Below, one piece after another: positions 1-64,000 of a stretch of 64,000 bases of DNA (positions are counted from its first letter, which is position 1; every line of letters starts with the position of its first letter). The position numbers and the translations under genes are program-made. Source of the DNA: Pseudactinotalea sp. HY158 (GTDB lineage Bacteria; Actinomycetota; Actinomycetes; Actinomycetales; Beutenbergiaceae); NCBI RefSeq assembly GCF_009660225.1, contig NZ_CP045920.1, positions 496,001-560,000 on the forward strand, read 5' to 3'. Below the pieces are notes generated by a model. The model ran no database searches. It worked only from the letters and a program-made list of their open reading frames with translations, and was not told the DNA's origin.

Positions 1-21
1 CCTGGGCCGGCGGCCCCGGGG

Positions 22-471
22 TCAGTCGCTCATCCGGGTGAGCACGAAGACCGGGATGAGCCGGTCGGTCTTCTCCTGGTAGGACGCGTAGGGCGGGAAG
101 GCGTCGACGGCGCGGGCCCACCAGCGGGCGCGCTCGGGGTCGGAGACCTCCCGGGCGATGTAGTCGTGCCGGTCGGCGCCGTCCTGCAGTTCGACCTGCG
201 GATGCGCGACGAGGTTGTGGTACCAGGCCGGGTGGTTCGGCGCGCCGCCCTTGGAGGCGATCACCGCATACTCGCCCTCGTGTTCGACGCGCATGACCGG
301 CGTCTTGCGCAACCGGCCCGATCGGGCGCCGATCGACGTGACGAGCACGACCGGGCGCCCGTGCAGGGTCGTGCCCTTCGTCCCGCCGGAGCCCTCGTAG
401 AGCTCCGCCTGCTCACGCGCCCAGGCCGCGGCCGGATCCGAACTCGGTTCGTAGGTTCCCTCGAGTGGCAT
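22..471 (-). CDS. Nitroreductase/deazaflavin (F420)-dependent oxidoreductase family protein
   Basis: A 149-residue protein of the nitroreductase-family deazaflavin-dependent group (Ddn-like split-barrel fold). Seen: the typical core [24 protein letters not shown] near residues 38-62, split here as [15 protein letters not shown] then RLRKTPVMR, followed by [13 protein letters not shown], the family hallmark with the conserved Trp-Tyr. Length matches the family (about 130-150 aa). Members use F420H2 or a related cofactor to reduce quinones or xenobiotics in the cytoplasm; the substrate here cannot be told. It lies downstream of the lipoprotein gene on the same strand with about 95 bp between them, which contains a GC-rich 9-bp repeat, so co-transcription is possible but unproven. 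Confidence 0.85.
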
Positions 472-499
472 GAGTCCAACCTAGCCCCGGCGCCCGGCG

Positions 500-548
500 C
501 GGGCCCTGTGGGCCCCGTGGGCCCCGTGGGCCCTGTCGGCCCGGTGGG
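500..548. repeat. Short GC-rich tandem repeat (9-bp unit, GGGCCCCGT-like)
   Basis: About five imperfect copies of a 9-bp unit (GGGCCCCGT and variants) lie between the two minus-strand genes. In one minus-strand frame the repeat would read Gly-Pro-Thr triplets, echoing the Gly-Pro-Ser triplets inside the neighbouring lipoprotein, but no start and stop make a convincing gene of it. Confidence 0.6.
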
Positions 549-565
549 GTCTGCGCCGGCCCGAG

Positions 566-1255
566 CTACCCCGCCGGTTCCAGCTGCACGGGCACGCGGC
601 CCGCGGACCCGGCCCCGAACATGAGGATCGGGCCCTCGGGCGTGCACTCGAACGGTGCGGACGCAATGGGCACGGAGTCGAGCAGGTCGCCCGCCGCGGC
701 GCCGCCGTCGATCGACTGACCGCCGACCTCGATCGTCAGCTCGAGGTTGTTCTCATCGCCGCTCGTGCTGATCACGCCGTCCTCGGCCGTGTAGCTGCCG
801 CTCACCGAGCCGGTCGTGATGCCGCTCGCGCGCTGGCCCGCGATGTCCATCGTCAGGGTGAAGTCGGGGGTGTAGGTGTACCGGTCGGCCGTGAACGTCA
901 ACCCGGTGCCGCCCTCGATCGCGAAGCCGGCCGGAACCTCGAGCGAGTCGTAATACCCCTGGAGGGTGTCCTGCGAGACCTGCCACTCGCCGATGAGGCA
1001 CTCGGCCCCGGCCGGGGCGAGCGTGGTCGGGTCGGTGGTCGGCTCGACCGGTTCGGTCACCGGCTCCGTCGTGGCGGACGGCTCGTCGACACCGCCCGTC
1101 GTCGCGGCCCCGGCGTCGGGCCCGCTCGGCCCGCTCGGCCCACTCGGCCCGCTCGGCGCGGTGCATGCGCCGAGGGCGAGCAGCAGCATTCCCATGCCGG
1201 CCGCCACGGAGCCACGCACCACGCGCCGGGAAGGGGACCGCCTCGTCGAGATCAT
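566..1255 (-). CDS. Secreted lipoprotein with collagen-like Gly-Pro-Ser linker
   Basis: Predicted lipoprotein of 229 residues. The start chosen is MISTRRSPSRR, eight codons inside the longest open frame, because it places basic residues directly before the hydrophobic segment MGMLLLALGAC, whose LALGAC is a lipobox. The mature N-terminus is CTAPSGPSGPSGPSGPDAG, a short collagen-like Gly-Pro-Ser run, followed by a Thr/Pro/Glu-rich spacer. Then comes a roughly 140-residue domain beginning CLIGEWQVS and containing FTADRYTY, which looks like a small beta-rich (lipocalin or META-like) module; the family is not recognised. It would be anchored on the outer face of the membrane. Function unknown. Confidence 0.75.
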   Translation of the reverse strand: MISTRRSPSRRVVRGSVAAGMGMLLLALGACTAPSGPSGPSGPSGPDAGAATTGGVDEPSATTEPVTEPVEPTTDPTTLAPAGAECLIGEWQVSQDTLQGYYDSLEVPAGFAIEGGTGLTFTADRYTYTPDFTLTMDIAGQRASGITTGSVSGSYTAEDGVISTSGDENNLELTIEVGGQSIDGGAAAGDLLDSVPIASAPFECTPEGPILMFGAGSAGRVPVQLEPAG

Positions 1256-1383
1256 GAGCACACCGTAGTGCATCGGCACCCGCGCGCTGCTGACAATTCT
1301 TCACCGAACCGTCGCCACGGCGGGGCTCGGGGGGCTAGGGTGCTCGCACTGGGCGGATCACTGTCGATAGCTAGGACAAGCAC

Positions 1384-3729
1384 ATGAGACTCGGCACCAT
1401 GACGGCCGGTCGCGCATCGTGGCGCGGACCGGCGGCGGCCCTCGGGGTCGCAGCACTGGCCCTCGCGGGCGTGGCCACCGCGGTTCCCGCGGCGGCGGAC
1501 ATCGACGGGGACACCCTCACGGTCGACCTCGTCGGCGTCAACGACTTCCACGGGCGGATCGACGAGGGCCTCAAGGTCTCCACCGATGCCGACGGCACCG
1601 TGACGATCGCGGACGAGAACACGGGGGCGGCCGCCAGGCTCGCCGCGGCCGTCGAGGACGTCCGGGCCGACAACGCCGACACGGTCTTCGTCGGCGCCGG
1701 CGACCTCTTCGGAGCCTCGACGTTCACCTCGATGATCGGCGACGACATCCCCACGACCGACGTCTTCAACGCCATGGGGCTCGACGTCTCCTCGGTCGGC
1801 AACCACGAGTTCGACCAGGGGATAGCCACGCTGAAGGAGCGGATCGACGGCACGGGGGACTTCGCCGGCCACGCGCTCGACTGGCCCTACCTCGGCGCCA
1901 ACGTCTACGACGAGAGCACAGGGGACCCGGCGCTGCAGGAATACGACGTGATCGAGACCGCCAACGGCGCGAGCATCGCGTTCATCGGGGTCGTCACCCA
2001 GGAGACGCCCTCGCTCGTGACCCCGGCGGGGATCGCCGGCCTGGACTTCGGCGACCCGGCCGACGCCGTCGACCGGGTGATCGAGGAGAACACCGAGGTG
2101 GCGGACGCGGACGCGATCGTCGTCCTCATCCACGACGGCGGCGCGAACGCCGCCGCGGTGACGGACACGGCCACCCACTTCGGGCGATTCGTGCAGGACA
2201 TGGCCGACCGCGGCGACATCGCGGGAATCTTCTCCGGCCACACCCACGTCATGTACGAGGTCGCCGTCGACGGCATGCCGGTGATCCAGACCGGCTCCTT
2301 CGGTGCGAACCTCGGCCGGATCACGCTGTCGTTCGCCGTCACCGGCAGCGGCGACACCCGGGAGCTCAGCCTCTCCGGGGCCGCGAGCGACATGATCCCG
2401 CTCTCCTGGAAGGACGACGAGGGCGCGACCGTCTACTACCCGGTGCCCGAGGGCAACGACGTGGTCGACGCGGTCAAGGACGTCGTGCGGACCGCGGTCG
2501 AGGCGGCCGAGGAATTGGGCGGTCAGGTCATCGGCCACGTGAGCGACGACCTCAACCGCGCCGTGCAGAGCGAGGTGGATGCCGAGACCGGCGAACCGAT
2601 CGAGAACCGGGGTGGGGAGTCGACGATCGGCAACCTCATCGCCGATGCCCAGATCTGGGCGATCGACGAGCAGGCGGCCACGGACGACCTGCCGGTCGTC
2701 GCGTTCATGAACCCCGGCGGCATTCGCACCGACATCAAGTACGGCACCGACGGCACGGTCACCTACAAGCAGGCCGCCACCGTGCAGCCGTTCGCGAACA
2801 CGCTCAACACATTCGATCTCACCGGCGCCCAGATCAAGCAGGTGCTCGAGGAGCAGTGGCAGCCTGAGGGCGCCAGCCGCCCGTTCCTCAAGCTCGGCCT
2901 GTCCGGCATGTGGTACTTCTACGATCCGGCCGCCCCGACGGGCGAGCACATCACCTACGTCGAGATCGGCGGCGAACAGCTCGACCCCGACGCCACCTAC
3001 CGGGTCGTGGCCAACAACTTCCTCGCCTCGGGCGGCGACAACTTCACCACCCTCGGCGAGGGGGCGGACTACGCCGACTCCGGCATCGTGGATCTCGCGG
3101 CGTTCGTCGACTATTTCAAGGCCGCCGAGGCGGCGGGCGAGGTGGTCACGCCGGACTACGACCAGCGCGCGATCGGGGTGCACTGGAACACGAGCCAGGA
3201 GGACACCTACCGGGTGGGGGAGGAGATCTCCCTCGACCTGTCCTCGATGCTGTTCAGCACGAACGAGCCGAAGCCCGAGGTGCTCGGCCTGGCGCTCGTC
3301 AACCCCGACACGGAGGAGACGGTCGACCTCGGCACCACCCCGCTCGACCCGAGCATCGTCGACACCACCGACGAGGTCGGCCGGGCCCAGGTGCGCCTCA
3401 CGGTGCCCGAGATCGACGGGCTCGGCGAGGATCCGCAGGCCTGGCGCCTGCAGGTGACCGACGCGGTCAACGGGTACTCGGTCTGGTTCGGCGTCGCCCT
3501 CACCGCCGCCGCGGCGAGCCCGACCCCGACGGACACCGCCTCGCCGACGCCGACGCCGACGACCTCGGCGACGCCGGCGCCGACACCCTCGGTCACCGTG
3601 CCGGGCGGTTCGATGCCCGACACGGGCGCGGATGTCGACCTCGCCGCGATCGTGGGAGTGCTGCTCCTGCTCAACGGCGCGGCCGCGGTCGCGGTGGCGC
3701 GCCGCCGCCGCAGCAGCGCCCGCGACTGA
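1384..3729 (+). CDS. Cell-wall-anchored bifunctional metallophosphatase/5'-nucleotidase
   Basis: A 781-residue UshA/NucA-type 5'-nucleotidase that would hydrolyse extracellular nucleotides to nucleosides and phosphate. Signal peptide at residues 1-38 ending AAAD. The metallophosphoesterase domain follows (about 45-320), with metal-ligand motifs NDFHGR, GAGDLFGAS, GNHEFDQG and SGHTH all present. The 5'-nucleotidase C-terminal domain (about 370-590) contains NPGGIRTD and ASGGDNF. A Pro/Thr-rich stalk (SPTPTDTASPTPTPT) leads to the sorting signal MPDTG, a hydrophobic segment and an RRRR tail, so a sortase should attach it to the wall. An AGGA ribosome site lies about 8 nt before the chosen ATG. 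A strong hairpin follows. Confidence 0.93.
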   Translation: MRLGTMTAGRASWRGPAAALGVAALALAGVATAVPAAADIDGDTLTVDLVGVNDFHGRIDEGLKVSTDADGTVTIADENTGAAARLAAAVEDVRADNADTVFVGAGDLFGASTFTSMIGDDIPTTDVFNAMGLDVSSVGNHEFDQGIATLKERIDGTGDFAGHALDWPYLGANVYDESTGDPALQEYDVIETANGASIAFIGVVTQETPSLVTPAGIAGLDFGDPADAVDRVIEENTEVADADAIVVLIHDGGANAAAVTDTATHFGRFVQDMADRGDIAGIFSGHTHVMYEVAVDGMPVIQTGSFGANLGRITLSFAVTGSGDTRELSLSGAASDMIPLSWKDDEGATVYYPVPEGNDVVDAVKDVVRTAVEAAEELGGQVIGHVSDDLNRAVQSEVDAETGEPIENRGGESTIGNLIADAQIWAIDEQAATDDLPVVAFMNPGGIRTDIKYGTDGTVTYKQAATVQPFANTLNTFDLTGAQIKQVLEEQWQPEGASRPFLKLGLSGMWYFYDPAAPTGEHITYVEIGGEQLDPDATYRVVANNFLASGGDNFTTLGEGADYADSGIVDLAAFVDYFKAAEAAGEVVTPDYDQRAIGVHWNTSQEDTYRVGEEISLDLSSMLFSTNEPKPEVLGLALVNPDTEETVDLGTTPLDPSIVDTTDEVGRAQVRLTVPEIDGLGEDPQAWRLQVTDAVNGYSVWFGVALTAAAASPTPTDTASPTPTPTTSATPAPTPSVTVPGGSMPDTGADVDLAAIVGVLLLLNGAAAVAVARRRRSSARD

Positions 3730-3738
3730 GCGTGCGAG

Positions 3739-3779
3739 GGTGGGGCCGGGCGCGGGTGATCAGGGTGCCCGGCCCCACC
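3739..3779 (+). terminator. Probable intrinsic terminator after the 5'-nucleotidase gene
   Basis: A perfect 13-bp stem (GGTGGGGCCGGGC paired with GCCCGGCCCCACC) with a 15-nt loop starts 9 nt after the stop codon. There is no U-tract, as is common for actinobacterial hairpins. Confidence 0.65.
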
Positions 3780-3838
3780 GTCCGACCCGGCCCCACCCCG
3801 TCCGGCCCGTGTCCGCGGGAGGATCTAGGCTCGTGCCC

Positions 3839-5842
3839 ATGACGCCCGACCAGCTCGCGCTCATCCGCACCCTCGGCACGCCCGCCCCGCACCCGGACGG
3901 CGGCTGGGCCGCGGTGGCCGTCACCGGCGCGGACCTGGCGGCGGACGCCTACCGCAGCCGGCTCTGGCGGGTCGACCTCGCGACCGGCGATCTCACCCCG
4001 CTCACCCACGGCGAGCTCGACACGGCCCCGGTCTGCTCGCCGGACGGTCGCCGGCTCGCCTTCTTGCGCGCCGGTGCGGACGGCCTGCCGCAGGTCGCGG
4101 TCATGCCGACCGGCGGCGGCGAGCCGCTCGTGCTCACCGATCACGAGTGCGGGGTGAGTGGTCCGCTGCGGTTCTCCGCGGATTCGACCCGGCTCGCCTA
4201 CGCGGCGCGCGTTCCCGAACCGGGCCGCTACGGAACCGACGCGGCGGTCGATGCCCACGCCGAGCCGCCCCGGCACATCACCCACCTCGACTACCGCGCC
4301 GAGGGCACCGGCTTCCACCTCGACCGGCCCGAGCGCGTGTTCACCCTCACCCTGCCCGGCCCGCTCGATCCCCAGGCCGATCCGCAGGCCGATCCAGCGC
4401 CTCTGGACGACGTCGCCCGCCCCGCGCGCGCCGGCGCACCCACCCGACCGGTCGCCGTCACGAGCGGGGCCGGTGCGTTCCGGGCGCCGATCTGGTTCGG
4501 CGAGGATCTGCTCGCGCTGCGCGAGGTGCGCGGCGCGCACCATTGCGAGCTCGTGCGCATCCGCCCGGACGGCACGGCGAGCGTGGTCGACACCGGTGCG
4601 TGGATCGTCGGCGGCCTCGTGCGCGACCTCACGCACGAGCGGCGCGTCTGGCTGCTGCTCGCCGACTACGGGCCGGACCGCACCGACTTCATCGGCAAGC
4701 GGGCCGCGCTCGCCTCCGCGGACCTCGTGGGCACGGAACTGATCGACCTTCGGGTCCACACGGACCCGCAGGCCGGCGGGCTCGTCGCGGACGGATTCTG
4801 CGCCGTCCAGGGAGGAGTCGTGATCGCCCGGGAGCGCCGGGGAAGCGTCGAGCTGCTCCGCTACGACGGCGAGCTCACGAGCATGCTCTCCGGCCCCGTC
4901 ACGGTCACGTCGGCCGCGGGGATCGGGACCTCGGCGGGCGCGCTTGCGGTCGCCGCCGGGATCGGCTCGGCCGGCGACCTGTGGCACATCGGGGCCGACG
5001 GCGAGGCCCGCCAGGTGACCGACCTGTCGGCACGGCTGCGCCGGGAGGCGGGCGTGTTCACACCGGCCGAACTCGAGGTGAGCGCCGCGGACGGCTACCC
5101 GGTCCACGGTTGGGTGACCCAGCCGGCGGGCGAGGGCCCCCACCCCGTGCTCCTGCTCATCCACGGCGGGCCCCACGCCGCCTACTCGCCCACCTACTTC
5201 GACGAGGTCCAGGCCTACACGGCGGCGGGCTATGCCGTCGTGTTCTGCAACCCCCGCGGCTCCGCCTCCTACGGGCAGGCACACGGGCGCGCCACGATCG
5301 GCGGCTGGGGGCGGCTCGACGCGCAGGATGTGCTCGCCTTCCTCGACGGCGCCCTCGCCGCCCACCCCCGGCTCGACCCGGGCCGGGTCGGCGTCATGGG
5401 CGGCTCCTACGGCGGCTACCTCACGGCCTGGCTCACGACGATCGACCACCGCTGGCACGGCGCGATCGTCGAGCGCGGATTCCTCGACCCGGTCTCCTTC
5501 GAGGGATCGAGCGATATCGGCTGGTTCTTCGGGCTGCAGTACCTGGGCAGCGACCCGGAGCTCGTGGCCGCGCAGTCGCCGATGGCCGCGATCGGCCGGG
5601 TGCGCACGCCCACGCTCGTCATCCACTCCGAGCACGACTGGCGCTGCCCCCTCGAACAGGGGCAGCGCTGGTTCGTCGGGCTCAAACGGCGGGGCGTGCC
5701 CGCCGAGTTCCTTCTCTTCCCGGGCGAGGGCCACGAACTCTCCCGGTCCGGGCGGCCGGCGCACCGCCGCGCCCGGTTCGACCACATCCTCGCGTGGTGG
5801 CAGCGCCACCTGCCGGTGACCGAAGGAGCCGCACGATCATGA
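3839..5842 (+). CDS. S9 family (prolyl oligopeptidase/acylaminoacyl-type) peptidase
   Basis: A 667-residue serine peptidase with no signal peptide, so cytoplasmic. The N-terminal half (about 15-400) is a beta-propeller with TolB/WD40-like segments such as SPDGRRLAFLR; the C-terminal half is the alpha/beta-hydrolase domain. Catalytic residues are visible: Ser in GGSYGGYLTAW, Asp in HSEHDWRCP and His in GEGHELS. The family cleaves short peptides or acylated amino acids. ATG at 3839 is preferred; an in-frame GTG two codons upstream (3833) is equally possible. The stop overlaps the next gene start by 4 bp (ATGA), so the two are translationally coupled. Confidence 0.92.
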   Translation: MTPDQLALIRTLGTPAPHPDGGWAAVAVTGADLAADAYRSRLWRVDLATGDLTPLTHGELDTAPVCSPDGRRLAFLRAGADGLPQVAVMPTGGGEPLVLTDHECGVSGPLRFSADSTRLAYAARVPEPGRYGTDAAVDAHAEPPRHITHLDYRAEGTGFHLDRPERVFTLTLPGPLDPQADPQADPAPLDDVARPARAGAPTRPVAVTSGAGAFRAPIWFGEDLLALREVRGAHHCELVRIRPDGTASVVDTGAWIVGGLVRDLTHERRVWLLLADYGPDRTDFIGKRAALASADLVGTELIDLRVHTDPQAGGLVADGFCAVQGGVVIARERRGSVELLRYDGELTSMLSGPVTVTSAAGIGTSAGALAVAAGIGSAGDLWHIGADGEARQVTDLSARLRREAGVFTPAELEVSAADGYPVHGWVTQPAGEGPHPVLLLIHGGPHAAYSPTYFDEVQAYTAAGYAVVFCNPRGSASYGQAHGRATIGGWGRLDAQDVLAFLDGALAAHPRLDPGRVGVMGGSYGGYLTAWLTTIDHRWHGAIVERGFLDPVSFEGSSDIGWFFGLQYLGSDPELVAAQSPMAAIGRVRTPTLVIHSEHDWRCPLEQGQRWFVGLKRRGVPAEFLLFPGEGHELSRSGRPAHRRARFDHILAWWQRHLPVTEGAARS

Positions 5843-6315
5843 GCATCCGCCGAGTGAATCCCGCCCACGCCGCCGAGGCGTTCGCCGCGAGCGAGCGGCT
5901 GGGGGAGGAGGCGAAGACCGCCGCGCTCGCCGCCGGCCTCGACCTGCGCGCGATCGAACTCATCCGGCTGCGCTGCTCCCAGCTCAACGGCTGCGCCATG
6001 TGCCTCAAGGCGCACACCGCCGCGGCGCTCGCGGCCGGCGAGACCGTCGAACGCATCGGCGTGCTCACGGCGTGGCGCGAGACCCGCTACTTCTCCGACG
6101 TCGAGCGGGCGTGCCTCGAGCTGGCCGAGGCGGTCACCCTGGTCGCGCAGCGGCATCTGGACGACGACGGCTACACGGCCCTCGCGGCGGTGCTCGCCCC
6201 CGAGCAGATCAGCGCGGCCACCTGGGTCGCGATCGCGATCAACGACTCCAACCGGATCTGGATCCACGCCGACCGGCCGGTGCACCCGCCGCGGGAGCAG
6301 CCCTCCGGGTCGTGA
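5839..6315 (+). CDS. Carboxymuconolactone decarboxylase/AhpD-like protein
   Basis: A 158-residue all-helical protein of the CMD/AhpD family. The redox motif CAMCLKAH (CxxCxxxH) follows LRCSQLNG near residue 48, the typical layout for AhpD-like peroxidase or thiol-disulfide proteins rather than true decarboxylases. The segment TAWRETRYFSDVERACLELAEAVT is the standard second helix pair of the family. It starts within the ATGA overlap with the upstream S9 peptidase, so the two form an operon. The partner reductant and the substrate are unknown. An overlapping long frame that runs on from the peptidase region is only a shadow; the real start is the overlapping ATG. Confidence 0.88.
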   Translation: MSIRRVNPAHAAEAFAASERLGEEAKTAALAAGLDLRAIELIRLRCSQLNGCAMCLKAHTAAALAAGETVERIGVLTAWRETRYFSDVERACLELAEAVTLVAQRHLDDDGYTALAAVLAPEQISAATWVAIAINDSNRIWIHADRPVHPPREQPSGS

Positions 6316-6322
6316 CCGGGGG

Positions 6323-7159
6323 CTACCGCCCGGCGCGCCCGGGAGCATCGACCGCGGCCTCGACGAGGCGCAGGTCGGGGTACTTCGCCCTCCGGGCGTC
6401 ACCGGTGGAGGCCCGACGGAGCCTGCGCGTCGCCCACGGGTAGACGTCGCGCCGAAGCCAGGCTGCGTCGTCCCGCAGCTGCGCGAGCGAGGCGACGGTT
6501 TCGCCGGGCCCGCGCGGGAGCTCCCAGCCCGGATCGCCCGGCGGGAGGCCGAGCGCCACGAGGCCCGCCTGCGCGACCCGGCGGTGCCCCTCGGGGCTCA
6601 GGTGGATCCGGTCCTCGGCCCACATGCGCCGGTCCCGCAGCGAGCGCATCCCCCACAGGTCGATGACCGCGGCGCCGTGCCGGTGGGCGATCGACCACAG
6701 GTCGGCGTTGTAGATCGCGATCTTGTGTCGCAGCGCCCCGAGCAGGGCCAGCCCGCGGGTGTCCATGCCGGTGGCCAGGAGCACCCGGGTGCCCGTGGCC
6801 CGGACTCGCGCGACGGCCCCGTCGAGCAGGGCGGCCAGCCGGTCCGGGCTGCATCCCAGATGCAGCACGTCGTTGCCGCCGCCGGCGATCGAGATGAGAT
6901 CGGGTCGCTGCTCGAGGGCGCGCGGGAGCTGATCGGTGAGGATCGACTCGAGGAGCCGCCCACGGATGGCCAGGTTCGCGTATTCCAGCGGCTCCTGACC
7001 GGCCTCGTGCCGGTACCCGCTCAGGGTGAAGGCGAGTCGGTCGGCCCAGCCGTACTGCACCTCCGGGTCCTCGGGCGCCGTGTCCCACAGCCCCTCGGTG
7101 AAGGAGTCCCCGATCGCGACGTAGCGCCGGGGAAGCGGGAGGGCGGGCGTGCCGGTCAC
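6323..7159 (-). CDS. SGNH/GDSL family hydrolase
   Basis: A 278-residue cytoplasmic SGNH hydrolase (esterase, lipase or acetylhydrolase superfamily). Blocks seen: block I AIGDSFTEG with the nucleophile Ser near residue 20, block III GGGNDVLH, and block V DRIHLSPEGH with the catalytic Asp and His. The GTG start overlaps the stop of the upstream acyl-CoA dehydrogenase gene by 4 bp (GTGA), indicating an operon on the minus strand. The open frame extends further upstream, but that part is antisense-like shadow of the dehydrogenase. The substrate acyl ester is not predictable; the neighbour hints at acyl-chain metabolism. Confidence 0.9.
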   Translation of the reverse strand: MTGTPALPLPRRYVAIGDSFTEGLWDTAPEDPEVQYGWADRLAFTLSGYRHEAGQEPLEYANLAIRGRLLESILTDQLPRALEQRPDLISIAGGGNDVLHLGCSPDRLAALLDGAVARVRATGTRVLLATGMDTRGLALLGALRHKIAIYNADLWSIAHRHGAAVIDLWGMRSLRDRRMWAEDRIHLSPEGHRRVAQAGLVALGLPPGDPGWELPRGPGETVASLAQLRDDAAWLRRDVYPWATRRLRRASTGDARRAKYPDLRLVEAAVDAPGRAGR

Positions 7160-9108
7160 CGCACCACCGTGCTCGTGCGGTAGCGGCGGCGGACGTTCGG
7201 CTCGGACGAGGGGCCGCGATGGTCCTCCGCGATCCACGGCCCGGTGCCCGCGGACGGGTCGATCACCCCGGCCTCGATCCACGTGAACTCCCCGTCGAGG
7301 ACCCGGCGGGCCACGTCTTCGTCGTGGGCGTCCGTGTTGATCCACAGGGCACGGAACAGCGAGTCGATGCGCCGGCGCGACTGCCGGCAGAAGGCGTCGG
7401 CGAGCACGGCGGGGGAGTCGGCGGTGAGCGCGGGCGTTCCGTCCGCGCCGGTCCCCTCGCGGTCGGCGTGGGCCCAGACCGCGGTCATCGCGAACAGCTC
7501 GGCGCCGATGTCGACGATCCGGGCGAGGAATCCCTGCTTGTGCTCGAGGCGACCCTGCCAGCGGGCCATGCCGTAGAACGTCGAGCGGGCCAGGCGCCGG
7601 CTCGCCCGCTCGACGTAGCGCAGGTGCGACGCGGCCGGGCCGTACTCCCGGAAGGAGCCGGGCAGCGTGCCCGGGCCGGCGGCGAGCCGCGGCAGCCAGC
7701 CCGCGTAGAAGGTCGCCGCCGCGGCCAGCGCCGCGGACTTCTCGGCCCCACCGGCCTCGGGGTCGATGAGCGGGCCGGCGACCGAGAGGTGCGTGTCCAC
7801 CGCCTCGCGGGCGATGAGCAGATGCATGATCTCGCTCGACCCCTCGAAGATCCGGTTGATCCGCAGATCCCGCAGCAACTGCTCGGTGGCCACGGCGCGC
7901 TCCCCGCGTGCCCGGAGCGAGGCCGCGGTCTCGTAGCCGCGCCCACCCCGGATCTGCACGAGGTCGTCGGCCACCCGCCAGGCCATCTCGCTGCACCACA
8001 GCTTCGCGAGCGCCGCCTCGATGCGGATGTCCACGCCGCCGGAGTCCGCCATGGCGCCGGCGACCTCGACGACCGCCTCCTGCGCGTACGTGGTCGCGGC
8101 CATGAACGCGAGCTTGTGCCCGATCGCGGGGTGCCGCCCGATCGGGCGGCCCCACTGGACGCGGGCGTTCGACCACTCGCGGGCGATCCCCAGGGCCCAC
8201 TTGCTGCCCGCCACGCACATCGCGGGAATCGAGAGCCGGCCCGTGTTCAGGGTGGTGAGCGCGATCTTGAGGCCCTGCCCCTCCCGACCGACCACGTTCT
8301 CCGCCGGCACCCGCACCCCGTCGAAGCGGGTGACGCCGTTCTCGAGCCCCCTGAGCCCCATGAACGAGTTGCGGTGCTCGACCGTGATCCCCTCGCTGTC
8401 CGCCTCGACCACGAACGCCGTGATGCCGCCCCGGCCGCCCTCGTGCTCGGGTACCCGGGCCAGCACCACGAGCAGTTCGGCGAGCACGCCGTTCGTGGTC
8501 CACAGCTTGACCCCGTCGAGCAGGTAGTCCCCCTCGGGGGTCGGCACGGCCGCGGCCTGCAGGCGCGCCGGGTCGGAGCCGACATCCGGCTCGGTGAGGA
8601 GGAAGGCGGAGATGGCCCCGGCGGCGCAGCGCGGCAGGAACCGGTGCTTGAGCTCCTCGGAGCCGAACTGTTCGACGGGTTCGGGCACGCCGATGGACTG
8701 GTGGGCCGAGGCGAGCGCGCCGATGCTCGGGTGGGCGGAGCCGAGCAGCATGAGGGCCCGGTTGTAGTGGACCTGGCCCAGGCCGATCCCCCCGTACTCG
8801 GGCGGGATCTTCAGGCCGAAGACGCCGAGGTCGATCAGGCCGGCGAGCACGTCGTCGCCGATGCGGTCCTCCGCCTCGATGACGGACCCGTCGACGTTCT
8901 CACGCAGGTGGCGCTCCAGCCGCGCGAGATACGCATCACCCCGGACGCGGACCTCCGGGTCGAGCCGTTCACTCTCCCACACCAGCTCCGGGCGGAAGTC
9001 GCCCAGGTACAGCTGTCGCGCGAACGAATCGTGCTCCCACTCCGTCTGCCGGGACTGTTCCGCCACCCGGCGGGCATCACGCTCCGTGACCCTCGACGCA
9101 TTGCTCAT
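7156..9108 (-). CDS. Acyl-CoA dehydrogenase family protein (long, VLCAD-like)
   Basis: Flavoenzyme for alpha,beta-dehydrogenation of acyl-CoA in the first step of beta-oxidation. About 650 residues, longer than the usual 380-400 because of a C-terminal extension, as in very-long-chain or ACAD9-type members. Seen: the N-terminal domain IPPEYGGIGLGQVHYN, the middle domain LTEPDVGSDPA and the C-terminal domain IRGGRGYE and RINRIFEGSSEIMHL; the Glu of FEGSSEIM matches the catalytic base position in this family. The start at MSNASRV is preferred; two in-frame ATGs upstream (9123, 9135) are possible. Stop overlaps the SGNH hydrolase start by 4 bp. Confidence 0.9.
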   Translation of the reverse strand: MSNASRVTERDARRVAEQSRQTEWEHDSFARQLYLGDFRPELVWESERLDPEVRVRGDAYLARLERHLRENVDGSVIEAEDRIGDDVLAGLIDLGVFGLKIPPEYGGIGLGQVHYNRALMLLGSAHPSIGALASAHQSIGVPEPVEQFGSEELKHRFLPRCAAGAISAFLLTEPDVGSDPARLQAAAVPTPEGDYLLDGVKLWTTNGVLAELLVVLARVPEHEGGRGGITAFVVEADSEGITVEHRNSFMGLRGLENGVTRFDGVRVPAENVVGREGQGLKIALTTLNTGRLSIPAMCVAGSKWALGIAREWSNARVQWGRPIGRHPAIGHKLAFMAATTYAQEAVVEVAGAMADSGGVDIRIEAALAKLWCSEMAWRVADDLVQIRGGRGYETAASLRARGERAVATEQLLRDLRINRIFEGSSEIMHLLIAREAVDTHLSVAGPLIDPEAGGAEKSAALAAAATFYAGWLPRLAAGPGTLPGSFREYGPAASHLRYVERASRRLARSTFYGMARWQGRLEHKQGFLARIVDIGAELFAMTAVWAHADREGTGADGTPALTADSPAVLADAFCRQSRRRIDSLFRALWINTDAHDEDVARRVLDGEFTWIEAGVIDPSAGTGPWIAEDHRGPSSEPNVRRRYRTSTVVR

Positions 9109-9180
9109 GATCGCCTCCACCATCGAACCGACCATTCCAGTGTGCCCCGGCTCGCACGGTCCTGCCAGGGCTCGACGGCG

Positions 9181-9603
9181 TCACGCTCGCGGCAGGCGCC
9201 CGATCTCCTCTCCCGCGGCGTCGAACACGGCGAGTTCGTCGCCGTCGACCACGGCCGAGGCGAGTCGGTGCAACCAGGTGTCGACCCCGGGGCAGGCCTT
9301 GAGCGTGCCGAGGACGTCGTGGAAGTCGACCTCGCCGTCGCCGGTCGCCGTGTAGCTCCCCGACAGTCCGTTGCACCCGTCGTTGCCGGACACCTCCCCG
9401 TGCGCGCCGAAGATCAGGTGCGGCGCCCGATCGCCGTCGCCACCCCAGCGGCCGGCCACGTGGACCCCCGGAGCCGGGGTGGCGCCGTCGCCCTCGGCGC
9501 CGGAGCCGCCGCCGGAGAGGGGCCCGAGCCAGAGGGCGAACACGACGCCCCCGAGGGTGAGCGCGGCGGTGGTCACGATGGCGGCGCGTCGCAGGAACAG
9601 CAT
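9181..9603 (-). CDS. Membrane-anchored META/HslJ-like domain protein
   Basis: A 140-residue protein. The chosen start MLFLRRAAIV puts two Arg before a hydrophobic segment (TTAALTLGGVVFALWLGPL) acting as signal anchor or signal peptide. The exported part has the META-domain signature GNDGCNGLSGSY and a second Cys in TLKACPGVD, as in HslJ-type proteins of unknown biochemical function. A longer frame upstream adds 31 low-complexity Arg/Gly residues and is rejected as a start. It lies next to the acyl-CoA dehydrogenase gene on the same strand without an obvious functional link. Confidence 0.75.
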   Translation of the reverse strand: MLFLRRAAIVTTAALTLGGVVFALWLGPLSGGGSGAEGDGATPAPGVHVAGRWGGDGDRAPHLIFGAHGEVSGNDGCNGLSGSYTATGDGEVDFHDVLGTLKACPGVDTWLHRLASAVVDGDELAVFDAAGEEIGRLPRA

Positions 9604-9875
9604 GCGTCGGAGGCTAACATCCGGCCGCTCGCGCGGTCCCACCCGAGCGACCCCGCCCGCCCGATCCCACCCACCCGATCGTGCACGGCCGGACACCGCG
9701 CGCGGCGGCCGGAGCGGCCATGGGGCGAACTACCCATGGGGTGTGACCCGTTCGTCGGCCTCCCGACGATCCCCCGCGGGCCATCGCTGGTAGCTTTCTA
9801 GACGTTTGCCGAGGTCTGGCACGCACACGCAAGAAGAGTCATGCACATGCAAGAACATCAAGGGGAAAGAACTAC

Positions 9876-11897
9876 ATGAGACGAACCCGACCGACCCTCA
9901 CGGGCGCCGCGATCGGCGGCAGCCTGGCCCTGGCGTTCGGCGCCGGCATGGTCGCCCTGCCCGCCGCCGCCGACAGCGACGTGCAGCTGCCGAGCGATTG
10001 GCAGGCCGTCGCGGCCGAGTTGCTCGACACGGGCGTCGACCCGCGACCCTCCGCCCAGTCCGCTGACTCGAGCAACGTCGCAGCGGTCGGCGTCGACGCC
10101 GACGGCGGCCTCGTCATCGCCGTCGACGGCGAGGGAATCGACGCCGGCATCGACGAGGCGCGTATCGCCGCATACGAGGACCGGGCGACCATCGTCCAGG
10201 TCGAGGGCGGCTTCTCCGCCCTCGCGGCCCCCGGCAGCGTCGTCGGCGGCGCCGGGATCTACACGGATACGGCTGATAATCAGGCGTCGGTCTGCTCCGT
10301 CGGCTTCTCGAGCTGGAACTCCACGGGCGAGCCCGCCGTGGTCACCGCCGGGCACTGCACCGATGACGGCGCGCTCGTCGACGTCGGACTGTCCGTGCCT
10401 GAGAATGACGCGGCCGGCGGCGGGATCCTTCCCGGCCCGGACCTCGGCGTCTACGGCTTCTCGCAGTTCGGCGGCCCCGGCAACACTGCCGGCTCGGAGA
10501 TCGACCCGGGCACGGACATCGCGGTGATCGACGAGATCAACACCGACCTGACTCTCTCCCCCGAGATCACCGATTGGACCGACACGGATGACCTCGCGGC
10601 CTCGACCACGGTGATCACCGGCGTCGGTGCGGTTGACCCGAACGGCGCCGCCATCGAGCGCAGCGGCCGCACGACCGGCCACTCGAGCACCTCCGCCGCC
10701 AACGTCAGCATGATCGCCGGTGTCGCCGAAGTCGACGGGCGATACGTCCTCGGCTTCTTGGTCGACGACATCGCCGTCGACCAAGGCGACTCGGGCGGCC
10801 CGGTCTACCAGGGCGAGACCGCCATCGGCATCGTCTCCGGCGGCAACCCGACGGGCAATCAGCTCTGGGCGGCCGACCTGCAGGACGCCCTCGCCCACAC
10901 GGACGGCTACACGATCCAGCTCCACATCGACGCGCCCGCGGTCACCGCCCCCGATGCGGGCGGCGACATCGACGCCGGTGACGCGATCACCGGCACCGCG
11001 CCCGCTGGCACGACCCTCGTGGTCCAGCCCGTCGGCGGCGACGAGTTCACGGTCGACGTCGACAGCGACGGCACCTGGTCGTTCGACGCCCCGCAGGAGC
11101 TCGGCGACTACGCCTTCACCCTCCAGGCCGAGAACGGCTACAACGCCTCCGAGACCGTGGAGCACGACGTCAACGTCACCCTCCCGGCACCGGCGATCAC
11201 CGCGCCCGCCGACGGCGACCGCGTGACCGAGGCGATCTCCTCCGTGAGCGGCACCGGCTACGACGGCGCGACCGTGCACGTGACCATCGACGGTGAGGAG
11301 CTCACGGCCGAGGTCGCGGGCGGAGCCTGGAGCGTCGAGACCGACCTCGGCTACGGCCCCCACGAGGTGGGCGCCTACCAGGTGTTCGAGGAGCAGCAGT
11401 CCGCCACGGTGACCGCCGCGGTCACGGTCGCGCCCGCGGCTCCGGAGATCACGGTTCCGGCCGACGGCGGCTTCTTCGCCGAGACCGAGCTGACCGACGT
11501 GCTCGACGTCGAGGGCACGGGCATCGACGGCGCCACGGTCACCCTCCTCGTCGACGGCGAGCAGGCCGGGACGGCCGTGGTCACCGGCGGCGCATGGAGC
11601 ATCGCGGTGGACCGTGACTTCGCCCCCGGCGACTACACGCTCGCCGCGGCGCAGACGATCGACGGCACGGACTCCGACGAGACGTCGATCATGTTCTCCG
11701 TGATGTCCGTCATCGACGAGGACCCGACGGTCGACCCGACGGACGACCCGACCGCAGGCCCGACGGACGGCCCGACGGACGGCCCGGACCGCCTCCCCGA
11801 CACGGGCGCCTCGGCGGCGACCCTGCCGTTCCTGGGCGCGGCGGCGGCCCTGGTCATGCTCGGCGTCGCCGGCGTGATCCGCAGGCAGCGCGCCTGA
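9876..11897 (+). CDS. Cell-wall-anchored S1 family (trypsin/streptogrisin-like) serine protease
   Basis: A 673-residue exported protease. Signal peptide residues 1-33 ending PAAAD; a pro-region follows to about 125; then the chymotrypsin-fold domain with His160 (VVTAGHC), Asp214 (GTDIAVID) and Ser306 (QGDSGGPV). After the protease come three Ig-like repeats of roughly 85 residues (about 353-620; shared elements VSGTGYDGATV and VEGTGIDGATV), a DPTDDPT/GPTDGPT stalk and the sorting signal LPDTG, a hydrophobic stretch and RRQRA. It should be displayed on the cell wall. GGGGAAAG lies 7 nt before the ATG. Substrate unknown; the Ig domains may bind wall or host polymers. Confidence 0.92.
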   Translation: MRRTRPTLTGAAIGGSLALAFGAGMVALPAAADSDVQLPSDWQAVAAELLDTGVDPRPSAQSADSSNVAAVGVDADGGLVIAVDGEGIDAGIDEARIAAYEDRATIVQVEGGFSALAAPGSVVGGAGIYTDTADNQASVCSVGFSSWNSTGEPAVVTAGHCTDDGALVDVGLSVPENDAAGGGILPGPDLGVYGFSQFGGPGNTAGSEIDPGTDIAVIDEINTDLTLSPEITDWTDTDDLAASTTVITGVGAVDPNGAAIERSGRTTGHSSTSAANVSMIAGVAEVDGRYVLGFLVDDIAVDQGDSGGPVYQGETAIGIVSGGNPTGNQLWAADLQDALAHTDGYTIQLHIDAPAVTAPDAGGDIDAGDAITGTAPAGTTLVVQPVGGDEFTVDVDSDGTWSFDAPQELGDYAFTLQAENGYNASETVEHDVNVTLPAPAITAPADGDRVTEAISSVSGTGYDGATVHVTIDGEELTAEVAGGAWSVETDLGYGPHEVGAYQVFEEQQSATVTAAVTVAPAAPEITVPADGGFFAETELTDVLDVEGTGIDGATVTLLVDGEQAGTAVVTGGAWSIAVDRDFAPGDYTLAAAQTIDGTDSDETSIMFSVMSVIDEDPTVDPTDDPTAGPTDGPTDGPDRLPDTGASAATLPFLGAAAALVMLGVAGVIRRQRA

Positions 11898-11910
11898 TCC
11901 GATCAGCAGT

Positions 11911-11946
11911 GAGGGGCGGGCTCCGGGCGACCGGGGCCCGCCCCTC
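11911..11946. terminator. Bidirectional hairpin between protease gene and ung
   Basis: A perfect 11-bp stem (GAGGGGCGGGC with GCCCGCCCCTC) lies between two convergent genes, 14 nt after one stop and 11 nt after the other, so it can terminate both transcripts. Confidence 0.7.
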
Positions 11947-11957
11947 GCCCGTCCGCC

Positions 11958-12632
11958 CTACGGCAGGCGCCAGTCGATCGGATCGGCACCGAGCGTCGTC
12001 AATAGGCTGTTGACCCGCGAGAACGGGCGCGAGCCGAAGAACCCGCGCGTGGCCGACAGCGGGGAGGGGTGGGCCGACTCGACCACCGGCACCGATCCGA
12101 GCCGTGGGCGCAGGGCACGGGCGTCCCGGCCCCAGAGCACGGCCACGAGCGGGCCGCCGCGGGCCACGAGCGCGTCGATCGCGGCGCCGGTGACCTGTTC
12201 CCAGCCCCGGCCCCGGTGCGAGGCGGGCCGGCCGGGGGAGACCGTGAGCGAGCGGTTGAGCAGCAGCACCCCGCGATCGGCCCACGGCCGCAGGTCGCCC
12301 GTGGTCGGCCGCGGCACCCCGAGATCGTCGACCAGCTCGGTGAAGACGTTCGCCAGCGAGCGCGGGAGCGGGCGCACGTGCGGCTGGACCGAGAAGCTCA
12401 GCCCCATCGCGTGCCCCGGCGTGGGGTAGGGGTCCTGCCCCACGAGCAGCACCCGCACCTGCGCGGGCGGGCGGGTGAACGCGGCCAGCACGTGCTCCGC
12501 GGCCGGCAGGAAGCCCGGGCCGGCGGCGTCCTCGGCCCGCAGGAAGTCGCCGAGCTCGCGGAGAACGGGCTCCACCGGCGCGAGCGCGCGGGCCCACCCG
12601 GGATCGATCGCCTGCTCCAGAGGTGTGCGCAT
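11958..12632 (-). CDS. ung: Uracil-DNA glycosylase (family 1)
   Basis: Removes uracil from DNA in base-excision repair. A 224-residue protein, the normal size. Family-1 motifs seen: [13 protein letters not shown] with the catalytic Asp, [16 protein letters not shown] and HPSPLSA with the catalytic His. The start [10 protein letters not shown] is taken because the open frame upstream is low-complexity and lacks homology-like sequence; in-frame sequence before it reads through an untranslated-looking stretch. Convergent with the protease gene. Confidence 0.95.
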
Positions 12633-12765
12633 CCCCTCATTCTCACCGATTCCCGCCCGGCCCCGAACTCTCGAGGACCTGCGGACCGGGGCGGCCCGGC
12701 GCCCGAATGACACGCGTGTGGTTCGCCCGTAGGATGGGCGCGACCGGACCACAGGGAGGAAACGG

Positions 12766-13041
12766 ATGAGCGAGCAGGCGGATGCCGCCGCGGGGCTCTC
12801 GGAGCGCGACGCGCAGATCCTCGACTTCGAGCGGCAGTGGTGGAAATACGCCGGTGCCAAGGAGACCGCCATCCGCGAGCGCTTCGACATGTCGGCCACG
12901 CGCTACTACCAGGTGCTCAACGCCCTGATCGACTCACCCGACGCCCTCGCGGCCGAGCCCATGCTCGTCAAGCGCCTGCGCCGCATGCGCGCCGGCCGCC
13001 GGGAGGAACGCTCGGCGCGGCGTCTCGCTTCCACCCGGTAA
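12766..13041 (+). CDS. DUF3263 family protein (small helix-turn-helix-like)
   Basis: A 91-residue protein with the DUF3263 core [16 protein letters not shown] followed by [15 protein letters not shown], the pattern of a small winged or simple HTH. Typical of actinobacteria, where it commonly sits just upstream of a LytR-C-terminal-domain gene, as here (gap 16 bp). GGGAGGAAAC precedes the ATG. Role unknown; the basic C-terminus ([14 protein letters not shown]) would suit nucleic-acid binding. Confidence 0.85.
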
Positions 13042-13057
13042 CCGGTACCCTGCACAG

Positions 13058-13678
13058 GTGAGCAAGCAGGATTACCCGTATCCGAAGGACGAATTCGACG
13101 TCCTCGGGCAGGAGCGCGTGCCCCACGGCGTGCACCGTGAGCCCACCCCCCGCTGGCGGGTCTGGCTGCCCTATCTCCTCGTGATCGTGCTCGTGCCGCT
13201 GCTCACCTTCGGCGCCGTCAAGTACTTCATGAGTGCGGACGACGCCCCCTCGGCCTCGCCCACGACGACCGCCGCGCCGTCCGCCGACCCGAGCGGCGAG
13301 AGCCCCGCGCCGAGCGAGCAGCCCACCGCGACCGAGGGCGGCGAGGAGCCGTCCGAGGAGCCGACCGAGGAGCCGACGACCCCGGAGCTCGACCACGGCG
13401 TGGCCGTGCTCGTGCTCAACGGGGCGGGGGTGCAGGGACTGGCCGGGCGCACGACCGACGCCCTGACCGGCCTCGGCTGGACCGCCGCGACCGCCGGCAA
13501 CTACACGAACTCCGCCCCGGCCGAGACGACGCTGTATTACCACTCGGCCGAACTCGAGCCCGAGGCGCGCGCGATCGGCGAGCAGCTCGGCATCGACAAC
13601 CTCTCCGAGAGCGCCACGGCGGCCTCCGAGGGCATCGTCATCGTGCTCCGCGCCGGCTTCTCCGCGCCGGCGGCCTGA
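13058..13678 (+). CDS. Membrane protein with LytR C-terminal domain
   Basis: A 206-residue protein starting with GTG. Cytoplasmic N-terminus of about 35 residues, one transmembrane helix (LPYLLVIVLVPLLTFGAVKYF), a Ser/Pro/Glu-rich spacer, then a LytR_C domain from about residue 120 (HGVAVLVLNGAGVQGLAGR). LytR_C is found alone or on LytR-CpsA-Psr ligases that attach polymers to peptidoglycan; here the ligase domain is absent. It probably acts outside the membrane in envelope maintenance. Likely co-transcribed with the DUF3263 gene. Confidence 0.85.
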   Translation: MSKQDYPYPKDEFDVLGQERVPHGVHREPTPRWRVWLPYLLVIVLVPLLTFGAVKYFMSADDAPSASPTTTAAPSADPSGESPAPSEQPTATEGGEEPSEEPTEEPTTPELDHGVAVLVLNGAGVQGLAGRTTDALTGLGWTAATAGNYTNSAPAETTLYYHSAELEPEARAIGEQLGIDNLSESATAASEGIVIVLRAGFSAPAA

Positions 13679-13695
13679 GCGCGTCGCCGCCCCCT

Positions 13696-15198
13696 ATGGT
13701 TGATGCCATGGCGAGGGCGAGCGTGGACGTGGTCGTGGTCGGCTCCGGACCGAACGGGCTGGCGGCGGCCGTGACGATGGCGCGCGCCGGCCTGGGCGTG
13801 CAGGTGGTCGAGGCGCAGCCGAGCATCGGCGGCGGCGCGCGCACCCTCGACCTCGGCCTGACCGACGTCGGCCTCGAGCACGACGTCTGCTCGGCCGTGC
13901 ACCCGCTCGCCCTCGCGAGCCCGTTCCTCGCCGAGTTCGACGTGCCCGCCCGCGGCGTCGAGATCGTCGTGCCCGAGCTCTCCTACGCCCAGCCTCTGGA
14001 CGGCGCCCGGGCGGGTCTGGCGTGGCACGACCTCGAGCGCACGGTCGCCGAGCTGCCCCGGGGCGAGGGGGCCGACTGGCGCCGCCTGCTCGAACCACTC
14101 GTGCGGCACGCGGAGGCGGTGATCGAGCTGTCCCTCTCCGACAAGCGCTCGGTGCCCGCCTCGCTGCTCACCCCGCGCGGGATCGCCGGATCGGTCGCCT
14201 TCGGCCGCGCCGTGCTCGGCCAGGGGACCCGCGCCTGGGACCGGGCGCTCCCGGGCGAGACGAGCGCGGCGCTCCTGACCGGGGTCGGGGCGCACGCCAT
14301 CGCCCGGATGCCCTCGCTCGCCTCCGCCGGCACGGCCATCATGCTCGCCACCCTCGCCCACACCGTCGGCTGGGGACTGCCCGTGGGCGGGTCGCAGGCG
14401 ATCATCGACGCGCTCGTGCGCGATCTGCGCGCCCACGGCGGAACCGTGCAGGCCGACACGCCGATCACGCACTGGTCGCAGCTGCCGCGCGCACGGGCCT
14501 ACCTGTTCGACACGACCCCGCGGGCCCTCGTGGACATCTGGGGCGATCGGATGCCGGCCCGCGCGGCCCGGGCGCTGGGCCGGTTCAAGTACGGAGCGGC
14601 GGCCGCGAAGGTCGACTTCGTGCTCTCGGAGCCGGTGCCGTGGGCGGTGGCGGAGATCGGCCGGACCGGCACGGTGCACGTCGGGGGCACGCGCGCGCAG
14701 ATGGCCCTGGCCGAGGCCGAGATCAACGCCGGCCGGCACGCCTCCGCGCCGATGGTGCTCGCCTCCGAGCCCGCCCAGGTGGTCGCCTCCCGGCGGGTCG
14801 GCGGCCTCGCGCCGCTGTGGACCTACGCCCACGTGCCCGCGGGATCGACCCGCGACATGACCGAGGACATCACCCGCCGACTCGAGCAGTTCGCGCCGGG
14901 GTTCCGCGACGTCGTGGTGGCCTCCCGGTGCATCCCCGCCGCCCGGATGCACGAGCACAACGCGAACTACATCGGCGGGGACATCGCCGCCGGGGCGATC
15001 GACATCGCCGCGATGGTCGCCCGGCCCACACCGTGGCTCAACCCCTATTCCGGGGCGATCCCCGGTGTCTACCTGTGCTCCTCCTCGACCCCGCCGGCGC
15101 CGGGCGTGCACGGCATGAACGGCTGGCACGCGGCCCGACGGGCGCTGTCGCAGCGGTTCGGGATCCGGCGGATGCCGAGCCTGGCGCCGGGCAGCTGA
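13696..15198 (+). CDS. NAD(P)/FAD-dependent oxidoreductase (phytoene desaturase-like, COG1233)
   Basis: A roughly 500-residue flavoprotein. The dinucleotide-binding motif VVVVGSGPNGLAAA is at the extreme N-terminus (about residues 10-24), and the C-terminal FAD-contacting segment is SSTPPAPGVHGMNGWHAA, typical of the COG1233 phytoene-dehydrogenase-like group. GWGLPVGGSQAI is also characteristic. These enzymes desaturate or isomerise hydrophobic substrates; no carotenoid genes are nearby, so the substrate is unknown. Two ATGs are possible (13696, and 13708 beginning MARASVDVVVV); neither has a clear ribosome site. Confidence 0.85.
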   Translation: MVDAMARASVDVVVVGSGPNGLAAAVTMARAGLGVQVVEAQPSIGGGARTLDLGLTDVGLEHDVCSAVHPLALASPFLAEFDVPARGVEIVVPELSYAQPLDGARAGLAWHDLERTVAELPRGEGADWRRLLEPLVRHAEAVIELSLSDKRSVPASLLTPRGIAGSVAFGRAVLGQGTRAWDRALPGETSAALLTGVGAHAIARMPSLASAGTAIMLATLAHTVGWGLPVGGSQAIIDALVRDLRAHGGTVQADTPITHWSQLPRARAYLFDTTPRALVDIWGDRMPARAARALGRFKYGAAAAKVDFVLSEPVPWAVAEIGRTGTVHVGGTRAQMALAEAEINAGRHASAPMVLASEPAQVVASRRVGGLAPLWTYAHVPAGSTRDMTEDITRRLEQFAPGFRDVVVASRCIPAARMHEHNANYIGGDIAAGAIDIAAMVARPTPWLNPYSGAIPGVYLCSSSTPPAPGVHGMNGWHAARRALSQRFGIRRMPSLAPGS

Positions 15199-15390
15199 GC
15201 GGCCTCAGGCGGGGACGACCTCGCTGTTCCGTCAGGGGACTTTCGCACTGTAGCCTCGGTGCCCACGCCTGCCGCCGAGCCGTGGTCACCGACCGTGGCG
15301 TCATGGCTCGACCAATACCCCCACGAGTCGGCGACATCGAGGCTAGCCTGAAGCGGCATGGGCAGTAGATCTGCTACCTATCAACGATGA

Positions 15391-15397
15391 GAGGAAG
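15391..15397 (+). promoter_or_regulatory. Ribosome binding site upstream of the small secreted peptide gene
   Basis: GAGGAAG lies 7 nt before an ATG at 15405. That ATG starts a frame that stops at 15482 but sits one base out of phase with the signal-peptide-encoding frame that follows, which points to a frameshift inside the first 20 codons. Confidence 0.5.
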
Positions 15398-15481
15398 TAT
15401 CGCCATGTACGACACCCTCGGTGACAGGGCCGGAGCCACCCTCCTCAGCGGCTGCGTGCGGTCCTGGCAGCCGTCGTCCTG

Positions 15482-15796
15482 ATGCTGACGCTGGGCGTTA
15501 CTCTGAATGCTCCGAGCGCAGCGGCCTTCGGTACCTGGAATGCTACGCGAAGTTGTGGCGTCAACGAGGTCCACAGTGGACGGGTCGGCGGAGTGTCTCA
15601 GGCGACGACGCGCCGCGTGAGTGGATCGTGTGCGGGGCCACTCATGGCCGGTCTGCGTCACCGCTCTGGTCTTGGGTTGCCGACAAGTATCCAGTGGAGC
15701 ACGGGCGACTCGAGCTACGTCTCTCGTATCATGACCGACACAACGACGTCCGGGTACCACAAGGGCTGCCCCACGTGCAATACCACGACGACGTGA
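15482..15796 (+). CDS. Small secreted Cys-containing peptide, 5' end apparently frameshifted
   Basis: Not recognised with confidence. From the first in-frame ATG it is 104 residues, but the same frame is open upstream to 15425 and reads QRLRAVLAAVVLMLTLGV, a good signal-peptide start with no ATG, GTG or TTG before it. A start with a good ribosome site at 15405 is in the neighbouring frame; loss of one base near the C-rich run at 15434-15446 would explain this. Predicted cleavage follows APSAAA, giving a mature peptide of about 89 residues beginning FGTWN with four Cys. The stop overlaps the next gene by 4 bp (GTGA), strong support that the frame is real. FGTWN loosely recalls lactococcin-972-type bacteriocins, but their SNY/H core is missing. 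Confidence 0.5.
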   Translation: MLTLGVTLNAPSAAAFGTWNATRSCGVNEVHSGRVGGVSQATTRRVSGSCAGPLMAGLRHRSGLGLPTSIQWSTGDSSYVSRIMTDTTTSGYHKGCPTCNTTTT

Positions 15797-16383
15797 AGCG
15801 ATGCGCGTGTGTCGGCCTGGCCATTGCCGCGATCGGGCTGCTCCTCGGCTGCTCCTCCGTTCAAGGGGGACAAGTGGCCGAGGAGCGCTTCGACGCGCTC
15901 CTCGCTGAGGCCGAAGCGAGCGGTGCGGGTGAGGCGCAGTTGGCGGCGATGAGCGATGGTGCCGTCACGACAGCCGAGTACGAGGATGCTCTCGACCGCT
16001 ACTTTCAGTGCACGGCTCTTCATGGAATTGAGCACAGCGATCCTGTTCTCAATCCGGTCAATAATCTCATTTACACGTTCACTGAGACGTCATGGGTCTA
16101 CGGGGATGAAGAATTAGCTGAACTGACGTTGGATTGCAGAGTTCGGGAACTCGTGTACCTGGAGTTGGGGTATCGGTACAGCGAGCCGGCATCGATGGAT
16201 GAGGCGCTGCTCGATGGTGCGCGAGAGTGCCTGCAAAAGTCCGGGTGGGAGTTCACGGGCGATGAGCGGAATTTCGATGATCTGGTCGCAGTTGGAGGCG
16301 AAGGCTCCCAGGACGGGGTTACGGACTGCCTGGTTCCCGTCTGGCTCAAGTTCTATCCAGGGGAGTCGCTCTCCGTTCCGTGA
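15793..16383 (+). CDS. Lipoprotein linked to secreted peptide/ABC exporter island
   Basis: A 196-residue lipoprotein. GTG start inside a 4-bp overlap with the upstream peptide gene; signal sequence VKRCACVGLAIAAIGLLLGC with lipobox LLLGC. The mature part is acidic and helical at first (EERFDALLAEAEASGAGE) with Cys in FQCTALHG, LDCRVREL, ARECLQ and TDCLVP. No known domain is recognised. Base composition is clearly lower in GC than the flanking genes (some lines near 50%), a sign of transfer. Position between the secreted peptide and an export-type ABC system makes an immunity or export-accessory role conceivable; this is inference only. Confidence 0.7.
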   Translation: MKRCACVGLAIAAIGLLLGCSSVQGGQVAEERFDALLAEAEASGAGEAQLAAMSDGAVTTAEYEDALDRYFQCTALHGIEHSDPVLNPVNNLIYTFTETSWVYGDEELAELTLDCRVRELVYLELGYRYSEPASMDEALLDGARECLQKSGWEFTGDERNFDDLVAVGGEGSQDGVTDCLVPVWLKFYPGESLSVP

Positions 16384-16535
16384 GTCGGGGCAAGTCCGTG
16401 TGCGACAACAGTTCGAAGCTACCGGCACCCGGTCGCGCGGGCCCAGCCGGACAGTTGACGGCCCATCCATGTGGTGCCATCGGCCGGTATGGTCAGGGGA
16501 TATTGACGGCCTGACGGCGGGAGGTTGACCAGTCG

Positions 16536-17621
16536 ATGGAGAAGTCGGATTCTCGAGTCGGTCGGACCGTCTTTCTGGCTGCCTTGGTGGTGTGGCTGCT
16601 GGCCCCGGTCGTGTTGATCGCGGTGGTGCAGGCACATCAACAACGGGTGGTGCTTGTACAGACACCGGAGGTGTTGGCGCCGGTGACGGCGAGCGTTGAG
16701 TCCGCCGGCGCGGTCGAGATCGCGATCGACTGGGGCAGGCAGGTGCGCCTGATCGCTCCCGGCTGGTCCGGGACGGTGGAGCAGGTACACGTCGAGCCCG
16801 GCGACCGGATCGAGGATGGGTCGCCTGTGATCACGATCGATGGAATCGAGCGGCGGGCGGCATTGACTCCGCGTCCGTTCACCCGTCCGCTGTCGATCGG
16901 CGATCGTGGCGCGGATGTCCGGATGCTGCATGAATGGCTGGCCGAGTCCGGGTACCCGGGTGCTGAGGGAGAGGTGTTCACTGCCGGGACGATGGAGCGT
17001 GTCCGGGCGCTGGCCGCCGACATCGGTGCGAAGCGGCCGGCGGCCTTCGACTGGACGTGGTTGGTCTATCTGCCGGAGGAGTTCACTGTCGGGTCGGTGG
17101 AGGCGCTGGTCGCTGCGCCGGCGCCCGCTGCTGGTGAGGCGGTCGTGCTCGGTGCCGCTGCAATCAAGGACACCCTGATCGTGGAGCCGGGCAGCGTGCC
17201 TGAGCGTCAGGCGGGCGAGGAGAATGTGGCGCAGACCGCCTTTGAACAGATCCCGGCCGATGCGGTGGTCACGGTGCCTGTGGGGGCCGAACTGCGCGTG
17301 CGGGACGAGCCGGTCGTGGTCGGCGAGGACGGTCGGCGACTCGAGAATCCGGATGTGCTGGAGCGGGTCCCCTCGGGCGCGGCGTCGGTGCCCGCTGTTT
17401 TGGTATACAGAGATGACGAGGCACTCATGCTGCCCTCGGCGGCGGTCTGGGTCGGCGCAGGGGCCGACACATGCGTGTTGCGGGTCGAAGGTGACGAGCG
17501 GGTGACGGTCTCGGTTACTGTCGCTTCGGGAGCCAATGGGCAGGCACTGGTGACGGGAGATCTGAGCGTTGGAGATCGGGTGGTGCTGGCGCCGCCTGCC
17601 GCAGCGAGGGGGTCCTGTTGA
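16536..17621 (+). CDS. Membrane-anchored efflux adaptor with peptidoglycan-binding domain
   Basis: A 361-residue protein with one N-terminal membrane segment (VFLAALVVWLLAPVVLIAVV), then a biotinyl-lipoyl-like hairpin region (APGWSGTVEQVHVEPGDRIEDGSPV), a PG_binding_1-like segment at about 118-170 (LSIGDRGADVRMLHEWLAESGYPG), and a MacA/HlyD-like C-terminal beta region ending VTGDLSVGDRVVL. This is the domain order of periplasmic-adaptor-like proteins paired with MacB-type ABC transporters in Gram-positive bacteria. Its stop overlaps the TTG start of the ATPase gene, so the adaptor, ATPase and permease form one translational unit. Confidence 0.82.
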   Translation: MEKSDSRVGRTVFLAALVVWLLAPVVLIAVVQAHQQRVVLVQTPEVLAPVTASVESAGAVEIAIDWGRQVRLIAPGWSGTVEQVHVEPGDRIEDGSPVITIDGIERRAALTPRPFTRPLSIGDRGADVRMLHEWLAESGYPGAEGEVFTAGTMERVRALAADIGAKRPAAFDWTWLVYLPEEFTVGSVEALVAAPAPAAGEAVVLGAAAIKDTLIVEPGSVPERQAGEENVAQTAFEQIPADAVVTVPVGAELRVRDEPVVVGEDGRRLENPDVLERVPSGAASVPAVLVYRDDEALMLPSAAVWVGAGADTCVLRVEGDERVTVSVTVASGANGQALVTGDLSVGDRVVLAPPAAARGSC

Positions 17622-18232
17622 GCAGTGCGCTGGTGCGGCTGAGGCAGGTGACCAAGTCCTTCGGTAGCCGTCAGGTGCTGACCGGCCTCGATCTGGAGAT
17701 CCGGCCGGCCCACTCGGTCGCCTTGCTGGGGCCTTCCGGGGCAGGCAAGTCGACGCTGCTATCGATCATCGCCGGTCTCTTGGCTCCTGATGGTGGCTCG
17801 ATCGAGAGAGCGCCCGGGGTGGAGACGGTCTGGATCGTTCAGAATGCACCGATGTTGAACCGGCGCTCGGCGTTGGAGAACATCATGGTCGGCGCCTTGT
17901 CCTTGGGCGCGGCGGAGGGGGTGGCGCGGTCCAAGGCGAGGGAGGCAATGCAGCGGCTCGGCCTGTCCGACCTGGCTCGCACGCGTGGGCACCGACTCTC
18001 CGGCGGTGAACGGCAGCGGGTGGCGGTCGCGCGTGGCCTGCTCGCCGGGGCGAATCTCTTGCTGGTGGATGAACCGACGGCCTCGCTCGACGCCGACTCC
18101 AGAGAACTGGTGCTGCGGGCTATCCATGGGGCCGTGGCGGCCTCGTGTGCCGCTGTAGTGGCTACACACGATGACGAGGTGGCCCGCTCCTGCGATGAAC
18201 AGATCCGGCTCAGGGATGGACGAGTGACGTGA
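17618..18232 (+). CDS. ABC transporter ATP-binding protein (MacB/LolD type)
   Basis: A 204-residue ATPase with Walker A GPSGAGKSTLL (about residues 38-48), signature LSGGERQRVAVAR and Walker B LLLVDEPTASLD. The size and sequence fit the stand-alone ATPases of the LolD/MacB/FtsE group that power extrusion of peptides or lipoproteins rather than import. The start is an unusual TTG overlapping the previous stop (TTGA); a GTG at 17633 is an alternative. The stop overlaps the permease start (GTGA). Confidence 0.92.
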   Translation: MSSALVRLRQVTKSFGSRQVLTGLDLEIRPAHSVALLGPSGAGKSTLLSIIAGLLAPDGGSIERAPGVETVWIVQNAPMLNRRSALENIMVGALSLGAAEGVARSKAREAMQRLGLSDLARTRGHRLSGGERQRVAVARGLLAGANLLLVDEPTASLDADSRELVLRAIHGAVAASCAAVVATHDDEVARSCDEQIRLRDGRVT

Positions 18233-19317
18233 GCCGTGACGGCGCCCGCGGCGCACGGTGGCGTACTCGCCAGGTCGTCCGCGAGGCCGTGTGGGACCTG
18301 TGCGCGGCACGAGTCCAGAGCGGCATCGTGGCTACGACCGCCTTGGTGACCGCAGCGGTCATGGTCTTCGTCGCCGCTCTCACTCTGGCCGGCATCGCCG
18401 CACGTGAGGATGTCGCCTACTGGAACGGCCGGGACGTGCTGGAGGTGGTGTTCAATGAGGGGCGTTGGGATGTGGCTCGGTGCGAGCAGTTGAACGCGGT
18501 GACCGGAGTCGCCTCGGCCGGGGCGGTGCTGGATGGTCGAAACATCATGATCGGCACCGAACCGGCGAGTCGGTATTCGATCGAACGAGTGACGCCTGGA
18601 TACCTGCACGTCGTGTTCCCGGACCTGGAGTTTCACGGGGAACCAGGCCTAGTCGCCGGGCCCCTCGTGGCCGAGCGCTTCGGGCTCGTCCGTGGCGGTG
18701 ATATCGCCGTACGCGAGGCCACTGGCCTTCCTCGGGTGCTCCCGGTCAGCGCCGTGGCTCATCCGTCGGCGCGTGCCGACGGGCAGGCACGCCGTCTGTT
18801 CGAGGTGATGCCTGCTACCGGGGTGGCCGCCGGCTGCCTGGTGTCCCCCGAACACGGGGCTACGGCACAAGTGCAGGCATTGCTCACGGATTGGTGGCCC
18901 GCACCGGCACGGGCCATCACGTTCCCAGTCGAGGACACCGGCTCTGGCCGAACCCCGCAGCAAGAGCTCGGCTCCTCCTGGGCACACCTCGGTTGGCTTG
19001 CCACAGTGCCCGTGCTCGCGATCTTCCTGGTGCTCGCGTGGTCGAGGCGTTCTGAGATCGCCCTCTATCGGTTGCACCGGCTCACCCGCGCCCAGGCTCT
19101 CCTCATGCACGCCGTCACGGTCCTGTTCGTAGTGTTGCTGCCGTGGCAGGCAGGCACCGCGGTGGGGCTTGCGGCCTTCATCCTGGCGGACGGGGGCACT
19201 CTGCTCACCCCCGTATTGATACCTGTGCTGGCGCAGTCGCTCATCATGTTGGCCCTCGGCCCGCCATTGGCCTGGCTGCTCACCGCTCGCACCCTGGCCG
19301 CGATCCGCGGCGCCTGA
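18229..19317 (+). CDS. ABC transporter permease, FtsX/MacB-like
   Basis: A 362-residue membrane protein with the MacB/FtsX topology: one helix near residues 34-60 (GIVATTALVTAAVMVFVAAL), a large extracytoplasmic domain (about 60-250), then three helices (about 252-272, 288-312 and 318-350) near the C-terminus. GTG start within the overlap with the ATPase gene. Together with the adaptor and ATPase it would form a tripartite-like mechanotransmission exporter. The neighbouring secreted peptide and lipoprotein are the obvious candidate cargo or protection partners, but nothing in the sequence proves this. Confidence 0.85.
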   Translation: MSRDGARGARWRTRQVVREAVWDLCAARVQSGIVATTALVTAAVMVFVAALTLAGIAAREDVAYWNGRDVLEVVFNEGRWDVARCEQLNAVTGVASAGAVLDGRNIMIGTEPASRYSIERVTPGYLHVVFPDLEFHGEPGLVAGPLVAERFGLVRGGDIAVREATGLPRVLPVSAVAHPSARADGQARRLFEVMPATGVAAGCLVSPEHGATAQVQALLTDWWPAPARAITFPVEDTGSGRTPQQELGSSWAHLGWLATVPVLAIFLVLAWSRRSEIALYRLHRLTRAQALLMHAVTVLFVVLLPWQAGTAVGLAAFILADGGTLLTPVLIPVLAQSLIMLALGPPLAWLLTARTLAAIRGA

Positions 19318-19394
19318 GGATACGATCGGCGATCGGCCCACCCTCTCCGGGGCGCGGTGTGCCGGAAGAATTCTAGGGCCGGGCGAGACGTCCT

Positions 19395-20267
19395 CTAAGC
19401 CGGGGCGACCTCGCTGCGGCGCCCGATGCGCCGACGCAGCCAGGCCGGGATCCGCTCGAGCGGAAGGAACGCCGCCCAGCACACGACCGTGGGCAGGAAG
19501 TGGATCCCCAGCGCGAGGTACGTGGCCAGGTGGAACAGCACGAACGTGGCCACGAGCGCGTAGAGCCACTTGCCCCGCAGGAACAGCACGACCGGGGAAC
19601 AGAACTCGAGGAGGAGCAGCGCCCACTGCCCCACGATGAGCAGCCACGGGAAGTCGAGGGTCCAGCGGATGAGGTCCGATCCGCGGCGCATGATCGCCCA
19701 GACGAACACGGCCCCGTTCGCCCACACCCACGGTGTGCCCGAGCGGGTCCACTTGCTGATCGCCGATCCGAAGTAGGTGAGGATCGTGAACACCTGCACG
19801 ACGCGCAGCACCCAGCCGACGCGCTCGCTCGAGCCGGTGTCGCCGAAGCGGGCCACCCCGACCGTGGGCAGCACGAGCACCGCGACCATGAGCGCCATGT
19901 GATCGTGGCTCACGTAGGAGAAGCCCTGCGAGTTGAGCATCCAGAGCCAGAACCCCAGGCCGGCGACCCAGCCGGCGGCGCGCTGGAAGGCGCCGATCGC
20001 CGCGCAGACCGAGGCGAGTGTCACGACCCAGAAGAGCACCTGACCGCCCGTGACGCCGAGCGTCGGCAGCTGCAGGATCCGGGCCACGAGCGTGGGCTGG
20101 TACAGCTCCGGAACGTAGCCGTGCGGCACGACGTCCGTCGCGACGTAGAGCATGTCGAAGATGAGGAAGAGGTAGACGAGGGTGCGCAGCACAGCCACCC
20201 GTGCGAGCGGCATCGGCTTGAACCACCAGCCGCTCACGGCCGAGCCGGCTCGGGCGAGGGCGCTCAT
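19395..20267 (-). CDS. HTTM domain membrane protein
   Basis: About 290 residues with multiple membrane helices and the HTTM (horizontally transferred transmembrane; vitamin-K gamma-carboxylase-like) pattern: LARVAVLRTLVYLFLIFDM, the segment LNSQGFSYVSHDHMAL, then TYFGSAISKW. In actinobacteria HTTM proteins are commonly encoded next to a small membrane protein, as here. Biochemical function unknown; the carboxylase active-site region is not evident. The ATG at 20267 overlaps the partner stop by 4 bp and is preferred over the one at 20279. Confidence 0.85.
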   Translation of the reverse strand: MSALARAGSAVSGWWFKPMPLARVAVLRTLVYLFLIFDMLYVATDVVPHGYVPELYQPTLVARILQLPTLGVTGGQVLFWVVTLASVCAAIGAFQRAAGWVAGLGFWLWMLNSQGFSYVSHDHMALMVAVLVLPTVGVARFGDTGSSERVGWVLRVVQVFTILTYFGSAISKWTRSGTPWVWANGAVFVWAIMRRGSDLIRWTLDFPWLLIVGQWALLLLEFCSPVVLFLRGKWLYALVATFVLFHLATYLALGIHFLPTVVCWAAFLPLERIPAWLRRRIGRRSEVAPA

Positions 20268-20773
20268 CCGGCGTGCCATTCCACGAGGATCTCCACGGTG
20301 GGTTCGCCGTCGGCCTCGCCGTCCCGCAACTGCTGGGTCGAACGCTTGAGGTAGAGCACCTCGGGCAGTGGCCTGCCCGGGTTGAGCTGCGCGTAGGAGC
20401 GGGCGAAGACGCCGAGCAGCTCCGGATCGTCGATGAAGCGCTGCAACTGGCCCTCGACCTCGGCCCGCCCGGTCCCGACCACGTGCTCACTCAGAGCGAC
20501 GTGGCGATCCTCGGCGTCGGGGAAGTCGGCGCGCAGGGTGACCGAGCGGACGGTGCCGTCGAGATCGCGCGGCGTGGCGTACTGCGACAGCGAGCCGAGT
20601 GGGAACCAGTCGTTCGTGTCCACGATCTGCCCGGCGGTGAGCACCGCGAGGGCGGCGAACGTAGCCGTGAGCCGCCACGCCTTCGAGAAGGGTCGCAGCG
20701 GTCGGGAGGCACGGTCGGGCGGAGGGGCGTCGTTGCCGGAGTCCTGCGACTCGGTCGTCGGCGGCGTACTCAT
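20264..20773 (-). CDS. Membrane-anchored partner protein of HTTM
   Basis: A 169-residue protein starting MSTPPTTESQD (an ATG six codons upstream is less likely). One N-terminal membrane helix (AWRLTATFAALAVLTAGQIV) followed by an extracytoplasmic domain of about 115 residues with WFPLGSLSQYA and YAQLNPGRPLPEVLYLKR. Not assigned to a named family here, but this arrangement with an HTTM gene recurs in actinobacteria. The 4-bp overlap makes coupled translation likely and suggests the two act as one complex. Confidence 0.75.
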   Translation of the reverse strand: MSTPPTTESQDSGNDAPPPDRASRPLRPFSKAWRLTATFAALAVLTAGQIVDTNDWFPLGSLSQYATPRDLDGTVRSVTLRADFPDAEDRHVALSEHVVGTGRAEVEGQLQRFIDDPELLGVFARSYAQLNPGRPLPEVLYLKRSTQQLRDGEADGEPTVEILVEWHAG

Positions 20774-20910
20774 ATCTCGTAATGCTCTCACGGGCCCCCG
20801 AGGTTACAGCCGTGGGGGCGCGGCATCGGCGAGTCGGCGGCGGGCGGATGGGCCCGGGGCCCAGGACGCGGGGCCGCGCATGAGCCGGATCACAACCCGG
20901 CCGGTGTCGC

Positions 20911-20937
20911 CTTGCACTCTCGGGCCTTGAGTGCCAA
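20911..20937 (+). promoter_or_regulatory. CIRCE operator 1 (HrcA binding site)
   Basis: CTTGCACTC, 9-nt spacer, GAGTGCCAA: a match to the CIRCE consensus TTAGCACTC-N9-GAGTGCTAA with two or three changes. It lies about 160 bp before groEL. Confidence 0.85.
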
Positions 20938-20945
20938 TAATGGGC

Positions 20946-22724
<1,779 letters not shown>

Positions 22725-22744
22725 TCCAGCCGCAGCAGCGCCGT

Positions 22745-22785
22745 CCTCGGCCCCGGAACCGACCTGGTCGGTTCCGGGGCCGAGG
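22745..22785 (+). terminator. Strong intrinsic terminator after groEL
   Basis: A perfect 18-bp stem (CCTCGGCCCCGGAACCGA with its complement) around a 5-nt loop, 20 nt after the stop; followed by TGTCTTCG rather than a full U-tract. Confidence 0.8.
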
Positions 22786-22903
22786 TGTCTTCGGGGGTAG
22801 TTCGCGTCTCTGGGACTGACGCTTGTTGGGGGTAGTCAGGGAGCGCGAACGCATCCCCGGTCTTGACGACCGACTGAAGGTGGCAAGGTAGCATGAGGCG
22901 AAC

Positions 22904-23635
22904 GTGCCAACACGGGTCTGTGACAGCGCCGGAGGGAGTCGTCCGACAGTGACAGTCGACAAGGACGTGCGGTCGCGGACGACCGGGGAGGCCGACGCCG
23001 TCGAGCAGCCGATTCCACACAAGGTCTACCGTGCCGTGCGGGAATCGATTATTCGGGGAGAGTACCCTCCGCATCTTCGGCTGAGCGAGGAGAATCTGGC
23101 GAAAGAACTTGGAGTCTCCCGGGTGCCTCTGCGCGAGGGCTTTCGAATGTTGTCACGAGACGGGTTTATCCATCAGCGCCCACACCGCAGCGCGGTGGTG
23201 AGGGAATGGACCCCGGACCAGGTGTCGGAGCTCTACGACGTAAGATTGGTCTTCGAGGTCAAGGCGGCAGGGTTGGCGGCCCAACGGGTGGCCGGCGGGG
23301 GAGACCCGCGGCCACTGTGGGAGACGCTCGACTCGATTCGTGACGGGCAGGCTCCGCTCGATCCGCTCACGGCGGCCGAGCTGAGTACTCGGTTCCACCG
23401 AACGATGGTGGAGTTGACGGAGAACCCGCTCCTCATATCGATCGTCGAACCACTGTTCCCGCAGATGGTCTGGCACTCCTATCTCACCCGCAACCACCAA
23501 CCGGGCGTTTCGCACCGAGAGCACGCAACTATCGCAGAGGCCATTACCGCGGGAGACCCGGCGTTGGCGGAGGCCACCACCTATGTTCACATCAGGCGCG
23601 GACGAGAGATGAGCCTGAAGGCGGCCGAGCACTGA
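22904..23635 (+). CDS. GntR family transcriptional regulator (FCD subfamily)
   Basis: A 243-residue regulator: winged HTH at about 37-105 (IIRGEYPPHLRLSEENLAKELGVSRVPLREGFRML) and an FCD ligand-binding domain (about 110-235) with metal-binding-type residues FHRTMVELTENP and HREHATIAEAI. GTG start with GAGG 5 nt upstream; GTG at 22949 would be shorter. It is transcribed toward the PuuE-like/ABC importer cluster and probably regulates it in response to an organic acid or ureide-type metabolite (inference). Lower GC than the groEL side. Confidence 0.9.
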   Translation: MPTRVCDSAGGSRPTVTVDKDVRSRTTGEADAVEQPIPHKVYRAVRESIIRGEYPPHLRLSEENLAKELGVSRVPLREGFRMLSRDGFIHQRPHRSAVVREWTPDQVSELYDVRLVFEVKAAGLAAQRVAGGGDPRPLWETLDSIRDGQAPLDPLTAAELSTRFHRTMVELTENPLLISIVEPLFPQMVWHSYLTRNHQPGVSHREHATIAEAITAGDPALAEATTYVHIRRGREMSLKAAEH

Positions 23636-23837
23636 GACGCCGGCCGTCGACGCGCCTGCGTTCCAGGCGGCCTGCGGTTGCGGTTGGGCGAGCAGCACGG
23701 TTCGCGGATTTCCGGTAGCCGGACTGTCCCAGCGTGGCGTGCGCCAGGCGCATCATTGCACCAACGCGGGGGCGCGCAGCCACCCTGCTCCGCACTCCTA
23801 CGGACGGGCGTCCGACGTCTCGCGTCGATTTTGGGGC

Positions 23838-23880
23838 TTGACAGGCCTTCGTCGCCAGTGCACGCTGTGTTATACAAACT
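23838..23880 (+). promoter_or_regulatory. Candidate promoter/operator before the importer cluster
   Basis: The 307-bp gap between the regulator and the deacetylase gene holds a perfect TTGACA at 23838-23843. An AT-rich TGTTATACA (inverted TGT/ACA arms, 3-nt spacer) at about 23868-23876 could be a GntR-type operator. No well-spaced -10 hexamer is clear. The rest of the gap shows nothing recognisable. Confidence 0.35.
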
Positions 23881-23928
23881 TCACCCAATGAGGGGTTTTG
23901 AGTGACCTCAAGGGCGATCTAGTAGCAC

Positions 23929-23934
23929 AGGAGG
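23929..23934 (+). promoter_or_regulatory. Ribosome binding site that selects a TTG start
   Basis: AGGAGG lies 8 nt before a TTG at 23943 in the PuuE-like frame. The earlier TTG at 23898 has no such site, so the downstream TTG is the better start. Confidence 0.65.
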
Positions 23935-23942
23935 TAGGTCCC

Positions 23943-24896
23943 TTGGATCTGGACTGGACATCGAACGCGGGCGAGCGAATGCGCGACTTCCGCGGCTATG
24001 GTCCGAACCCGCCCGAGTTCCGGTGGCCCGACGGGGCTCGCCTGGCGATCAACTTCGCGGTGAATTTCGAGGAGGGAACCGAGCGAAATCCCCTCGTCGG
24101 GGATGCTCACCGTGACTCGCGAGGCTGGCTCAAGAGTTCGTTGCCGCCGGGTGAAAGAGACCTAATGCAGGAGTCCGAGTACGAGTACGGTACGCGTACG
24201 GGAATCTGGCGGCTCGTGCGCATGTTCGAGAAGTACGAGGTGCCCTTCAGTGTCTTCGTCTCATCTCAGGCGCTCCCGGTGAGCCCGGAGCTGACCGACT
24301 ACCTCGCACAGGCAGATTGCGACTTCGTCTCCCACGGCGTGCGCTCGATCTCCGCACCGCGCGCCTCGGAAGCGGAGCAGCGTAGGAGCATCCGAGACTC
24401 CGTTGACGAGGTCTACCGGCTCACGGGCAAGAGGATCCTCGGGGCCTTCCCGCGGCCCCCGATCCGTGAGGAGGCGCGGCGCATCATGGCTGAGGAAGGC
24501 CTCCTCTACGACTCGGCCACCACCAACGACGATGTGCCCTACTATGCCGACGTGGCCGGCCGCCCGATGCTCGTGGTTCCCTACGCCATCGATACGAATG
24601 ATGCGCGCTTCTGGGGTGGGCAGACCGGCCCGGGCTTCACGGGTAGCTCCGACTTCTTCGACTATCTTCGTTCCGCGTTCGACATCTTGTATGACGAAGC
24701 GGATACGAGTGCGCGAATGATGTCCGTCGGCTTGCACGCGCGAATTATGCGCCCGGGTCGTGTCGCGTCCCTGCGACGCTTCCTGGAATACGTTCGGCAA
24801 TTCCCCGAAGTTGCCATCATGAAGCGAAACGACATCGCGACTTCCTTCGCTGAGAAGTTCGCACCCGAGAACGCCTGGAACTGGCCTTCACATTGA
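23943..24896 (+). CDS. Polysaccharide deacetylase family protein, PuuE (allantoinase)-like
   Basis: About 317 residues. The N-terminal region MRDFRGYGPNPPEFRWPDGARLA is the signature of the PuuE-like branch of the carbohydrate esterase 4 fold (known members hydrolyse allantoin or related cyclic ureides, others N-acetyl groups). NFAVNFEEGTERN and FVSHGVRS match that branch; the canonical deacetylase metal triad is replaced, as is usual for it. No signal peptide, so cytoplasmic. TTG start chosen by the upstream AGGAGG. It leads an operon with an ABC importer, suggesting it acts on the imported compound. True substrate unknown. Confidence 0.8.
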   Translation: MDLDWTSNAGERMRDFRGYGPNPPEFRWPDGARLAINFAVNFEEGTERNPLVGDAHRDSRGWLKSSLPPGERDLMQESEYEYGTRTGIWRLVRMFEKYEVPFSVFVSSQALPVSPELTDYLAQADCDFVSHGVRSISAPRASEAEQRRSIRDSVDEVYRLTGKRILGAFPRPPIREEARRIMAEEGLLYDSATTNDDVPYYADVAGRPMLVVPYAIDTNDARFWGGQTGPGFTGSSDFFDYLRSAFDILYDEADTSARMMSVGLHARIMRPGRVASLRRFLEYVRQFPEVAIMKRNDIATSFAEKFAPENAWNWPSH

Positions 24897-24924
24897 CGTG
24901 AATGCCTCATCACAAGGAGAAACC

Positions 24925-26196
24925 ATGACAAGGAAGTCAAAATTCAAGCAAAACGTGCTCGTCGGCACGATCATACTGTCGGCAACGGCTCTTGCGGCCT
25001 GCGGTAGTAGCGGCGGCGACAGTACGAACGCCGACGGGAAGCTCGAGCTCGTCGTTGCGAACTCGCAGTGGCTCGATGCGCTCCGCGGAGAGAACCTCTG
25101 GGGCGCAGTCAAGGCGTACGACGACGCACAGTCCGAGGTCGTCCTGGTTCAGCAGGCGATCCCGTCCGAGAGTATCGATACGAAGATTGCGACAGAACTC
25201 GGTGCGGGCCAAGGGCCGGATATCATGATCATTCAGGACAAGCTGTTCATGACGGTGAGGGATGCTCTCCTGCCTATCGACGACGTCGTCGCCGAGGCAG
25301 AGAACCTCAACGAGACGAACGACGCAGCAATCGTCGACGGCGAGTATCGCGGTGTGGCCTGGCAACGCGCTGCTTATGCCTTGATCTACAACGAACTCCT
25401 GCTCGAGGAGGCTGGGGTCGAGCCGCCGACGAACGTCGACGAACTGATCGAGGCTGGCCAGGCGGTTCAGGAGGCGACCGGCACGATCGGATTCGCCAGC
25501 CGCCACAGCGTCAACGAGATCACCAACTGGTACTTCGACTTCCAGAACTGGCTGCAAGGCTATGGCGGCGGGATCGCCCCAGACGGGACATTCGCTATCG
25601 ACTCGCCCGAGAACGTCGCGGCCGTCGAGGCCTTCAAGCAGGTCTACGACGCGGACATCATCCCCAAGGGCGACGACTTCCCGACGCAGCGCACGCGGAT
25701 GAAGGAGGGTGGTATAGCGATGTCGATCGACAACAGCGGTGGCACGCTCAACATTGCTTCGGGCGCATCTGAGGACTTGCTGCGGATCGGCGCGGCCCCG
25801 CTCCCGTTCGACCATCCGGGCGCGCACCAGCAGTTGTTCGTCGCGATCAATAAGAACATCTCCCCCGAGAAGCAGGAGGCGGCGAAAGACTTCATCCGCT
25901 GGTTCATTGGCCCCGAGGCCCAGGACCTGATGCGATCGGTCAGCGGACCGGACCGATTGGCGACCGACGTGCCCATTCCCGACGACGTTCTGACGGAGAG
26001 CCCCTGGATGGCTGCGTTCGAGCAGGCGGCTGTCGCCTCGAACAGCACGCTGGTCTCCGGGCATGAGGGTGACACGGCCCAGGTCGCGCGAATCGTTATG
26101 GAGGCTGTTGAACAGGTACTGACCGGCGATGCGGATGCGGCCACGGTGCTCGCGGATGCGCAGCAGCAGACCGAGGCTGCGTTCGCGGACGACTGA
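24925..26196 (+). CDS. ABC transporter extracellular solute-binding protein (family 1)
   Basis: A 423-residue lipoprotein that would capture the substrate outside the membrane. Signal MTRKSKFKQNVLVGTIILSA with lipobox LAACG; mature domain with family-1 features (VVANSQWLDALRGENL, GPDIMIIQDKLF, FIRWFIGPEAQDLM). The ATG preceded by AAGGAG is preferred over one nine codons upstream. Family 1 usually binds sugars or oligosaccharides, but members also bind polyols and other solutes. It directly precedes two permeases and an ATPase. Confidence 0.92.
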   Translation: MTRKSKFKQNVLVGTIILSATALAACGSSGGDSTNADGKLELVVANSQWLDALRGENLWGAVKAYDDAQSEVVLVQQAIPSESIDTKIATELGAGQGPDIMIIQDKLFMTVRDALLPIDDVVAEAENLNETNDAAIVDGEYRGVAWQRAAYALIYNELLLEEAGVEPPTNVDELIEAGQAVQEATGTIGFASRHSVNEITNWYFDFQNWLQGYGGGIAPDGTFAIDSPENVAAVEAFKQVYDADIIPKGDDFPTQRTRMKEGGIAMSIDNSGGTLNIASGASEDLLRIGAAPLPFDHPGAHQQLFVAINKNISPEKQEAAKDFIRWFIGPEAQDLMRSVSGPDRLATDVPIPDDVLTESPWMAAFEQAAVASNSTLVSGHEGDTAQVARIVMEAVEQVLTGDADAATVLADAQQQTEAAFADD

Positions 26197-26248
26197 GCGA
26201 CCTCGAGATGCACTACGACGCAGATGTCGAAAGGAGGTTGAAGCCCTC

Positions 26249-27157
26249 ATGATCACGCACAAGCGCAGGTTCAGCAGTAGGTTCCGCACGCAGGCGATGC
26301 CCTACCTTCTCCTGCTCGTGCCGGTGCTCTACCTGAGCGTCGTCCTGTTCTGGCCTCTTGGTAAGGAGGTCTGGATGAGCTTCACGGACACGAGGCTCAT
26401 GTCGCCGAACGACGGCAACTTCATCGGGCTGGAGAACTACCGCGCCCTGCTGACGTCGGGGGAGTTGCCCTATTCGATCTGGGTGACGTTGGCCTACACG
26501 GCCGCCACGGTCGTCTGCTCGACCGCGCTGGGTGTCTGTGCCGCCCTGCTCCTCAATCGGCCCTTCGTGGGGCAGACACTTTCCCGGTCGGTCCTGCTCT
26601 TCGGGTACGCGGTTCCGAGCGTGGCGGCGGTACTGGGCTGGTACTGGATCTACAACGAACGCTCGGGAATCCTGAACAGGGTTTCCGAGGCGCTCGGGTT
26701 CGGTCCTCAAGCGTGGCTCACCTCGTCGGAGTGGGCCCTGATCTCGATCACCGTCGTCACCGTTTGGCAGGTGACGCCGCTCGTGATGCTGGTCGTGCTC
26801 GCGGCCTTGCAATCGGTGCCGGAGGAGGTGCGGGAGGCGAGTCGGATCGACGGTGCGGACCCACTCAACGTGTTCCGCAACGTCACCTTCCCGCATATCA
26901 GACCGTCGGTGGAACTCGTTGCCCTCCTAGTTATGGTGTGGACGATTCGACGATTTGAACTCGTGTACCTGTTGACTGGCGGCGGTCCGAATAACCGCAC
27001 CAGCACGATCGTCGTCAGCTTGCAGCAGATGGCGTTCGAAAACCAGTCGCTCGGCAAGGCGGCCGTATTCGGCGTGATAGGTCTCGTGCTTGCTCTTTTG
27101 CTCGCCGGTGTGGGCGTCGTGCTACGTCGCATTCTTGGAGGGAACAGACATGCGTGA
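26249..27157 (+). CDS. ABC transporter permease (MalF-like, CUT1)
   Basis: 302 residues, six predicted helices, starting MITHKRRF after a very strong AAGGAGG. The EAA loop EASRIDGADPLNVFRNVTFP (about residues 190-210) contacts the ATPase. The open frame begins further upstream but the ribosome site fixes this ATG. Its end overlaps the next permease by 8 bp, indicating coupled expression. Forms the heterodimeric channel with the next gene product. Confidence 0.93.
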   Translation: MITHKRRFSSRFRTQAMPYLLLLVPVLYLSVVLFWPLGKEVWMSFTDTRLMSPNDGNFIGLENYRALLTSGELPYSIWVTLAYTAATVVCSTALGVCAALLLNRPFVGQTLSRSVLLFGYAVPSVAAVLGWYWIYNERSGILNRVSEALGFGPQAWLTSSEWALISITVVTVWQVTPLVMLVVLAALQSVPEEVREASRIDGADPLNVFRNVTFPHIRPSVELVALLVMVWTIRRFELVYLLTGGGPNNRTSTIVVSLQQMAFENQSLGKAAVFGVIGLVLALLLAGVGVVLRRILGGNRHA

Positions 27158-27986
27158 GAGGTCGAAATCGCTGCGCCGCATCATCTTCTACGTTGTCGTC
27201 GCGGCGTTCGTGATCATCGCCGGCTTTCCGGTCTATTGGATGCTCACCACGGCATTCGGGGCGCAGTCGGACCTATATTCTGGAAACCAGACGCCGTACC
27301 CGCAGCTCGGAAACATCGGATTGCTACTTGAGAGCCTGGCGGACCTGCCATTGGCGCGCTGGATGTCGAACTCGTTCCTGATCGCCGGCGGCACAACGAT
27401 CGTGAGTCTGTGCCTGGGTACGCTCGCCGGGTACGCACTCAGCCGGTTCCGTTTCGTGGGCCGCGGTCTCGTGAGCGGGGCGATGCTCGTCACGCAGGTA
27501 TTGCCGGAAGCGCTCATCCTCATTCCCCTCTATGGAATCTTCGTCACGCTTGGGTTGCTCAACAGTCTCTGGGGTCTGGTCATCGCCAACGCGGGCTTTG
27601 CTCTGCCTGTGGCGGCGTTCATCATCATGAGCGCGGTCGACGGTGTCCCTGTCGAGCTGGAGGAGGCCGCCCGGATCGACAACTGTCCGCGATTGAGTAT
27701 CCTCACCTCGATCATCGTTCCGGTCATCAGCCCGAGCATCGCAGCAGCGGCCGTCATCACATTCTTCTCTGCGTGGAACGAGTACCTGCTCGCGGCGACC
27801 TTCCTGCTCGACCAGGAGCGCTGGCCGGCGAGTGTTGGACTGGCGTCGTTCATCGGGCAGTACGAGACGCCGCTCGCCGGTGTGATGGGCGCGGCACTGC
27901 TGTTCTGTATTCCAGCGATCGTCTTCTTCCTAATTGTTCAACGACGAATTGTCGCCGGGTTGACCACCGGCGCCGTGAAGGGATAA
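27150..27986 (+). CDS. ABC transporter permease (MalG-like, CUT1)
   Basis: 278 residues, six predicted helices, starting MRERSKSLRR inside the previous gene (TTGGAGG upstream). The EAA motif LEEAARIDNCPRLSILTSIIVP is present (about 168-190). Second half of the importer channel. Followed after 4 bp by the ATPase gene. Confidence 0.93.
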   Translation: MRERSKSLRRIIFYVVVAAFVIIAGFPVYWMLTTAFGAQSDLYSGNQTPYPQLGNIGLLLESLADLPLARWMSNSFLIAGGTTIVSLCLGTLAGYALSRFRFVGRGLVSGAMLVTQVLPEALILIPLYGIFVTLGLLNSLWGLVIANAGFALPVAAFIIMSAVDGVPVELEEAARIDNCPRLSILTSIIVPVISPSIAAAAVITFFSAWNEYLLAATFLLDQERWPASVGLASFIGQYETPLAGVMGAALLFCIPAIVFFLIVQRRIVAGLTTGAVKG

Positions 27987-27990
27987 TTTC

Positions 27991-29166
27991 ATGGCTTCCA
28001 TAGCATTTCGTGATGTCGCCAAGTCGTATGGCAGCACGCAGATCATCGACGAGTTCAGCGCAACGGTCGAGGACGGTGAGTTCCTCATCCTGCTCGGTCC
28101 CTCCGGCTGCGGCAAGTCCACCCTGCTTCGTATGATCGCCGGTCTGACGGAAATCTCGAGCGGAGAGGTGTTGTTCGGCGAGAACCGGGTCAACGACCTC
28201 GAGCCGGGTGAGCGCGGCGTCGCATTCGTGTTCCAGAGCTATGCTCTATACCCGCACATGAGCGTGATGGAGAACATCGCGTTCCCGCTTCTTATGGCCA
28301 ACTTCCGCAAGGTGTATCACGTGCCCATTCTCAATGGCATCATACGCCGGCGAATGATGCGCCGACCGGATATAGCAGCCAAGGTCGATGAGATCGGCCG
28401 CACGCTCGAGCTCACTCCGCTCATGAAGCGCAAGCCCGCCCAACTCTCCGGCGGGCAACGCCAGCGAGTTGCGCTTGCACGTGCGCTGGTGCGTGAGCCC
28501 GCGATCTATCTGCTCGATGAGCCACTGTCGAACCTCGACGCGAAGCTCCGCGGCCAGATGCGGACCGAGATCGCCGCGCTTCACCGACGCGTCCGTAAGA
28601 CCTTCGTGTACGTCACTCATGATCAGGTCGAGGCGATGACGATGGGCACCCGCCTCATCGTGATGAATGATGGGGCCATCCAGCAGATCGGCAGCCCCGA
28701 GGACGTCTACAGCGACCCTGCAAACGTCTTCACGGCGCGCTTTGTGGGCTCGCCGCCGATGAACCTCACTCCCGTCGACGTCGCCGGGGACCGCGGTACG
28801 GGCTTCGAGGACGTGTTCCCCGGTGGCCCGGGCCTTCCAGCGGGGTCGTATTACCTGGGTGTCCGTCCCGAGAACGTGCGCCTCGTACCTGCGGACCGCC
28901 CGGGAATCGGCGCCCAGATCTCGACAGTCGAGCGCCTCGGCAACGAGACCCTCGTCGGCTGCGTACTTGAGACGAGCAGCGGCGAGGGAATCACGGATGA
29001 CGTCCAGAACATCGACCAGTGGTATGTCCGTCTGCCTGGCAGTCAGCACTTCGAGATCGGGGAACGCCGTTGCCTGGATTTCGACGCCGGGGCAGCCCAT
29101 TGGTTCGACCGCGCGACGGGCGAGCGCGTGCCGCGTATTCGTCAGGCCTGCGTGGCCGGCCGGTAA
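27991..29166 (+). CDS. ABC transporter ATP-binding protein (MsmK/UgpC type)
   Basis: 391 residues. Walker A GPSGCGKSTLLRM, signature LSGGQRQRVALAR, Walker B IYLLDEPLSNLD, His-loop VYVTHDQ, and a C-terminal TOBE/MalK-like regulatory region from about 240. A short insertion between Q-loop and signature (RKVYHVPILNGIIRRRMMRRP, about residues 107-128) is longer than in standard MsmK proteins. AGGGA lies 8 nt before the ATG. Energises the two permeases; such ATPases may serve several importers. Confidence 0.93.
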   Translation: MASIAFRDVAKSYGSTQIIDEFSATVEDGEFLILLGPSGCGKSTLLRMIAGLTEISSGEVLFGENRVNDLEPGERGVAFVFQSYALYPHMSVMENIAFPLLMANFRKVYHVPILNGIIRRRMMRRPDIAAKVDEIGRTLELTPLMKRKPAQLSGGQRQRVALARALVREPAIYLLDEPLSNLDAKLRGQMRTEIAALHRRVRKTFVYVTHDQVEAMTMGTRLIVMNDGAIQQIGSPEDVYSDPANVFTARFVGSPPMNLTPVDVAGDRGTGFEDVFPGGPGLPAGSYYLGVRPENVRLVPADRPGIGAQISTVERLGNETLVGCVLETSSGEGITDDVQNIDQWYVRLPGSQHFEIGERRCLDFDAGAAHWFDRATGERVPRIRQACVAGR

Positions 29167-29192
29167 AGAGCAAGAACGATCGGAGAGAGAGC

Positions 29193-30104
29193 ATGCAGAC
29201 ATATCGAGTGAGCGCCACGGGGCACAGCCTCAACTACCTGCCCGAGTACATCGGCTCAGCGCTTGGATACTTTGCCGATGAGGGAATCCTCATCGAGAGC
29301 ACGGTTCCTTCGCCCTGGGACCGGGTCCTGGACGACCTCGAGTCCGGCACGGCCCACGCCGCCCTGGGAGGGATCTGGGTGCCCTCGATGTACCGGGGCC
29401 ACGGCCGGGAGCTGGCACCCTTCGCCCAGGCGTCCGCGCGCGCGCCGCTGGCGTTGATCGGGCGTGAGCAGGCGACCGACTTCTCGTGGGAGCGGGTCGC
29501 CGGACGACACTTCCTGGCCCCCGGGGGCAACGGTGCCAGCGTCGCCCTCTACCTGGAGATGGTGCTGGAGGAGAAGGGCCTCGATCGGTGGGACATCCGG
29601 ATGACCCAGAACCTGTCCGGCTCCATGCTCATCGACCTGTTCGTCGGTGGCATGGGTGACTACCTGATCGTCGACGAGTTGAGCGCACGCCATCTCCAGG
29701 CCACTCACGCCGACCTATGGGTGGTCGAGTCCTTCGGCCGTGACGGTGGGCGGATTCCGTGGAGCATCTACTACGGAGCCGAGTCCCGACGTGAGGAGCT
29801 GCAGCCGCTCCACCGGGCGTTCGCGAGCGGACTGGAACGGAGCCGTGTCTGGCTGAATCAGGCGCCGATCGAGGAGATTCGGCGCATCGTCGGCCTCGAG
29901 TTCGCCGGGCGTGATCCGGAGATCCTCGTGGGACTCGTCGACGACTTTCGCCAGTGGAACATGTGGGATTCGATCACGATCGACCGGCCGGGTTTCGATC
30001 GTTGGCAGGCTGGGCTCGTCACGGGCGGGCTGCTTCCAAAGGCGGTCGACTACGGCACCCTCGTGGACCGCTCACTCACCGAGGAGGGAGCTGTGCGACC
30101 TTGA
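29193..30104 (+). CDS. NMT1/THI5-like periplasmic-binding-fold protein lacking a signal peptide
   Basis: 303 residues beginning MQTYRVSATGHSLNYLPEYIG, the NMT1/THI5/SsuA-type start (LGYFADEGI, then LESGTAHAALGG). The usual secreted members have a signal peptide or lipobox; here the domain begins at residue 3 with no export signal, so it should be cytoplasmic. GGAGAGAG precedes the ATG, and no better upstream start exists. It could be an enzyme-like or sensor protein acting on the imported compound, or an SBP relying on an unusual route. It sits between the ABC ATPase and an MFS transporter in the same operon. Confidence 0.75.
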   Translation: MQTYRVSATGHSLNYLPEYIGSALGYFADEGILIESTVPSPWDRVLDDLESGTAHAALGGIWVPSMYRGHGRELAPFAQASARAPLALIGREQATDFSWERVAGRHFLAPGGNGASVALYLEMVLEEKGLDRWDIRMTQNLSGSMLIDLFVGGMGDYLIVDELSARHLQATHADLWVVESFGRDGGRIPWSIYYGAESRREELQPLHRAFASGLERSRVWLNQAPIEEIRRIVGLEFAGRDPEILVGLVDDFRQWNMWDSITIDRPGFDRWQAGLVTGGLLPKAVDYGTLVDRSLTEEGAVRP

Positions 30105-30138
30105 TCTACGGCGGCATCGCGGACGGCGCGGCGAGTAG

Positions 30139-31377
30139 GTGGTCAGCCTGACGAGACGCGCCACCGTGGCGATCGACCGTGCGGAGCGCCCGCTGTTCGG
30201 AGCGGTGCTTCTAGGCGCGTTCTTTGGCGTGATCGGCCAGAACACCGTGGGCATGATCGGCCCGTTCCTGTCCGCCGAGTTCAGCATCGACGCGACGATC
30301 CTCGGCACCCTCAACGCATTCACATTCGCCTCGATGGCCCTCGGAAGCATCATTCTGGGGTGGGTTGCAGGCAGGGCCGGGCTGCGGCAGTCTCTGCGGT
30401 GGGGCGTCGGCTTCATCGTGGTGGGGAGCCTCATCGGCGCGGCCGGCGACGGGATGACAGCGTTCGCCCTGAGTCGTATCGTGACCGGTATCGGCCTGGG
30501 TGGCCTGAGCACCAACAGCGTGGCCACCCTCACTGCCCTCGTGTCGGCCACGGCGCGGGGCTCCGCGGTGTCGCTGCTCAACGTCGCCGCCGGTGGTCTC
30601 GGGAACGTCGCGGCGTTCCTGTTCGGCCTCGGGATCGTCGGCGTCTTCGCCGCTCCCGAGCAGGCAGGCGGCCACGGTTGGCGCGTCATCCTGATCGCGA
30701 TCGCCGTACTCGGCGTCATCGTCTGGCTGACCTATCGGGCCATTCCCGATGTGACGAAGGGGGCCGCTCCGGCAGGCGCGCCAGCGCAGGCTTCGGCGGA
30801 CTCCGGTGCGCTCCGCCCGCCGCTCGTGCGCGCCGCTGCCTCGTACTTCGTTACGGCCGGTTGCACGCTCACAGTGCTCACCTTCCTGCCGACACTGCTG
30901 GCATCATCGGGGGGAGTGTCCTCCAGTGAGTCGTTGCTGCTCGCAGCGATCGTCCAGGTTGGCGGCCTGGTGGGTGCCTGTTTCAGCCTGCTCTTCGCGG
31001 CCAACGGCGGCGTCAAGCGCTACGTCATCGGCGCCGGTACGCTGTGTGTAGGTGTGTGTCTGGCCATCGTGCTCCAAGGCCACCACATCGCCGTGCTGAT
31101 GACTAGCGCCCTGCTGTTCCAGCTTGCCGGTGTGTTTGCGGTAACGCTCTACTGGCGCTGGTTCCCGATGCTGTTCTCGAGTAGTGAGCGCCCGCGGGGA
31201 ATGGGCATCATCATCGGCTCGGGATCGCTGGGCGCCGTTGGATTGACGTGGGCGGGAGGAGTGCTGCTCGACCGTGGCGGACCGGCCCTGCTGTTCGGTG
31301 GCATAGGTTGCGCCTATCTGATCCTTCTTGTCTGTGTGTCGTTCGTCCCCGAGCGACCGAGCTTCGATCGGCATTAG
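30139..31377 (+). CDS. MFS transporter
   Basis: 412 residues, 12 predicted membrane helices in two halves joined by a cytoplasmic loop (TKGAAPAGAPAQASADSG). The motif GWVAGRAGLRQSLRWG between helices 2 and 3 is the MFS signature, and VTGIGLGGLSTNSVATLTAL fits the aromatic-acid/metabolite:H+ symporter branch. GTG start. Last gene of the cluster; may import a related substrate or export a product. GC is lower than in the flanking mog/moa region. Confidence 0.88.
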   Translation: MVSLTRRATVAIDRAERPLFGAVLLGAFFGVIGQNTVGMIGPFLSAEFSIDATILGTLNAFTFASMALGSIILGWVAGRAGLRQSLRWGVGFIVVGSLIGAAGDGMTAFALSRIVTGIGLGGLSTNSVATLTALVSATARGSAVSLLNVAAGGLGNVAAFLFGLGIVGVFAAPEQAGGHGWRVILIAIAVLGVIVWLTYRAIPDVTKGAAPAGAPAQASADSGALRPPLVRAAASYFVTAGCTLTVLTFLPTLLASSGGVSSSESLLLAAIVQVGGLVGACFSLLFAANGGVKRYVIGAGTLCVGVCLAIVLQGHHIAVLMTSALLFQLAGVFAVTLYWRWFPMLFSSSERPRGMGIIIGSGSLGAVGLTWAGGVLLDRGGPALLFGGIGCAYLILLVCVSFVPERPSFDRH

Positions 31378-31415
31378 GGCGTGCGGTCGGTGGCCGTGTG
31401 GTCACCCGGTAGTGG

Positions 31416-32351
31416 TCAGTCGGCGCCGAGGGTGGCGCGTTCGCGGCGCAGGTTCTCCGTGGCGCGCTGCGTCCAGTGCTCTCGCGCCCAATCGGTCCGA
31501 AACAGCGGATCGGCCCCGAGGAGGTGATCGAGCACGGCCGCGCGGCCGGCGCGCCACGCCTGTTCCCCGACGTGGGCGTAGTCGGCCCGGACGGCGGCGA
31601 CATAGCGCGCATAGCCGGCGGCGGGCTCGGCGAGCACCCCGAGGTCCGCGTCGATCAGTAGGGCGGCGTCGCCCCGCAGCTCCGCCTCGAGGCCGGCGGG
31701 GATCCTGTGGTCCGTCGTGCACAGCACGAGGTCGGCGACCTGCCGGGCGAGCCGTCCGGCCGGCACATTCTCGGCGAGCATTTGCCGGGCCAGCTCTGCC
31801 GAGCGGGCCTCGTCCTGGCCGGGGACGCCGTCGTACACGGCATCGTGGAACCAGGCGGCCAGGCGCACCCGCCGGCTCGGCGCAGGGGCGCGCTCTCCGG
31901 CCGCCTGCAGTCCCGGGGTGCCGCGCCGGGTGAGATCGTCGAGCCGGCGCAGCACCGCGAGCAGGTGCGCCGGGCCGTGGTAGTGCCGGTGTTCCTCGTT
32001 CCAGCGGCCGAGCAGGTGCTCGCCGAGGTCGGGCCGGTCCGTCCACAGGTCGAGCCAGCGTCGTTCGAGCGCCGGGAGCGCGCCGCCGGCCCGGGCATGA
32101 GCCGGTACGCGCAGCCCGCTGGCACGCAGCGCGCGGATCAGCTCGCGCCCGTCGACCGCCCGTGCGCCGAGCTCGATGAGCTCACGGTAGCGGGCCGAGG
32201 GAACGTCGTAGTGATCCTCGTCGAACGCCCGTCCCGGCACCCCGGCCCGCCGCGCGAACTCGTGCAGCTCGGTCAGCGAGGAATCCGAGACCAGGTGCGA
32301 GAACGATGTGCCGTGCGCCGGCCACATGGGTGGGTCGATGAGGATCGCCAT
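31416..32351 (-). CDS. DUF4031 - HD-domain fusion protein (predicted phosphohydrolase)
   Basis: 311 residues starting MAILIDPPMWPAHGTSFSHL, the DUF4031 signature (residues 1-85); 39 low-complexity codons upstream are rejected. The second part (about 100-305) is a predicted metal-dependent HD phosphohydrolase: EHRHYHGPAHLL, WFHDAVYDG with the HD pair, TTDHRIP and DADLGVLA. All metal-ligand positions look intact. Members of this HD group often act on nucleotides; the substrate here is unknown. The nearby degenerate HD protein at 33303-34637 is a useful contrast. Confidence 0.85.
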   Translation of the reverse strand: MAILIDPPMWPAHGTSFSHLVSDSSLTELHEFARRAGVPGRAFDEDHYDVPSARYRELIELGARAVDGRELIRALRASGLRVPAHARAGGALPALERRWLDLWTDRPDLGEHLLGRWNEEHRHYHGPAHLLAVLRRLDDLTRRGTPGLQAAGERAPAPSRRVRLAAWFHDAVYDGVPGQDEARSAELARQMLAENVPAGRLARQVADLVLCTTDHRIPAGLEAELRGDAALLIDADLGVLAEPAAGYARYVAAVRADYAHVGEQAWRAGRAAVLDHLLGADPLFRTDWAREHWTQRATENLRRERATLGAD

Positions 32352-32406
32352 GGGCCTCACAGTACGGCGCGTTCTGCCCGGCCACTGCGCCGCGATGGAC
32401 GATCCG

Positions 32407-32490
32407 CACGGGTCGGCACGGGTGGGCACGGGTCGGCAAGGGCGGGCACGGGCGAGGCGGCCGGGCACAGGCGGGCACAGGCGGGCGCAG
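32407..32490. repeat. Imperfect 10-bp tandem repeats (GGCACGGGTC / GGCACAGGCG)
   Basis: About eight degenerate decamers fill the gap between the DUF4031-HD gene and the WXG100 gene. No coding or hairpin function is evident. Confidence 0.6.
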
Positions 32491-32493
32491 GCG

Positions 32494-32784
32494 TTAGTGC
32501 AGGAACATCCGCGTGTTCGCCGATTCGGCGTCGTCGTACTGCCGCGCCGAGACGTCGAGCGACGCCGAGAGCGCGTCGAGGGACGATTCGACCTGCTGTT
32601 GCGTCAGGCGCCACTGCTGGATCGCCTCCCGGAAGGCGAGTGACGCGGATCCCTGCCAACTCGCCTCGAGGCTGAGCAGCAATTGCATCATCGTGGCGAC
32701 CTCCGCTCGGATCGTGCCGCCGTGATGCCGGGCAGCCAGGGCACCCCGGGCGACCTCGGCGCTGTCTACTTCGAAACGGGCCAT
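32494..32784 (-). CDS. WXG100 family protein (type VII secretion target-like)
   Basis: A 96-residue helical-hairpin protein: WQG in EASWQGSASLAFREAI near residue 43 marks the turn between two helices; the C-terminal helix ends YDDAESANTRMFLH. Length is typical (about 100). The second of two adjacent ATGs is chosen because the AAGGAGG site leaves only 1-2 nt before the first. No ESX secretion genes or partner WXG100 gene are in the window, so it is an orphan. The same frame stays open far upstream through the 30-bp repeats (see findings). Confidence 0.8.
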   Translation of the reverse strand: MARFEVDSAEVARGALAARHHGGTIRAEVATMMQLLLSLEASWQGSASLAFREAIQQWRLTQQQVESSLDALSASLDVSARQYDDAESANTRMFLH

Positions 32785-32788
32785 CATT

Positions 32789-32795
32789 CCTCCTT
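32789..32795 (-). promoter_or_regulatory. Strong ribosome binding site of the WXG100 gene
   Basis: AAGGAGG on the minus strand immediately before the ATG pair. Its presence argues that the WXG100 protein is translated on its own rather than as the tail of the open repeat-containing frame. Confidence 0.75.
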
Positions 32796-33010
32796 CGGTT
32801 GCCGGGAACGATAGGAGGGACGAGCACCCGCGTGGTGACCAGGGCCTCTCGGCTGTGGACGGACCCGCAGCCCGGAGGCCACGTGTGGACGGGCCCTCAT
32901 CGCGGCGACCGGACGGGCCCCTGCGACGCATCCGGGACGACCGAGCGAGCCTCCGGCGCGCATCGCCGAAGTCGAGCAGGGCCGGAGCGTTGAAATCTCC
33001 TGATATTCCG

Positions 33011-33280
33011 GCGGTTTGGCCCTGGTCGCCGGGGAGAGTGGCGGGCAGGCCCTGGTCGCTGGGGAGAGTGGCGGTTTGGCCCTGGTCGCCGGGAAGAGTG
33101 GCGGGCAGGCCCTGGTCGCCGGGAAGAGTGGCGGGCAGGCCCTGGTCGCCGGGAAGAGTGGCGGGCAGGCCCTGGTCGCCGGGGAGAGTGATGGGCAGGC
33201 CCTGGTCGCCAGGGTGAGTGGCGGGCAGGCCCTGGTCGCCGGCGTGAGTGACGGTTGGGCCCTGGTCGCCGGAGAACCAT
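33011..33280. repeat. Nine contiguous 30-bp tandem repeats
   Basis: Nine units, each exactly 30 bp and head-to-tail, all containing GGCCCTGGTCGCC. Units 4 and 5 are identical; the outer ones diverge. Being a multiple of three and stop-free, the array is open in several frames: minus-strand readings give GDQGLPATLP or PGPARHSSRR decapeptides, the plus strand gives ALVAGESGGQ. It occupies the 518-bp gap between the HD/collagen-like gene and the WXG100 gene; no hairpin or spacer structure is present. The remaining 32796-33010 shows nothing recognisable. Confidence 0.9.
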
Positions 33281-33302
33281 GGGGCCGGGGCGCGGGTGGG
33301 GG

Positions 33303-34637
33303 TCAGTCCCGCGGAGGCCGGGTCATCGTGCTGCCCTCGTCGGGGGAGTCCGCGGTCGAGGGCGCCCCGCCCCGCTCGGGAGGGGCGGCCGCGTCCGCGG
33401 ATCCGGACGGCCCGCGCGCCTCGGCGGACCGCGGCAGGGCGTCGATCCGGCGCAGCTTCGGGCCGAGCGGGCGGCCCTTGGGATAGTCCTTGACCAGGGG
33501 CCGGAGCTCCTCGGTGGGGCTCGCGGGCGAGGAGACGGACCCGACCGAGCGGGTGTCCGCGCGATCGCGGGGCGTCGCCGGTGAGCCCGGCGAGCCCGGT
33601 GAACCCGGTGAACCCGGTGAGCCCGAGGGGCCCTGTGAACCGTGCGATCCCTGCGATCCCGAGGGGACCGGTGAGCCCTGCGATCCCGAGGGGCCCTGTG
33701 AACCGTGCGATCCCTGCGATCCCGAGGGGACCCGCGAGCCGGTTGAATCGGTTGAGCCCTGTGCTCCCTGCGAGCCCTGTGATCCGGGAATCCGCGGGAT
33801 CGAGCCGCTGGGCAGCGGGGCGAACGTGCCCGCGGGCCGGTCCGGGTCGCTCCGGCCGGCCCCGGGGCCGGCCCCGGCGAAGAAGGAGCGCTCCGCGTGG
33901 GCACCCATCTCCCGGGCCGGTGGCTCCGCCGTGGGCGCCGGTGCGCCGGAGAGCTTCGCGAGTTGGGCCGACACGCGGGCACGCTCGGCCGTGAGGTTCT
34001 CCCGTGCCCGCTCCTCCCACGCCTGACCCAGCGGCGACGTGAACAGCTTCGCCCGGCCGAGCAGCTTCTCGATGATCGCGATCCGGGCGCGGAAATAGTC
34101 CAGATCCGGCACCTCGGAGTACTCCTCGCGCACCTCCCTGCGGTAGGTCGCGTACTTCTGCGGCTCGACCGCGAGGCCGCCGAGATTCGCATCGCACAGC
34201 GCCATCGCGTCGAGGTCGCCGTCGGGAACGTGGTGCCGCGCGAGGGCATGGATGAGCTCGACCACCCGCGCGATGCTCTCCTCGGGCACGCCGAGCCCGG
34301 TCAGCTCCGAGCGCGCCAGCTGCGAGGAGGCGATCTCGTCGATTCCCCCGCGCCTGCTGTAGACGTGGCTGTCGTCCATCCGGAAGACCGCGCCGTGGTA
34401 CCAGGCCGCGACCCGCACGAGGTCGGGGCCGTGGGTCTCGGCGGCGAGTTCGTCCACGCGCGCGAGCACGGACACGAGCCGGCGCAGATTGTGATGCTTG
34501 CGATCCGGATCGCTCCAGCGCTCGATGAGCCGGCGGCCGGCGGCCTCGATCCGTTCGTCCTCGGCGCTCGCCCCGATGACCGCGAGACTGCGCCTCCACG
34601 CTGGTAACAACCACGCCGACGCGTTCATCGCGCCCAT
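33303..34637 (-). CDS. Degenerate HD-domain protein with collagen-like C-terminal repeats
   Basis: About 444 residues. The N-terminal 210 residues align in layout with the HD phosphohydrolase module of the 31416-32351 protein, but catalytic positions are changed: WYHGAVFRM replaces WFHDAV (Asp to Gly), and CDANLGGLA replaces the DADL element, so metal binding is doubtful. The middle is Pro/Ala-rich; about 300-385 is a Gly-Ser-Gln/Pro triplet array (GSQGSQGAQGS, GSPGSPGSPGSP); a basic tail follows (KDYPKGRPLGPKLRRID). No signal peptide, so cytoplasmic. Start MGAMNAS preferred because AGGGA lies about 11 nt upstream. Function unknown, probably non-enzymatic. Confidence 0.7.
   Translation of the reverse strand: MGAMNASAWLLPAWRRSLAVIGASAEDERIEAAGRRLIERWSDPDRKHHNLRRLVSVLARVDELAAETHGPDLVRVAAWYHGAVFRMDDSHVYSRRGGIDEIASSQLARSELTGLGVPEESIARVVELIHALARHHVPDGDLDAMALCDANLGGLAVEPQKYATYRREVREEYSEVPDLDYFRARIAIIEKLLGRAKLFTSPLGQAWEERARENLTAERARVSAQLAKLSGAPAPTAEPPAREMGAHAERSFFAGAGPGAGRSDPDRPAGTFAPLPSGSIPRIPGSQGSQGAQGSTDSTGSRVPSGSQGSHGSQGPSGSQGSPVPSGSQGSHGSQGPSGSPGSPGSPGSPGSPATPRDRADTRSVGSVSSPASPTEELRPLVKDYPKGRPLGPKLRRIDALPRSAEARGPSGSADAAAPPERGGAPSTADSPDEGSTMTRPPRD
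33577..33785. repeat. Collagen-like coding tandem repeats
   Basis: DNA repeats with 9-bp and longer nested units encode the Gly-Ser-X triplets of the degenerate HD protein. Such arrays expand and contract easily, so copy number may vary between strains. Confidence 0.75.
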
Positions 34638-34760
34638 ACCGTTCACATTCCCTGCTGGCAGACATTGGTGGAAGTCGGCGGTCGAGCCGGCTGAGGTGGT
34701 TCCAGCCACAGTCTATGGCGCCGGCACCGCCGATTCGAGGGTTCAGCGTACCCTGGGCGC

Positions 34761-35252
34761 ATGGCTCCCCAGGACCGCATCCGGCCCGTTGTGATCACGG
34801 TCTCGACCCGCTGCGCGCACGGCCGGGCGACCGATCGTTCCGGGCCCCGGCTGGTCGAATGCCTCGCCGGCGCGGGCTATCCCGATGCCGACCTCGTGGT
34901 CGTCCCCGACGGCGTCGAACCCGTCCGGGCGGCGCTCGGCGCGGCCCTGGGCGGCGGCTCCCGGCTCGTGATCACCACCGGCGGCACGGGCATCACCGCG
35001 AGCGACCTCACCCCGGAGGCCACCGAGCCCCTCCTGCACGCCCACCTGCCCGGGATACCCGAGGCGATCCGGCGCGACGCCGCTGCCAGGGCCCCGCACG
35101 CCGTCCTCACGCGCGGACTCGCCGGAACCCACGGCGACGCGTTCGTGCTCAACCTGCCCGGCTCGCCCGCCGCGGTCACCGACGCGATGGCCACGGTCGG
35201 CCCGCTGCTGCCCCATATCCTCGATCAGCTCCGCGGGGGCACCCATGACTGA
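34761..35252 (+). CDS. mog: Molybdopterin-binding protein (MogA/MoaB-like)
   Basis: 163 residues. MoCF-type fold with the signature VITTGGTGITASDLTPEATEPLL (about 70-93) and LNLPGSP near 133. Members adenylylate molybdopterin (MogA) before molybdate insertion. The C-terminal ATG overlap with moaE (8 bp) shows an operon mog-moaE-moaA. Assignment to MogA rather than MoaB is by context only. Confidence 0.88.
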   Translation: MAPQDRIRPVVITVSTRCAHGRATDRSGPRLVECLAGAGYPDADLVVVPDGVEPVRAALGAALGGGSRLVITTGGTGITASDLTPEATEPLLHAHLPGIPEAIRRDAAARAPHAVLTRGLAGTHGDAFVLNLPGSPAAVTDAMATVGPLLPHILDQLRGGTHD

Positions 35253-35670
35253 CTCCCTCGTCCGGCTGAGCAACGAGCCTTTGGACGTCGCAGCTCACCT
35301 CGATCACGCGGGTGCGGACTGGGTGGGGGGCGTGGCCTCGTTCATCGGCACCGTGCGCAACCACAGCCCCGACGTCGACGGGGAGGTGGTCCAGCTCGAC
35401 TACTCGGCGCACCCGAGCGCCGAGCGGGTGCTCGCGGAGATCGTGGCCGAGGTGACGGACGCCCACCCGGGGGTGCGGCTCGCGGTGAGCCACCGGATCG
35501 GCACCCTGTACATCGGGGATCTCGCGATCGTCGTGGCCGCGGGAAGCAGCCACCGGGCCGAGGCGTTTGCGGCCTGCCGGGAAGCGGTGGAGACTGTCAA
35601 GAAGAAGTTGCCGGTCTGGAAGCGGCAAGTGCTCACCGATGGAAGCTACGTATGGGTGGGATCAGCATGA
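35245..35670 (+). CDS. moaE: Molybdopterin synthase catalytic subunit MoaE
   Basis: 141 residues. Converts precursor Z to molybdopterin with sulfur from MoaD thiocarboxylate. Seen: GGVASFIGTVRNHSPD, the core HRIGTLYIGDLAIVVA and the Lys-rich active-site segment KKKLPVWKRQ near the C-terminus. Its small partner MoaD is encoded elsewhere in the window (50516-50758). The stop overlaps the moaA start by 4 bp (ATGA). Confidence 0.93.
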   Translation: MTDSLVRLSNEPLDVAAHLDHAGADWVGGVASFIGTVRNHSPDVDGEVVQLDYSAHPSAERVLAEIVAEVTDAHPGVRLAVSHRIGTLYIGDLAIVVAAGSSHRAEAFAACREAVETVKKKLPVWKRQVLTDGSYVWVGSA

Positions 35671-36689
35671 GCGTGAACGTGTCACCGGAACTGCGCGGGC
35701 CGCTGGCCGATCGGTTCGGACGGGTCCATCGGGACCTGCGCATCTCCCTGACCGACGTGTGCAACCTGCGCTGCACCTACTGCATGCCGGCCGAGGGCGT
35801 GCCCTGGCTGGCGCGGGCGAACATCCTCACGACCGACGAACTGGTGCGCACGGCCGAGATCGCCGCGGCGCTCGGGATCGTCGAGGTGCGCCTGACCGGC
35901 GGCGAGCCGCTGCTGCGCCCGGACGTGGTCGACGTCGTGGGGCGCATGGCGGCGATCGAGGGCGAGGACGGTCCGCTCGAGGTCTCGATGACCACGAACG
36001 CGCTGCGGCTGACCAAGCTCGCGCCGGCGCTGCGTGAGGCCGGCCTCGCGCGCGTGAACATCAGTCTCGACACGCTCCATCCCGAACGGTTCCAGCAGCT
36101 CACCCGCCGCGACCGGTTCGACGACACGCTTGCCGGCATCGAGGCGGCCGTCGCGGCCGGATTCGCCCCGCTCAAGTTCAACGCCGTGGCGATGCGCGGG
36201 GTGAACGAGGACGAGTTGGTCGATCTCGTGCGGTTCGCGCTCTCGAAGGGCGGGCAGATGCGCTTCATCGAACAGATGCCGCTCGACGCCGGCCACATCT
36301 GGTCGCGGGAGACCATGGTCACCGGCGAGGAGATCCTCGCCCAGCTCGAGACCGCCTTCACCCTCACCGAGGCGCCCGGGCGCGGGGCCGCGCCCGCCGA
36401 GAAGTTCCTTGTGGACGGCGGACCGGGCACCGTGGGCGTCATCCGTTCCGTCACGCGGCCGTTCTGCGGCACGTGCGACCGGGTGCGGCTGACCGCCGAC
36501 GGCCAGCTGCGCAACTGCCTGTTCGCCCGCACCGAATCCGATCTGCTCGGCGTGATCCGCGGCGGCGGCGACGACGACGACATCGCCCGGCTCATGCACA
36601 CGTGCATCGCGGGCAAGCTGCCCGGCCACGGGATCGACGATCCGGGCTTCCTGCAGCCGGACCGGCCCATGTCGGCCATCGGCGGCTGA
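35667..36689 (+). CDS. moaA: GTP 3',8-cyclase MoaA (radical SAM)
   Basis: 340 residues. First step of molybdenum cofactor synthesis. Radical-SAM cluster CNLRCTYC (Cys 32, 36, 39) after the ATGA-overlap start, LTGGEPLLR for SAM binding, and the second [4Fe-4S] site FCGTCDRVRLTADGQLRNC near the C-terminus; the C-terminal GG of MSAIGG is the conserved MoaA end. An upstream in-frame ATG five codons earlier is less likely. No moaC is adjacent. Confidence 0.95.
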   Translation: MSVNVSPELRGPLADRFGRVHRDLRISLTDVCNLRCTYCMPAEGVPWLARANILTTDELVRTAEIAAALGIVEVRLTGGEPLLRPDVVDVVGRMAAIEGEDGPLEVSMTTNALRLTKLAPALREAGLARVNISLDTLHPERFQQLTRRDRFDDTLAGIEAAVAAGFAPLKFNAVAMRGVNEDELVDLVRFALSKGGQMRFIEQMPLDAGHIWSRETMVTGEEILAQLETAFTLTEAPGRGAAPAEKFLVDGGPGTVGVIRSVTRPFCGTCDRVRLTADGQLRNCLFARTESDLLGVIRGGGDDDDIARLMHTCIAGKLPGHGIDDPGFLQPDRPMSAIGG

Positions 36690-36820
36690 CCCCGCGGCGA
36701 CGGGCCCGCCGCGAGCGGAGCCGGCGCACGAACGACGCCGACCAAGGCGTCCGGCGAACCGCTCCGAGCGCGCCGGGAACGATGGTCCCGGACGGTCGAC
36801 ACTGGTCTAGCATCCTGCGT

Positions 36821-37864
36821 GTGAGCGACGACCGCGGCACCGCCCCGCGCCTGGCGGGTGAACGCCGGGAGGCGATCGCCGCGCTCGCCCGCATGCACGG
36901 CGTCGTCCGGGTGAGCGAGCTCGCCGACCGCTACGGGGTCTCGCACGTGACGATCCGCCGGGACATCTCCGCGCTCGTCGACCGCGGCGCACTCACACGG
37001 ATCCACGGCGGGGCCCGGTCGACGGCGGGGATGGTCCGCGCGGCGGCCGGCGACGATCAGGTGCGCATCGGGGTGATCCTGCCCGCGTCCCGGTACTACT
37101 TCCGGGAACTGCTCGAGGGAATCCGGGAGGGGGCCGCCCGCGCCGGGATCGCGGTCGTCCTCGCGATCAGCGAATACGACGACGGCGAGGAGCGGCGCCT
37201 GTTCGAGCGGATGCTCCGCGCGAAGGTCGCCGGTGTGCTGCTCGCGACCGCGGCGGCCGAGCCCGAGACGGGCTGGCTCGACTCCTCGCCCGTGCCCGTC
37301 GTCCTGGTCGAGCGGGCGGGGCCCGACTTCGACCATGCCCGCTCGGATCACGAGGACGGCGCCCGGATCGCGGTCGCGCACCTGGTCGCGCGCGGGCATG
37401 AACGCATCATGCTCGCCGCGTGCTCCACCACGCCGACCGCGGCCCGGCTCCTGGCCGGATACCGGGCCGAACTCGCCGCCGCCGGGCGGGACCTCCTCGA
37501 GCCCTTCGACCTGCCCGGCGAGGACGCCTCCCCGACCGGCCGCCGGGCCCGCCTGCACGACCTGCTGCGCGCGTGCGCGCAGCAGCGGGCGAGCGCCCTC
37601 ATCCTGCACCCCGAGGGGTTCGCCCTCCCGCTGCTCGAGGCCGCCGAGGACCGGGCGGTCGCCGTTCCCGCAGACCTGGCCCTCGTGACCTATGACGACG
37701 AGCTTGCGGAGTTCGCCTCGATCCCGCTCACGGCCGTTCAGCCGCCGAAGCGCGACGTCGGCTCCATCGCCGTCGACGTGCTCGTGCGGCGCCTCACGCG
37801 CCCCGGCGTCGCGCGCCAGCGGGTCACCCTGCTCCCGCGGCTCGTCGTGCGGGAGTCGAGCTGA
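36821..37864 (+). CDS. DeoR-type HTH fused to LacI-like sugar-binding domain, transcriptional regulator
   Basis: 347 residues. The N-terminal 60 residues are a DeoR-like winged HTH (REAIAALARMHGVVRVSELADRYGVSHVTIRRDISAL), not the LacI type; the rest (about 75-340) is a LacI/periplasmic-binding-protein effector domain (IGVILPASRYYFRELLEGIREG, VLLATAA, HLVARGHERI, LALVTYDD). GTG start. It lies just upstream of the PL8 lyase gene on the same strand and is the likely regulator of it. Direct repeats CGGTTGTG in the intergenic gap are candidate operators. Confidence 0.88.
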   Translation: MSDDRGTAPRLAGERREAIAALARMHGVVRVSELADRYGVSHVTIRRDISALVDRGALTRIHGGARSTAGMVRAAAGDDQVRIGVILPASRYYFRELLEGIREGAARAGIAVVLAISEYDDGEERRLFERMLRAKVAGVLLATAAAEPETGWLDSSPVPVVLVERAGPDFDHARSDHEDGARIAVAHLVARGHERIMLAACSTTPTAARLLAGYRAELAAAGRDLLEPFDLPGEDASPTGRRARLHDLLRACAQQRASALILHPEGFALPLLEAAEDRAVAVPADLALVTYDDELAEFASIPLTAVQPPKRDVGSIAVDVLVRRLTRPGVARQRVTLLPRLVVRESS

Positions 37865-37875
37865 CCCGGCATGAA

Positions 37876-37933
37876 CGGTTGTGTGCGGTTGTGCCCGATC
37901 GGTGGACCCCCGCCGGACGCTGACGCACAATCG
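37876..37933 (+). promoter_or_regulatory. Repeated CGGTTGTG-type operator candidates upstream of the PL8 lyase
   Basis: Two direct copies, CGGTTGTG at 37876 and CGGTTGTGC at 37886 (10 bp apart, one helical turn), and an inverted related copy GCACAATCG at 37925-37933. They sit between the DeoR/LacI-type regulator and the lyase gene. Confidence 0.45.
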
Positions 37934-38001
37934 GGATGGTCGCCGTGCGCGCAGCGCCGTGCCGATCTCAGCAACCACTCGATGTCATCGGAGACCGTGT
38001 C

Positions 38002-41000
38002 ATGAGCCTGAGTCCCAGCCGCCGATCGTTCCTGCTCGGCGCCTCCGCCGCCCTGGCGGTCTTCGCCACCGGCGGCGTCCAACTGCCCGCGCTGGCCGCC
38101 ACCACGTACGAGGACGCCCTCACCCGCCGCCGCACCTTCCTCACCGGCGGCACCGTCGCGGCCGACCACCCGGGCCTCGCCGCCAAGCGCGCCCGCATCG
38201 ACGCGCGCACGAAGGACCTGGTCGACACCTTCAACCGCACGCCGGGCCGCACGCACCTGTGGCCGGGCCTGAGGGTCGGTGCCGCCTCGAACACGACCGA
38301 GGTCGCGAACATGGGGGTGACCGCGAACCAGATCACCGAGCTCGCGATCGCCTGGGCCTCACCCGGCAGCACCTACTACCGCGACGCCTCCCTCCTCCAG
38401 GACATCCACGGCGCGTGTGCGTTCCTCTCCGGCCAGTACCGGGCGGACCGCGGCCGGCCCGGAAACTGGTGGTTCTGGGAGATCGGCCTCCCCCGGCAAC
38501 TCGCCGACACCCTCACGCTCCTCGGCGACCAGCAGCCCGAGAAGGCCCCGAGCCTGCTCGCCGCCGCCGACTTCTTCGCCCCGAACCCGAACCGGCGCAC
38601 CGGCTCCTCCCTCAAGGAGACCGGCGCGAACCGGGTCGACAAGGCCCTCGCCTGCATCGTCCGGGGGCTCCTGCGCGAGGACGAGGATCAGATCGCGCTC
38701 GGCCGCGACGCCCTCTCCGACACCGAGGGGGAGGGGCGCAACAGCCTCTTCGGCCGCGTCACCTCCGGCGACGGGTTCTACTCGGACGGCTCGTTCATCC
38801 AGCACTCGGCCCTGCCCTATTCCGGCACCTACGGCGGCGTGGCGATCAGCGGCGTCGCCGCCGTCATGGCGATGCTCGCGGGCAGCCCCTGGCAGGTGAC
38901 CGACCCCGACCTGTCGAACCTGCTCGCAGCCGTGGAACTCACCTTCGCGCCCTTCCAATGGGACGTGCGCACGATGGACACCACCCGCGGCCGCGCCGTC
39001 TCGCGCGAGGCCTCCCGCGACTACGACTCCGGCTTCGCGATCGCCTCGGCCGTCATCGTGCTCGCCGAGTCCGCGCCCGCGGACCAGCGGGAGTCCTTCC
39101 GGGCCCTCGTCAAGGGCTGGCTCGAGCGCACGACCGACCAGTCGGTCGCGGACAACGGCCAGAGCCTGGCCGCCTCGGCCCGCAGCCTCGAGGTCGTCGG
39201 CGACGAGTCGCTCGCCGCGCGCCCGCCCCGAATCGGCATCACGAACACCTACAACCAGGAACGGATCGTCCAGCACCGGGGCGAGTGGGCCGCCGTCGTC
39301 AATACGTCCTCGAGACGGATCGGCCGCTACGAATGGGGCAACCGGGAGAACAACCACGGCTGGTACCAGGGCGACGGCATGCTGTTCCTCTATCACACGG
39401 GCGACCCGGCGCAGTACTCCGCGGACTTCTGGCCGACCGTCGACCCGTACGCACTCCCCGGCATCACGGTCAACGGCGAGCAGCGCGCCTCGGGGGAGGG
39501 CGACGGCACCGGGATCCCGCGGGCGCAGAACGAGTACGCGGGCGGCCTGACCGTCGGCGATGCCATCGGCACCACGGCGATGGACCTGACGAACGCCACC
39601 GGCACGCTCCGGGCCAACAAGTCCTGGTTCCACCTGACCGACTCGATCGTGTGCATCGGCTCCAAGATCTCCGACACGTCGGGGACCGGCGTGCGCACGA
39701 TCGTGGAGAACCGCGGCTTCGCCACCGGTGCCCTTCCCGCCGTGTCGGCGGACGGTGCCCCGCTCACGCTGACCGACGACCTCGCCCCCGCGCGCGTCGT
39801 CCACGTCGACGGGCACGCCGGCATCCTCGCGCTCGCCGCGCCGGGCCGCGCCGAGCAGCGGTTCGGGGTGCGCTCCCAGCAGCGGACGGGCACGTGGGAG
39901 GCGATCAACAGCGGCGGCGACACCGGCGGCAGCAGCGAGGCGGTCGCGCGTGACTACGTCCGCATCGAGCAGGCGCACGAGTCCGCCGGCGGCTGGTACG
40001 CCTATCAGATCCTTCCGCTCGCCGATGCGGCCCGGACGGCCGCCGCGGCCGACGCCCCGCAGGTCGTCGTCGTGCTTGCGGACGACGACGCTCACCTCAT
40101 CGAGACCGGCGACGGCTCCAGGTTGGGGCACTTCTTCGCCGCGGGCACGTGGGGCGGCTACACCGTGACCGGCGCCTGCGCGATCGGCCTGCGGCGGGCA
40201 CCCGCCGCGACCGGGGGCACGGCGGTCGCCGGCGCCCACCTCACCGAGATCGTCGTGGCGCAGCCGACCAAGGCCGGGGGAACGGTGAGCGTGACGTTCC
40301 CGTTCGACGCCCCCGGAACCGTGGCCGGCGTGGACGAGGCGATCACCGTGGTCGCCACCTCGCCCCTCCAGCTCGAGGTCGACGTGGACGCGCGGCGGGG
40401 CCGTGAGCATCGACTCTTCTTCGCGAGCCTGGCCACCCCCGAACCCGTGACGGTCCACCACCGGGACGAGGACGGCGAGGCGGTCGCCCCGGACGTCGTT
40501 CTCACCGGGGAGCTCGGCGAGGCCTTCGACGCGGTCCCGGTCGAGGTCGAGGGCTACGAGCTCACCGGCACTCCCGCGAACGCGAGTGGGACGTTCGGTG
40601 ACGAACCGGTCTCCGTCGTGTTCGTGTACGCCCGGGTCGCCGAGCCGTCCCCGACCGATACCGCGAGTCCCACTCCGACGGACACGGCGAGCCCGACCCC
40701 CACGGACACGGCGAGCCCGACTCCGACGGGCACCGCGAGCCCCACTCCGACCGGCACGGGCGGATCCACGCCCACCCCGACCGGGAGCGCTGGGGGGAGC
40801 CCGACCGCATCCGGTTCCGGCGGCGGCCGACCCGGTGACGACCGGCCCGGTGGCACGGGTGACTCCGGGCCCGGGCGCCTGCCGAGCACCGGCGCCGGGG
40901 TGCTCGGCATCGGCGCGCTCGCAGCGGCCACCGCGGGCGCCGGAGCACTGTTGCGCCGCCGCCAGGTGATGTCGGGCTCCGAGCCGGACGCTCCCGAGCC

Positions 41001-41049
41001 GGGCTCCGAGGCGTCCGATGGTTCCGCCGACACCACCGCGGCCGAGTAG
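38002..41049 (+). CDS. Cell-wall-anchored polysaccharide lyase family 8 (hyaluronate/chondroitin/xanthan-type)
   Basis: 1015 residues. Tat-like signal SPSRRSFLLGASAALAVF; alpha/alpha-toroid catalytic domain (about 50-380) with GNWWFWEIGLPRQL, DGSFIQHSALPYSGTYGG carrying the His and Tyr, and RGRAVSREAS; beta-sandwich lyase domains to about 790 (HGWYQGDGMLFLY). A MucBP-like module (about 808-860, VHHRDEDGEAVAPD) follows, then SPTPTDTA repeats and the sorting signal LPSTG, hydrophobic segment, LRRR. Unusually, 26 acidic residues follow the basic tail. It would cleave uronate-containing polysaccharide at the cell surface by beta-elimination; the exact polymer cannot be told. Confidence 0.92.
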   Translation: MSLSPSRRSFLLGASAALAVFATGGVQLPALAATTYEDALTRRRTFLTGGTVAADHPGLAAKRARIDARTKDLVDTFNRTPGRTHLWPGLRVGAASNTTEVANMGVTANQITELAIAWASPGSTYYRDASLLQDIHGACAFLSGQYRADRGRPGNWWFWEIGLPRQLADTLTLLGDQQPEKAPSLLAAADFFAPNPNRRTGSSLKETGANRVDKALACIVRGLLREDEDQIALGRDALSDTEGEGRNSLFGRVTSGDGFYSDGSFIQHSALPYSGTYGGVAISGVAAVMAMLAGSPWQVTDPDLSNLLAAVELTFAPFQWDVRTMDTTRGRAVSREASRDYDSGFAIASAVIVLAESAPADQRESFRALVKGWLERTTDQSVADNGQSLAASARSLEVVGDESLAARPPRIGITNTYNQERIVQHRGEWAAVVNTSSRRIGRYEWGNRENNHGWYQGDGMLFLYHTGDPAQYSADFWPTVDPYALPGITVNGEQRASGEGDGTGIPRAQNEYAGGLTVGDAIGTTAMDLTNATGTLRANKSWFHLTDSIVCIGSKISDTSGTGVRTIVENRGFATGALPAVSADGAPLTLTDDLAPARVVHVDGHAGILALAAPGRAEQRFGVRSQQRTGTWEAINSGGDTGGSSEAVARDYVRIEQAHESAGGWYAYQILPLADAARTAAAADAPQVVVVLADDDAHLIETGDGSRLGHFFAAGTWGGYTVTGACAIGLRRAPAATGGTAVAGAHLTEIVVAQPTKAGGTVSVTFPFDAPGTVAGVDEAITVVATSPLQLEVDVDARRGREHRLFFASLATPEPVTVHHRDEDGEAVAPDVVLTGELGEAFDAVPVEVEGYELTGTPANASGTFGDEPVSVVFVYARVAEPSPTDTASPTPTDTASPTPTDTASPTPTGTASPTPTGTGGSTPTPTGSAGGSPTASGSGGGRPGDDRPGGTGDSGPGRLPSTGAGVLGIGALAAATAGAGALLRRRQVMSGSEPDAPEPGSEASDGSADTTAAE

Positions 41050-41050
41050 A

Positions 41051-41091
41051 CGGGCCGCCACCTCGGTCGCGTCCGCAGGGTGGGCGGCCCG
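41051..41091 (+). terminator. Hairpin just after the PL8 lyase stop
   Basis: CGGGCCGCC paired with GGCGGCCCG, extended by ACC/GGT across one bulge. A second, perfect hairpin lies 110 bp further on. Confidence 0.5.
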
Positions 41092-41203
41092 GACGTGACC
41101 TGAGCGGGTCGAGGCCACCCGCGTCGGCGTCGGCGTCGCCGCCCGATGCCGCCGGCCGAGCCCGATGCCGCAGCCCGAGCCCGATGCCGCCGGCCGAACG
41201 GAC

Positions 41204-41239
41204 AACGCCGGCCCCCTCACGATCGAGGGGGCCGGCGTT
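41204..41239. terminator. Bidirectional terminator between lyase and fucosidase genes
   Basis: Perfect 15-bp stem AACGCCGGCCCCCTC with its complement and a 6-nt loop, in the convergent gap. Just upstream (41140-41200) a 17-bp GATGCCGCCGGCCGAGCC-like repeat occurs three times; nothing else is seen in this gap. Confidence 0.8.
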
Positions 41240-41282
41240 GGCGTGTCGGCGTTGCCGTGTCGACGTTGTCGTCTCGGGCCCG

Positions 41283-44200
41283 TCAGTTCACCGACGACCT
41301 CCGGCGCAGCACGAGCACGACCGCGCCGGCCGCCAGGATGGCGACGGAGAGGAACGCCAGCGGTGCGCCGCTCGAGACACCCGTGTCGGGCATGTCGTCG
41401 ATCGGGTCGCCGCCCGAACCGCCGGCAGAGTCGCTCCCGGACGCCGCTCCGCCGTCCTGGTCGGCGCCGGCGTCGGAACCCTGGTCGGTTCCAGAACCCT
41501 GGTCCGTGCCGGCGTCGGAACCCTGGTCGGTTCCAGAACCCTGGTCCGTGGTGCCGCCACTATCGCTGCCGCCCGCGTCGGCTCCCTGATCGGTGCCGTT
41601 ACTGTCGTCGGTGTCGTTACTGCCGTCGGTGTCGTCGGTGTCGTCGGCGCCGGTGTCGGCTCCCTGATCGGTGCCGTCGGTGCCGTCAGTGCCGTCGGCG
41701 CCGGTGTCGGCTCCCTGATCGGTGCCGTCAGTGCCGTCGGTGTCGTCACTGCCGTCACTGCCGTCGCTGCCGTCGGTGTTGTCACTGCCGTCGGCACCCT
41801 GCGGCGAGACCGTCACCACGGTGACGACCTCGAGCACGGTCGCCGGATCGGACTGGGCCACGCCGTCCGGCAACTCGAACGAGCCGGTCGCGGTGTAGTC
41901 CGCAGCGACGGTGCCGTCGTAGTCCGAGATGTCCCACGTGAGGGCGACGTCGTGGTCGGTGCCGTCGCTGTCGGTGATCGTCGTGGCGGCGGGCAGTGCC
42001 GCGCCCGCGTCGGACTCGCTCGTGCCGGACGGCAGGATCACGGGCTCGACGCCGGTGACGTCGGTGATCGTCGGCGTCTCGACCACGTCACAGGTGTCGG
42101 GGTCCACCTCGAGCGGCGGAAGCGGATCCGGGGTCTCGCCGTTCACGCCGTTGACGTTCAACTCCGCGAGGGAGCCGAAGTTCGCGCTCGTGTCGGAATA
42201 GGACGACACCCACACGATCTTGACGTGCTCGGTCGTCACCTCCCGCGGCAGCTCGATCGACTGCAGGTCCCGGTTGTTGGGCATCGTGCCGGACGCCACC
42301 GCCTCGGCTCCCCACGTGGCGCCGTCCTCGGAGACGTAGACCCGATAGTCCTCGAGCTGACCGTTGGTGTTGCCGGACTGCCGCGGCAGCAGGTTCAACG
42401 TGATCTCGGAGTACTCCGACCCGAGGTCGACGCTCAGCCACGGCTGCTTGTCCGGCTCCGGCTGGGACCACTGGCTGTGCCAGATCGTGTCCGGGTCGCC
42501 GTCGACGGCCTGGTCGACGTGCGAGTACTCGCTCGCCTCCTGCCAACTGGAGGCCGCCACGGTCAACTCGGCCTGATCGATGCGAGTCCGCGTCGACGGC
42601 ACGACGGTGAGGTCGAGGTCACGCGTCACGGTCCCGTCCGGGGTCGCATAGGTGACGGTCACGGTCGCCGAACCGGGGGCGGCGTCCTCGGGGACGGCGA
42701 TCGTGAACGTGTACTCGCCCGGCCCCTCGACCCGAGTGCACGCGGGGCCGACCACCCAGCCGTCACCCGCCGCGAGGCCGAGCGTGCCGCCCGCGACCTC
42801 GCCGTCGAGAGTGACGGTCACCTCCGGCTGCGCGCCCTGCTCGACGCTCGTGGGACCCGTGAGGCCCATCGTCGTGAGCGGCTCGATCGTGTAGGTCGTG
42901 CCGGCCGCGCCGGTCCACGTGGCCTTGCCGTCAGCGACCTCCACCTCGACCGGGGAGCCGGCCCCGAGGACCCGGATGGGCCCGGTGATCAGCGGCGAGC
43001 GCACGCTCACCTCGCCGCTCGCGTCCGGGGTCACCCGCAGCTGCGTGCCCGTGCCGTTCGCCCAGGTCGCCCCGATCGTCAGCCCGCCTGCGCCCCGGAG
43101 GCCGTCGACCGAGCCGTCGCGCCACGCGCCGGGCAGCGCCGGGAGGATCTCGACGCCGTCGGCATTCGACTGCACGAGCATCTCGGCCACACCGGAGGCG
43201 GCCCCGAAGTTCCCGTCGATCTGGAACGGCGGGTGGGCGTCCCACAGGTTGTCGTACGTCGAGTTCTTGAGCTGCTCGCTCAGCATCTTGTGGGCGTGGC
43301 TGCCGTCGCCGAGGTTCGCCCAGAAGTTGATCTTCCACGCCTTCGACCAGCCGGTGCCGCCGTCGCCGCGGTCCGTGAGCGTGACCTCCGCGGCCTCGGC
43401 GAGCTCGGGGGTGTGCGCCCAGGAGATCGCGTTGCCGGGGAAGAGCGCATACAGCTGGGAGACGTGCCGGTGGTTCGGGTCGGTCGCGTTCACGGAGTCG
43501 TCGATCGCGACGTCCTTCCACTCGAGGATGCGCCCGGAGGTCTCGCTCACGTGCAGGCCGCTGTCGAGCTGCGCGAGCGTGCCGGCGACCTCGTCACGGA
43601 AGGAGGCGTCGACGTCCAGGATCTGGCCGGCCTCGACCACGGCGGTGAGCAGCTCGGTCGCGAGCTGCTGGGTCATGGCCGCGCCCGCGGTGAACGGGCC
43701 GTGCTCGGGGGAGTAGGACGGGCTCGCCACGAGCGAGCCGTCGCGGCCGTCGACCGTGAGGTAGTCGAGCCAGAAGTCCGCGGTCTTCCTGAGCAGCGGA
43801 TAGGCCGTGTCGGCGAGGAAGGCCTCGTCGCCGGAGTACAGGTACTGACGGAACACGTCGATCGCGAGCCACGCGTTCGCCTCCGGGAACCAGAACGCGG
43901 TAGCCCAGTCGTGCACGCCCGTGAAGCCCCACGGCGTCGTCTCGTTGTTGACCATCCAGCCGTCCATGCCGAGGATCGCCTCCGCCGACGCCGCACCCGC
44001 GGGAACGAGCGACTCGATGTACTCGACGTAGGGGGTGTACGTCTCGGCCAGATTCGTCGACAGTGCAGGCCAGTAGTTCATCTGCAGGTTGATGTTCGTG
44101 TGATAGTCGGCGCCCCAGGGCGCCCCGGTCGAGTTGTTCCACACGCCCTGCAGGTTCGCCGGCAGCGGCGAATTGTCGCGCGAGGAGGAGATGAGCAGGT

Positions 44201-45383
44201 AGCGCCCGTACTGGAAGAACAGCGTCTCGAGCGTGCGGTCGCGGTCCGTGGCGCCCGTGTACCGGCTCAGGGCGGTGTCGGTGTGGACGTCGATCGGGGC
44301 GCCCTGCAGGTCGAGGGCGACGCGGTCGAAGAGCTCGTGATAATCCGCCTCGTGGGCGGCGCGGAGCGCGTCCCAGCCCTTCGCTGCGGCGGCATCGACG
44401 GCGGCGGTCACCCGGGCGACGTGTGCGGCGGGGTCCGCCGCGCGGTAGTCGGGGTAGACGGGGGCGTACTCGGTGCCCCCCGAGAAGATCAGGGTCGCGG
44501 AATCGGCGCCCGCGACGATCACGTCGGAGCCGGAGTCGGTCACGGACCCGCCCTCGGCGAGCACCTGGATCTGACCGTTGTAGGCGAGGCCATTGCCCGG
44601 CACCTCCCCGGAGAGGGTGAGGCGGCCCTCCTCGGCGGTCACGGTGCCGCCGTTCATCTGCGAGCGGTAGGTGGCGGTGAAGTCGATCGCGCCCGCGGCG
44701 TCGGCGGTGAGGTGGGCGACGATGACGTCGTCGGGGTAGGAGGCGATGTACTCACGGGTGAAGGTGACCCCGTCGACGGTGTACTCCACGGTCGAGACCG
44801 CATCGTTCAGGTCGAGCGCGCGCTCGTAGTCCTCGTACCCCTCGGTGCCCGGAACGTCGAGCAGGAGTTCGCCGAACGGCTGGTAGCTGCCGTATCCGGT
44901 CCTCGGCTTGCCGAGCTTCCCCGCCACCCAGCTCGGATCCGCCTGCCCCTCGGCCTCGATCTTCGCGCGGACGTCGTCGAGGGCGTTCGGGCGGGTCGAC
45001 CGGTCGTAGTTGCCGTAGTCGTACCCGGCCACGCCGGGTCCGCCGCTCCACAGGCTCTTCTCGTTGAGCTGCAGCCGTCCCTGGGCCACGCCGCCGTAGA
45101 TCGATGCGCCGAGGGCGCCGTTGCCGATGGGCAGGGTCTCGGTCTCCCAGTCGGTGGCCGGCTGGCCGTAGGTCAGCCGGAGCGGAACCTCCGCTGTCGG
45201 GCCGGCGGCCGCGGCGGCGGGTTCACTGAGTTCACTGGGTTCACTGAGTTCGCTGAGGTCACCGGGATCGGCGGGCGGGGCCGCCTGCGCGGCGAGCGTG
45301 CCGCCGAGCACGAGGGCCGCCGTGGCGACCGAGGCCGCGACGAGGCCCCGGGCCGGCGAGTGGGCGAGGGTGGGAAGGGACAT
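41283..45383 (-). CDS. Cell-wall-anchored GH95 alpha-L-fucosidase with F5/8-type C-terminal domain
   Basis: 1366 residues. Start MSLPTLAHSP chosen over two upstream ATGs because GGAG lies 5-6 nt before it and the operator overlaps the earliest ATG. Signal peptide to about residue 35. GH95 N-domain and catalytic toroid from about 55 (LPIGNGALGASIYGG); motifs matching the active site of characterised GH95 enzymes: TNINLQMNYWPA (Asn pair), SPEHGPFTAG (Glu) and QIDGNFGA (Asp). A discoidin/F5-8C module (about 930-1080) could bind carbohydrate. An Asp/Gly/Thr-rich repeat stalk leads to MPDTG, hydrophobic segment, LRRR. Releases alpha-1,2-linked L-fucose from glycans at the surface; feeds the intracellular fucose pathway encoded downstream. 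Confidence 0.93.
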   Translation of the reverse strand: MSLPTLAHSPARGLVAASVATAALVLGGTLAAQAAPPADPGDLSELSEPSELSEPAAAAAGPTAEVPLRLTYGQPATDWETETLPIGNGALGASIYGGVAQGRLQLNEKSLWSGGPGVAGYDYGNYDRSTRPNALDDVRAKIEAEGQADPSWVAGKLGKPRTGYGSYQPFGELLLDVPGTEGYEDYERALDLNDAVSTVEYTVDGVTFTREYIASYPDDVIVAHLTADAAGAIDFTATYRSQMNGGTVTAEEGRLTLSGEVPGNGLAYNGQIQVLAEGGSVTDSGSDVIVAGADSATLIFSGGTEYAPVYPDYRAADPAAHVARVTAAVDAAAAKGWDALRAAHEADYHELFDRVALDLQGAPIDVHTDTALSRYTGATDRDRTLETLFFQYGRYLLISSSRDNSPLPANLQGVWNNSTGAPWGADYHTNINLQMNYWPALSTNLAETYTPYVEYIESLVPAGAASAEAILGMDGWMVNNETTPWGFTGVHDWATAFWFPEANAWLAIDVFRQYLYSGDEAFLADTAYPLLRKTADFWLDYLTVDGRDGSLVASPSYSPEHGPFTAGAAMTQQLATELLTAVVEAGQILDVDASFRDEVAGTLAQLDSGLHVSETSGRILEWKDVAIDDSVNATDPNHRHVSQLYALFPGNAISWAHTPELAEAAEVTLTDRGDGGTGWSKAWKINFWANLGDGSHAHKMLSEQLKNSTYDNLWDAHPPFQIDGNFGAASGVAEMLVQSNADGVEILPALPGAWRDGSVDGLRGAGGLTIGATWANGTGTQLRVTPDASGEVSVRSPLITGPIRVLGAGSPVEVEVADGKATWTGAAGTTYTIEPLTTMGLTGPTSVEQGAQPEVTVTLDGEVAGGTLGLAAGDGWVVGPACTRVEGPGEYTFTIAVPEDAAPGSATVTVTYATPDGTVTRDLDLTVVPSTRTRIDQAELTVAASSWQEASEYSHVDQAVDGDPDTIWHSQWSQPEPDKQPWLSVDLGSEYSEITLNLLPRQSGNTNGQLEDYRVYVSEDGATWGAEAVASGTMPNNRDLQSIELPREVTTEHVKIVWVSSYSDTSANFGSLAELNVNGVNGETPDPLPPLEVDPDTCDVVETPTITDVTGVEPVILPSGTSESDAGAALPAATTITDSDGTDHDVALTWDISDYDGTVAADYTATGSFELPDGVAQSDPATVLEVVTVVTVSPQGADGSDNTDGSDGSDGSDDTDGTDGTDQGADTGADGTDGTDGTDQGADTGADDTDDTDGSNDTDDSNGTDQGADAGGSDSGGTTDQGSGTDQGSDAGTDQGSGTDQGSDAGADQDGGAASGSDSAGGSGGDPIDDMPDTGVSSGAPLAFLSVAILAAGAVVLVLRRRSSVN

Positions 45384-45411
45384 CATGTCTCCGAGCAGTG
45401 CGTCATTGGAC

Positions 45412-45430
45412 GAAGTCATCGTATGTTTAA
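45412..45430. promoter_or_regulatory. Candidate fucose-regulon operator before the GH95 gene
   Basis: GAAGTCATCGTATGTTTAA shares AG-CATC in the left arm and 8 of 9 bases of the right arm (ATGTTTAA) with the palindrome at 56204-56222. It overlaps a possible minus-strand -10 (TACGAT) about 35 nt before the fucosidase start, consistent with repression. Confidence 0.55.
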
Positions 45431-45642
45431 ACCTGCTCGTTTGGCTAGTCCGACCGAGGAATCGCCGCCACGGCGCGGCGTGCGACGACCGATCGGCCGC
45501 CCCGGAGGCCTCAGTCGTGACGAGTTCTGCATGCTTGAATGAGGATCGAGCATCGCGACGATTGATTTGTGCATCATGAGATCGATCGACGTCATGGCGG
45601 GTCGTGCGCCCGTCTGTGGCTGTGCGTAACTGAGTAGATCTG

Positions 45643-45672
45643 TTGACGTCGGATGGATGGGCCCGCTAGCGT
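45643..45672 (+). promoter_or_regulatory. Candidate promoter giving a leaderless beta-helix transcript
   Basis: TTGACG, 18-bp spacer, TAGCGT; the ATG is 9 nt after the -10, so transcription would begin at or next to the start codon. No ribosome site is visible. The rest of the 297-bp divergent gap shows AT-rich sequence and GATCGATC but no other recognised element. Confidence 0.5.
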
Positions 45673-45680
45673 GCAGTCCC

Positions 45681-48600
45681 ATGCTCACAAGACATACCGT
45701 GAGGACTGCAATGGCTGCACTCCTCGCCGCAGGCACCGTCGCCGCACTGACCTCCGGAGCCGTCGCCGCACCAGGCGACTCCGCCGACACCGATGCGGGG
45801 GCGATCCACGTCGATTGCGCCGGCGCCACCGACGGGGTGGGCACCGCCGACGACCCGCTCGGTTCGATCGCGGCGGTCAACGCTCTCGACCTGGACCCGG
45901 GGCAGCAGGTGCTCTTCAAGCGCGGGGTCACCTGCCTCGGGCAGTTCGCGCCCGTCGGGCAGGGCACGGCCGCCGCCCCGATCGTGGTCGGCGACTATGG
46001 GCAGGCGAGCGGGCGTGCGGTGATCGACGCGGATGGCGCGACCAATGCGGTCCTGCTGAAGAACAACGCGTTCCTGCACCTGACCGACCTCGAACTCATC
46101 GCCCCCGGCGACAACACGGAGGTGCGGCGCGGCGTCTACGTGTACGGCGAGGACGGCGGCACCCTCGCGGGCGTCCGGCTCGAGGGCCTCTACATCCACG
46201 ACGTGCGCGGCCAGCTCCCGTACCTGGTCGAGCCGGGGAACGCGGCAAGCTTCAAGGGCAAGGGCCCGAACGCGTCCGGCGCGATCATCGTCGACGCCAT
46301 GGGAACCGTGACCCCGACCGCATTCGACGATCTGACCATCGTCAACAACCGCATCGACGACGTCGATCGCCAGGGCATCTACTTCTGGTCGAACTGGTGC
46401 CGTCGACCGGAGCTCAACCGCTGGAGCGAGCTGTGCTCCGCCCCATGGTTCCCCCACACCGACGTGCTCGTCGCGGGGAACACGCTGACGAACGTCGGCG
46501 GTGACGGGATCGTCATCACCGGCACGATCGGGGCGACCGTCGAGCACAATCTCCTCGACGGGTTCAATCGGCGCTCTCGTTCCTACAACGCGGGCATCTG
46601 GACCGCCAACTCCGAGCGGGTCCTCATGCAGTACAACGAGGCGAGCCACGGCGAGGGGCTCCTCGACTCCCAGGCATTCGACATCGACCACGCCACCCGC
46701 GACGTGGTGGTGCGATACAACCTGAGTCACGACAACGACGGCGGATTCCTCCTCACGTGCCCGGACGCCTGGGGCACGTACGACTTCCGCGTGTACGGCA
46801 ACATCTCGATCAACGACGGCGCCCGAACCTTCCAGCACGGTTGCGGCAACGGGCCGATCTACGGCGGAAAGATCTTCAACAACACGTTCTATGTCGACGA
46901 CGTCGCCGCGACGATCTGGTCGGACAACGGCATCCGGCCGGACGTCGAGATCTTCAACAACATCTTCGTCGCCACGGACTCCGGAACGTTCGACTTCGTC
47001 AAGCCCGCGGACGGCCTGACGATCGACCACAACCTCATGACCGGCTTCAGCGCCCCGGACGCCGCCACCGACACGATCACCGGCCGCGCCGACTTCTTCG
47101 ATCCGGGCGGCATCGACGCGGCAGACTACCGGCTGGGCCCGGACAGTGACGCCCTCGGCGCCGGCGTCGCGGTCGACCTCGCCCCGCTCGACTACTTCGA
47201 GAATCCGGTTCCCGCCGAGAGCCTCAACCTCGGTGCCTACCAGGGGCCGGGTCTGGAACGCACGGAGGCGAACGGCTGCACGATCGGCCTCGAGGCGCCC
47301 GCCGCCCCCGTGGTGGACGGAACGGCCACGATCGAGTTGCGGGTGAGCAATCCCTGCGACGCCGCCATCGCCGGCGGCGCGGCGATCGAGGCCACGATGT
47401 CGCCGGACTTCACCCTGTCCGGATCGCCGGTGCTGCCCGCGCTGGCCGCCGGGGCCACGGACGTCGTGCCGGTGACGATCGCCGTGCCCTCGACCATCGA
47501 GCCCGGGACCTACCCGGTGACGATGAGCGCCCGGACGGTCGCCGTCACCTCGACGCTCACGGTCTCGAACTCCTGGCACGTCTACGCGCGGGAGGACTTC
47601 GACGGTTCGGCCGACCTGCCGACCGGATGGACCGCCACCCATCCGGGCGACACCCAGATCGTCGCGTCGGACGGTGGCCGCGCGGCGCGTCTCGACCGGG
47701 TCGCGGGCGCGACCAACGCGGTGCGCTGGAACGTCGCCCCGGGTGAGGCGCCGGTCCGGGTGACGATGCGCGTCAAGGCGGCGCAGGTCGACAACGCGCT
47801 CGGCATCCACGTGCTCGATTCCGACGGTTCCCCGGTGGCGCGCCTGTCGATGGCCGACACCGGGCTCTGGGCCTACACCGACGGCAATTCCTTCGTCGAC
47901 GCCCCGACGAGCTACGCGGCCGACGAATGGTACGACCTGTCGATCATCGTGCACGGTGCGGAATACGAGGCGTTCGTCGACGGCCGGTCCGTCGGGCGGG
48001 GAGCCACGACGGGCACCGGGATCCCGGCCGCCCTGCGAGTGCAGATCCCCAGCAGCGCGACCCGTGCGGGTCACTTCCTCCTGGACGACGCCTCCTTCGC
48101 GAGCGCGGTGACCGAGAGCGACCTGCGCCCGCCGGCACCGGTCGAGCCGGCCGGCGCGACCGACCCGGCGGTGGAACTGCAGCGGCCCCAGGCCGTCGAG
48201 GCCGGACACAGCCTCGGGCTCCTGCTCTCCGGGTTCCGCCCGGGTGAGCGGGTGGCAGTCACCGGACCGGAATCGTCTGCCGTGGGCGTCACCGAGCCCG
48301 ACGGCACGGTCCGGATCGCACTGCCGATCCCGGTCACCGCCGCCGGCGGCGCGATCGACGTGACCGTGACCCAGGACCAGTTCGGCGAGGCGCTCACTCT
48401 CACCACGAACGCGACCGTCGTCGCGGCGGAGCCCCCGAGCGAGCCCGACACGTGCTCCGCCACGGGCGAGGACTTCGAGGGCATGACCGCGGGCGAGGCC
48501 CCGACGGGATGGACGACCGCCGGCGACCCCGAGCCCGTCGTCACCGGCGAGGACGGGCACCGTGTGCTCGCACTCACCCGTGATCCCGCGACCACCGGCC

Positions 48601-49643
48601 TCGTGTTCGCGCTGTGCGACATCGGCGAGCAGGCGGAGCCGGTCACCGTGCAACTCGCGGTGCGCGCGAGCACGAACGCCTCGGCGCTCGGGATCCACTG
48701 GCTCGACGCCGCGGGCACTCCCGTGCTCCGGACGAGCATGAACGAACTCGGCACATGGAGCTACACGAACGGAGACGCCTTCACCGACACCGCGACCCCG
48801 TATACGGCCGGCGAGTGGCACGTCGTGGACCTGATCATCGCCGACGGCTCCTACGAGCTGCGGGTCGATGGGGCCGCGGTCGGGGGCGGATCGGTGCAGA
48901 GCGGCGCACCCGGTGCCCAGCTGCGGCTGCAGATTCCGTCCTCGGCGGTGACCGCGGCGACCTTCGAGATCGACGACATCGTCTTCGGCGGCGAACCGTA
49001 CGATCCGGACGGCGGCTCCGACAGCGGAGCCGACGTCGACGGTGGGTCCGACAGTGGGGCCGGTTCGGATGGTGGCTCCGATACCGGGGCCGGTTCGGAT
49101 GGTGGCTCCGACACCGGGGCCGCTTCGGACGGAGCCGTCGATGCGGGAACGGATGGTGGCTCCGACACCGGGGCCGGTTCGGACGGTGCCCTTGACGGTG
49201 GGGCCGATGTCGATGGTGGCTCCGATACCGGGGCCGGATCGGATGGTGGCTCCGACACCGGGGCCGGAACGGACGGTGGCTCCGACACCGGAGCGGGTTC
49301 GGACGGAGCCGTCGATGCGGGAACGGACGGCGGTGCCGACACCGGGGCCGGTGCGGACGGAGCGCTCGGCGGCGGAGCCGATGTCGATGGTGGATCCGAG
49401 AGTGGGGCCGGTGTGGAGGGCGGTGCCGGGTCGGGAACGGACGGCGCCGTCAACGCCGTGGCATCCGCATCGGCATCCGGCACGGACACGGATCACGCCC
49501 CGGACACGGATCACGGCCCGGACGCACCCGGCGCAGGTACTCCCGCGATGCCCGAGACCGGAGTGAGTGTCGGGATGACGCTCGCAGCGATCCTCCTGCT
49601 CCTCGGCGCCGGCGTTCTCCTGCGCCGCGCCCGCACCGCCTGA
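45681..49643 (+). CDS. Cell-wall-anchored right-handed parallel beta-helix protein
   Basis: 1320 residues. Signal peptide ending SGAVAAPG; beta-helix domain about 40-540 with repeated NNR/NNT turns (DDLTIVNNRIDDVDRQG, VLVAGNTLTNVGGDGIVI, DVEIFNNIFV), the fold of pectate-lyase-like and other glycan-degrading or -binding proteins. A beta-sandwich (about 545-640), then two related jelly-roll domains of about 160 residues (FDGSADLPTGWTATHPGD and FEGMTAGEAPTGWTTAGD), a long DGGSDTGAG decapeptide stalk (about 1115-1260), and the sorting signal MPETG, hydrophobic segment, RRART. Catalytic residues cannot be assigned. Divergent from the fucosidase, so probably part of the same surface glycan system. 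Confidence 0.88.
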   Translation: MLTRHTVRTAMAALLAAGTVAALTSGAVAAPGDSADTDAGAIHVDCAGATDGVGTADDPLGSIAAVNALDLDPGQQVLFKRGVTCLGQFAPVGQGTAAAPIVVGDYGQASGRAVIDADGATNAVLLKNNAFLHLTDLELIAPGDNTEVRRGVYVYGEDGGTLAGVRLEGLYIHDVRGQLPYLVEPGNAASFKGKGPNASGAIIVDAMGTVTPTAFDDLTIVNNRIDDVDRQGIYFWSNWCRRPELNRWSELCSAPWFPHTDVLVAGNTLTNVGGDGIVITGTIGATVEHNLLDGFNRRSRSYNAGIWTANSERVLMQYNEASHGEGLLDSQAFDIDHATRDVVVRYNLSHDNDGGFLLTCPDAWGTYDFRVYGNISINDGARTFQHGCGNGPIYGGKIFNNTFYVDDVAATIWSDNGIRPDVEIFNNIFVATDSGTFDFVKPADGLTIDHNLMTGFSAPDAATDTITGRADFFDPGGIDAADYRLGPDSDALGAGVAVDLAPLDYFENPVPAESLNLGAYQGPGLERTEANGCTIGLEAPAAPVVDGTATIELRVSNPCDAAIAGGAAIEATMSPDFTLSGSPVLPALAAGATDVVPVTIAVPSTIEPGTYPVTMSARTVAVTSTLTVSNSWHVYAREDFDGSADLPTGWTATHPGDTQIVASDGGRAARLDRVAGATNAVRWNVAPGEAPVRVTMRVKAAQVDNALGIHVLDSDGSPVARLSMADTGLWAYTDGNSFVDAPTSYAADEWYDLSIIVHGAEYEAFVDGRSVGRGATTGTGIPAALRVQIPSSATRAGHFLLDDASFASAVTESDLRPPAPVEPAGATDPAVELQRPQAVEAGHSLGLLLSGFRPGERVAVTGPESSAVGVTEPDGTVRIALPIPVTAAGGAIDVTVTQDQFGEALTLTTNATVVAAEPPSEPDTCSATGEDFEGMTAGEAPTGWTTAGDPEPVVTGEDGHRVLALTRDPATTGLVFALCDIGEQAEPVTVQLAVRASTNASALGIHWLDAAGTPVLRTSMNELGTWSYTNGDAFTDTATPYTAGEWHVVDLIIADGSYELRVDGAAVGGGSVQSGAPGAQLRLQIPSSAVTAATFEIDDIVFGGEPYDPDGGSDSGADVDGGSDSGAGSDGGSDTGAGSDGGSDTGAASDGAVDAGTDGGSDTGAGSDGALDGGADVDGGSDTGAGSDGGSDTGAGTDGGSDTGAGSDGAVDAGTDGGADTGAGADGALGGGADVDGGSESGAGVEGGAGSGTDGAVNAVASASASGTDTDHAPDTDHGPDAPGAGTPAMPETGVSVGMTLAAILLLLGAGVLLRRARTA
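49010..49440. repeat. Coding tandem repeats in the beta-helix protein stalk
   Basis: Roughly 14 imperfect 30-bp units encode DGGSDTGAG-like decapeptides, with larger nested blocks (a GAVDAGTDGG block occurs twice). Repeats of this kind are prone to length change. Confidence 0.8.
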
Positions 49644-49649
49644 TCGGCG

Positions 49650-49696
49650 GAGCGGGTGGCCCCGACGTCGCCACGTGGCGTCGAGGCCACCCGCTC
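49650..49696 (+). terminator. Terminator after the beta-helix gene
   Basis: Perfect 12-bp stem GAGCGGGTGGCC with GGCCACCCGCTC, inner CGACG/CGTCG pairing, followed by CCCTCCTG. Confidence 0.75.
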
Positions 49697-49727
49697 CCCT
49701 CCTGCTCACTCCTGGTAGGTTCGGGAC

Positions 49728-50519
49728 GTGCCCATCGACATCCTCGCGGTGATGAAGCATGCCGCGGACACCGTGATCATGCCGCGCTGGCGTTCCCTCT
49801 CCGACGATCAGGTGGAGGAGAAGAACCCCGGGGACCTCGTGACCGTCGCCGATCGGGAATCCGAGCAGGTGATCACGGCGGAGCTCCGCTCGGCCCACCC
49901 GAAGGCGATGATCCTCGGCGAGGAGGCGTACGCGGCCGATCCGGGCATCCTCGAGGACTTCCAGCGGGCGGAGCACGCCTTCACGGTCGATCCGATCGAC
50001 GGCACCTCGAACTTCGTGCACGGCTCGCGGGACTTCGCGGTCATGGTGGCCGAACTGCGGGCCGGCGACGTCGTGCGTTCGTGGATCTGGCAGCCGGCCC
50101 ACGGGGCCGCCTACGAGGCCGCGGCCGGAGCCGGCGCGACGAGGAACGGCGCGGTGCTCCCGCGGCGCGAGCTCGACCCCGACACCGCGACGTGGCGCGG
50201 GGCGACCGCCCGGCGCGGACTGCTCGCGCGCGACCACGTGCCGCTGGCGCAGCTGCGGGAGGCCGCCTGGTGCTGCGGGGTGGACTATCCCCACGTGGCC
50301 ACCGGCGACCTCGACTACCTCGTCTACTCGAAGGTCTGGCCCTGGGATCACGCCCCCGGCTCCCTGCTCGTGCGCGAGATCGGCGGGCGCAGCATCCGCA
50401 AGGACGGCTCGAGCTATTCCCCGGCCGCCCCGATCGGGCGGTGGCTCCTCGCGGGGGCGGACGCGAGCGCCCCCACGGCGCTCTCCTACCTCGAGGCGGA
50501 CCTCACCGAGGAGAACTAG
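49728..50519 (+). CDS. Inositol monophosphatase family protein
   Basis: 263 residues. Mg-dependent phosphatase fold with ILGEEAY (metal Glu pair), DPIDGTSNFVHG (catalytic Asp motif) and PWDHAPGSLLVREIGG near the C-terminus. Family members dephosphorylate inositol-1-phosphate, histidinol phosphate or 3',5'-bisphosphates; DPIDGTSNF does not separate these. Convergent with moaD, overlapping by 4 bp. Confidence 0.92.
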   Translation: MPIDILAVMKHAADTVIMPRWRSLSDDQVEEKNPGDLVTVADRESEQVITAELRSAHPKAMILGEEAYAADPGILEDFQRAEHAFTVDPIDGTSNFVHGSRDFAVMVAELRAGDVVRSWIWQPAHGAAYEAAAGAGATRNGAVLPRRELDPDTATWRGATARRGLLARDHVPLAQLREAAWCCGVDYPHVATGDLDYLVYSKVWPWDHAPGSLLVREIGGRSIRKDGSSYSPAAPIGRWLLAGADASAPTALSYLEADLTEEN

Positions 50520-50758
50520 CCGCCCGCGAACGGCGGCAGCACGTCGACCGTCGCGCCGATCGGATCGGCCGGCTCGGCGGCCTGGCCGTCGACGAGGAAG
50601 GAACACAGCTGGATCACCCCGGCCAGTCCCGGGTGCTCGGCGATCATCGCATCGCGCAGGTCGGCCACCGTGGCGGCCTCGGCGACGGTCAACGTCTCGG
50701 CCGTCACACCGGCCGCATCGGCCGCCGCGGCGAAGTAGCGAACCTGGATCGTAGCCAT
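50516..50758 (-). CDS. moaD: MoaD/ThiS family sulfur-carrier protein
   Basis: 80 residues, ubiquitin-like fold, beginning MATIQVRYFAAAADAAG (MoaD-type) and ending VLPPFAGG, the C-terminal diglycine that is activated to a thiocarboxylate. It is the likely small partner of MoaE, although encoded 15 kb from moaE. Convergent with the inositol phosphatase gene. Confidence 0.92.
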   Translation of the reverse strand: MATIQVRYFAAAADAAGVTAETLTVAEAATVADLRDAMIAEHPGLAGVIQLCSFLVDGQAAEPADPIGATVDVLPPFAGG

Positions 50759-50829
50759 GGCCCCATCATGCCAGTCCGGCGCCGGGTGGGCCCGTCTCGC
50801 GCCGTTGCGCGATTCGGTCGCGAGAGGTC

Positions 50830-50847
50830 AGACGTCTTCCGTACACT
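50830..50847 (+). promoter_or_regulatory. Promoter/autoregulatory site of the GntR/FCD gene
   Basis: TACACT (-10 type) lies 7 nt before the ATG, so the mRNA would be leaderless. A palindromic AGACGTCT lies directly upstream; TCAGACGTC matches 7 of 9 positions of one arm of the 56204 operator, hinting at autoregulation. Confidence 0.4.
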
Positions 50848-50854
50848 ATTCCCC

Positions 50855-51652
50855 ATGGCACTGACTGACCGCGCGATCGGCGAGATCAAGGCGATGATCC
50901 AGGCCGGGGACCTCCAGCCCGGCGACCGGCTCCCGCCCGAGGGCGAACTGAGCGAGCGACTCGGCCTCTCCCGCAGTTCCCTGCGCGAGGCGGTCAAGGC
51001 GCTCGAGGCGATGCGCGTGCTCGATGTGCGCCGCGGCGACGGCACGTACGTCACGAGCCTCGAGCCGCGCCTCCTGCTCGAGGCGATGAGTTTCGTGCTC
51101 GACTTCCATCAGTCGCACGCCGTGCTCGAGGTGTTCGAGGTGCGGCGCATCCTCGAGACCTCCAGCGCCGCCCTCGCCGCGGATCACGCGACGCCCGAGC
51201 AGGTGGCGGGCCTGCGCGAGTCCCTCGCCGCCTCCCGTGCGGCCTCCGACATCGAGGATCTGGTCGAGCACGACCGGGACTTCCACGCCCGCATCGCCGA
51301 CTCCACCGGCAACGGCTACCTCGCCGGTCTCCTCGGGACCGTCTCGGACAAGACCGTGCGCGCGCGGATCTGGCGGGGGCTGACCCAGGACCGGGCCGTG
51401 GACAAGACCCTGGCCGAGCACGAGGCCATCATCGCCGCGATCGAGACCGGCAATTCCGAGCTCGCCCGCGCGCTCATGCTCGTGCACGTCGCCGGCGTCG
51501 AGGACTGGCTGCACGCCAACGTCGACGACTCGACCGGGCAGGTAGCCGAGCCTGAGTCCGTCGAGCCCGAGTCCGCCGAACCCGACGAGCCCGAGGGGGC
51601 CGACGGGACGGGGCTCGAGGGAGCAGGCGTCAGCGGGCACCGAGCTCGATGA
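50855..51652 (+). CDS. GntR/FCD transcriptional regulator, likely L-fucose regulon repressor
   Basis: 265 residues starting MALTDRAIGEIKAMIQAGDLQPGDRLP: winged HTH (about 1-70, SRSSLREAVKALEAM) and FCD effector domain (about 85-225; DRDFHARIADSTGN, EHEAIIAAIETGN) with the Asp/His pattern that binds metal and small acids. A low-complexity Glu/Pro tail ends the protein. It lies in the fucose locus but is convergent with the SMR genes. FCD regulators commonly sense aldonates or their keto-deoxy products, so L-fuconate or 2-keto-3-deoxy-fuconate is a reasonable guess. The C-terminal end overlaps the SMR gene by 23 bp. Confidence 0.9.
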   Translation: MALTDRAIGEIKAMIQAGDLQPGDRLPPEGELSERLGLSRSSLREAVKALEAMRVLDVRRGDGTYVTSLEPRLLLEAMSFVLDFHQSHAVLEVFEVRRILETSSAALAADHATPEQVAGLRESLAASRAASDIEDLVEHDRDFHARIADSTGNGYLAGLLGTVSDKTVRARIWRGLTQDRAVDKTLAEHEAIIAAIETGNSELARALMLVHVAGVEDWLHANVDDSTGQVAEPESVEPESAEPDEPEGADGTGLEGAGVSGHRAR

Positions 51653-51956
51653 GCAGGACGCCGGCGGCGACGAGTCCGATCCCGACGGCCATGAGGCGCG
51701 TGAGCGGCTCCCGGAACAGGACCATCGAGAGCACGGCCGTGAGGGCGACGCCGGTGGCCGTCCAGATCCCGTAGGCCACCCCGAGCGGCATCCCCTCGCC
51801 GAGCGCCAGGCTCACGAGGGTGAAGGCGAGCAGGTAGCCGACCGCCACCATCGCGTACCAGCCCCGGCCGCGGTCGATCGCCAGGCGCAGCGCGACCGTG
51901 CCCGCGACCTCGAAGACGATGCCGGCCACGAGGAAGGCCCAGGCGAGCGCGGTCAT
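51630..51956 (-). CDS. Small multidrug resistance (SMR/EmrE-type) transporter subunit
   Basis: 108 residues, four predicted helices, starting MTALAWAFLVAGIVFEVAGTVALRLA with the conserved membrane Glu in FEVAGT. YGIWTATGVALTAVLSMVLFREPL is the SMR signature. The ATG overlaps the stop of the preceding SMR gene by 4 bp, so the pair probably forms a heterodimer as in other two-gene SMR systems. Substrate may be a cationic compound; no direct link to fucose is evident. Confidence 0.9.
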   Translation of the reverse strand: MTALAWAFLVAGIVFEVAGTVALRLAIDRGRGWYAMVAVGYLLAFTLVSLALGEGMPLGVAYGIWTATGVALTAVLSMVLFREPLTRLMAVGIGLVAAGVLLIELGAR

Positions 51957-52375
51957 CGAACCTCCCCCGATCCGGTGGCCCCGGTCCCGGTCCCCCCGGG
52001 CTCGGCCGGGCCGGACGGGCCGGACGAGCGCGCGGCGGCCTGCGAGCCCAGTTCGATGCACAGCACCCCGGCGATGACGACGAGGATGCCGGCGATCATG
52101 AGCGGGGTGAGGGGCTCCTCGAACAGGAGGGTGGACAGGGCCGCCGTGAGCGCGACGCCGCAGGCACCCCAGATGCCGTAGCCGACGCCCAGTCTCATGC
52201 CCGCCCGCAGCGACAGGCTGAGGAGCGCGAAGGCCGTGAGGAAACCCGCGACGACCACGACGTAGAGGCCCGGACGGTCGAGCGCGCCGCGCAGGGACAG
52301 CGAGCCGGCGACCTCCGAGCCGATCGCCCCGGCGAGGAGGTACCACGCCCGCGGCGCCGGGGACCGGCCGCTCAT
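51953..52375 (-). CDS. SMR-type transporter, partner subunit
   Basis: 140 residues: four helices with the conserved Glu in IGSEVAGSLSLRG, YGIWGACGVALTAALSTLLFEEPL, and a roughly 28-residue Gly/Pro/Ser-rich C-terminal tail that is not part of the fold. Pairs with the downstream SMR gene. Confidence 0.88.
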   Translation of the reverse strand: MSGRSPAPRAWYLLAGAIGSEVAGSLSLRGALDRPGLYVVVVAGFLTAFALLSLSLRAGMRLGVGYGIWGACGVALTAALSTLLFEEPLTPLMIAGILVVIAGVLCIELGSQAAARSSGPSGPAEPGGTGTGATGSGEVR

Positions 52376-52423
52376 CGCCGCCCCGTCACGAGCCGCCGCC
52401 CGTCGCGAGCCGCCGCGCTGCTG

Positions 52424-52873
52424 TCACGAGCCGTTGCCCGGGGCGTGCGACTGCGCCGCGACGGACACGACCCCCTTGCGCAGGATCACGTTCCCGTACG
52501 GGCGCAGCTCTCCCGTGCGGATGATTGCGGACGCCGCCCGCGCCCGTTCGTAGAACTCGAACCGTTCCACGAGCTCGACCCGGTCGGCGGGCACGCCCGC
52601 GGCCGCGCGCAGCTCACGCTGGACGCCCACGTCGATCCCCGGCTCGGCCTCCATGAGCTGGACCGAGGGCCCCTCGTAGTCGTCCGCGGGCACGACCGTG
52701 CGGACCGCGGTGAGCACCTGCGGCGAGGCCAGGCCCGGCAGGTCGAGGGCGTCCGCCGCGAGCGTGTGGGCCGGGAAGTTGGCGTCGGCCACGACGAGCG
52801 AATCGCCGTGGCCGAGCTCGTCGAGCATCCGCAGCACCCGACCGGTGAGGATCGGGTGGATTCCGGTGAGCAT
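52424..52873 (-). CDS. fucU: RbsD/FucU family L-fucose mutarotase
   Basis: 149 residues. Interconverts alpha- and beta-L-fucose. Seen: MLTGIHPILTGRVLRMLDELGHGD (His6 near the N-terminus), DANFPAH, MEAEPG and the C-terminal YGNVILRKGVV, which is typical of FucU rather than RbsD. Directly follows the lactonase gene (1-bp gap) on the minus strand, so it belongs to the fucose operon. FucU supplies the anomer used by the dehydrogenase. Confidence 0.92.
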   Translation of the reverse strand: MLTGIHPILTGRVLRMLDELGHGDSLVVADANFPAHTLAADALDLPGLASPQVLTAVRTVVPADDYEGPSVQLMEAEPGIDVGVQRELRAAAGVPADRVELVERFEFYERARAASAIIRTGELRPYGNVILRKGVVSVAAQSHAPGNGS

Positions 52874-52874
52874 G

Positions 52875-53735
52875 TCAGGTCCAATCCGTGGGCAGTCCGT
52901 AGACGCGGGTGGCGGTGCCGGAGCAGATCGATCCCCGGTCCCTCGCGTCGAGGGTAGCGAGGAGTCGGTCGCGGCGCGCGACGTCGTCCGCGAGCGCCGC
53001 GTCGCCGCCGAGCATCGGCATCGGCCAGTCGGATCCGAGCATGAGCCGGCCCGGCCCGAAGGCCTCGAGGGCCACGTTCCAGGCCGCGTCGAGCACGCGG
53101 GCGGGCAGCAGCCGCCCGCCGTGGTGCAGGCCGGAGACCTTCGCCACGACGTTGTCCTGCTCGGCCGCGGCCCGCAGCTGGGCCGCCCACTCGGCGAAGG
53201 CGCCGGCCTCGGCGGGCGGCTTGCCGAGGTGGTCGATCACGACCGTCAGCCCGGGCAGGTCGGCGGCGACGCGCGCCGCCTGGTCGAGGTGGCGGGGGAA
53301 GGCGTCGGGGACCTCGAGGGGCAGCCCGGCGCCGGCGAGCAGGGCGAGGGTCTCGCGCGCCGCCGCGCGGTCGAGCACGCCCGGATCGGGATCGGCGTGG
53401 ATGAGCTGGCGGATGCCCACGAGCCTGCCGCCGGCGGGCCGCCCGGCATAGCGGGCCAGCTGCGCCGCGGCCTCCTCCGGATCGGTCAGCGGAACCCAGC
53501 CCACGACGCCGAGCACCCAGTCGTGGGCCGCCGCGACGGCGAGCATCGCGTCGGTGTCGGCGCGGGTGTCGTCGGCCTGCACGAGGATCGCGCCGTCGTA
53601 GCCGGCCGCCTCGTGGAATGCGCGGGCCTCGGCCGGGCCGATCGTGCGGTGGAGCGGGCCGAGCTCCGGGGTGATCCACGTGTAGCCGCCGCCGGCGAGG
53701 TCCCACAGGTGCAGGTGCGCATCGATCGTCCTCAT
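52875..53735 (-). CDS. Amidohydrolase family protein, predicted L-fuconolactone hydrolase
   Basis: 286 residues of the amidohydrolase_2 (metal-dependent TIM barrel) family. DAHLHLWD carries the HxH ligand pair (His7, His9); VIDHLGKPPAE and LMLGSDWPMP supply further ligands including the Asp. This family includes the L-fuconolactonase of oxidative L-fucose catabolism. ATG overlaps the stop of the dehydrogenase gene by 4 bp and fucU follows 1 bp later, so the role is strongly supported by context. Confidence 0.9.
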   Translation of the reverse strand: MRTIDAHLHLWDLAGGGYTWITPELGPLHRTIGPAEARAFHEAAGYDGAILVQADDTRADTDAMLAVAAAHDWVLGVVGWVPLTDPEEAAAQLARYAGRPAGGRLVGIRQLIHADPDPGVLDRAAARETLALLAGAGLPLEVPDAFPRHLDQAARVAADLPGLTVVIDHLGKPPAEAGAFAEWAAQLRAAAEQDNVVAKVSGLHHGGRLLPARVLDAAWNVALEAFGPGRLMLGSDWPMPMLGGDAALADDVARRDRLLATLDARDRGSICSGTATRVYGLPTDWT

Positions 53736-54700
53736 GCCGGGATGAGCCCCTCGGCCGCGAGGTCGGACCACAGTCGGTCGGGCACGGGCACGGCCATCCG
53801 CTCGTTGTTCTGGGCCACCTGCTCGAGCCGGCTGATGCCCACGACCACGGCGGCGACCGCCGGGTGCCGCAGCGTGTACTGCAGCGCGGCGGTGGGCAGC
53901 TCGACGCCGTGCCGGGCGCACACCGCGGCGATCGCGACGGCCCGCTCGTACAGCTCGGGCGGCACGGCACCGTACTCGTAGCGGCCGCTCCGCGAGGGCG
54001 TGGCGCGCGCGAGCAGGCCGGAGTTGAAGATCGAGGCGGTCACCACGCGGACATCCCGTTCCAGGCACAGCGGCAGCAACTCGGCCGCGGCGCCCTGTTC
54101 GAGGAGCGTGTAGCGGCCGGCGCACATGAGCACGTCGAGGTCGGCCCGGCGCACCGCCGCGACCATCGCCGCTGTGGACATCGAGCCGACGCCGACCGCC
54201 TCGACGATCCCCTCGGCGCGGAGCTGCTCGAGCGCGGGAAGCGCCTGGTCCAGCGCGGCGTCCAGCCCGATCTCGGCCTTGTCGGGGTCGTGCAGGTAGG
54301 CGATGTCGATGCGGTCGAGGCCGAGTCGTTCGAGCGAGTCCTCGATGCTGCGGCGGATGCCGCCGGCGGTGTAGTCCTGCACGCGCTCGTGATCGGCCGG
54401 CACGTGGAAGTCGTTGGCCAGGTCGAGCGCGCCGGTCGGGTTGCTCACCGGCGTGAGCAGCCGGCCCACCTTCGTCGAGAGCACGAACTCCTCCCGCGGC
54501 TTCGTGGCCAGGAACGCGCCGAGGCGCCGCTCCGAGAGACCGAGACCGTAGTGCGGGGCCGTGTCGAAGTAGCGCATGCCGGCGTCCCACGCCGCCTCGG
54601 CGATCTGGTGGACCTGCTCCTTGGACCGTTCGGCGAAGAGGTTCCCGAAGCCGGCGGCGCCGAAGCCGAGGCGCCCGTCGATCGAGGTGAGCGCGTTCAT
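53732..54700 (-). CDS. Aldo/keto reductase, predicted L-fucose dehydrogenase
   Basis: 322 residues, AKR fold. Catalytic tetrad Asp46 and Tyr51 (YFDTAPHYG), Lys77 (STKVG) and His137 (YLHDPD). Members of this branch oxidise L-fucose or D-threo-aldoses to the 1,5-lactone with NAD(P). Placement before the lactonase and fucU genes supports oxidation of L-fucose to L-fucono-lactone. The gap to the dehydratase gene upstream is 120 bp. Confidence 0.9.
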   Translation of the reverse strand: MNALTSIDGRLGFGAAGFGNLFAERSKEQVHQIAEAAWDAGMRYFDTAPHYGLGLSERRLGAFLATKPREEFVLSTKVGRLLTPVSNPTGALDLANDFHVPADHERVQDYTAGGIRRSIEDSLERLGLDRIDIAYLHDPDKAEIGLDAALDQALPALEQLRAEGIVEAVGVGSMSTAAMVAAVRRADLDVLMCAGRYTLLEQGAAAELLPLCLERDVRVVTASIFNSGLLARATPSRSGRYEYGAVPPELYERAVAIAAVCARHGVELPTAALQYTLRHPAVAAVVVGISRLEQVAQNNERMAVPVPDRLWSDLAAEGLIPA

Positions 54701-54820
54701 GTGACAGCCTTTCGGGGGCGGCGGCGGTGTATTCGCGGGTGAGTGCAGATGTTCGCAGATGGTCCGTGGACGGTCGAGGGAGCGGGCACGCCGGGGCGCG
54801 ACGCGGCCGGGCGAGCGCTC

Positions 54821-56140
54821 CTACGCGGGGCGGAGGGCGTCGTCCCCGAGCTTCGCCGGCGGCAGGAACGTGTTCGCCAGGATCGATTCGGCGCGCATCT
54901 CCATACCCGTGCCCGGCGCCGACGGGGCGCGGTAGCGGCCGCGCTCGATCACTGTCGGAACGACGAAGTGCTCGTGGAGGTGGTCGACGTACTCGATCAC
55001 CCGGCCCTCCATGGTGCCCGTGACCGCGACGTAGTCGAACATCGACAGGTGTTGGACGGCCTCGCACAGCCCGACGCCGCCCGCGTGGGGGCAGACGGGC
55101 ACGCCGAATTTGGCGGCGAGCAGCAGGTTGGCGATGTTCTCGTTCACCCCGCCCACGCGCGCGGAGTCGATCTGCAGGTAGGACAGGGACTTCGCCTGGA
55201 GCATCTGCTTGAACACCACCCGGTTGGCCACGTGCTCGCCGGTCGCGACGGGGATGGGGGCGATGGCGCGCGCGATGGCGGCGTGGCCGAGCACGTCGTC
55301 GGGGCTCGTGGGCTCCTCCACCCAGTGCGGGTCGAACGGGGCCAGGGCCGTGATCCAGCGGATCGCCTCCGCCACGTCCCACCGCTGATTGGCGTCGACG
55401 GCGATGGGGAAGTCGGGGCCGCACACGTCGCGGGCGATGCGCATGCGGCGGACGTCGTCGTCGAGGTCCGCGCCGACCTTGAGCTTGATCTGGGTGAACC
55501 CCTCGGCGATCGCCTCCGCGCAGAGGCGGGCGAGCTTCTCGTCGGAGTAGCCGAGCCAGCCGGGCGAGGTGGTGTAGGCGGGGTAGCCGGCCTGCTCGAG
55601 GTGGGCGACGCGCTCGGCGCGGCCGGGTTCGGCGGCCTCGAGGATCTCGAGGGCCTCGTCGCGGGTCAGGGCGTCGCTCAGGTAGCGGAAGTCGACGAGG
55701 TCGACGAGCTCGGCCGGGCTCATGGTCGCGAGCAGCTTCCACAGCGGCAGGCCGGCGCGCTTGGCCTTGAGGTCCCACAGGGCGTTGACCACGGCGCCGA
55801 TGGCCATGTGGATGACCCCCTTCTCGGGGCCGAGCCAGCGCAGCTGGGAGTCGCGGGTGAGCAGGTCGGAGGCGGCCCCCAGATCGGCGAGGAGCTCCTC
55901 GACGTTGCGGCCGACGATGTGATCGGCGAGTGCCTCGATCGCGGCGAGCTGGACGTCGTTGCCGCGGCCGATCGTGAACACGAACCCGTGCCCGGCGTCG
56001 GCGGGGTCGGGGGTATCGGTCCGGATCGTCAGGTAGGCCGCCGAATAGTCCGGGTCGGGATTCATCGCATCCGAACCGTCGAGGCTGAGGGAGGTGGGGA
56101 AGCGGACATCCGCGAGATCAACGGCGATGATGGTCGACAT
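54821..56140 (-). CDS. L-fuconate dehydratase (enolase superfamily)
   Basis: 439 residues, the size of the fuconate-dehydratase/ENOSF1 group, dehydrating L-fuconate to 2-keto-3-deoxy-L-fuconate. Mandelate-racemase-type active site: IKLKVG (Lys219 and Lys221), VDANQRWD (Asp249, Asn251), VEEP (Glu275), GEH (Glu302) and PHAGG (His352), with Mg ligands Asp249, Glu275 and Glu302. The N-terminal [25 protein letters not shown] is highly characteristic of this specific group. Divergent from the FAH-family gene across a shared operator. Confidence 0.95.
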
Positions 56141-56203
56141 GGCTCTTCTCTACACTGATTCAGGGCCTTCCAGCGGATGCACGCAGCCCGGGACACGACC
56201 AGC

Positions 56204-56222
56204 TTAGACATCTGATGTTTAA
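56204..56222. promoter_or_regulatory. Fucose-regulon operator (near-perfect 19-bp palindrome)
   Basis: TTAGACATCTGATGTTTAA: nine-base arms around a central T with one mismatched pair; core ACATCTGATGT is perfectly palindromic. The form is typical of FCD-type GntR operators. It lies between the divergent fuconate dehydratase and FAH genes, overlapping a possible minus-strand -10 (TAAGCT). A related copy precedes the GH95 gene. Confidence 0.7.
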
Positions 56223-56318
56223 GGGTCAAGCGTCACGACTGCCGAGGGATCCGTGAGTATCATGGCTGAGAGTTCCGATGTTCGGCGGCGGGGCCGTCGC
56301 TCACACGAGGAGGTACGG

Positions 56319-57191
56319 ATGCGATTTGCCCGACTCGGCCCACAGGGGTCGGAGATTCCCGTTCTGGTGACGGAGGAGGCCCATTACGATCTGCGGCCGA
56401 TCACCGCCGATATCGACGGCGAGTTCCTCGAGCACCGGCAGGGCGAGGTGGCCGCCGCCCTGGCCGCCGGCACGCTCGAGACCATCGACCCGGCCGGACT
56501 GCGGATCGGCGCGCCGATCGCCCGCCCGACGGCGATCGTGTGCGTGGGGATGAACTACGCCGCGCACGCCGCGGAATCGGGGAGTGCGCCGCCGGAGCTC
56601 CCGGTCATCTTCTTCAAGCACCCGAACACGCTCGGGGGACCCGACGATGCCGTGGAGATCCCCCGGGGAAGCGAGAAGACCGACTGGGAGGTCGAACTCG
56701 CGCTCGTCATCGGCAAACGGGCCAGTTACCTGGACTCCGTGGCGGAGGCGGCCGATCACATCGCCGGCTACACCGTGGTGGACGACCTGTCCGAGCGGAC
56801 GTTCCAGCTCGAGGTCTCCGGCGGGCAGTGGTCGAAGGGCAAGTGCTCGCCGGGATTCAGCCCGACGGGCCCGGTGCTCGTGACCGCCGACGAGGTGGAC
56901 GCGGGCAACCTGCGGCTGCGTTCCTGGGTCAACGGGGAGCCGCGCCAGGACTCGGTCACCGCCGACATGATCTTCGACACCCGCTACATCGTGTGGCACC
57001 TGAGCCAGTTCATGGCGCTCGAGCCGGGCGACCTGGTCATCACCGGCACGCCGCAGGGCGTGGCCCTCTCGGGCCGGTTCCCGTACCTGAGCGCCGGCGA
57101 CGTGGTCGAGGTCGAGATCGAGGGCATCGGCCGCCAGCGGCACGCCTTCGTCGAGGTCGGCTCGGCCCCGATGGCAGGAGGGGCGGCATGA
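56319..57191 (+). CDS. Fumarylacetoacetate hydrolase family protein, predicted 2,4-diketo-3-deoxy-L-fuconate hydrolase
   Basis: 290 residues starting MRFARLGPQGSEIPVL after a clear GAGGAGGT; an earlier GTG/ATG start would add 19-22 low-quality residues. FAH fold: VGMNYAAHAAESG, PVIFFKHPNT, WEVELALVIGKRA (metal Glu) and ITGTPQGVALS. In the oxidative fucose pathway this family cleaves 2,4-diketo-3-deoxy-L-fuconate to pyruvate and L-lactate. Starts the two-gene operon with the SDR. Confidence 0.92.
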   Translation: MRFARLGPQGSEIPVLVTEEAHYDLRPITADIDGEFLEHRQGEVAAALAAGTLETIDPAGLRIGAPIARPTAIVCVGMNYAAHAAESGSAPPELPVIFFKHPNTLGGPDDAVEIPRGSEKTDWEVELALVIGKRASYLDSVAEAADHIAGYTVVDDLSERTFQLEVSGGQWSKGKCSPGFSPTGPVLVTADEVDAGNLRLRSWVNGEPRQDSVTADMIFDTRYIVWHLSQFMALEPGDLVITGTPQGVALSGRFPYLSAGDVVEVEIEGIGRQRHAFVEVGSAPMAGGAA

Positions 57192-57982
57192 GCGGCATGA
57201 GCGCAGAATTCGCAGGCCTGGTGGCCGTCGTGACCGGCGGAGCCAGCGGCATCGGAGCGGCCATCGCCGACGCGCTCGCCGATCGCGGCGCCCGGGTCGC
57301 GGTGCTCGACCTGAACCCGGACGCGAGCAGCCACAGCGCCGACCATGCCCCCCATGCCCCCCATACCCACCGTGGGTACACCGCCGACGTCGGCGACGAC
57401 GCCTCGGTGCGGGCCGCGATCGCGGCCGTCGCCGAGGAGTTCGGCGGAATCGACATCGTGATCAACAACGCCGGCATCGGCGCGCAGGGCACGATCGAGA
57501 CGAACGACGACGACGAGTGGCATCGGGTGTGGGACATCAACGTGCTCGGCATGGTGCGCGTGGCCCGCGCGGCCCTGCCGCACCTGCGCCGGTCGGCCGC
57601 GGCGGCGATCGTCAACACCGCCTCGATCGCCGCGACCGCCGGCCTGCCGCAGCGGGCGCTCTACAGCGCCTCGAAGGGTGCGATCGCCGCGCTCACCCGC
57701 GCCATGGCGGCCGACCACCTCGGTGAGGGCATCCGCGTCAACGCGGTCTCCCCGGGCACGGCCGACACCCCCTGGATCGGCCGGTTGCTGGCCAAGGCGG
57801 ACGATCCGGACGCCGAACGCGCCGCGCTCGAGGCGCGCCAGCCGCACGGCCGGCTCGTCTCCCCCGCGGAGGTGGCCCACGCCGTGCTCTCCCTCGCCTC
57901 GCCGCTGGCGACCTCGACGACCGGGGTCAACCTCGCCGTCGACGGTGGCATGCAGGAACTGCGACTGCGTCCGCGCTCCTGA
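57188..57982 (+). CDS. SDR family dehydrogenase, predicted 2-keto-3-deoxy-L-fuconate dehydrogenase
   Basis: 264 residues. Rossmann motif TGGASGIG (about 17-24), NNAG near 95, catalytic Ser in NTASIAATAG and Tyr-Lys in YSASKG. The ATG overlaps the FAH stop (ATGA). A His-rich insertion follows the dinucleotide site (SHSADHAPHAPHTHRG). In this context it would oxidise 2-keto-3-deoxy-L-fuconate at C4 with NAD, giving the substrate of the FAH enzyme. Confidence 0.92.
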   Translation: MSGMSAEFAGLVAVVTGGASGIGAAIADALADRGARVAVLDLNPDASSHSADHAPHAPHTHRGYTADVGDDASVRAAIAAVAEEFGGIDIVINNAGIGAQGTIETNDDDEWHRVWDINVLGMVRVARAALPHLRRSAAAAIVNTASIAATAGLPQRALYSASKGAIAALTRAMAADHLGEGIRVNAVSPGTADTPWIGRLLAKADDPDAERAALEARQPHGRLVSPAEVAHAVLSLASPLATSTTGVNLAVDGGMQELRLRPRS

Positions 57983-58010
57983 GCGCACCCGAGCTCAGCA
58001 CCCGCGGCCG

Positions 58011-60500
58011 CTACCCGGCCCGCCGGTCGATTCCGTCGAGCAGCTCGACGGAATCGGCCCCCGGGCGGGGGCGGGGCGGAATGAGGAGGAGCTCCCGGGC
58101 CCGCGCGACGGCCTCGGCGCGGTTGTGCACCCCGAGCTTTCGGTAGGCCGACCGCAGCTGGGACTTGACCGTGTTCGTCGAGATGAACATCCGGCTGGCC
58201 GCCGCCGCGAGCGGCATTCCCTCCGCGAGGAGGGTCAGCGCCCGCTGCTCGCTCTGCGAGAGCTCCGGGACCGGGGGAGTGGGCGTGAGCGCCGTGTCGA
58301 GCCGGTCGAGCTCGCCCCACCACATGAGCTCGCGGAGCCGGGGGGCGGACCGGACGATCCTGGCCAGGTCCGCCGTCGGCACGAGCCGGAACGGATGCAG
58401 GAGCTCGTGCGCGCGCGCGATGAGGAGCGCATGCTCCAGCTCCGCGGCCGCCTCCCCGGACCGATCGAGCCGGACGAGGGCGCAGGCCCGGACGAGGGCG
58501 CGGGTGACGTTGTCGCGTGGCGTCGGCTCCGGCTCTCCACCCGGTCGGTGTTCGGTCAGCACGAGGGCGTCGCGGGCATCACCCAGGCAGAGCGAGAGGC
58601 GGGCCCGGGCGGTACGCAGGGCCGGATGGGTCGGCATCACCTCGGTCAGCACCTCGTGGCAGCGGGCGAACTGCTGGTCCGCGATGAGCGCCGCAGCCAG
58701 CGTCGCGAGCGTCTCGACGGTCACGAGGGAGAACGACTCGCGCCGGGGGATCGAGGCGAGGTGGCGCTGCAGCGCCACGACCCGTGCGCCGCGGCTCGGC
58801 GCGCCCGTCGACTGCGCGCGCGGAAGGCCTGCGGACACCGGGGCGTCGAGCAGGGCGAGCCAGTCCGCGGACATGTCGTACCCGCCGGACATGTCGGACC
58901 TGTCGGACCCGCCGGGCCCGTCGGACAGAGCGGCGACGGACATGACGCCGGTCGAGTCGGCTGGGTCGGTCGGGTCGGCTGGGTCGGTCGGGTCGGTCGA
59001 GTCGGTCGAGTCGGCCGGTGGGTGCGGGTCGACCGCGAGGGTGTCCCGGGCGATGAGGAGAGAGGCGGCCCGGCGGAGCGCATCCGCCTCGGGTGCACTC
59101 GATCCGGCGAGCCACCGGCGGGCGTCCGCCGTGGCGCCGTACGCGGCGTAGGTCAGGGCCGCCGTCGCCGCGGCCCGATCCGACAGCGCCGCGTCGCCGA
59201 GCAGGTCGGCGTGGGCGGTCGCCTGCCGGGTCATCCCGGCCACGCTCGAGGGACTGTCCATCGCGCCGAGGCGAGCCACGATCCACTCGAGTTCGATGCG
59301 CGTCGACTCCACCGAGGGTCGAGAGGCCGGCCGGGGCCCGCCCTCGGGCTGGAGGCGGGCGCGCAGGAGCTCGAGGCGGGTGTCGCCGTCCGGATCCGAC
59401 CGGTCGGCGACCGCGAGGGCCCGCCGCGCCGGGCCGTCGTGCGCCGTGACCTCGAGCCACGAGCCGCGCAGGAGGGCCCGGCAATGCGCTTCGTCCCCGG
59501 CGCGGGCCGCGTGCTCGAGCGAGCGCCCGATGCTCCCGTGCCGTTCGTACCAATGGGCGAGGGCGCTGTGGAGCTGCCGGAAGGCGTGGGGGTCGGTTTC
59601 GGCCAGGGCGTCGGAGAGCGCGTCGCGCACGGTGCGGGTGAGGTGACCGTCGGGGCCGAGGAAACCGTCCGAGCGGAGCCTGCGCAACTCGTTCGTGGGA
59701 CCGGCGTCGTGACCGATGAGCAGCCGCATGATCTCGCCGTCCGGCCGGCTCGCCAAGGCGATCCGCATCGCGTCGTGGATCGTCGAGTCCGCGGCGCTGC
59801 CTCGTGCGAGGATCTCCACGTACTCGCAGACGCGTTCGCGCGCATCCGCGGACAGCGGCCACGAGTCGTCGTGTGCGAGCAGGAGGCAGCGTACGAGCGC
59901 CGGCCAGCCGAGCACCTCGTTGGCGAAGTGCCACGCCGTCTCGGGGCCCATCGTGATCCCCAACGCGCGTGCCATGGTCTGCACCTCCGCACCGGTGAGC
60001 CGCAGCTCGGGGGCCCGGCAGACCAGGCCGTCGGCCTCGACCTCGGCGAGCGTCTCGATCGGGCGTTCGGACTCGCTCGTCACCAGCACGTGCAGGTATT
60101 CGTCGCTCGTGGCCAGGTCGACGAGGGCGTCGTCGACCGAGGGGGAGGTGACCAGGTGGAGGTTGTCGACGACCAGCCAGCGATGCTCGGTGCGCCCGTC
60201 GGGGGTGAGGGGGCGGTGGGTCCCGGTGGCGCCGCACAGCCGCTTCGTCGAGGCCGAGAGCAGCGCCGTGAACTCGGGCTCGGCGGTCTCACGGGTCAGG
60301 GTGAGCCAGTCGAACGTGTGCTCGTCGCCGAGGGAGCGCAGCCAGGCCGCGGCGGTCGTCGTCTTGCCCCATCCGCGGGGCGCTCGGAACACGACCATGG
60401 GCGCCGTCCGTCCGAACACCGGGAGCGCTCCCGGTGCCGGCGTCGTGAAGAGGCGCGAGATCCGGGGTAGGGCCCGGCCGCCCGCGATCGCTGTGGACAT
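58011..60500 (-). CDS. Large LuxR-type ATPase regulator (MalT/LAL-like)
   Basis: 829 residues: ATPase module with Walker A RAPRGWGKTTT (about 40-50) and Walker B WLVVDNLH, a long helical repeat region, and a C-terminal LuxR HTH (about 760-825; TLLAEGMPLAAAASRMFIS, TNTVKSQLRSAYRKLG). Regulators of this kind are activated by inducer and ATP. GGAGG lies 8 nt before the ATG. A coding low-complexity stretch near residue 500-525 (DSTDSTDPTDPADPTDPADST) is repeat DNA at about 58940-59025. Target genes unknown; it is convergent with the fucose SDR gene. Confidence 0.88.
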   Translation of the reverse strand: MSTAIAGGRALPRISRLFTTPAPGALPVFGRTAPMVVFRAPRGWGKTTTAAAWLRSLGDEHTFDWLTLTRETAEPEFTALLSASTKRLCGATGTHRPLTPDGRTEHRWLVVDNLHLVTSPSVDDALVDLATSDEYLHVLVTSESERPIETLAEVEADGLVCRAPELRLTGAEVQTMARALGITMGPETAWHFANEVLGWPALVRCLLLAHDDSWPLSADARERVCEYVEILARGSAADSTIHDAMRIALASRPDGEIMRLLIGHDAGPTNELRRLRSDGFLGPDGHLTRTVRDALSDALAETDPHAFRQLHSALAHWYERHGSIGRSLEHAARAGDEAHCRALLRGSWLEVTAHDGPARRALAVADRSDPDGDTRLELLRARLQPEGGPRPASRPSVESTRIELEWIVARLGAMDSPSSVAGMTRQATAHADLLGDAALSDRAAATAALTYAAYGATADARRWLAGSSAPEADALRRAASLLIARDTLAVDPHPPADSTDSTDPTDPADPTDPADSTGVMSVAALSDGPGGSDRSDMSGGYDMSADWLALLDAPVSAGLPRAQSTGAPSRGARVVALQRHLASIPRRESFSLVTVETLATLAAALIADQQFARCHEVLTEVMPTHPALRTARARLSLCLGDARDALVLTEHRPGGEPEPTPRDNVTRALVRACALVRLDRSGEAAAELEHALLIARAHELLHPFRLVPTADLARIVRSAPRLRELMWWGELDRLDTALTPTPPVPELSQSEQRALTLLAEGMPLAAAASRMFISTNTVKSQLRSAYRKLGVHNRAEAVARARELLLIPPRPRPGADSVELLDGIDRRAG

Positions 60501-60542
60501 GGGACGTACCTCCGACTTCTGACGGTGCTCGGACGGGGCGGA

Positions 60543-63008
60543 TCAGGTGGAGATCCGAACCCGGTTGGATTGCTCGATCGCGTCCGCGCGGCTGCTGACG
60601 CCGAGTTTTCGATAGATGGTCCGCACATGGGTCTTGACCGTGTTGGGTGAGAGCCCGAGGGACTGAGCGATGCCGACCGGACCGAGATGCTCGAGCAGCG
60701 CATGGAAGACCTGTGCCTCGCGCGGCGTGAGCGTGACGATCCGCGGCCCGGATCCGTCGTCGGGCCGGTAGAGGTCCGGGCGCAGCCCCTGCAGCGACGG
60801 ATCGTTGCCGGCGAGCGACATGAACCGGCCCGGCGGCATCGAACCGAACGGAGCGGTGCGTCCGTGGATCAGCGCGAGGTCCGCGGCGGCCCGCAGCTCC
60901 GCGTGGGCGGCCGGCAGCCGGCCGGCGCCGTCGTGGGCGCGGGCCGCGAGCAGGTGGGCCTCGAGCACGTAGCGACCGAGCGGGCTCTGGTCGCGCAGGA
61001 CGTGCTCGGCGTCCTCGAGCGCCTTGCCGAACCGCCGCTCGGCGAGATGGATGCGCCCGAGCGCGATCCGCAGATCGCGTCGGGGCTCGACGAACTCCAG
61101 GACCTCCCGGGCGGAGGACGGCATCTCGCAGGCGAGGAGCAGGTCGACCAGGACGATGGCCAGGTACGTCTCGGCCATCGATCCGCGCCGGGTGACGTCG
61201 AGCGCCGCGCGCGCATTCGTGGCGTGCGTGAGCATCGCGGGCTCATCCCCGTGTTGCAGGATCGCCTGGGCGCGGATGAAGACGCACAGTGACGACAGGT
61301 CGTTGCGACGGGGGTCGTCGGCCAGGGCGAGTGCGGCCGGGACCGCGCCCGCGTCGTCGGTGTCGACCAGCACGAGGGCGCGCGCCGCCTCGAGGGCGAG
61401 TAGGAGCGCGTCCTGGTGGTCCTCGCCGTCGAGCGTCTGCCGCCAGGCGGGCAGCCCCGGGTCGGCGAGCCACGGCGCGGCCAACGCCGGCTCACCGCGC
61501 AGTGCATGTGCCAGGGCGGCGCCGACGGCCGCGAGCGCGGATCCGCCGTCCTTGCGTGCGGTCGCCCACGTATGGGCCTGGGCGAACGCATAAGCGGAGG
61601 TGACCAGGTCCCCCGTGGCGAGCAGGGCGACCCCCCACTGCAGGAGCGCGAGCAGCTCGTCGTCGCGGACGTTCGAGCCTCGGCCGGCGATCACGGAGGC
61701 GTTGAGCCGGGCCGAGAGCCCGCCCGGTTCGTAGGGATGCAGACGGCGTCTGCGCTCGCCCGTCGGCTCGAGGTGGTCCCGCGCCATGCGCAATCGGGCG
61801 TCGATGGACACCTTCGCCGCGGGCAGCACCCGGCTCGCCGCGCCCAGCACGTCGGGAGCCTCGAGGAGCAGACGGTCCCAGCAGGCCTCGATCACCTCGA
61901 GCGCCGCCGGCCAATCGCGCGACTGGGTCGCGTAGAAGAGGGCGGTGGCGGGGTCGTCGCCGCGGACCGCCTGCTGCATGAGCGTGCGGTAGGCCCGCGG
62001 CTCCAGCTCGGCGGAGGTTTGCCGCATGACCCCGAGGAGGGTTCGCCTGACGGCGGGTGCGTAGGCGTAGACGGAACCGGACGGTGCGGGCGTCGCGCCC
62101 AGCAGTCCGCTCGCGGTGAGCTCGCTGATCATGGCCCAGGCGTCCTCCTCGGAACCGAGGGCGCGGGCCGTCTGCAGGTCGAATTCGGACGGAACGGCGG
62201 TCGAGAGGGCGAAATCCCGGAGGGCGGGGGAGGCCAGCTCGTGGAAGGCCGCCGCGATGTACTGGCCGGCGAACGACTCCGGCGGAGTCGATGGATCGTC
62301 GGTGAGGATCGCCTGGTGGATCGCCGCCCGGACGAGCGCGGGCCAGCCGCCGAGCTCACCGGTCAGCCGCTCCGCCCCCCGCCGGTCGAGCGTCAACCCG
62401 ATCGAGCGCGCGAGCTCCGCGGTCATGGTCGCCGTCATTCGAAGATCGTCCGCGCCGACGATGAACGCGTCGACGGACAGCGGCCCGAGCGAGTCGAGGG
62501 CCCGCGGCCGGCGCCCGGCCACCATGATGAACACCTGAGGGTTCTGGCGCAGGAGGTCGACGAGCACGGCATCGATCTCGTTCGCCCCGGCCTGCGATCC
62601 CGCCTCGTGGTAGTCGTCCAGGACGATGAGGGTCGGATCCGCCAGACCCGCCACCATCCGGATCGCCCGTTCCTGGGTCGCCGCGGACGTCGGCGCGGTT
62701 CGGCCGCCCACCTCGGGGGCCCGGCCCTCGAGGCAATCGAGGAACTCCTGCCAGAACCCCGCACGGTCGTTGGCGGCCGTGGTCAGGCGGGCGAAACGTA
62801 TGTCCACTCGGCCGCGCTGCGCCCGCAGCCACGTGACCGCCAGCGCGGTCTTGCCGTACCCCCGGGGTGCCTGGAGGATCCGCAGCGGGAACGCGGTGGC
62901 GTCGCCCAACCGGTCGAGGAGGGCCGTGGCCGAGGCGTCGTGGTCGGCGATCCGGGGCAACGTGAACTGCCGGGACTGTTCCGGGTCGGACATTCCTGAG
63001 ACACCCAT
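60543..63008 (-). CDS. Large LuxR-type ATPase regulator (MalT/LAL-like), tandem paralogue
   Basis: 821 residues with the same layout: Walker A QAPRGYGKTALAV, Walker B LIVLDDYHEA, helical repeats, and LuxR HTH at the C-terminus (LTPREAQVFHALLEHLGPVGIAQSLGLS, TVKTHVRTIYRKLGVSSRADAI). It precedes the other regulator by 42 bp on the same strand, so they are probably a duplication and may be co-transcribed. The GTG/ATG region offers a second ATG five codons in. Confidence 0.88.
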   Translation of the reverse strand: MGVSGMSDPEQSRQFTLPRIADHDASATALLDRLGDATAFPLRILQAPRGYGKTALAVTWLRAQRGRVDIRFARLTTAANDRAGFWQEFLDCLEGRAPEVGGRTAPTSAATQERAIRMVAGLADPTLIVLDDYHEAGSQAGANEIDAVLVDLLRQNPQVFIMVAGRRPRALDSLGPLSVDAFIVGADDLRMTATMTAELARSIGLTLDRRGAERLTGELGGWPALVRAAIHQAILTDDPSTPPESFAGQYIAAAFHELASPALRDFALSTAVPSEFDLQTARALGSEEDAWAMISELTASGLLGATPAPSGSVYAYAPAVRRTLLGVMRQTSAELEPRAYRTLMQQAVRGDDPATALFYATQSRDWPAALEVIEACWDRLLLEAPDVLGAASRVLPAAKVSIDARLRMARDHLEPTGERRRRLHPYEPGGLSARLNASVIAGRGSNVRDDELLALLQWGVALLATGDLVTSAYAFAQAHTWATARKDGGSALAAVGAALAHALRGEPALAAPWLADPGLPAWRQTLDGEDHQDALLLALEAARALVLVDTDDAGAVPAALALADDPRRNDLSSLCVFIRAQAILQHGDEPAMLTHATNARAALDVTRRGSMAETYLAIVLVDLLLACEMPSSAREVLEFVEPRRDLRIALGRIHLAERRFGKALEDAEHVLRDQSPLGRYVLEAHLLAARAHDGAGRLPAAHAELRAAADLALIHGRTAPFGSMPPGRFMSLAGNDPSLQGLRPDLYRPDDGSGPRIVTLTPREAQVFHALLEHLGPVGIAQSLGLSPNTVKTHVRTIYRKLGVSSRADAIEQSNRVRIST

Positions 63009-63442
63009 GGTGCGAACCTGCTACTGCGGTGGGCGGAGATACAAAGGGATGACTCGCGCGGACGACGGGCCCATCCCGGGTCACCCGCGTGAGCCGTAAG
63101 TCTATCCAGCAGGGGTGTCGATGTCGACGGAAGTGCCGGATTGTAAGTGCCTCGGGAGGCGTCGACTTCGACCGGGGCGACCCGCGTCCGGCTGCGTGAT
63201 CGGGCCGCCCTGGATGGTGGGGGTGAGCGGCGGGTGCGCGACGTCTCACCCTCGACCGGTCCGACGATCGTGCCGCGCCCCGGGCGGGCTCACCCGCGGT
63301 TCACCTCCGCGGGCCCTGCTCAAACGTCGTCCCCGGGAGTTGAGTTGAGGCTACGCGCTAGACGAAGGTCCGCATATCGGGACGAACGTCGCTGCGCGTG
63401 GTGGATCTTCGTCGGCGTAGTGGAGTGGAAGGCAGTCGGACG
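63009..63442. other. 434-bp gap without a recognised gene
   Basis: Divergent intergenic region between the LuxR-type gene and the membrane protein at the right edge. Moderately lower GC near 63330-63430. No repeats, RNA gene or convincing promoter pair was recognised. Confidence 0.5.
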
Positions 63443-64000
63443 ATGGCGGTGTACGAGGGAGCCTACCCGGGGCCGAGGCCCGTGGGAGCCCCGCCGCCCG
63501 AGCCCGCCTACCCTGCCTACCCTGCCGGCTCGGCCTACCCTGCCGGCTCTGCCTACCCTGTCGACTCTGCCGGCTCCGCCCACCCTGCCGGTTCAGTGCG
63601 CGCCACGGCCCGGGCTGCGTGGCGCGGCGTCGCGACCGGCCGCCGCCCTCGATGGCTGCACCGGTCGGGCCGGAGCCTCACCGAGGCGCTCATCGCGGGA
63701 ACGGCCGTCGCGGTCGTGCTGGTCCCGGACGCCGCCCTCACCCCCGAGGGGCGGGCGCTCCTCGGACTCGCGGCCGGAGCGGGCTACGGGATCGTCTCGG
63801 CCGTCCTGGGCCGGACATCGCGTCGCACGTCGTCCCCCGGCGCGCGGGACCGGGCCCGTGTGCTTCGAGCGGGCGGCCTCTGGGCCCTCCTGCTGGTCCT
63901 GGGCTATCAACTCCGGTTCCGGGCTCCCGTGCCGGTGCCGGCCCTGCTGGCCACGGTGGTGCTCGCGAGTGGAATGGTCGCGGGACTGCACGTCCTCGGA
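63443..64000 (+). CDS. Membrane protein, 5' part (runs off the right edge)
   Basis: The frame is open from ATG at 63443 to the window end (186 codons). The N-terminal 50 residues are Pro/Ala/Tyr-rich with tandem AYPAGS units (DNA repeat about 63500-63590). They are followed by a basic stretch (WRGVATGRRPRWLHRSGRS) and at least three hydrophobic segments: LIAGTAVAVVLV, LLGLAAGAGYGIVSAVL, and WALLLVLGYQL with PALLATVVLASGMVAGLH. Partial gene; family not recognised. GGAAGG precedes the ATG. Confidence 0.6.
   Translation, partial: MAVYEGAYPGPRPVGAPPPEPAYPAYPAGSAYPAGSAYPVDSAGSAHPAGSVRATARAAWRGVATGRRPRWLHRSGRSLTEALIAGTAVAVVLVPDAALTPEGRALLGLAAGAGYGIVSAVLGRTSRRTSSPGARDRARVLRAGGLWALLLVLGYQLRFRAPVPVPALLATVVLASGMVAGLHVLG

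Follow-up and report, generated by a model that had tools for sequence, protein, structure and literature searches.

Related systems

Lipid II is bound by lactococcin 972, whose gene cluster contains putative immunity genes, orf2-orf3 (PMC4055356). In this system, mediterrocin included, a small, unmodified, Sec-secreted peptide (PF09683/TIGR01653) is encoded beside an FtsX/MacB-like membrane part and an ATPase (TIGR03608); the membrane part of the classical operon is one large 7-8-TM protein (TIGR01654, described as 7-TM), and neither a lipoprotein nor an adaptor is present. As mediterrocin shows, members of the family are of Sec type and can share the predicted fold at 18% identity (PMC12345188). 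An adaptor, a separate ATPase, and a MacB-like permease make up YknXYZ, which protects Bacillus from the disulfide-bonded SDP toxin; its adaptor binds peptidoglycan, the toxin is made elsewhere, and the description holds no cognate lipoprotein (PMC5985334). AS-48EFGH is a MacB-type transporter linked to a bacteriocin, in this case a circular one (PMC5985334). MacB-type machines can act on substrates outside the membrane, and MacB-type systems also move non-toxic substrates (PMC5985334). In nisin immunity, a peptide-binding lipoprotein (NisI) is combined with an ABC transporter (NisFEG) for joint immunity (PMC8538875).

The locus studied here lies in a 64,000-nucleotide stretch of the Pseudactinotalea sp. 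HY158 genome (the window). By description it can be likened to YknXYZ, sharing the three-part transporter with a peptidoglycan-binding adaptor and the tie, here a putative one, to protection from a secreted disulfide-bonded peptide, and to AS-48EFGH, sharing the tie of a MacB-type transporter to a bacteriocin, here likewise putative; it is set apart from YknXYZ by a lipoprotein and a peptide frame of its own. With NisI and NisFEG it shares the pairing of a lipoprotein with an ABC transporter; the nisin peptide, however, is lanthionine-modified and its system lacks an adaptor, whereas the window lipoprotein has no database or PDB match. Unlike lantibiotic LanI/LanFEG loci, the window insert has no modification genes beside the precursor. 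Lactococcin 972 has a similar plan, with a small Sec-type peptide gene adjoining those for the ATPase and the FtsX/MacB-like membrane part, and two relatives of the window cassette carry true PF09683 peptides. In the window, the signal peptide sequence stands in a frame without an in-frame start codon, the peptide does not match PF09683, and the permease is a 362-aa protein with four transmembrane (TM) segments. An earlier description of the cassette was not found in the papers searched, which is not proof that none exists.

Organization and insertion of the cassette

The cassette consists of five reading frames on the plus strand, in the order peptide frame (15425-15796, stop to stop), lipoprotein (15793-16383), adaptor (16536-17621), ABC ATPase (17618-18232), and permease (18229-19317). 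The preliminary description listed five genes in this order, linked by 4-bp overlaps within a lower-GC block. The last four are open frames, but the peptide gene is not intact as sequenced. Overlaps of 4 bp were found at three of the four junctions (peptide/lipoprotein GTGA, adaptor/ATPase TTGA, ATPase/permease GTGA), whereas the lipoprotein and adaptor are separated by a 152-bp gap. The lower GC content was confirmed (66.3% in the block versus 73.7% in the 10 kb on its left side). No sigma-70-like promoter was found inside the cassette, no Rfam match near it, and no tRNA within the 64-kb window. The arrangement is more than chance, because the order recurs in unrelated genera and three times in the Pseudactinotalea sp. 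HY158 genome.

The left neighbor of the cassette encodes a FAD oxidoreductase, and the right neighbor is one that we take to be an HTTM-like gene. These two genes are convergent in four genomes of the same family, where only 3-29 bp lie between them, compared with 4196 bp in the window; the cassette is an insertion between them. Nothing but the five genes is present in the 4.2-kb insert, so that genes for lantibiotic modification are absent, and the block is horizontally acquired. A search of 23 further genomes of the family found no relative of the permease. An imperfect direct repeat of about 28 bp was detected, with the left copy at the edge of the insert (15200-15226), where it is similar to the end of the HTTM-like gene, and the right copy (19389-19416) covering the 3' end of that gene. 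As a boundary of the insert the repeat is suggestive only, because equally good alignments were given by 31 of about 5000 segment pairs drawn at random from the window. The copy at 15200-15226 has the look of a 3' gene end left behind from the right-hand gene, as would result from integration at a gene end.

Transporter genes

The ATPase and adaptor were identified as previously proposed. The ATPase matches PF00005 at 3.6e-28, and its profile matches are of the LolD/MacB/L_ocin_972_ABC kind. The adaptor has one N-terminal TM segment, lipoyl/MFP parts, and a peptidoglycan-binding domain; its profile matches solved peptidoglycan-binding domains and the MFP domains of SilB/CusB. An ATPase and an MFP-type adaptor thus stand together in one operon, as expected of a MacB-type system. 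The assignment of the permease to the FtsX/MacB type agrees with its topology, one N-terminal (29-47) and three C-terminal (250-268, 285-303, 312-330) TM segments, the first and second of which are separated by a large outer domain, but it was not backed by profile searches: the window protein matched neither FtsX nor MacB_PCD in Pfam at E 10, the permease of a relative reached only E 7.2 to FtsX, and no match to TIGR01654 was found.

Distribution of the cassette

In permease and adaptor searches, the order lipoprotein-adaptor-ATPase-permease was recovered both in an order-level sample, where the permease was matched in 15 of 396 genomes, and in Bifidobacteriaceae MAGs, Rathayibacter sp. VKM Ac-2754, a Microbacterium MAG, and a Propionibacteriaceae MAG. 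Three cassettes lie in the Pseudactinotalea sp. HY158 genome, at about 0.18, 0.51, and 1.43 Mb. The second (L076; G000:C1:1428000-1437000, minus strand) encodes an apparently intact peptide if a GTG start is assumed, and the third (L184) lies at G000:C1:175000-185000, also on the minus strand. A scan of genome contigs with the adaptor alone found nothing, and plasmids gave no match. The peptide leader of L184 is likewise out of frame, beside a run of G.

It had been suggested that the same gene order with diverged peptides would speak for a toxin/immunity system. The order does recur, and among nine cassettes mean pairwise identity was lower for the peptide (26%) than for the ATPase (46%); the adaptor and the permease (32% each), however, are nearly as diverged, and the lipoprotein stands at 31%. 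Wide occurrence of the ABC genes without a peptide or lipoprotein had been named as evidence to the contrary. Generic adaptor-ATPase exporters of that kind are common in the class, but they lack the matching permease type; in cassettes with a matching permease, the lipoprotein is nearly always present and the peptide is present in most but not all. Genome G042 has two similar cassettes (L042 and L044), only one of them with an upstream peptide.

Lipoprotein and the upstream peptide slot

The lipoprotein gene (GTG start) encodes a candidate immunity protein. It has a lipobox (LLGC) and four Cys that are invariant in 13 family members, in line with the Cys-rich lipoprotein originally described. 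The structure model is mostly helical (mean pLDDT 86.6). A fold search found no PDB counterpart, and sequence searches found no family or database match and no similarity to a known immunity protein. When 347 genomes of the order were searched with the lipoprotein profile (lipobox and the four invariant Cys), 62 had a match. Two or three lipoproteins of the cassette type occur in tandem at L038/L054, L039, and G272:C2:377852-379971, some without an intervening peptide.

A small ORF with a Sec-like signal was found directly before the lipoprotein at 17 of 43 loci, one of the 17 being that of the window (L153), compared with 1/43 antisense (Fisher p = 1.2e-5), 0/35 far upstream (p = 6.7e-6), and 4/36 downstream (p = 0.004). 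The loci were picked without regard to peptides, and related loci were removed only when the ends of the lipoproteins were identical. Over half of the lipoprotein loci have no recognized peptide, and the true fraction of peptide-bearing loci is uncertain because signals were detected by a simple ad hoc rule. The peptides filling the slot in relatives are small, diverse, and Sec-signaled, and in many of them two Cys about 15-25 residues apart are followed by a V-x-V/I-R-like strand. In Rathayibacter the peptide-lipoprotein pair occurs twice in tandem ahead of a single transporter; the two peptides share 75% identity and the two lipoproteins 70%. At L056 the coding stretch of the peptide is only partly left, and the lipoprotein and transporter genes are still open.

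These counts bear on whether the peptide and lipoprotein might be fortuitous open frames of GC-rich DNA that happen to adjoin an ordinary drug exporter. At such GC content long open frames occur often, and the commonness of generic adaptor-ATPase operons without either gene would fit. The lipoprotein, however, is a recognizable family with four invariant Cys that heads the cassette in distant genomes, and it is preceded by Sec-type peptides at a much higher rate than are the control positions; we regard this explanation as largely refuted and very improbable.

Link to lactococcin 972

Searches of 297 genomes of the order gave 15 matches to PF09683, two of which head a cassette of the present type. 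One is the L087 peptide (35.9 bits, cut-off 22); the other is at L121 (G009), in a genome of the same family as Pseudactinotalea sp. HY158. By a rough estimate, the probability of two or more such adjacencies arising by chance is about 5e-7. Several other PF09683 loci carry the classical protein of about 680 aa with 7-8 TM segments and an ATPase. The transporters of L087 and L121 belong to a different branch from that of the window, and the link to lactococcin 972 is therefore to the cassette type, not to the nearest kin of the window cassette. PF09683 had no match in the whole Pseudactinotalea sp. HY158 genome.

The window peptide

The small secreted peptide with four Cys that was originally described can be read from the sequence, without an in-frame start. 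The frame opens at 15425, after a stop at 15422, and would encode a Sec-like signal peptide (RLRAVLAAVVLMLTLGVTLNAPSAAA, about 15449-15523) and a mature part of about 90 aa with four Cys (15524-15793). It contains no ATG, GTG, or TTG until 15482, a position that falls within the signal peptide. Upstream, a ribosome site (GAGGAAG) and an ATG at 15405 belong to a short plus-strand frame (15387-15482) that is out of frame with the peptide and stops at 15482. Since the signal-peptide frame lacks a start and a good ribosome site and ATG stand in another frame, the window copy is probably broken or mis-sequenced.

As had been stated earlier, the peptide matches no named family; PF09683 and TIGR01653 gave nothing even at E 10. 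Its structure model is poor (pLDDT 55), so the list of fold matches carries no weight. An HMM built from the first five or six peptides of relatives did not find the window peptide significantly, and pairwise shuffle comparisons with the peptides of relatives were mostly non-significant. Against a profile of 21 peptides, built without it, the window peptide scored 7.8 bits, and 12 of 2000 shuffles scored as well; this support is modest because the members of the profile were selected by the two-Cys pattern. Among the six-frame ORFs of the window it ranked fourth with that profile (E 0.48). The window peptide fits the peptide family only modestly. The ORF at 62614-63099, which also scored, was dropped as a non-secreted Arg-rich frame. 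A search for homologues in 39 relatives gave only noise, and the candidates at L007 and L008 were inspected and rejected.

Proposed function

The cassette probably belongs to a type of bacteriocin/self-immunity unit that is widespread in the order, in which a Sec-secreted peptide toxin would be joined with immunity by the lipoprotein and removal by the pump. This proposal follows from the Sec signals, the action of MacB-type machines outside the membrane, and the parallels with YknXYZ and NisI/NisFEG. Our best reading is that the cassette may work like NisI with NisFEG or like YknXYZ against SDP, with fast-diverging peptides. The peptide would leave the cell by Sec and mature to a small disulfide-bearing domain; given the Sec-type signals of the peptides, the ABC part is probably not required for export. 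Outside the cell it would attack rival bacteria, and its target may be the cell-wall machinery, as with lactococcin 972. We infer that the lipoprotein, on the outer face of the producer membrane, binds the cognate peptide or shields against it, and that the adaptor, ATPase, and permease form a peptidoglycan-tethered MacB-type machine that drives the peptide from the membrane/cell-wall zone.

The earlier suggestion of a bacteriocin with self-protection is thus the best-supported reading of the cassette, although not of an intact peptide gene in the window. Computed support comes from the gene order conserved in several families, the Sec-like signal peptides in the slot (17/43), the lactococcin 972 peptides at L087 and L121, the insertion site, the tandem in Rathayibacter, the decay at L056, and the greater divergence of the peptide relative to the ATPase; NisI with NisFEG, YknXYZ, and orf2-orf3 of lactococcin 972 provide the parallels. 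Points against it are the window peptide without an intact start, a family match, a good model, or (mostly) significant pairwise similarity, the absence of a peptide by rule from more than half of the lipoprotein loci, and a lipoprotein unlike known immunity proteins.

Several of these points would also suit a module for peptide resistance or immunity only. The window frame would then be defunct or no gene at all, and the lipoprotein and pump would guard against the peptides of neighbors. The missing start, the cassettes without a recognizable peptide, and the extra tandem lipoproteins without peptides are consistent with such a module; the significant association of peptides with the lipoprotein and the apparently intact peptide of L076 argue against it, and as an account of the cassette we consider it unlikely. 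For the window copy alone it comes close to the best explanation: because the start of the peptide is disrupted, this copy is most likely a remnant that now provides immunity only, if the disruption does not stem from an error in sequencing. Somewhat less likely again is a peptide that serves as a secreted signal, adhesin, or envelope protein, placed or sensed by the lipoprotein and the MacB-like machine. MacB-type systems do move non-toxic substrates as well (PMC5985334), the toxicity of the peptide is so far inferred, and its model is poor; lactococcin 972 members, however, occupy the same slot, and the high divergence, the scattered distribution, and the insertion by transfer speak against such a role.

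Implications

Bacteriocin-immunity sets of like working are known; new here would be a peptide outside PF09683 and a lipoprotein-plus-adaptor layout unlike the lactococcin 972 operon. To judge from the relatives, this may be an actinobacterial variant, not yet described, of the pairing of a bacteriocin with self-immunity. The chances seem to us even that Actinomycetes possess a large class of bacteriocins, so far undescribed, that are unmodified, Sec-secreted, and disulfide-bearing, the peptides fast-diverging and each provided with its own lipoprotein immunity protein and a peptidoglycan-tethered MacB-type pump, with the lactococcin 972 homologues as one branch of the peptides that use the pump. 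If the bacteriocin/self-immunity reading is right, the lipoprotein family, present in about one in six of the genomes sampled from the order, would be a marker for unannotated bacteriocins that could be mined, and the cassette would lend itself to testing how self-protection is shared between a lipoprotein and a MacB-type pump bound to peptidoglycan. The window copy is one acquired, probably damaged example of the cassette.

A second lower-GC stretch of the window follows groEL (22904-31377). By eye it contains a GntR-like regulator, a deacetylase-like gene, an ABC importer set, and an MFS-like transporter, and it resembles an ordinary catabolic or uptake block.

Follow-up and report, generated by a model that had tools for sequence, protein, structure and literature searches.

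The window analysed here is a stretch of 64,000 nucleotides from Pseudactinotalea sp. HY158, and the genes that surround the one under study are listed in Table 1. This gene codes for a protein that belongs to the NMT1/THI5-like Pfam family with 23.1 bits against a gathering cut-off of 20.5, while no NCBIfam model matched it at E≤1. It is a separate ORF that is not fused to an ABC ATPase. It was claimed in the earlier note that a complete importer with its own binding protein lies ahead of this gene, and this is so: the Ugp-type importer has a lipoprotein solute-binding protein (SBP), which is of another family than NMT1, two permeases, and an ATPase. No SsuBC-type permease or ATPase partner was found in the operon. 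The PuuE-like protein scores 266 bits with the TIGR03212 equivalog model, which is below the cut-off of 424.6, and it is the sole TIGR03212 match in the genome. The best match of the MFS transporter is to aromatic-acid/H+ symporters, but it is under the cut-off. Two ORFs on the minus strand, 31416-32468 and 33303-34709, are partly alike by eye, and the C-terminal end of the latter is a long GSQGS/GSPGS collagen-like repeat.

Table 1. Genes of the NMT1-like locus in the window
Product	Position	Strand	Models and other evidence
GntR/FCD transcriptional regulator	22904..23635	+	PF00392, PF07729
PuuE-like polysaccharide-deacetylase-fold hydrolase (cyclic-ureide hydrolase type)	23898..24896	+	PF01522; TIGR03212
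MalE-type solute-binding lipoprotein of importer	24898..26196	+	PF13416/PF01547; hydrophobic leader and LAAC lipobox
UgpA-like permease	26243..27157	+	PF00528
UgpE-like permease	27090..27986	+	PF00528
UgpC-like ATPase	27991..29166	+	PF00005, TOBE_2; NF008653 404.8 bits, cut-off 432
NMT1-family protein, leaderless, 303 aa	29193 (ATG)..30104 (stop)	+	PF09084
MFS transporter	30139..31377	+	PF07690; TIGR00895 65.3 bits, cut-off 418.55

The ATG at 29193 has a GGAG-type site on its 5' side. Upstream of it the frame is open for 64 codons, as far as a stop at 28998, and apart from the ATG this frame offers just CTG 29148, TTG 29100, TTG 29070, and GTG 29019 as start-like codons. The longest in-frame extension adds 58 codons, but it has no hydrophobic segment, overlaps the end of ugpC, and does not have the GC3 pattern seen in the NMT1-like gene. 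Over the first 60 residues, the hydropathy of 10-residue segments peaks at 0.69 in the longest form and at 1.05 in the ATG form, whereas the lipoprotein SBP of the importer reaches 2.49. Judged by hydropathy at all in-frame starts, the 303-residue protein has neither a signal peptide nor a lipobox at any possible start. In 11 of 18 leaderless relatives, an in-frame stop lies no more than nine codons before the aligned Met, so that a leader would not fit. A missed upstream start is ruled out by the non-hydrophobic extension together with these nearby stops, and the absence of an export signal, which had been asserted on first sight of the sequence, is borne out. Thus, an NMT1-like protein without an export signal is encoded behind a complete Ugp-type importer, and this is not due to chance because relatives with the same leaderless start follow the same importer in rhizobia. 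From the missing leader, the protein is probably cytoplasmic.

A scan of one genome per species gave 71 loci related to the NMT1-like protein. Three of these are rhizobial proteins with 42% identity that likewise start at the domain, and most of the others are from Clostridia and Bacilli, with 22-30% identity and, by eye, lipoprotein-type leaders; a few are incomplete or truncated where a contig ends. Copies from Rhizobium and Neorhizobium at 42-45% were found in 12 of 26 matching plasmid records. Among 394 genomes of the family to which the genome of locus L001 (G059) belongs, 11 matched at E≤1e-20, nine of them with copies of 38-47% identity, whereas among 396 genomes of the phylum of the window only its own genome matched at this threshold. 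Five of 58 other close genomes matched at E≤1e-3 with 24-29% identity, and five matches with 25-29% were found in phage records. Within its own lineage the window copy is patchy, and its nearest counterparts are the rhizobial copies, which may reflect horizontal transfer. In rhizobia, the same Ugp importer, 46-66% identical to that of the window, is followed by a leaderless NMT1 at 40-47%. The annotated rhizobial records (L080 and H4-H12) label these proteins 'ABC transporter substrate-binding protein', a label that conceals what is probably a cytoplasmic family.

When a profile was searched against 377 genomes of the order to which G059 belongs, 17 genomes matched at E≤1e-25, G059 itself included. 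Of the 16 other loci, 14 were judged leaderless, either because the upstream codons (up to 45) encode no hydrophobic stretch or because a stop is close by, and two (L153 and L158) have leaders. A distant second class, leaderless-II, which has the motif FSAFYxP, takes in 11 of the 14 (L155, L157, and L159-L167); two of these, L160 and L166, are near an Amidohydro_2 gene. In a tree of 44 rows, in which six of the 11 leaderless-II proteins were included, the long-branched L168 was omitted, and the near-copies L002 and L080 were dropped, 25 leaderless rows fall on one side of a branch and 19 secreted rows (15 lipoproteins and four rhizobial rows) on the other with support of 86/97. The window groups with 11 rhizobial rows with support of 100/97. 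A separate version of the tree, with one mis-sliced row (sec_L095), gave the same split with support of 96/91 for the secreted side. The tree, which is unrooted and has some long branches, allows a single loss of the leader without proving it.

The genes around the leaderless relatives were then compared. Thirteen rhizobial Ugp-type loci (L001-L003, L078-L080, L096-L101, and L104, with one of the two L099 copies taken) consist of an M24 gene, the SBP, UgpA, UgpE, UgpC, and the leaderless NMT1, and all except L099 also have a PF01177-type Asp/Glu/hydantoin racemase. In L001, the NMT1 stop overlaps the racemase start. The M24 protein of L001 matches the ectoine hydrolase model best, with 64.1 bits, far under the cut-off of 575. 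Of the 394 genomes, eight have an M24 protein with an identity of 76% or more to the one in L001, and in each of them a leaderless NMT1 is part of that cluster. At 60-62% identity, 12 M24 genes were found; one, in G240, has a leaderless NMT1 nearby, with Dpp-type genes, and the 13-14 kb retrieved for each of the other 11 contain none, and therefore an M24 route does not always need the NMT1-like protein. The L099 record (1995-18603) carries two leaderless NMT1 copies in adjacent clusters, one with M24 and Dpp-type genes and one with M24 and Ugp-type genes, and this genome thus offers a ready-made pair in which the roles of importer and enzyme can be compared.

Other leaderless loci are built differently. 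L102 has the racemase (PF01177), NMT1, and a His-type importer in this order with an isochorismatase-family hydrolase further along; L081, from Shinella, has a His-type importer, two NMT1 genes, and M24; in L154/L156, a His-type importer and an FMN-dependent dehydrogenase are followed by NMT1 and then by an AllB-like amidohydrolase; and L168 has two racemases (PF01177) and NMT1, with a racemase adjoining NMT1. In L103, a Dpp-type importer, a PuuE-like gene, an aldehyde dehydrogenase, an AllB-like gene, a reductase-like gene, GntR, NMT1, and an FAA hydrolase are present, the dehydrogenase and the reductase-like gene being assigned by eye. Its PuuE-like protein, at 303.9 bits, is below the PuuE cut-off of 424.6. 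AllB-like here means a best match to allantoinase models under their cut-off of 357.85 (357.2 bits in L154 and 348.5 bits in L103), and the L103 protein passes the dihydroorotase model TIGR00857.

Probes for the racemase, PuuE, AllB, and M24 gave matches in all 20 leaderless-I loci examined, in one of 11 leaderless-II loci (L167, PuuE-like), and in none of three secreted rhizobial loci, 20 secreted Clostridia loci, and eight loci that have a UgpC of the same subfamily but no NMT1; since the probes were derived from leaderless-I loci, most of which are orthologous operons, the counts are not independent and make a contrast and not a significance test. The Clostridia loci were picked for long flanks and the short secreted loci L092 and L095 lie outside this contrast. 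In 11 further loci that were picked by M24, the matches were to M24 only. Co-occurrence with PuuE-like genes, which the earlier note had proposed as a check, was seen in the window, in L103, and in the leaderless-II locus L167, but the other leaderless-I loci have M24, the PF01177 racemase, or an AllB-like gene in its place, and the partner genes of leaderless-I, as their domain matches indicate, make up a broader cyclic-amide theme than PuuE alone. The importer type varies across the leaderless-I loci (Ugp, Dpp, and His-type) while the NMT1-like gene and the cyclic-amide-type genes are constant.

AlphaFold, run with a 44-row alignment (A1, made up of 43 of the 71 scan loci and the window), predicts a two-lobed binding-protein fold with a pLDDT of 90.9 and a pTM of 0.90, residues 112-114 being uncertain. 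When the model was compared to the PDB, for which a Foldseek search was also run, the closest structures were 3qsl (Z 26.3, rmsd 4.5, 298 aligned), CmpA (Z 25.6), ThiY 3ix1 (Z 25.4, rmsd 4.1, 288 aligned), the thiamin-binding 4nmy (Z 25.3), SsuA (Z 25.0), Thi5 (Z 24.3), and the CmpC regulatory domain 9uak (Z 24.1, rmsd 3.4, 292 aligned). The family sequence profile finds 3qsl at E 2e-21, 4nmy at 2e-11, Thi5 at 9e-10, and NrtC 8wm7 at 5.5e-5, and a leaderless-only profile finds 3qsl at 1.1e-17, Thi5 at 1.8e-6, and 9uak at about 5.7e-4 to 5.9e-4.

In 16 core leaderless sequences, which include the window and the near-copies L002 and L080, the invariant residues include Ser12, Asn14, Tyr15, Trp42, Trp62, Arg83, Asp156, Asp161, Trp190, Ser191, Tyr193, and Tyr194, and going by the predicted fold and the alignment with Thi5 these would line the cleft between the lobes. 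No Cys, His, Lys, or Glu is invariant across the 16, and therefore there is no evident metal, PLP, or nucleophile site. Fifteen of them have His11 (Gln in L003), a residue that is also common among the secreted relatives. At eight of the 12 listed positions, another residue is universal or prevails among 40 lipoprotein relatives, where position 14 is Phe in 100%, 42 is Ala in 92%, 62 is Glu in 100%, 161 is Phe in 100%, 190 is Tyr in 100%, 191 is Thr in 100%, 193 is Phe in 72%, and 194 is Ser in 65%. These lipoproteins are of the type of ThiY and related secreted pyrimidine and thiamine binders (3ix1 and 4nmy), whose fold is alike (Z about 25), and they are 24-30% identical to the window protein, with Tyr15, Arg83, Arg91, and Trp258 in common. 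In contrast to them, the window protein is leaderless, is without an SsuBC partner, and is fixed differently at positions 14, 42, 62, 161, 190, and 191.

Based on these findings, the leaderless NMT1-like protein is probably an enzyme or a sensor that has gone unrecognised and not a part of the importer. The earlier note had named an intracellular enzyme or sensor, and for a leaderless and hence probably cytoplasmic protein this was the right pair of options. We favour a cytosolic catabolic protein, likely an enzyme or an enzyme partner, for an imported planar cyclic-ureide or hydantoin-like compound, and we hold the case for and against this to be evenly weighted. The Ugp-type importer would bring in the small planar compound, and the NMT1-like protein would act in the cytoplasm on it or on an early product of it. 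The ligand would be held between the lobes by the aromatic residues Tyr15, Trp42, Trp62, Trp190, Tyr193, and Tyr194 and would also be contacted by Ser12, Asn14, Arg83, Asp156, Asp161, and Ser191. In the window, the protein would work alongside the PuuE-like hydrolase in a short catabolic route, and in rhizobia alongside the M24 hydrolase and the Asp/Glu/hydantoin racemase. We infer the ligand class from guilt by association and from the conserved aromatic residues, and catalysis is likewise a proposal. A pathway protein, probably an enzyme, is preferred over an importer part because the steady companions are cyclic-amide hydrolases and racemases and not one importer type, and because NMT1 lies between two enzyme genes in L154/L156 and overlaps the racemase start in L001.

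More specifically, although we consider this somewhat less likely than not, the leaderless clade could be a family of enzymes, so far undescribed, that have the THI5/binding-protein fold and convert the imported compound, perhaps in the step that the remaining operon genes leave uncovered. No leaderless NMT1-like protein with a tested activity was found, and among the literature matches listed (open-licence PMC, narrow terms) there was no description of a leaderless NMT1 family with hydantoin-type genes. More distant proteins of the same fold are enzymes, namely, DszB (Z 19.3), MqnD/MqnA (MqnD Z 19.3), and 4,5-dihydroxyphthalate decarboxylase (Z 16.7) (2de3, 2czl, 6o9a, and 9jp7; Z 16-19). Cys27, the nucleophile of DszB, has no counterpart in the window protein, which has zero cysteines. 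If the protein is an enzyme, it would be new chemistry for the THI5/DszB/MqnD fold, and if the enzyme family is real, it would be a further binding-protein fold turned intracellular enzyme, here beside a still intact importer. Allantoin arises by way of purine oxidation. NMT1/THI5-like genes controlled by xanthine riboswitches have been linked to this oxidation (PMC7373994), but here no Rfam match to the xanthine (NMT1-motif) riboswitch at gathering score was found in the window and in four related loci (L001, L078, L081, and L103). Regarding the ligand, the secreted relative in L005 (Fusicatenibacter, 1226-4990), one of two viewed, is a lipoprotein encoded about 3 kb from apparent ThiC, ThiD, ThiE, and ThiM genes (by eye), which would point to another ligand and suggests that part of the secreted relatives bind thiamine-pyrimidine. 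No thiamine genes were seen by eye at the other locus viewed, L007.

Position speaks against an enzyme, because in the window, in the rhizobial Ugp operons, and in L081 the NMT1 gene is directly behind the importer ATPase, a place that could suit a regulator. The leading alternative, which we regard as possible though rather unlikely, is thus a cytosolic ligand sensor of the importer or operon, a free-standing NrtC/CmpC-type domain that would bind the imported compound in the cytosol and turn down import or the GntR/RpiR regulator. The C-terminal regulatory domains of NrtC and CmpC (8wm7 and 9uak) are cytoplasmic, of NMT1 type, and linked to ABC importers, and the profile and structure matches to both given above fit a sensor. 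According to PMC11349869, the CmpC domain is a presumed solute-binding regulatory domain with unclear function. A sensor of this kind stays alive because there is no obvious catalytic set and because several operons place the gene behind the ATPase. However, the NrtC and CmpC domains are fused to the ATPase of a nitrate or bicarbonate importer, whereas the leaderless NMT1 is a separate gene that goes with other importers and with enzyme-type partners; it accompanies cyclic-amide-type genes across three importer types; its upstream neighbour is not an ATPase in L102, L103, L154/L156, L168, and the second L099 copy; and the eight loci of the same UgpC subfamily do without it. If the protein is a sensor, it would be a free-standing version of a poorly understood control domain, and the conserved operon in culturable rhizobia makes the question of enzyme or sensor testable.

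The absence of obvious catalytic groups, together with the binding-protein fold and the many conserved aromatic residues, would also suit a cytosolic protein that carries or buffers the imported compound, or a toxic intermediate, without catalysis. This we consider improbable, there being no specific evidence for it and no precedent in this fold among the literature matches listed.

Less probable still is a true importer binding protein that is exported without a classical signal or whose start was missed. The PF09084 membership and the fold speak for it. The lack of a leader at any possible start, the upstream stops in the relatives, the lipoprotein SBP of another family that the importer already has, and the missing SsuBC-type partner all argue against it. 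In a survey, Pfam SBP models also retrieved cytosolic proteins of other function, which made up about 1% of the total (PMC9602780).

THI5 is an enzyme without a role in ABC transport and it has a cysteine-rich iron motif. The likeness to it had been thought to be in fold only, which is not correct because the family profile finds Thi5 by sequence, and the THI5/NMT1 HMP-P synthase (4esx and 4h6d) ranks with the nearest structures in the PDB. Nevertheless, we give next to no credence to a THI5-type HMP-P synthase in this bacterium, a reading that was rejected on residues and genome content: in the profile alignment Lys62 and His66, the catalytic residues of THI5 (PMC10848271), are replaced by Gly59 and Val63 in the cysteine-free window protein, the operon has no thiamine genes, and ThiC (PF01964) and ThiE (PF02581) were not found in the genome (G000, 99.33% complete) by searches that found them in 13 and 11 of 14 control genomes, respectively, so that no use for the product is evident in this genome. 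A literature search yielded nothing usable on a bacterial THI5. This organism may need thiamine or import it.

By eye, UgpC of the window and of the rhizobia has an additional segment after the 'ENIAFPL' stretch. In five genomes searched for it, two copies were found in G059, none in G299, and one each in G000, G444, and G240. A docking site for NMT1 in this segment was considered and rejected because UgpC of rhizobia and other proteobacteria has it in operons without NMT1. A probe with the segment matched 34 plasmid records, of which 12 are the NMT1-bearing records H1-H12; eight of the other 22 were opened, none of these has an NMT1 gene beside the importer, and most of them adjoin sugar, sugar-acid, or phosphodiester genes.
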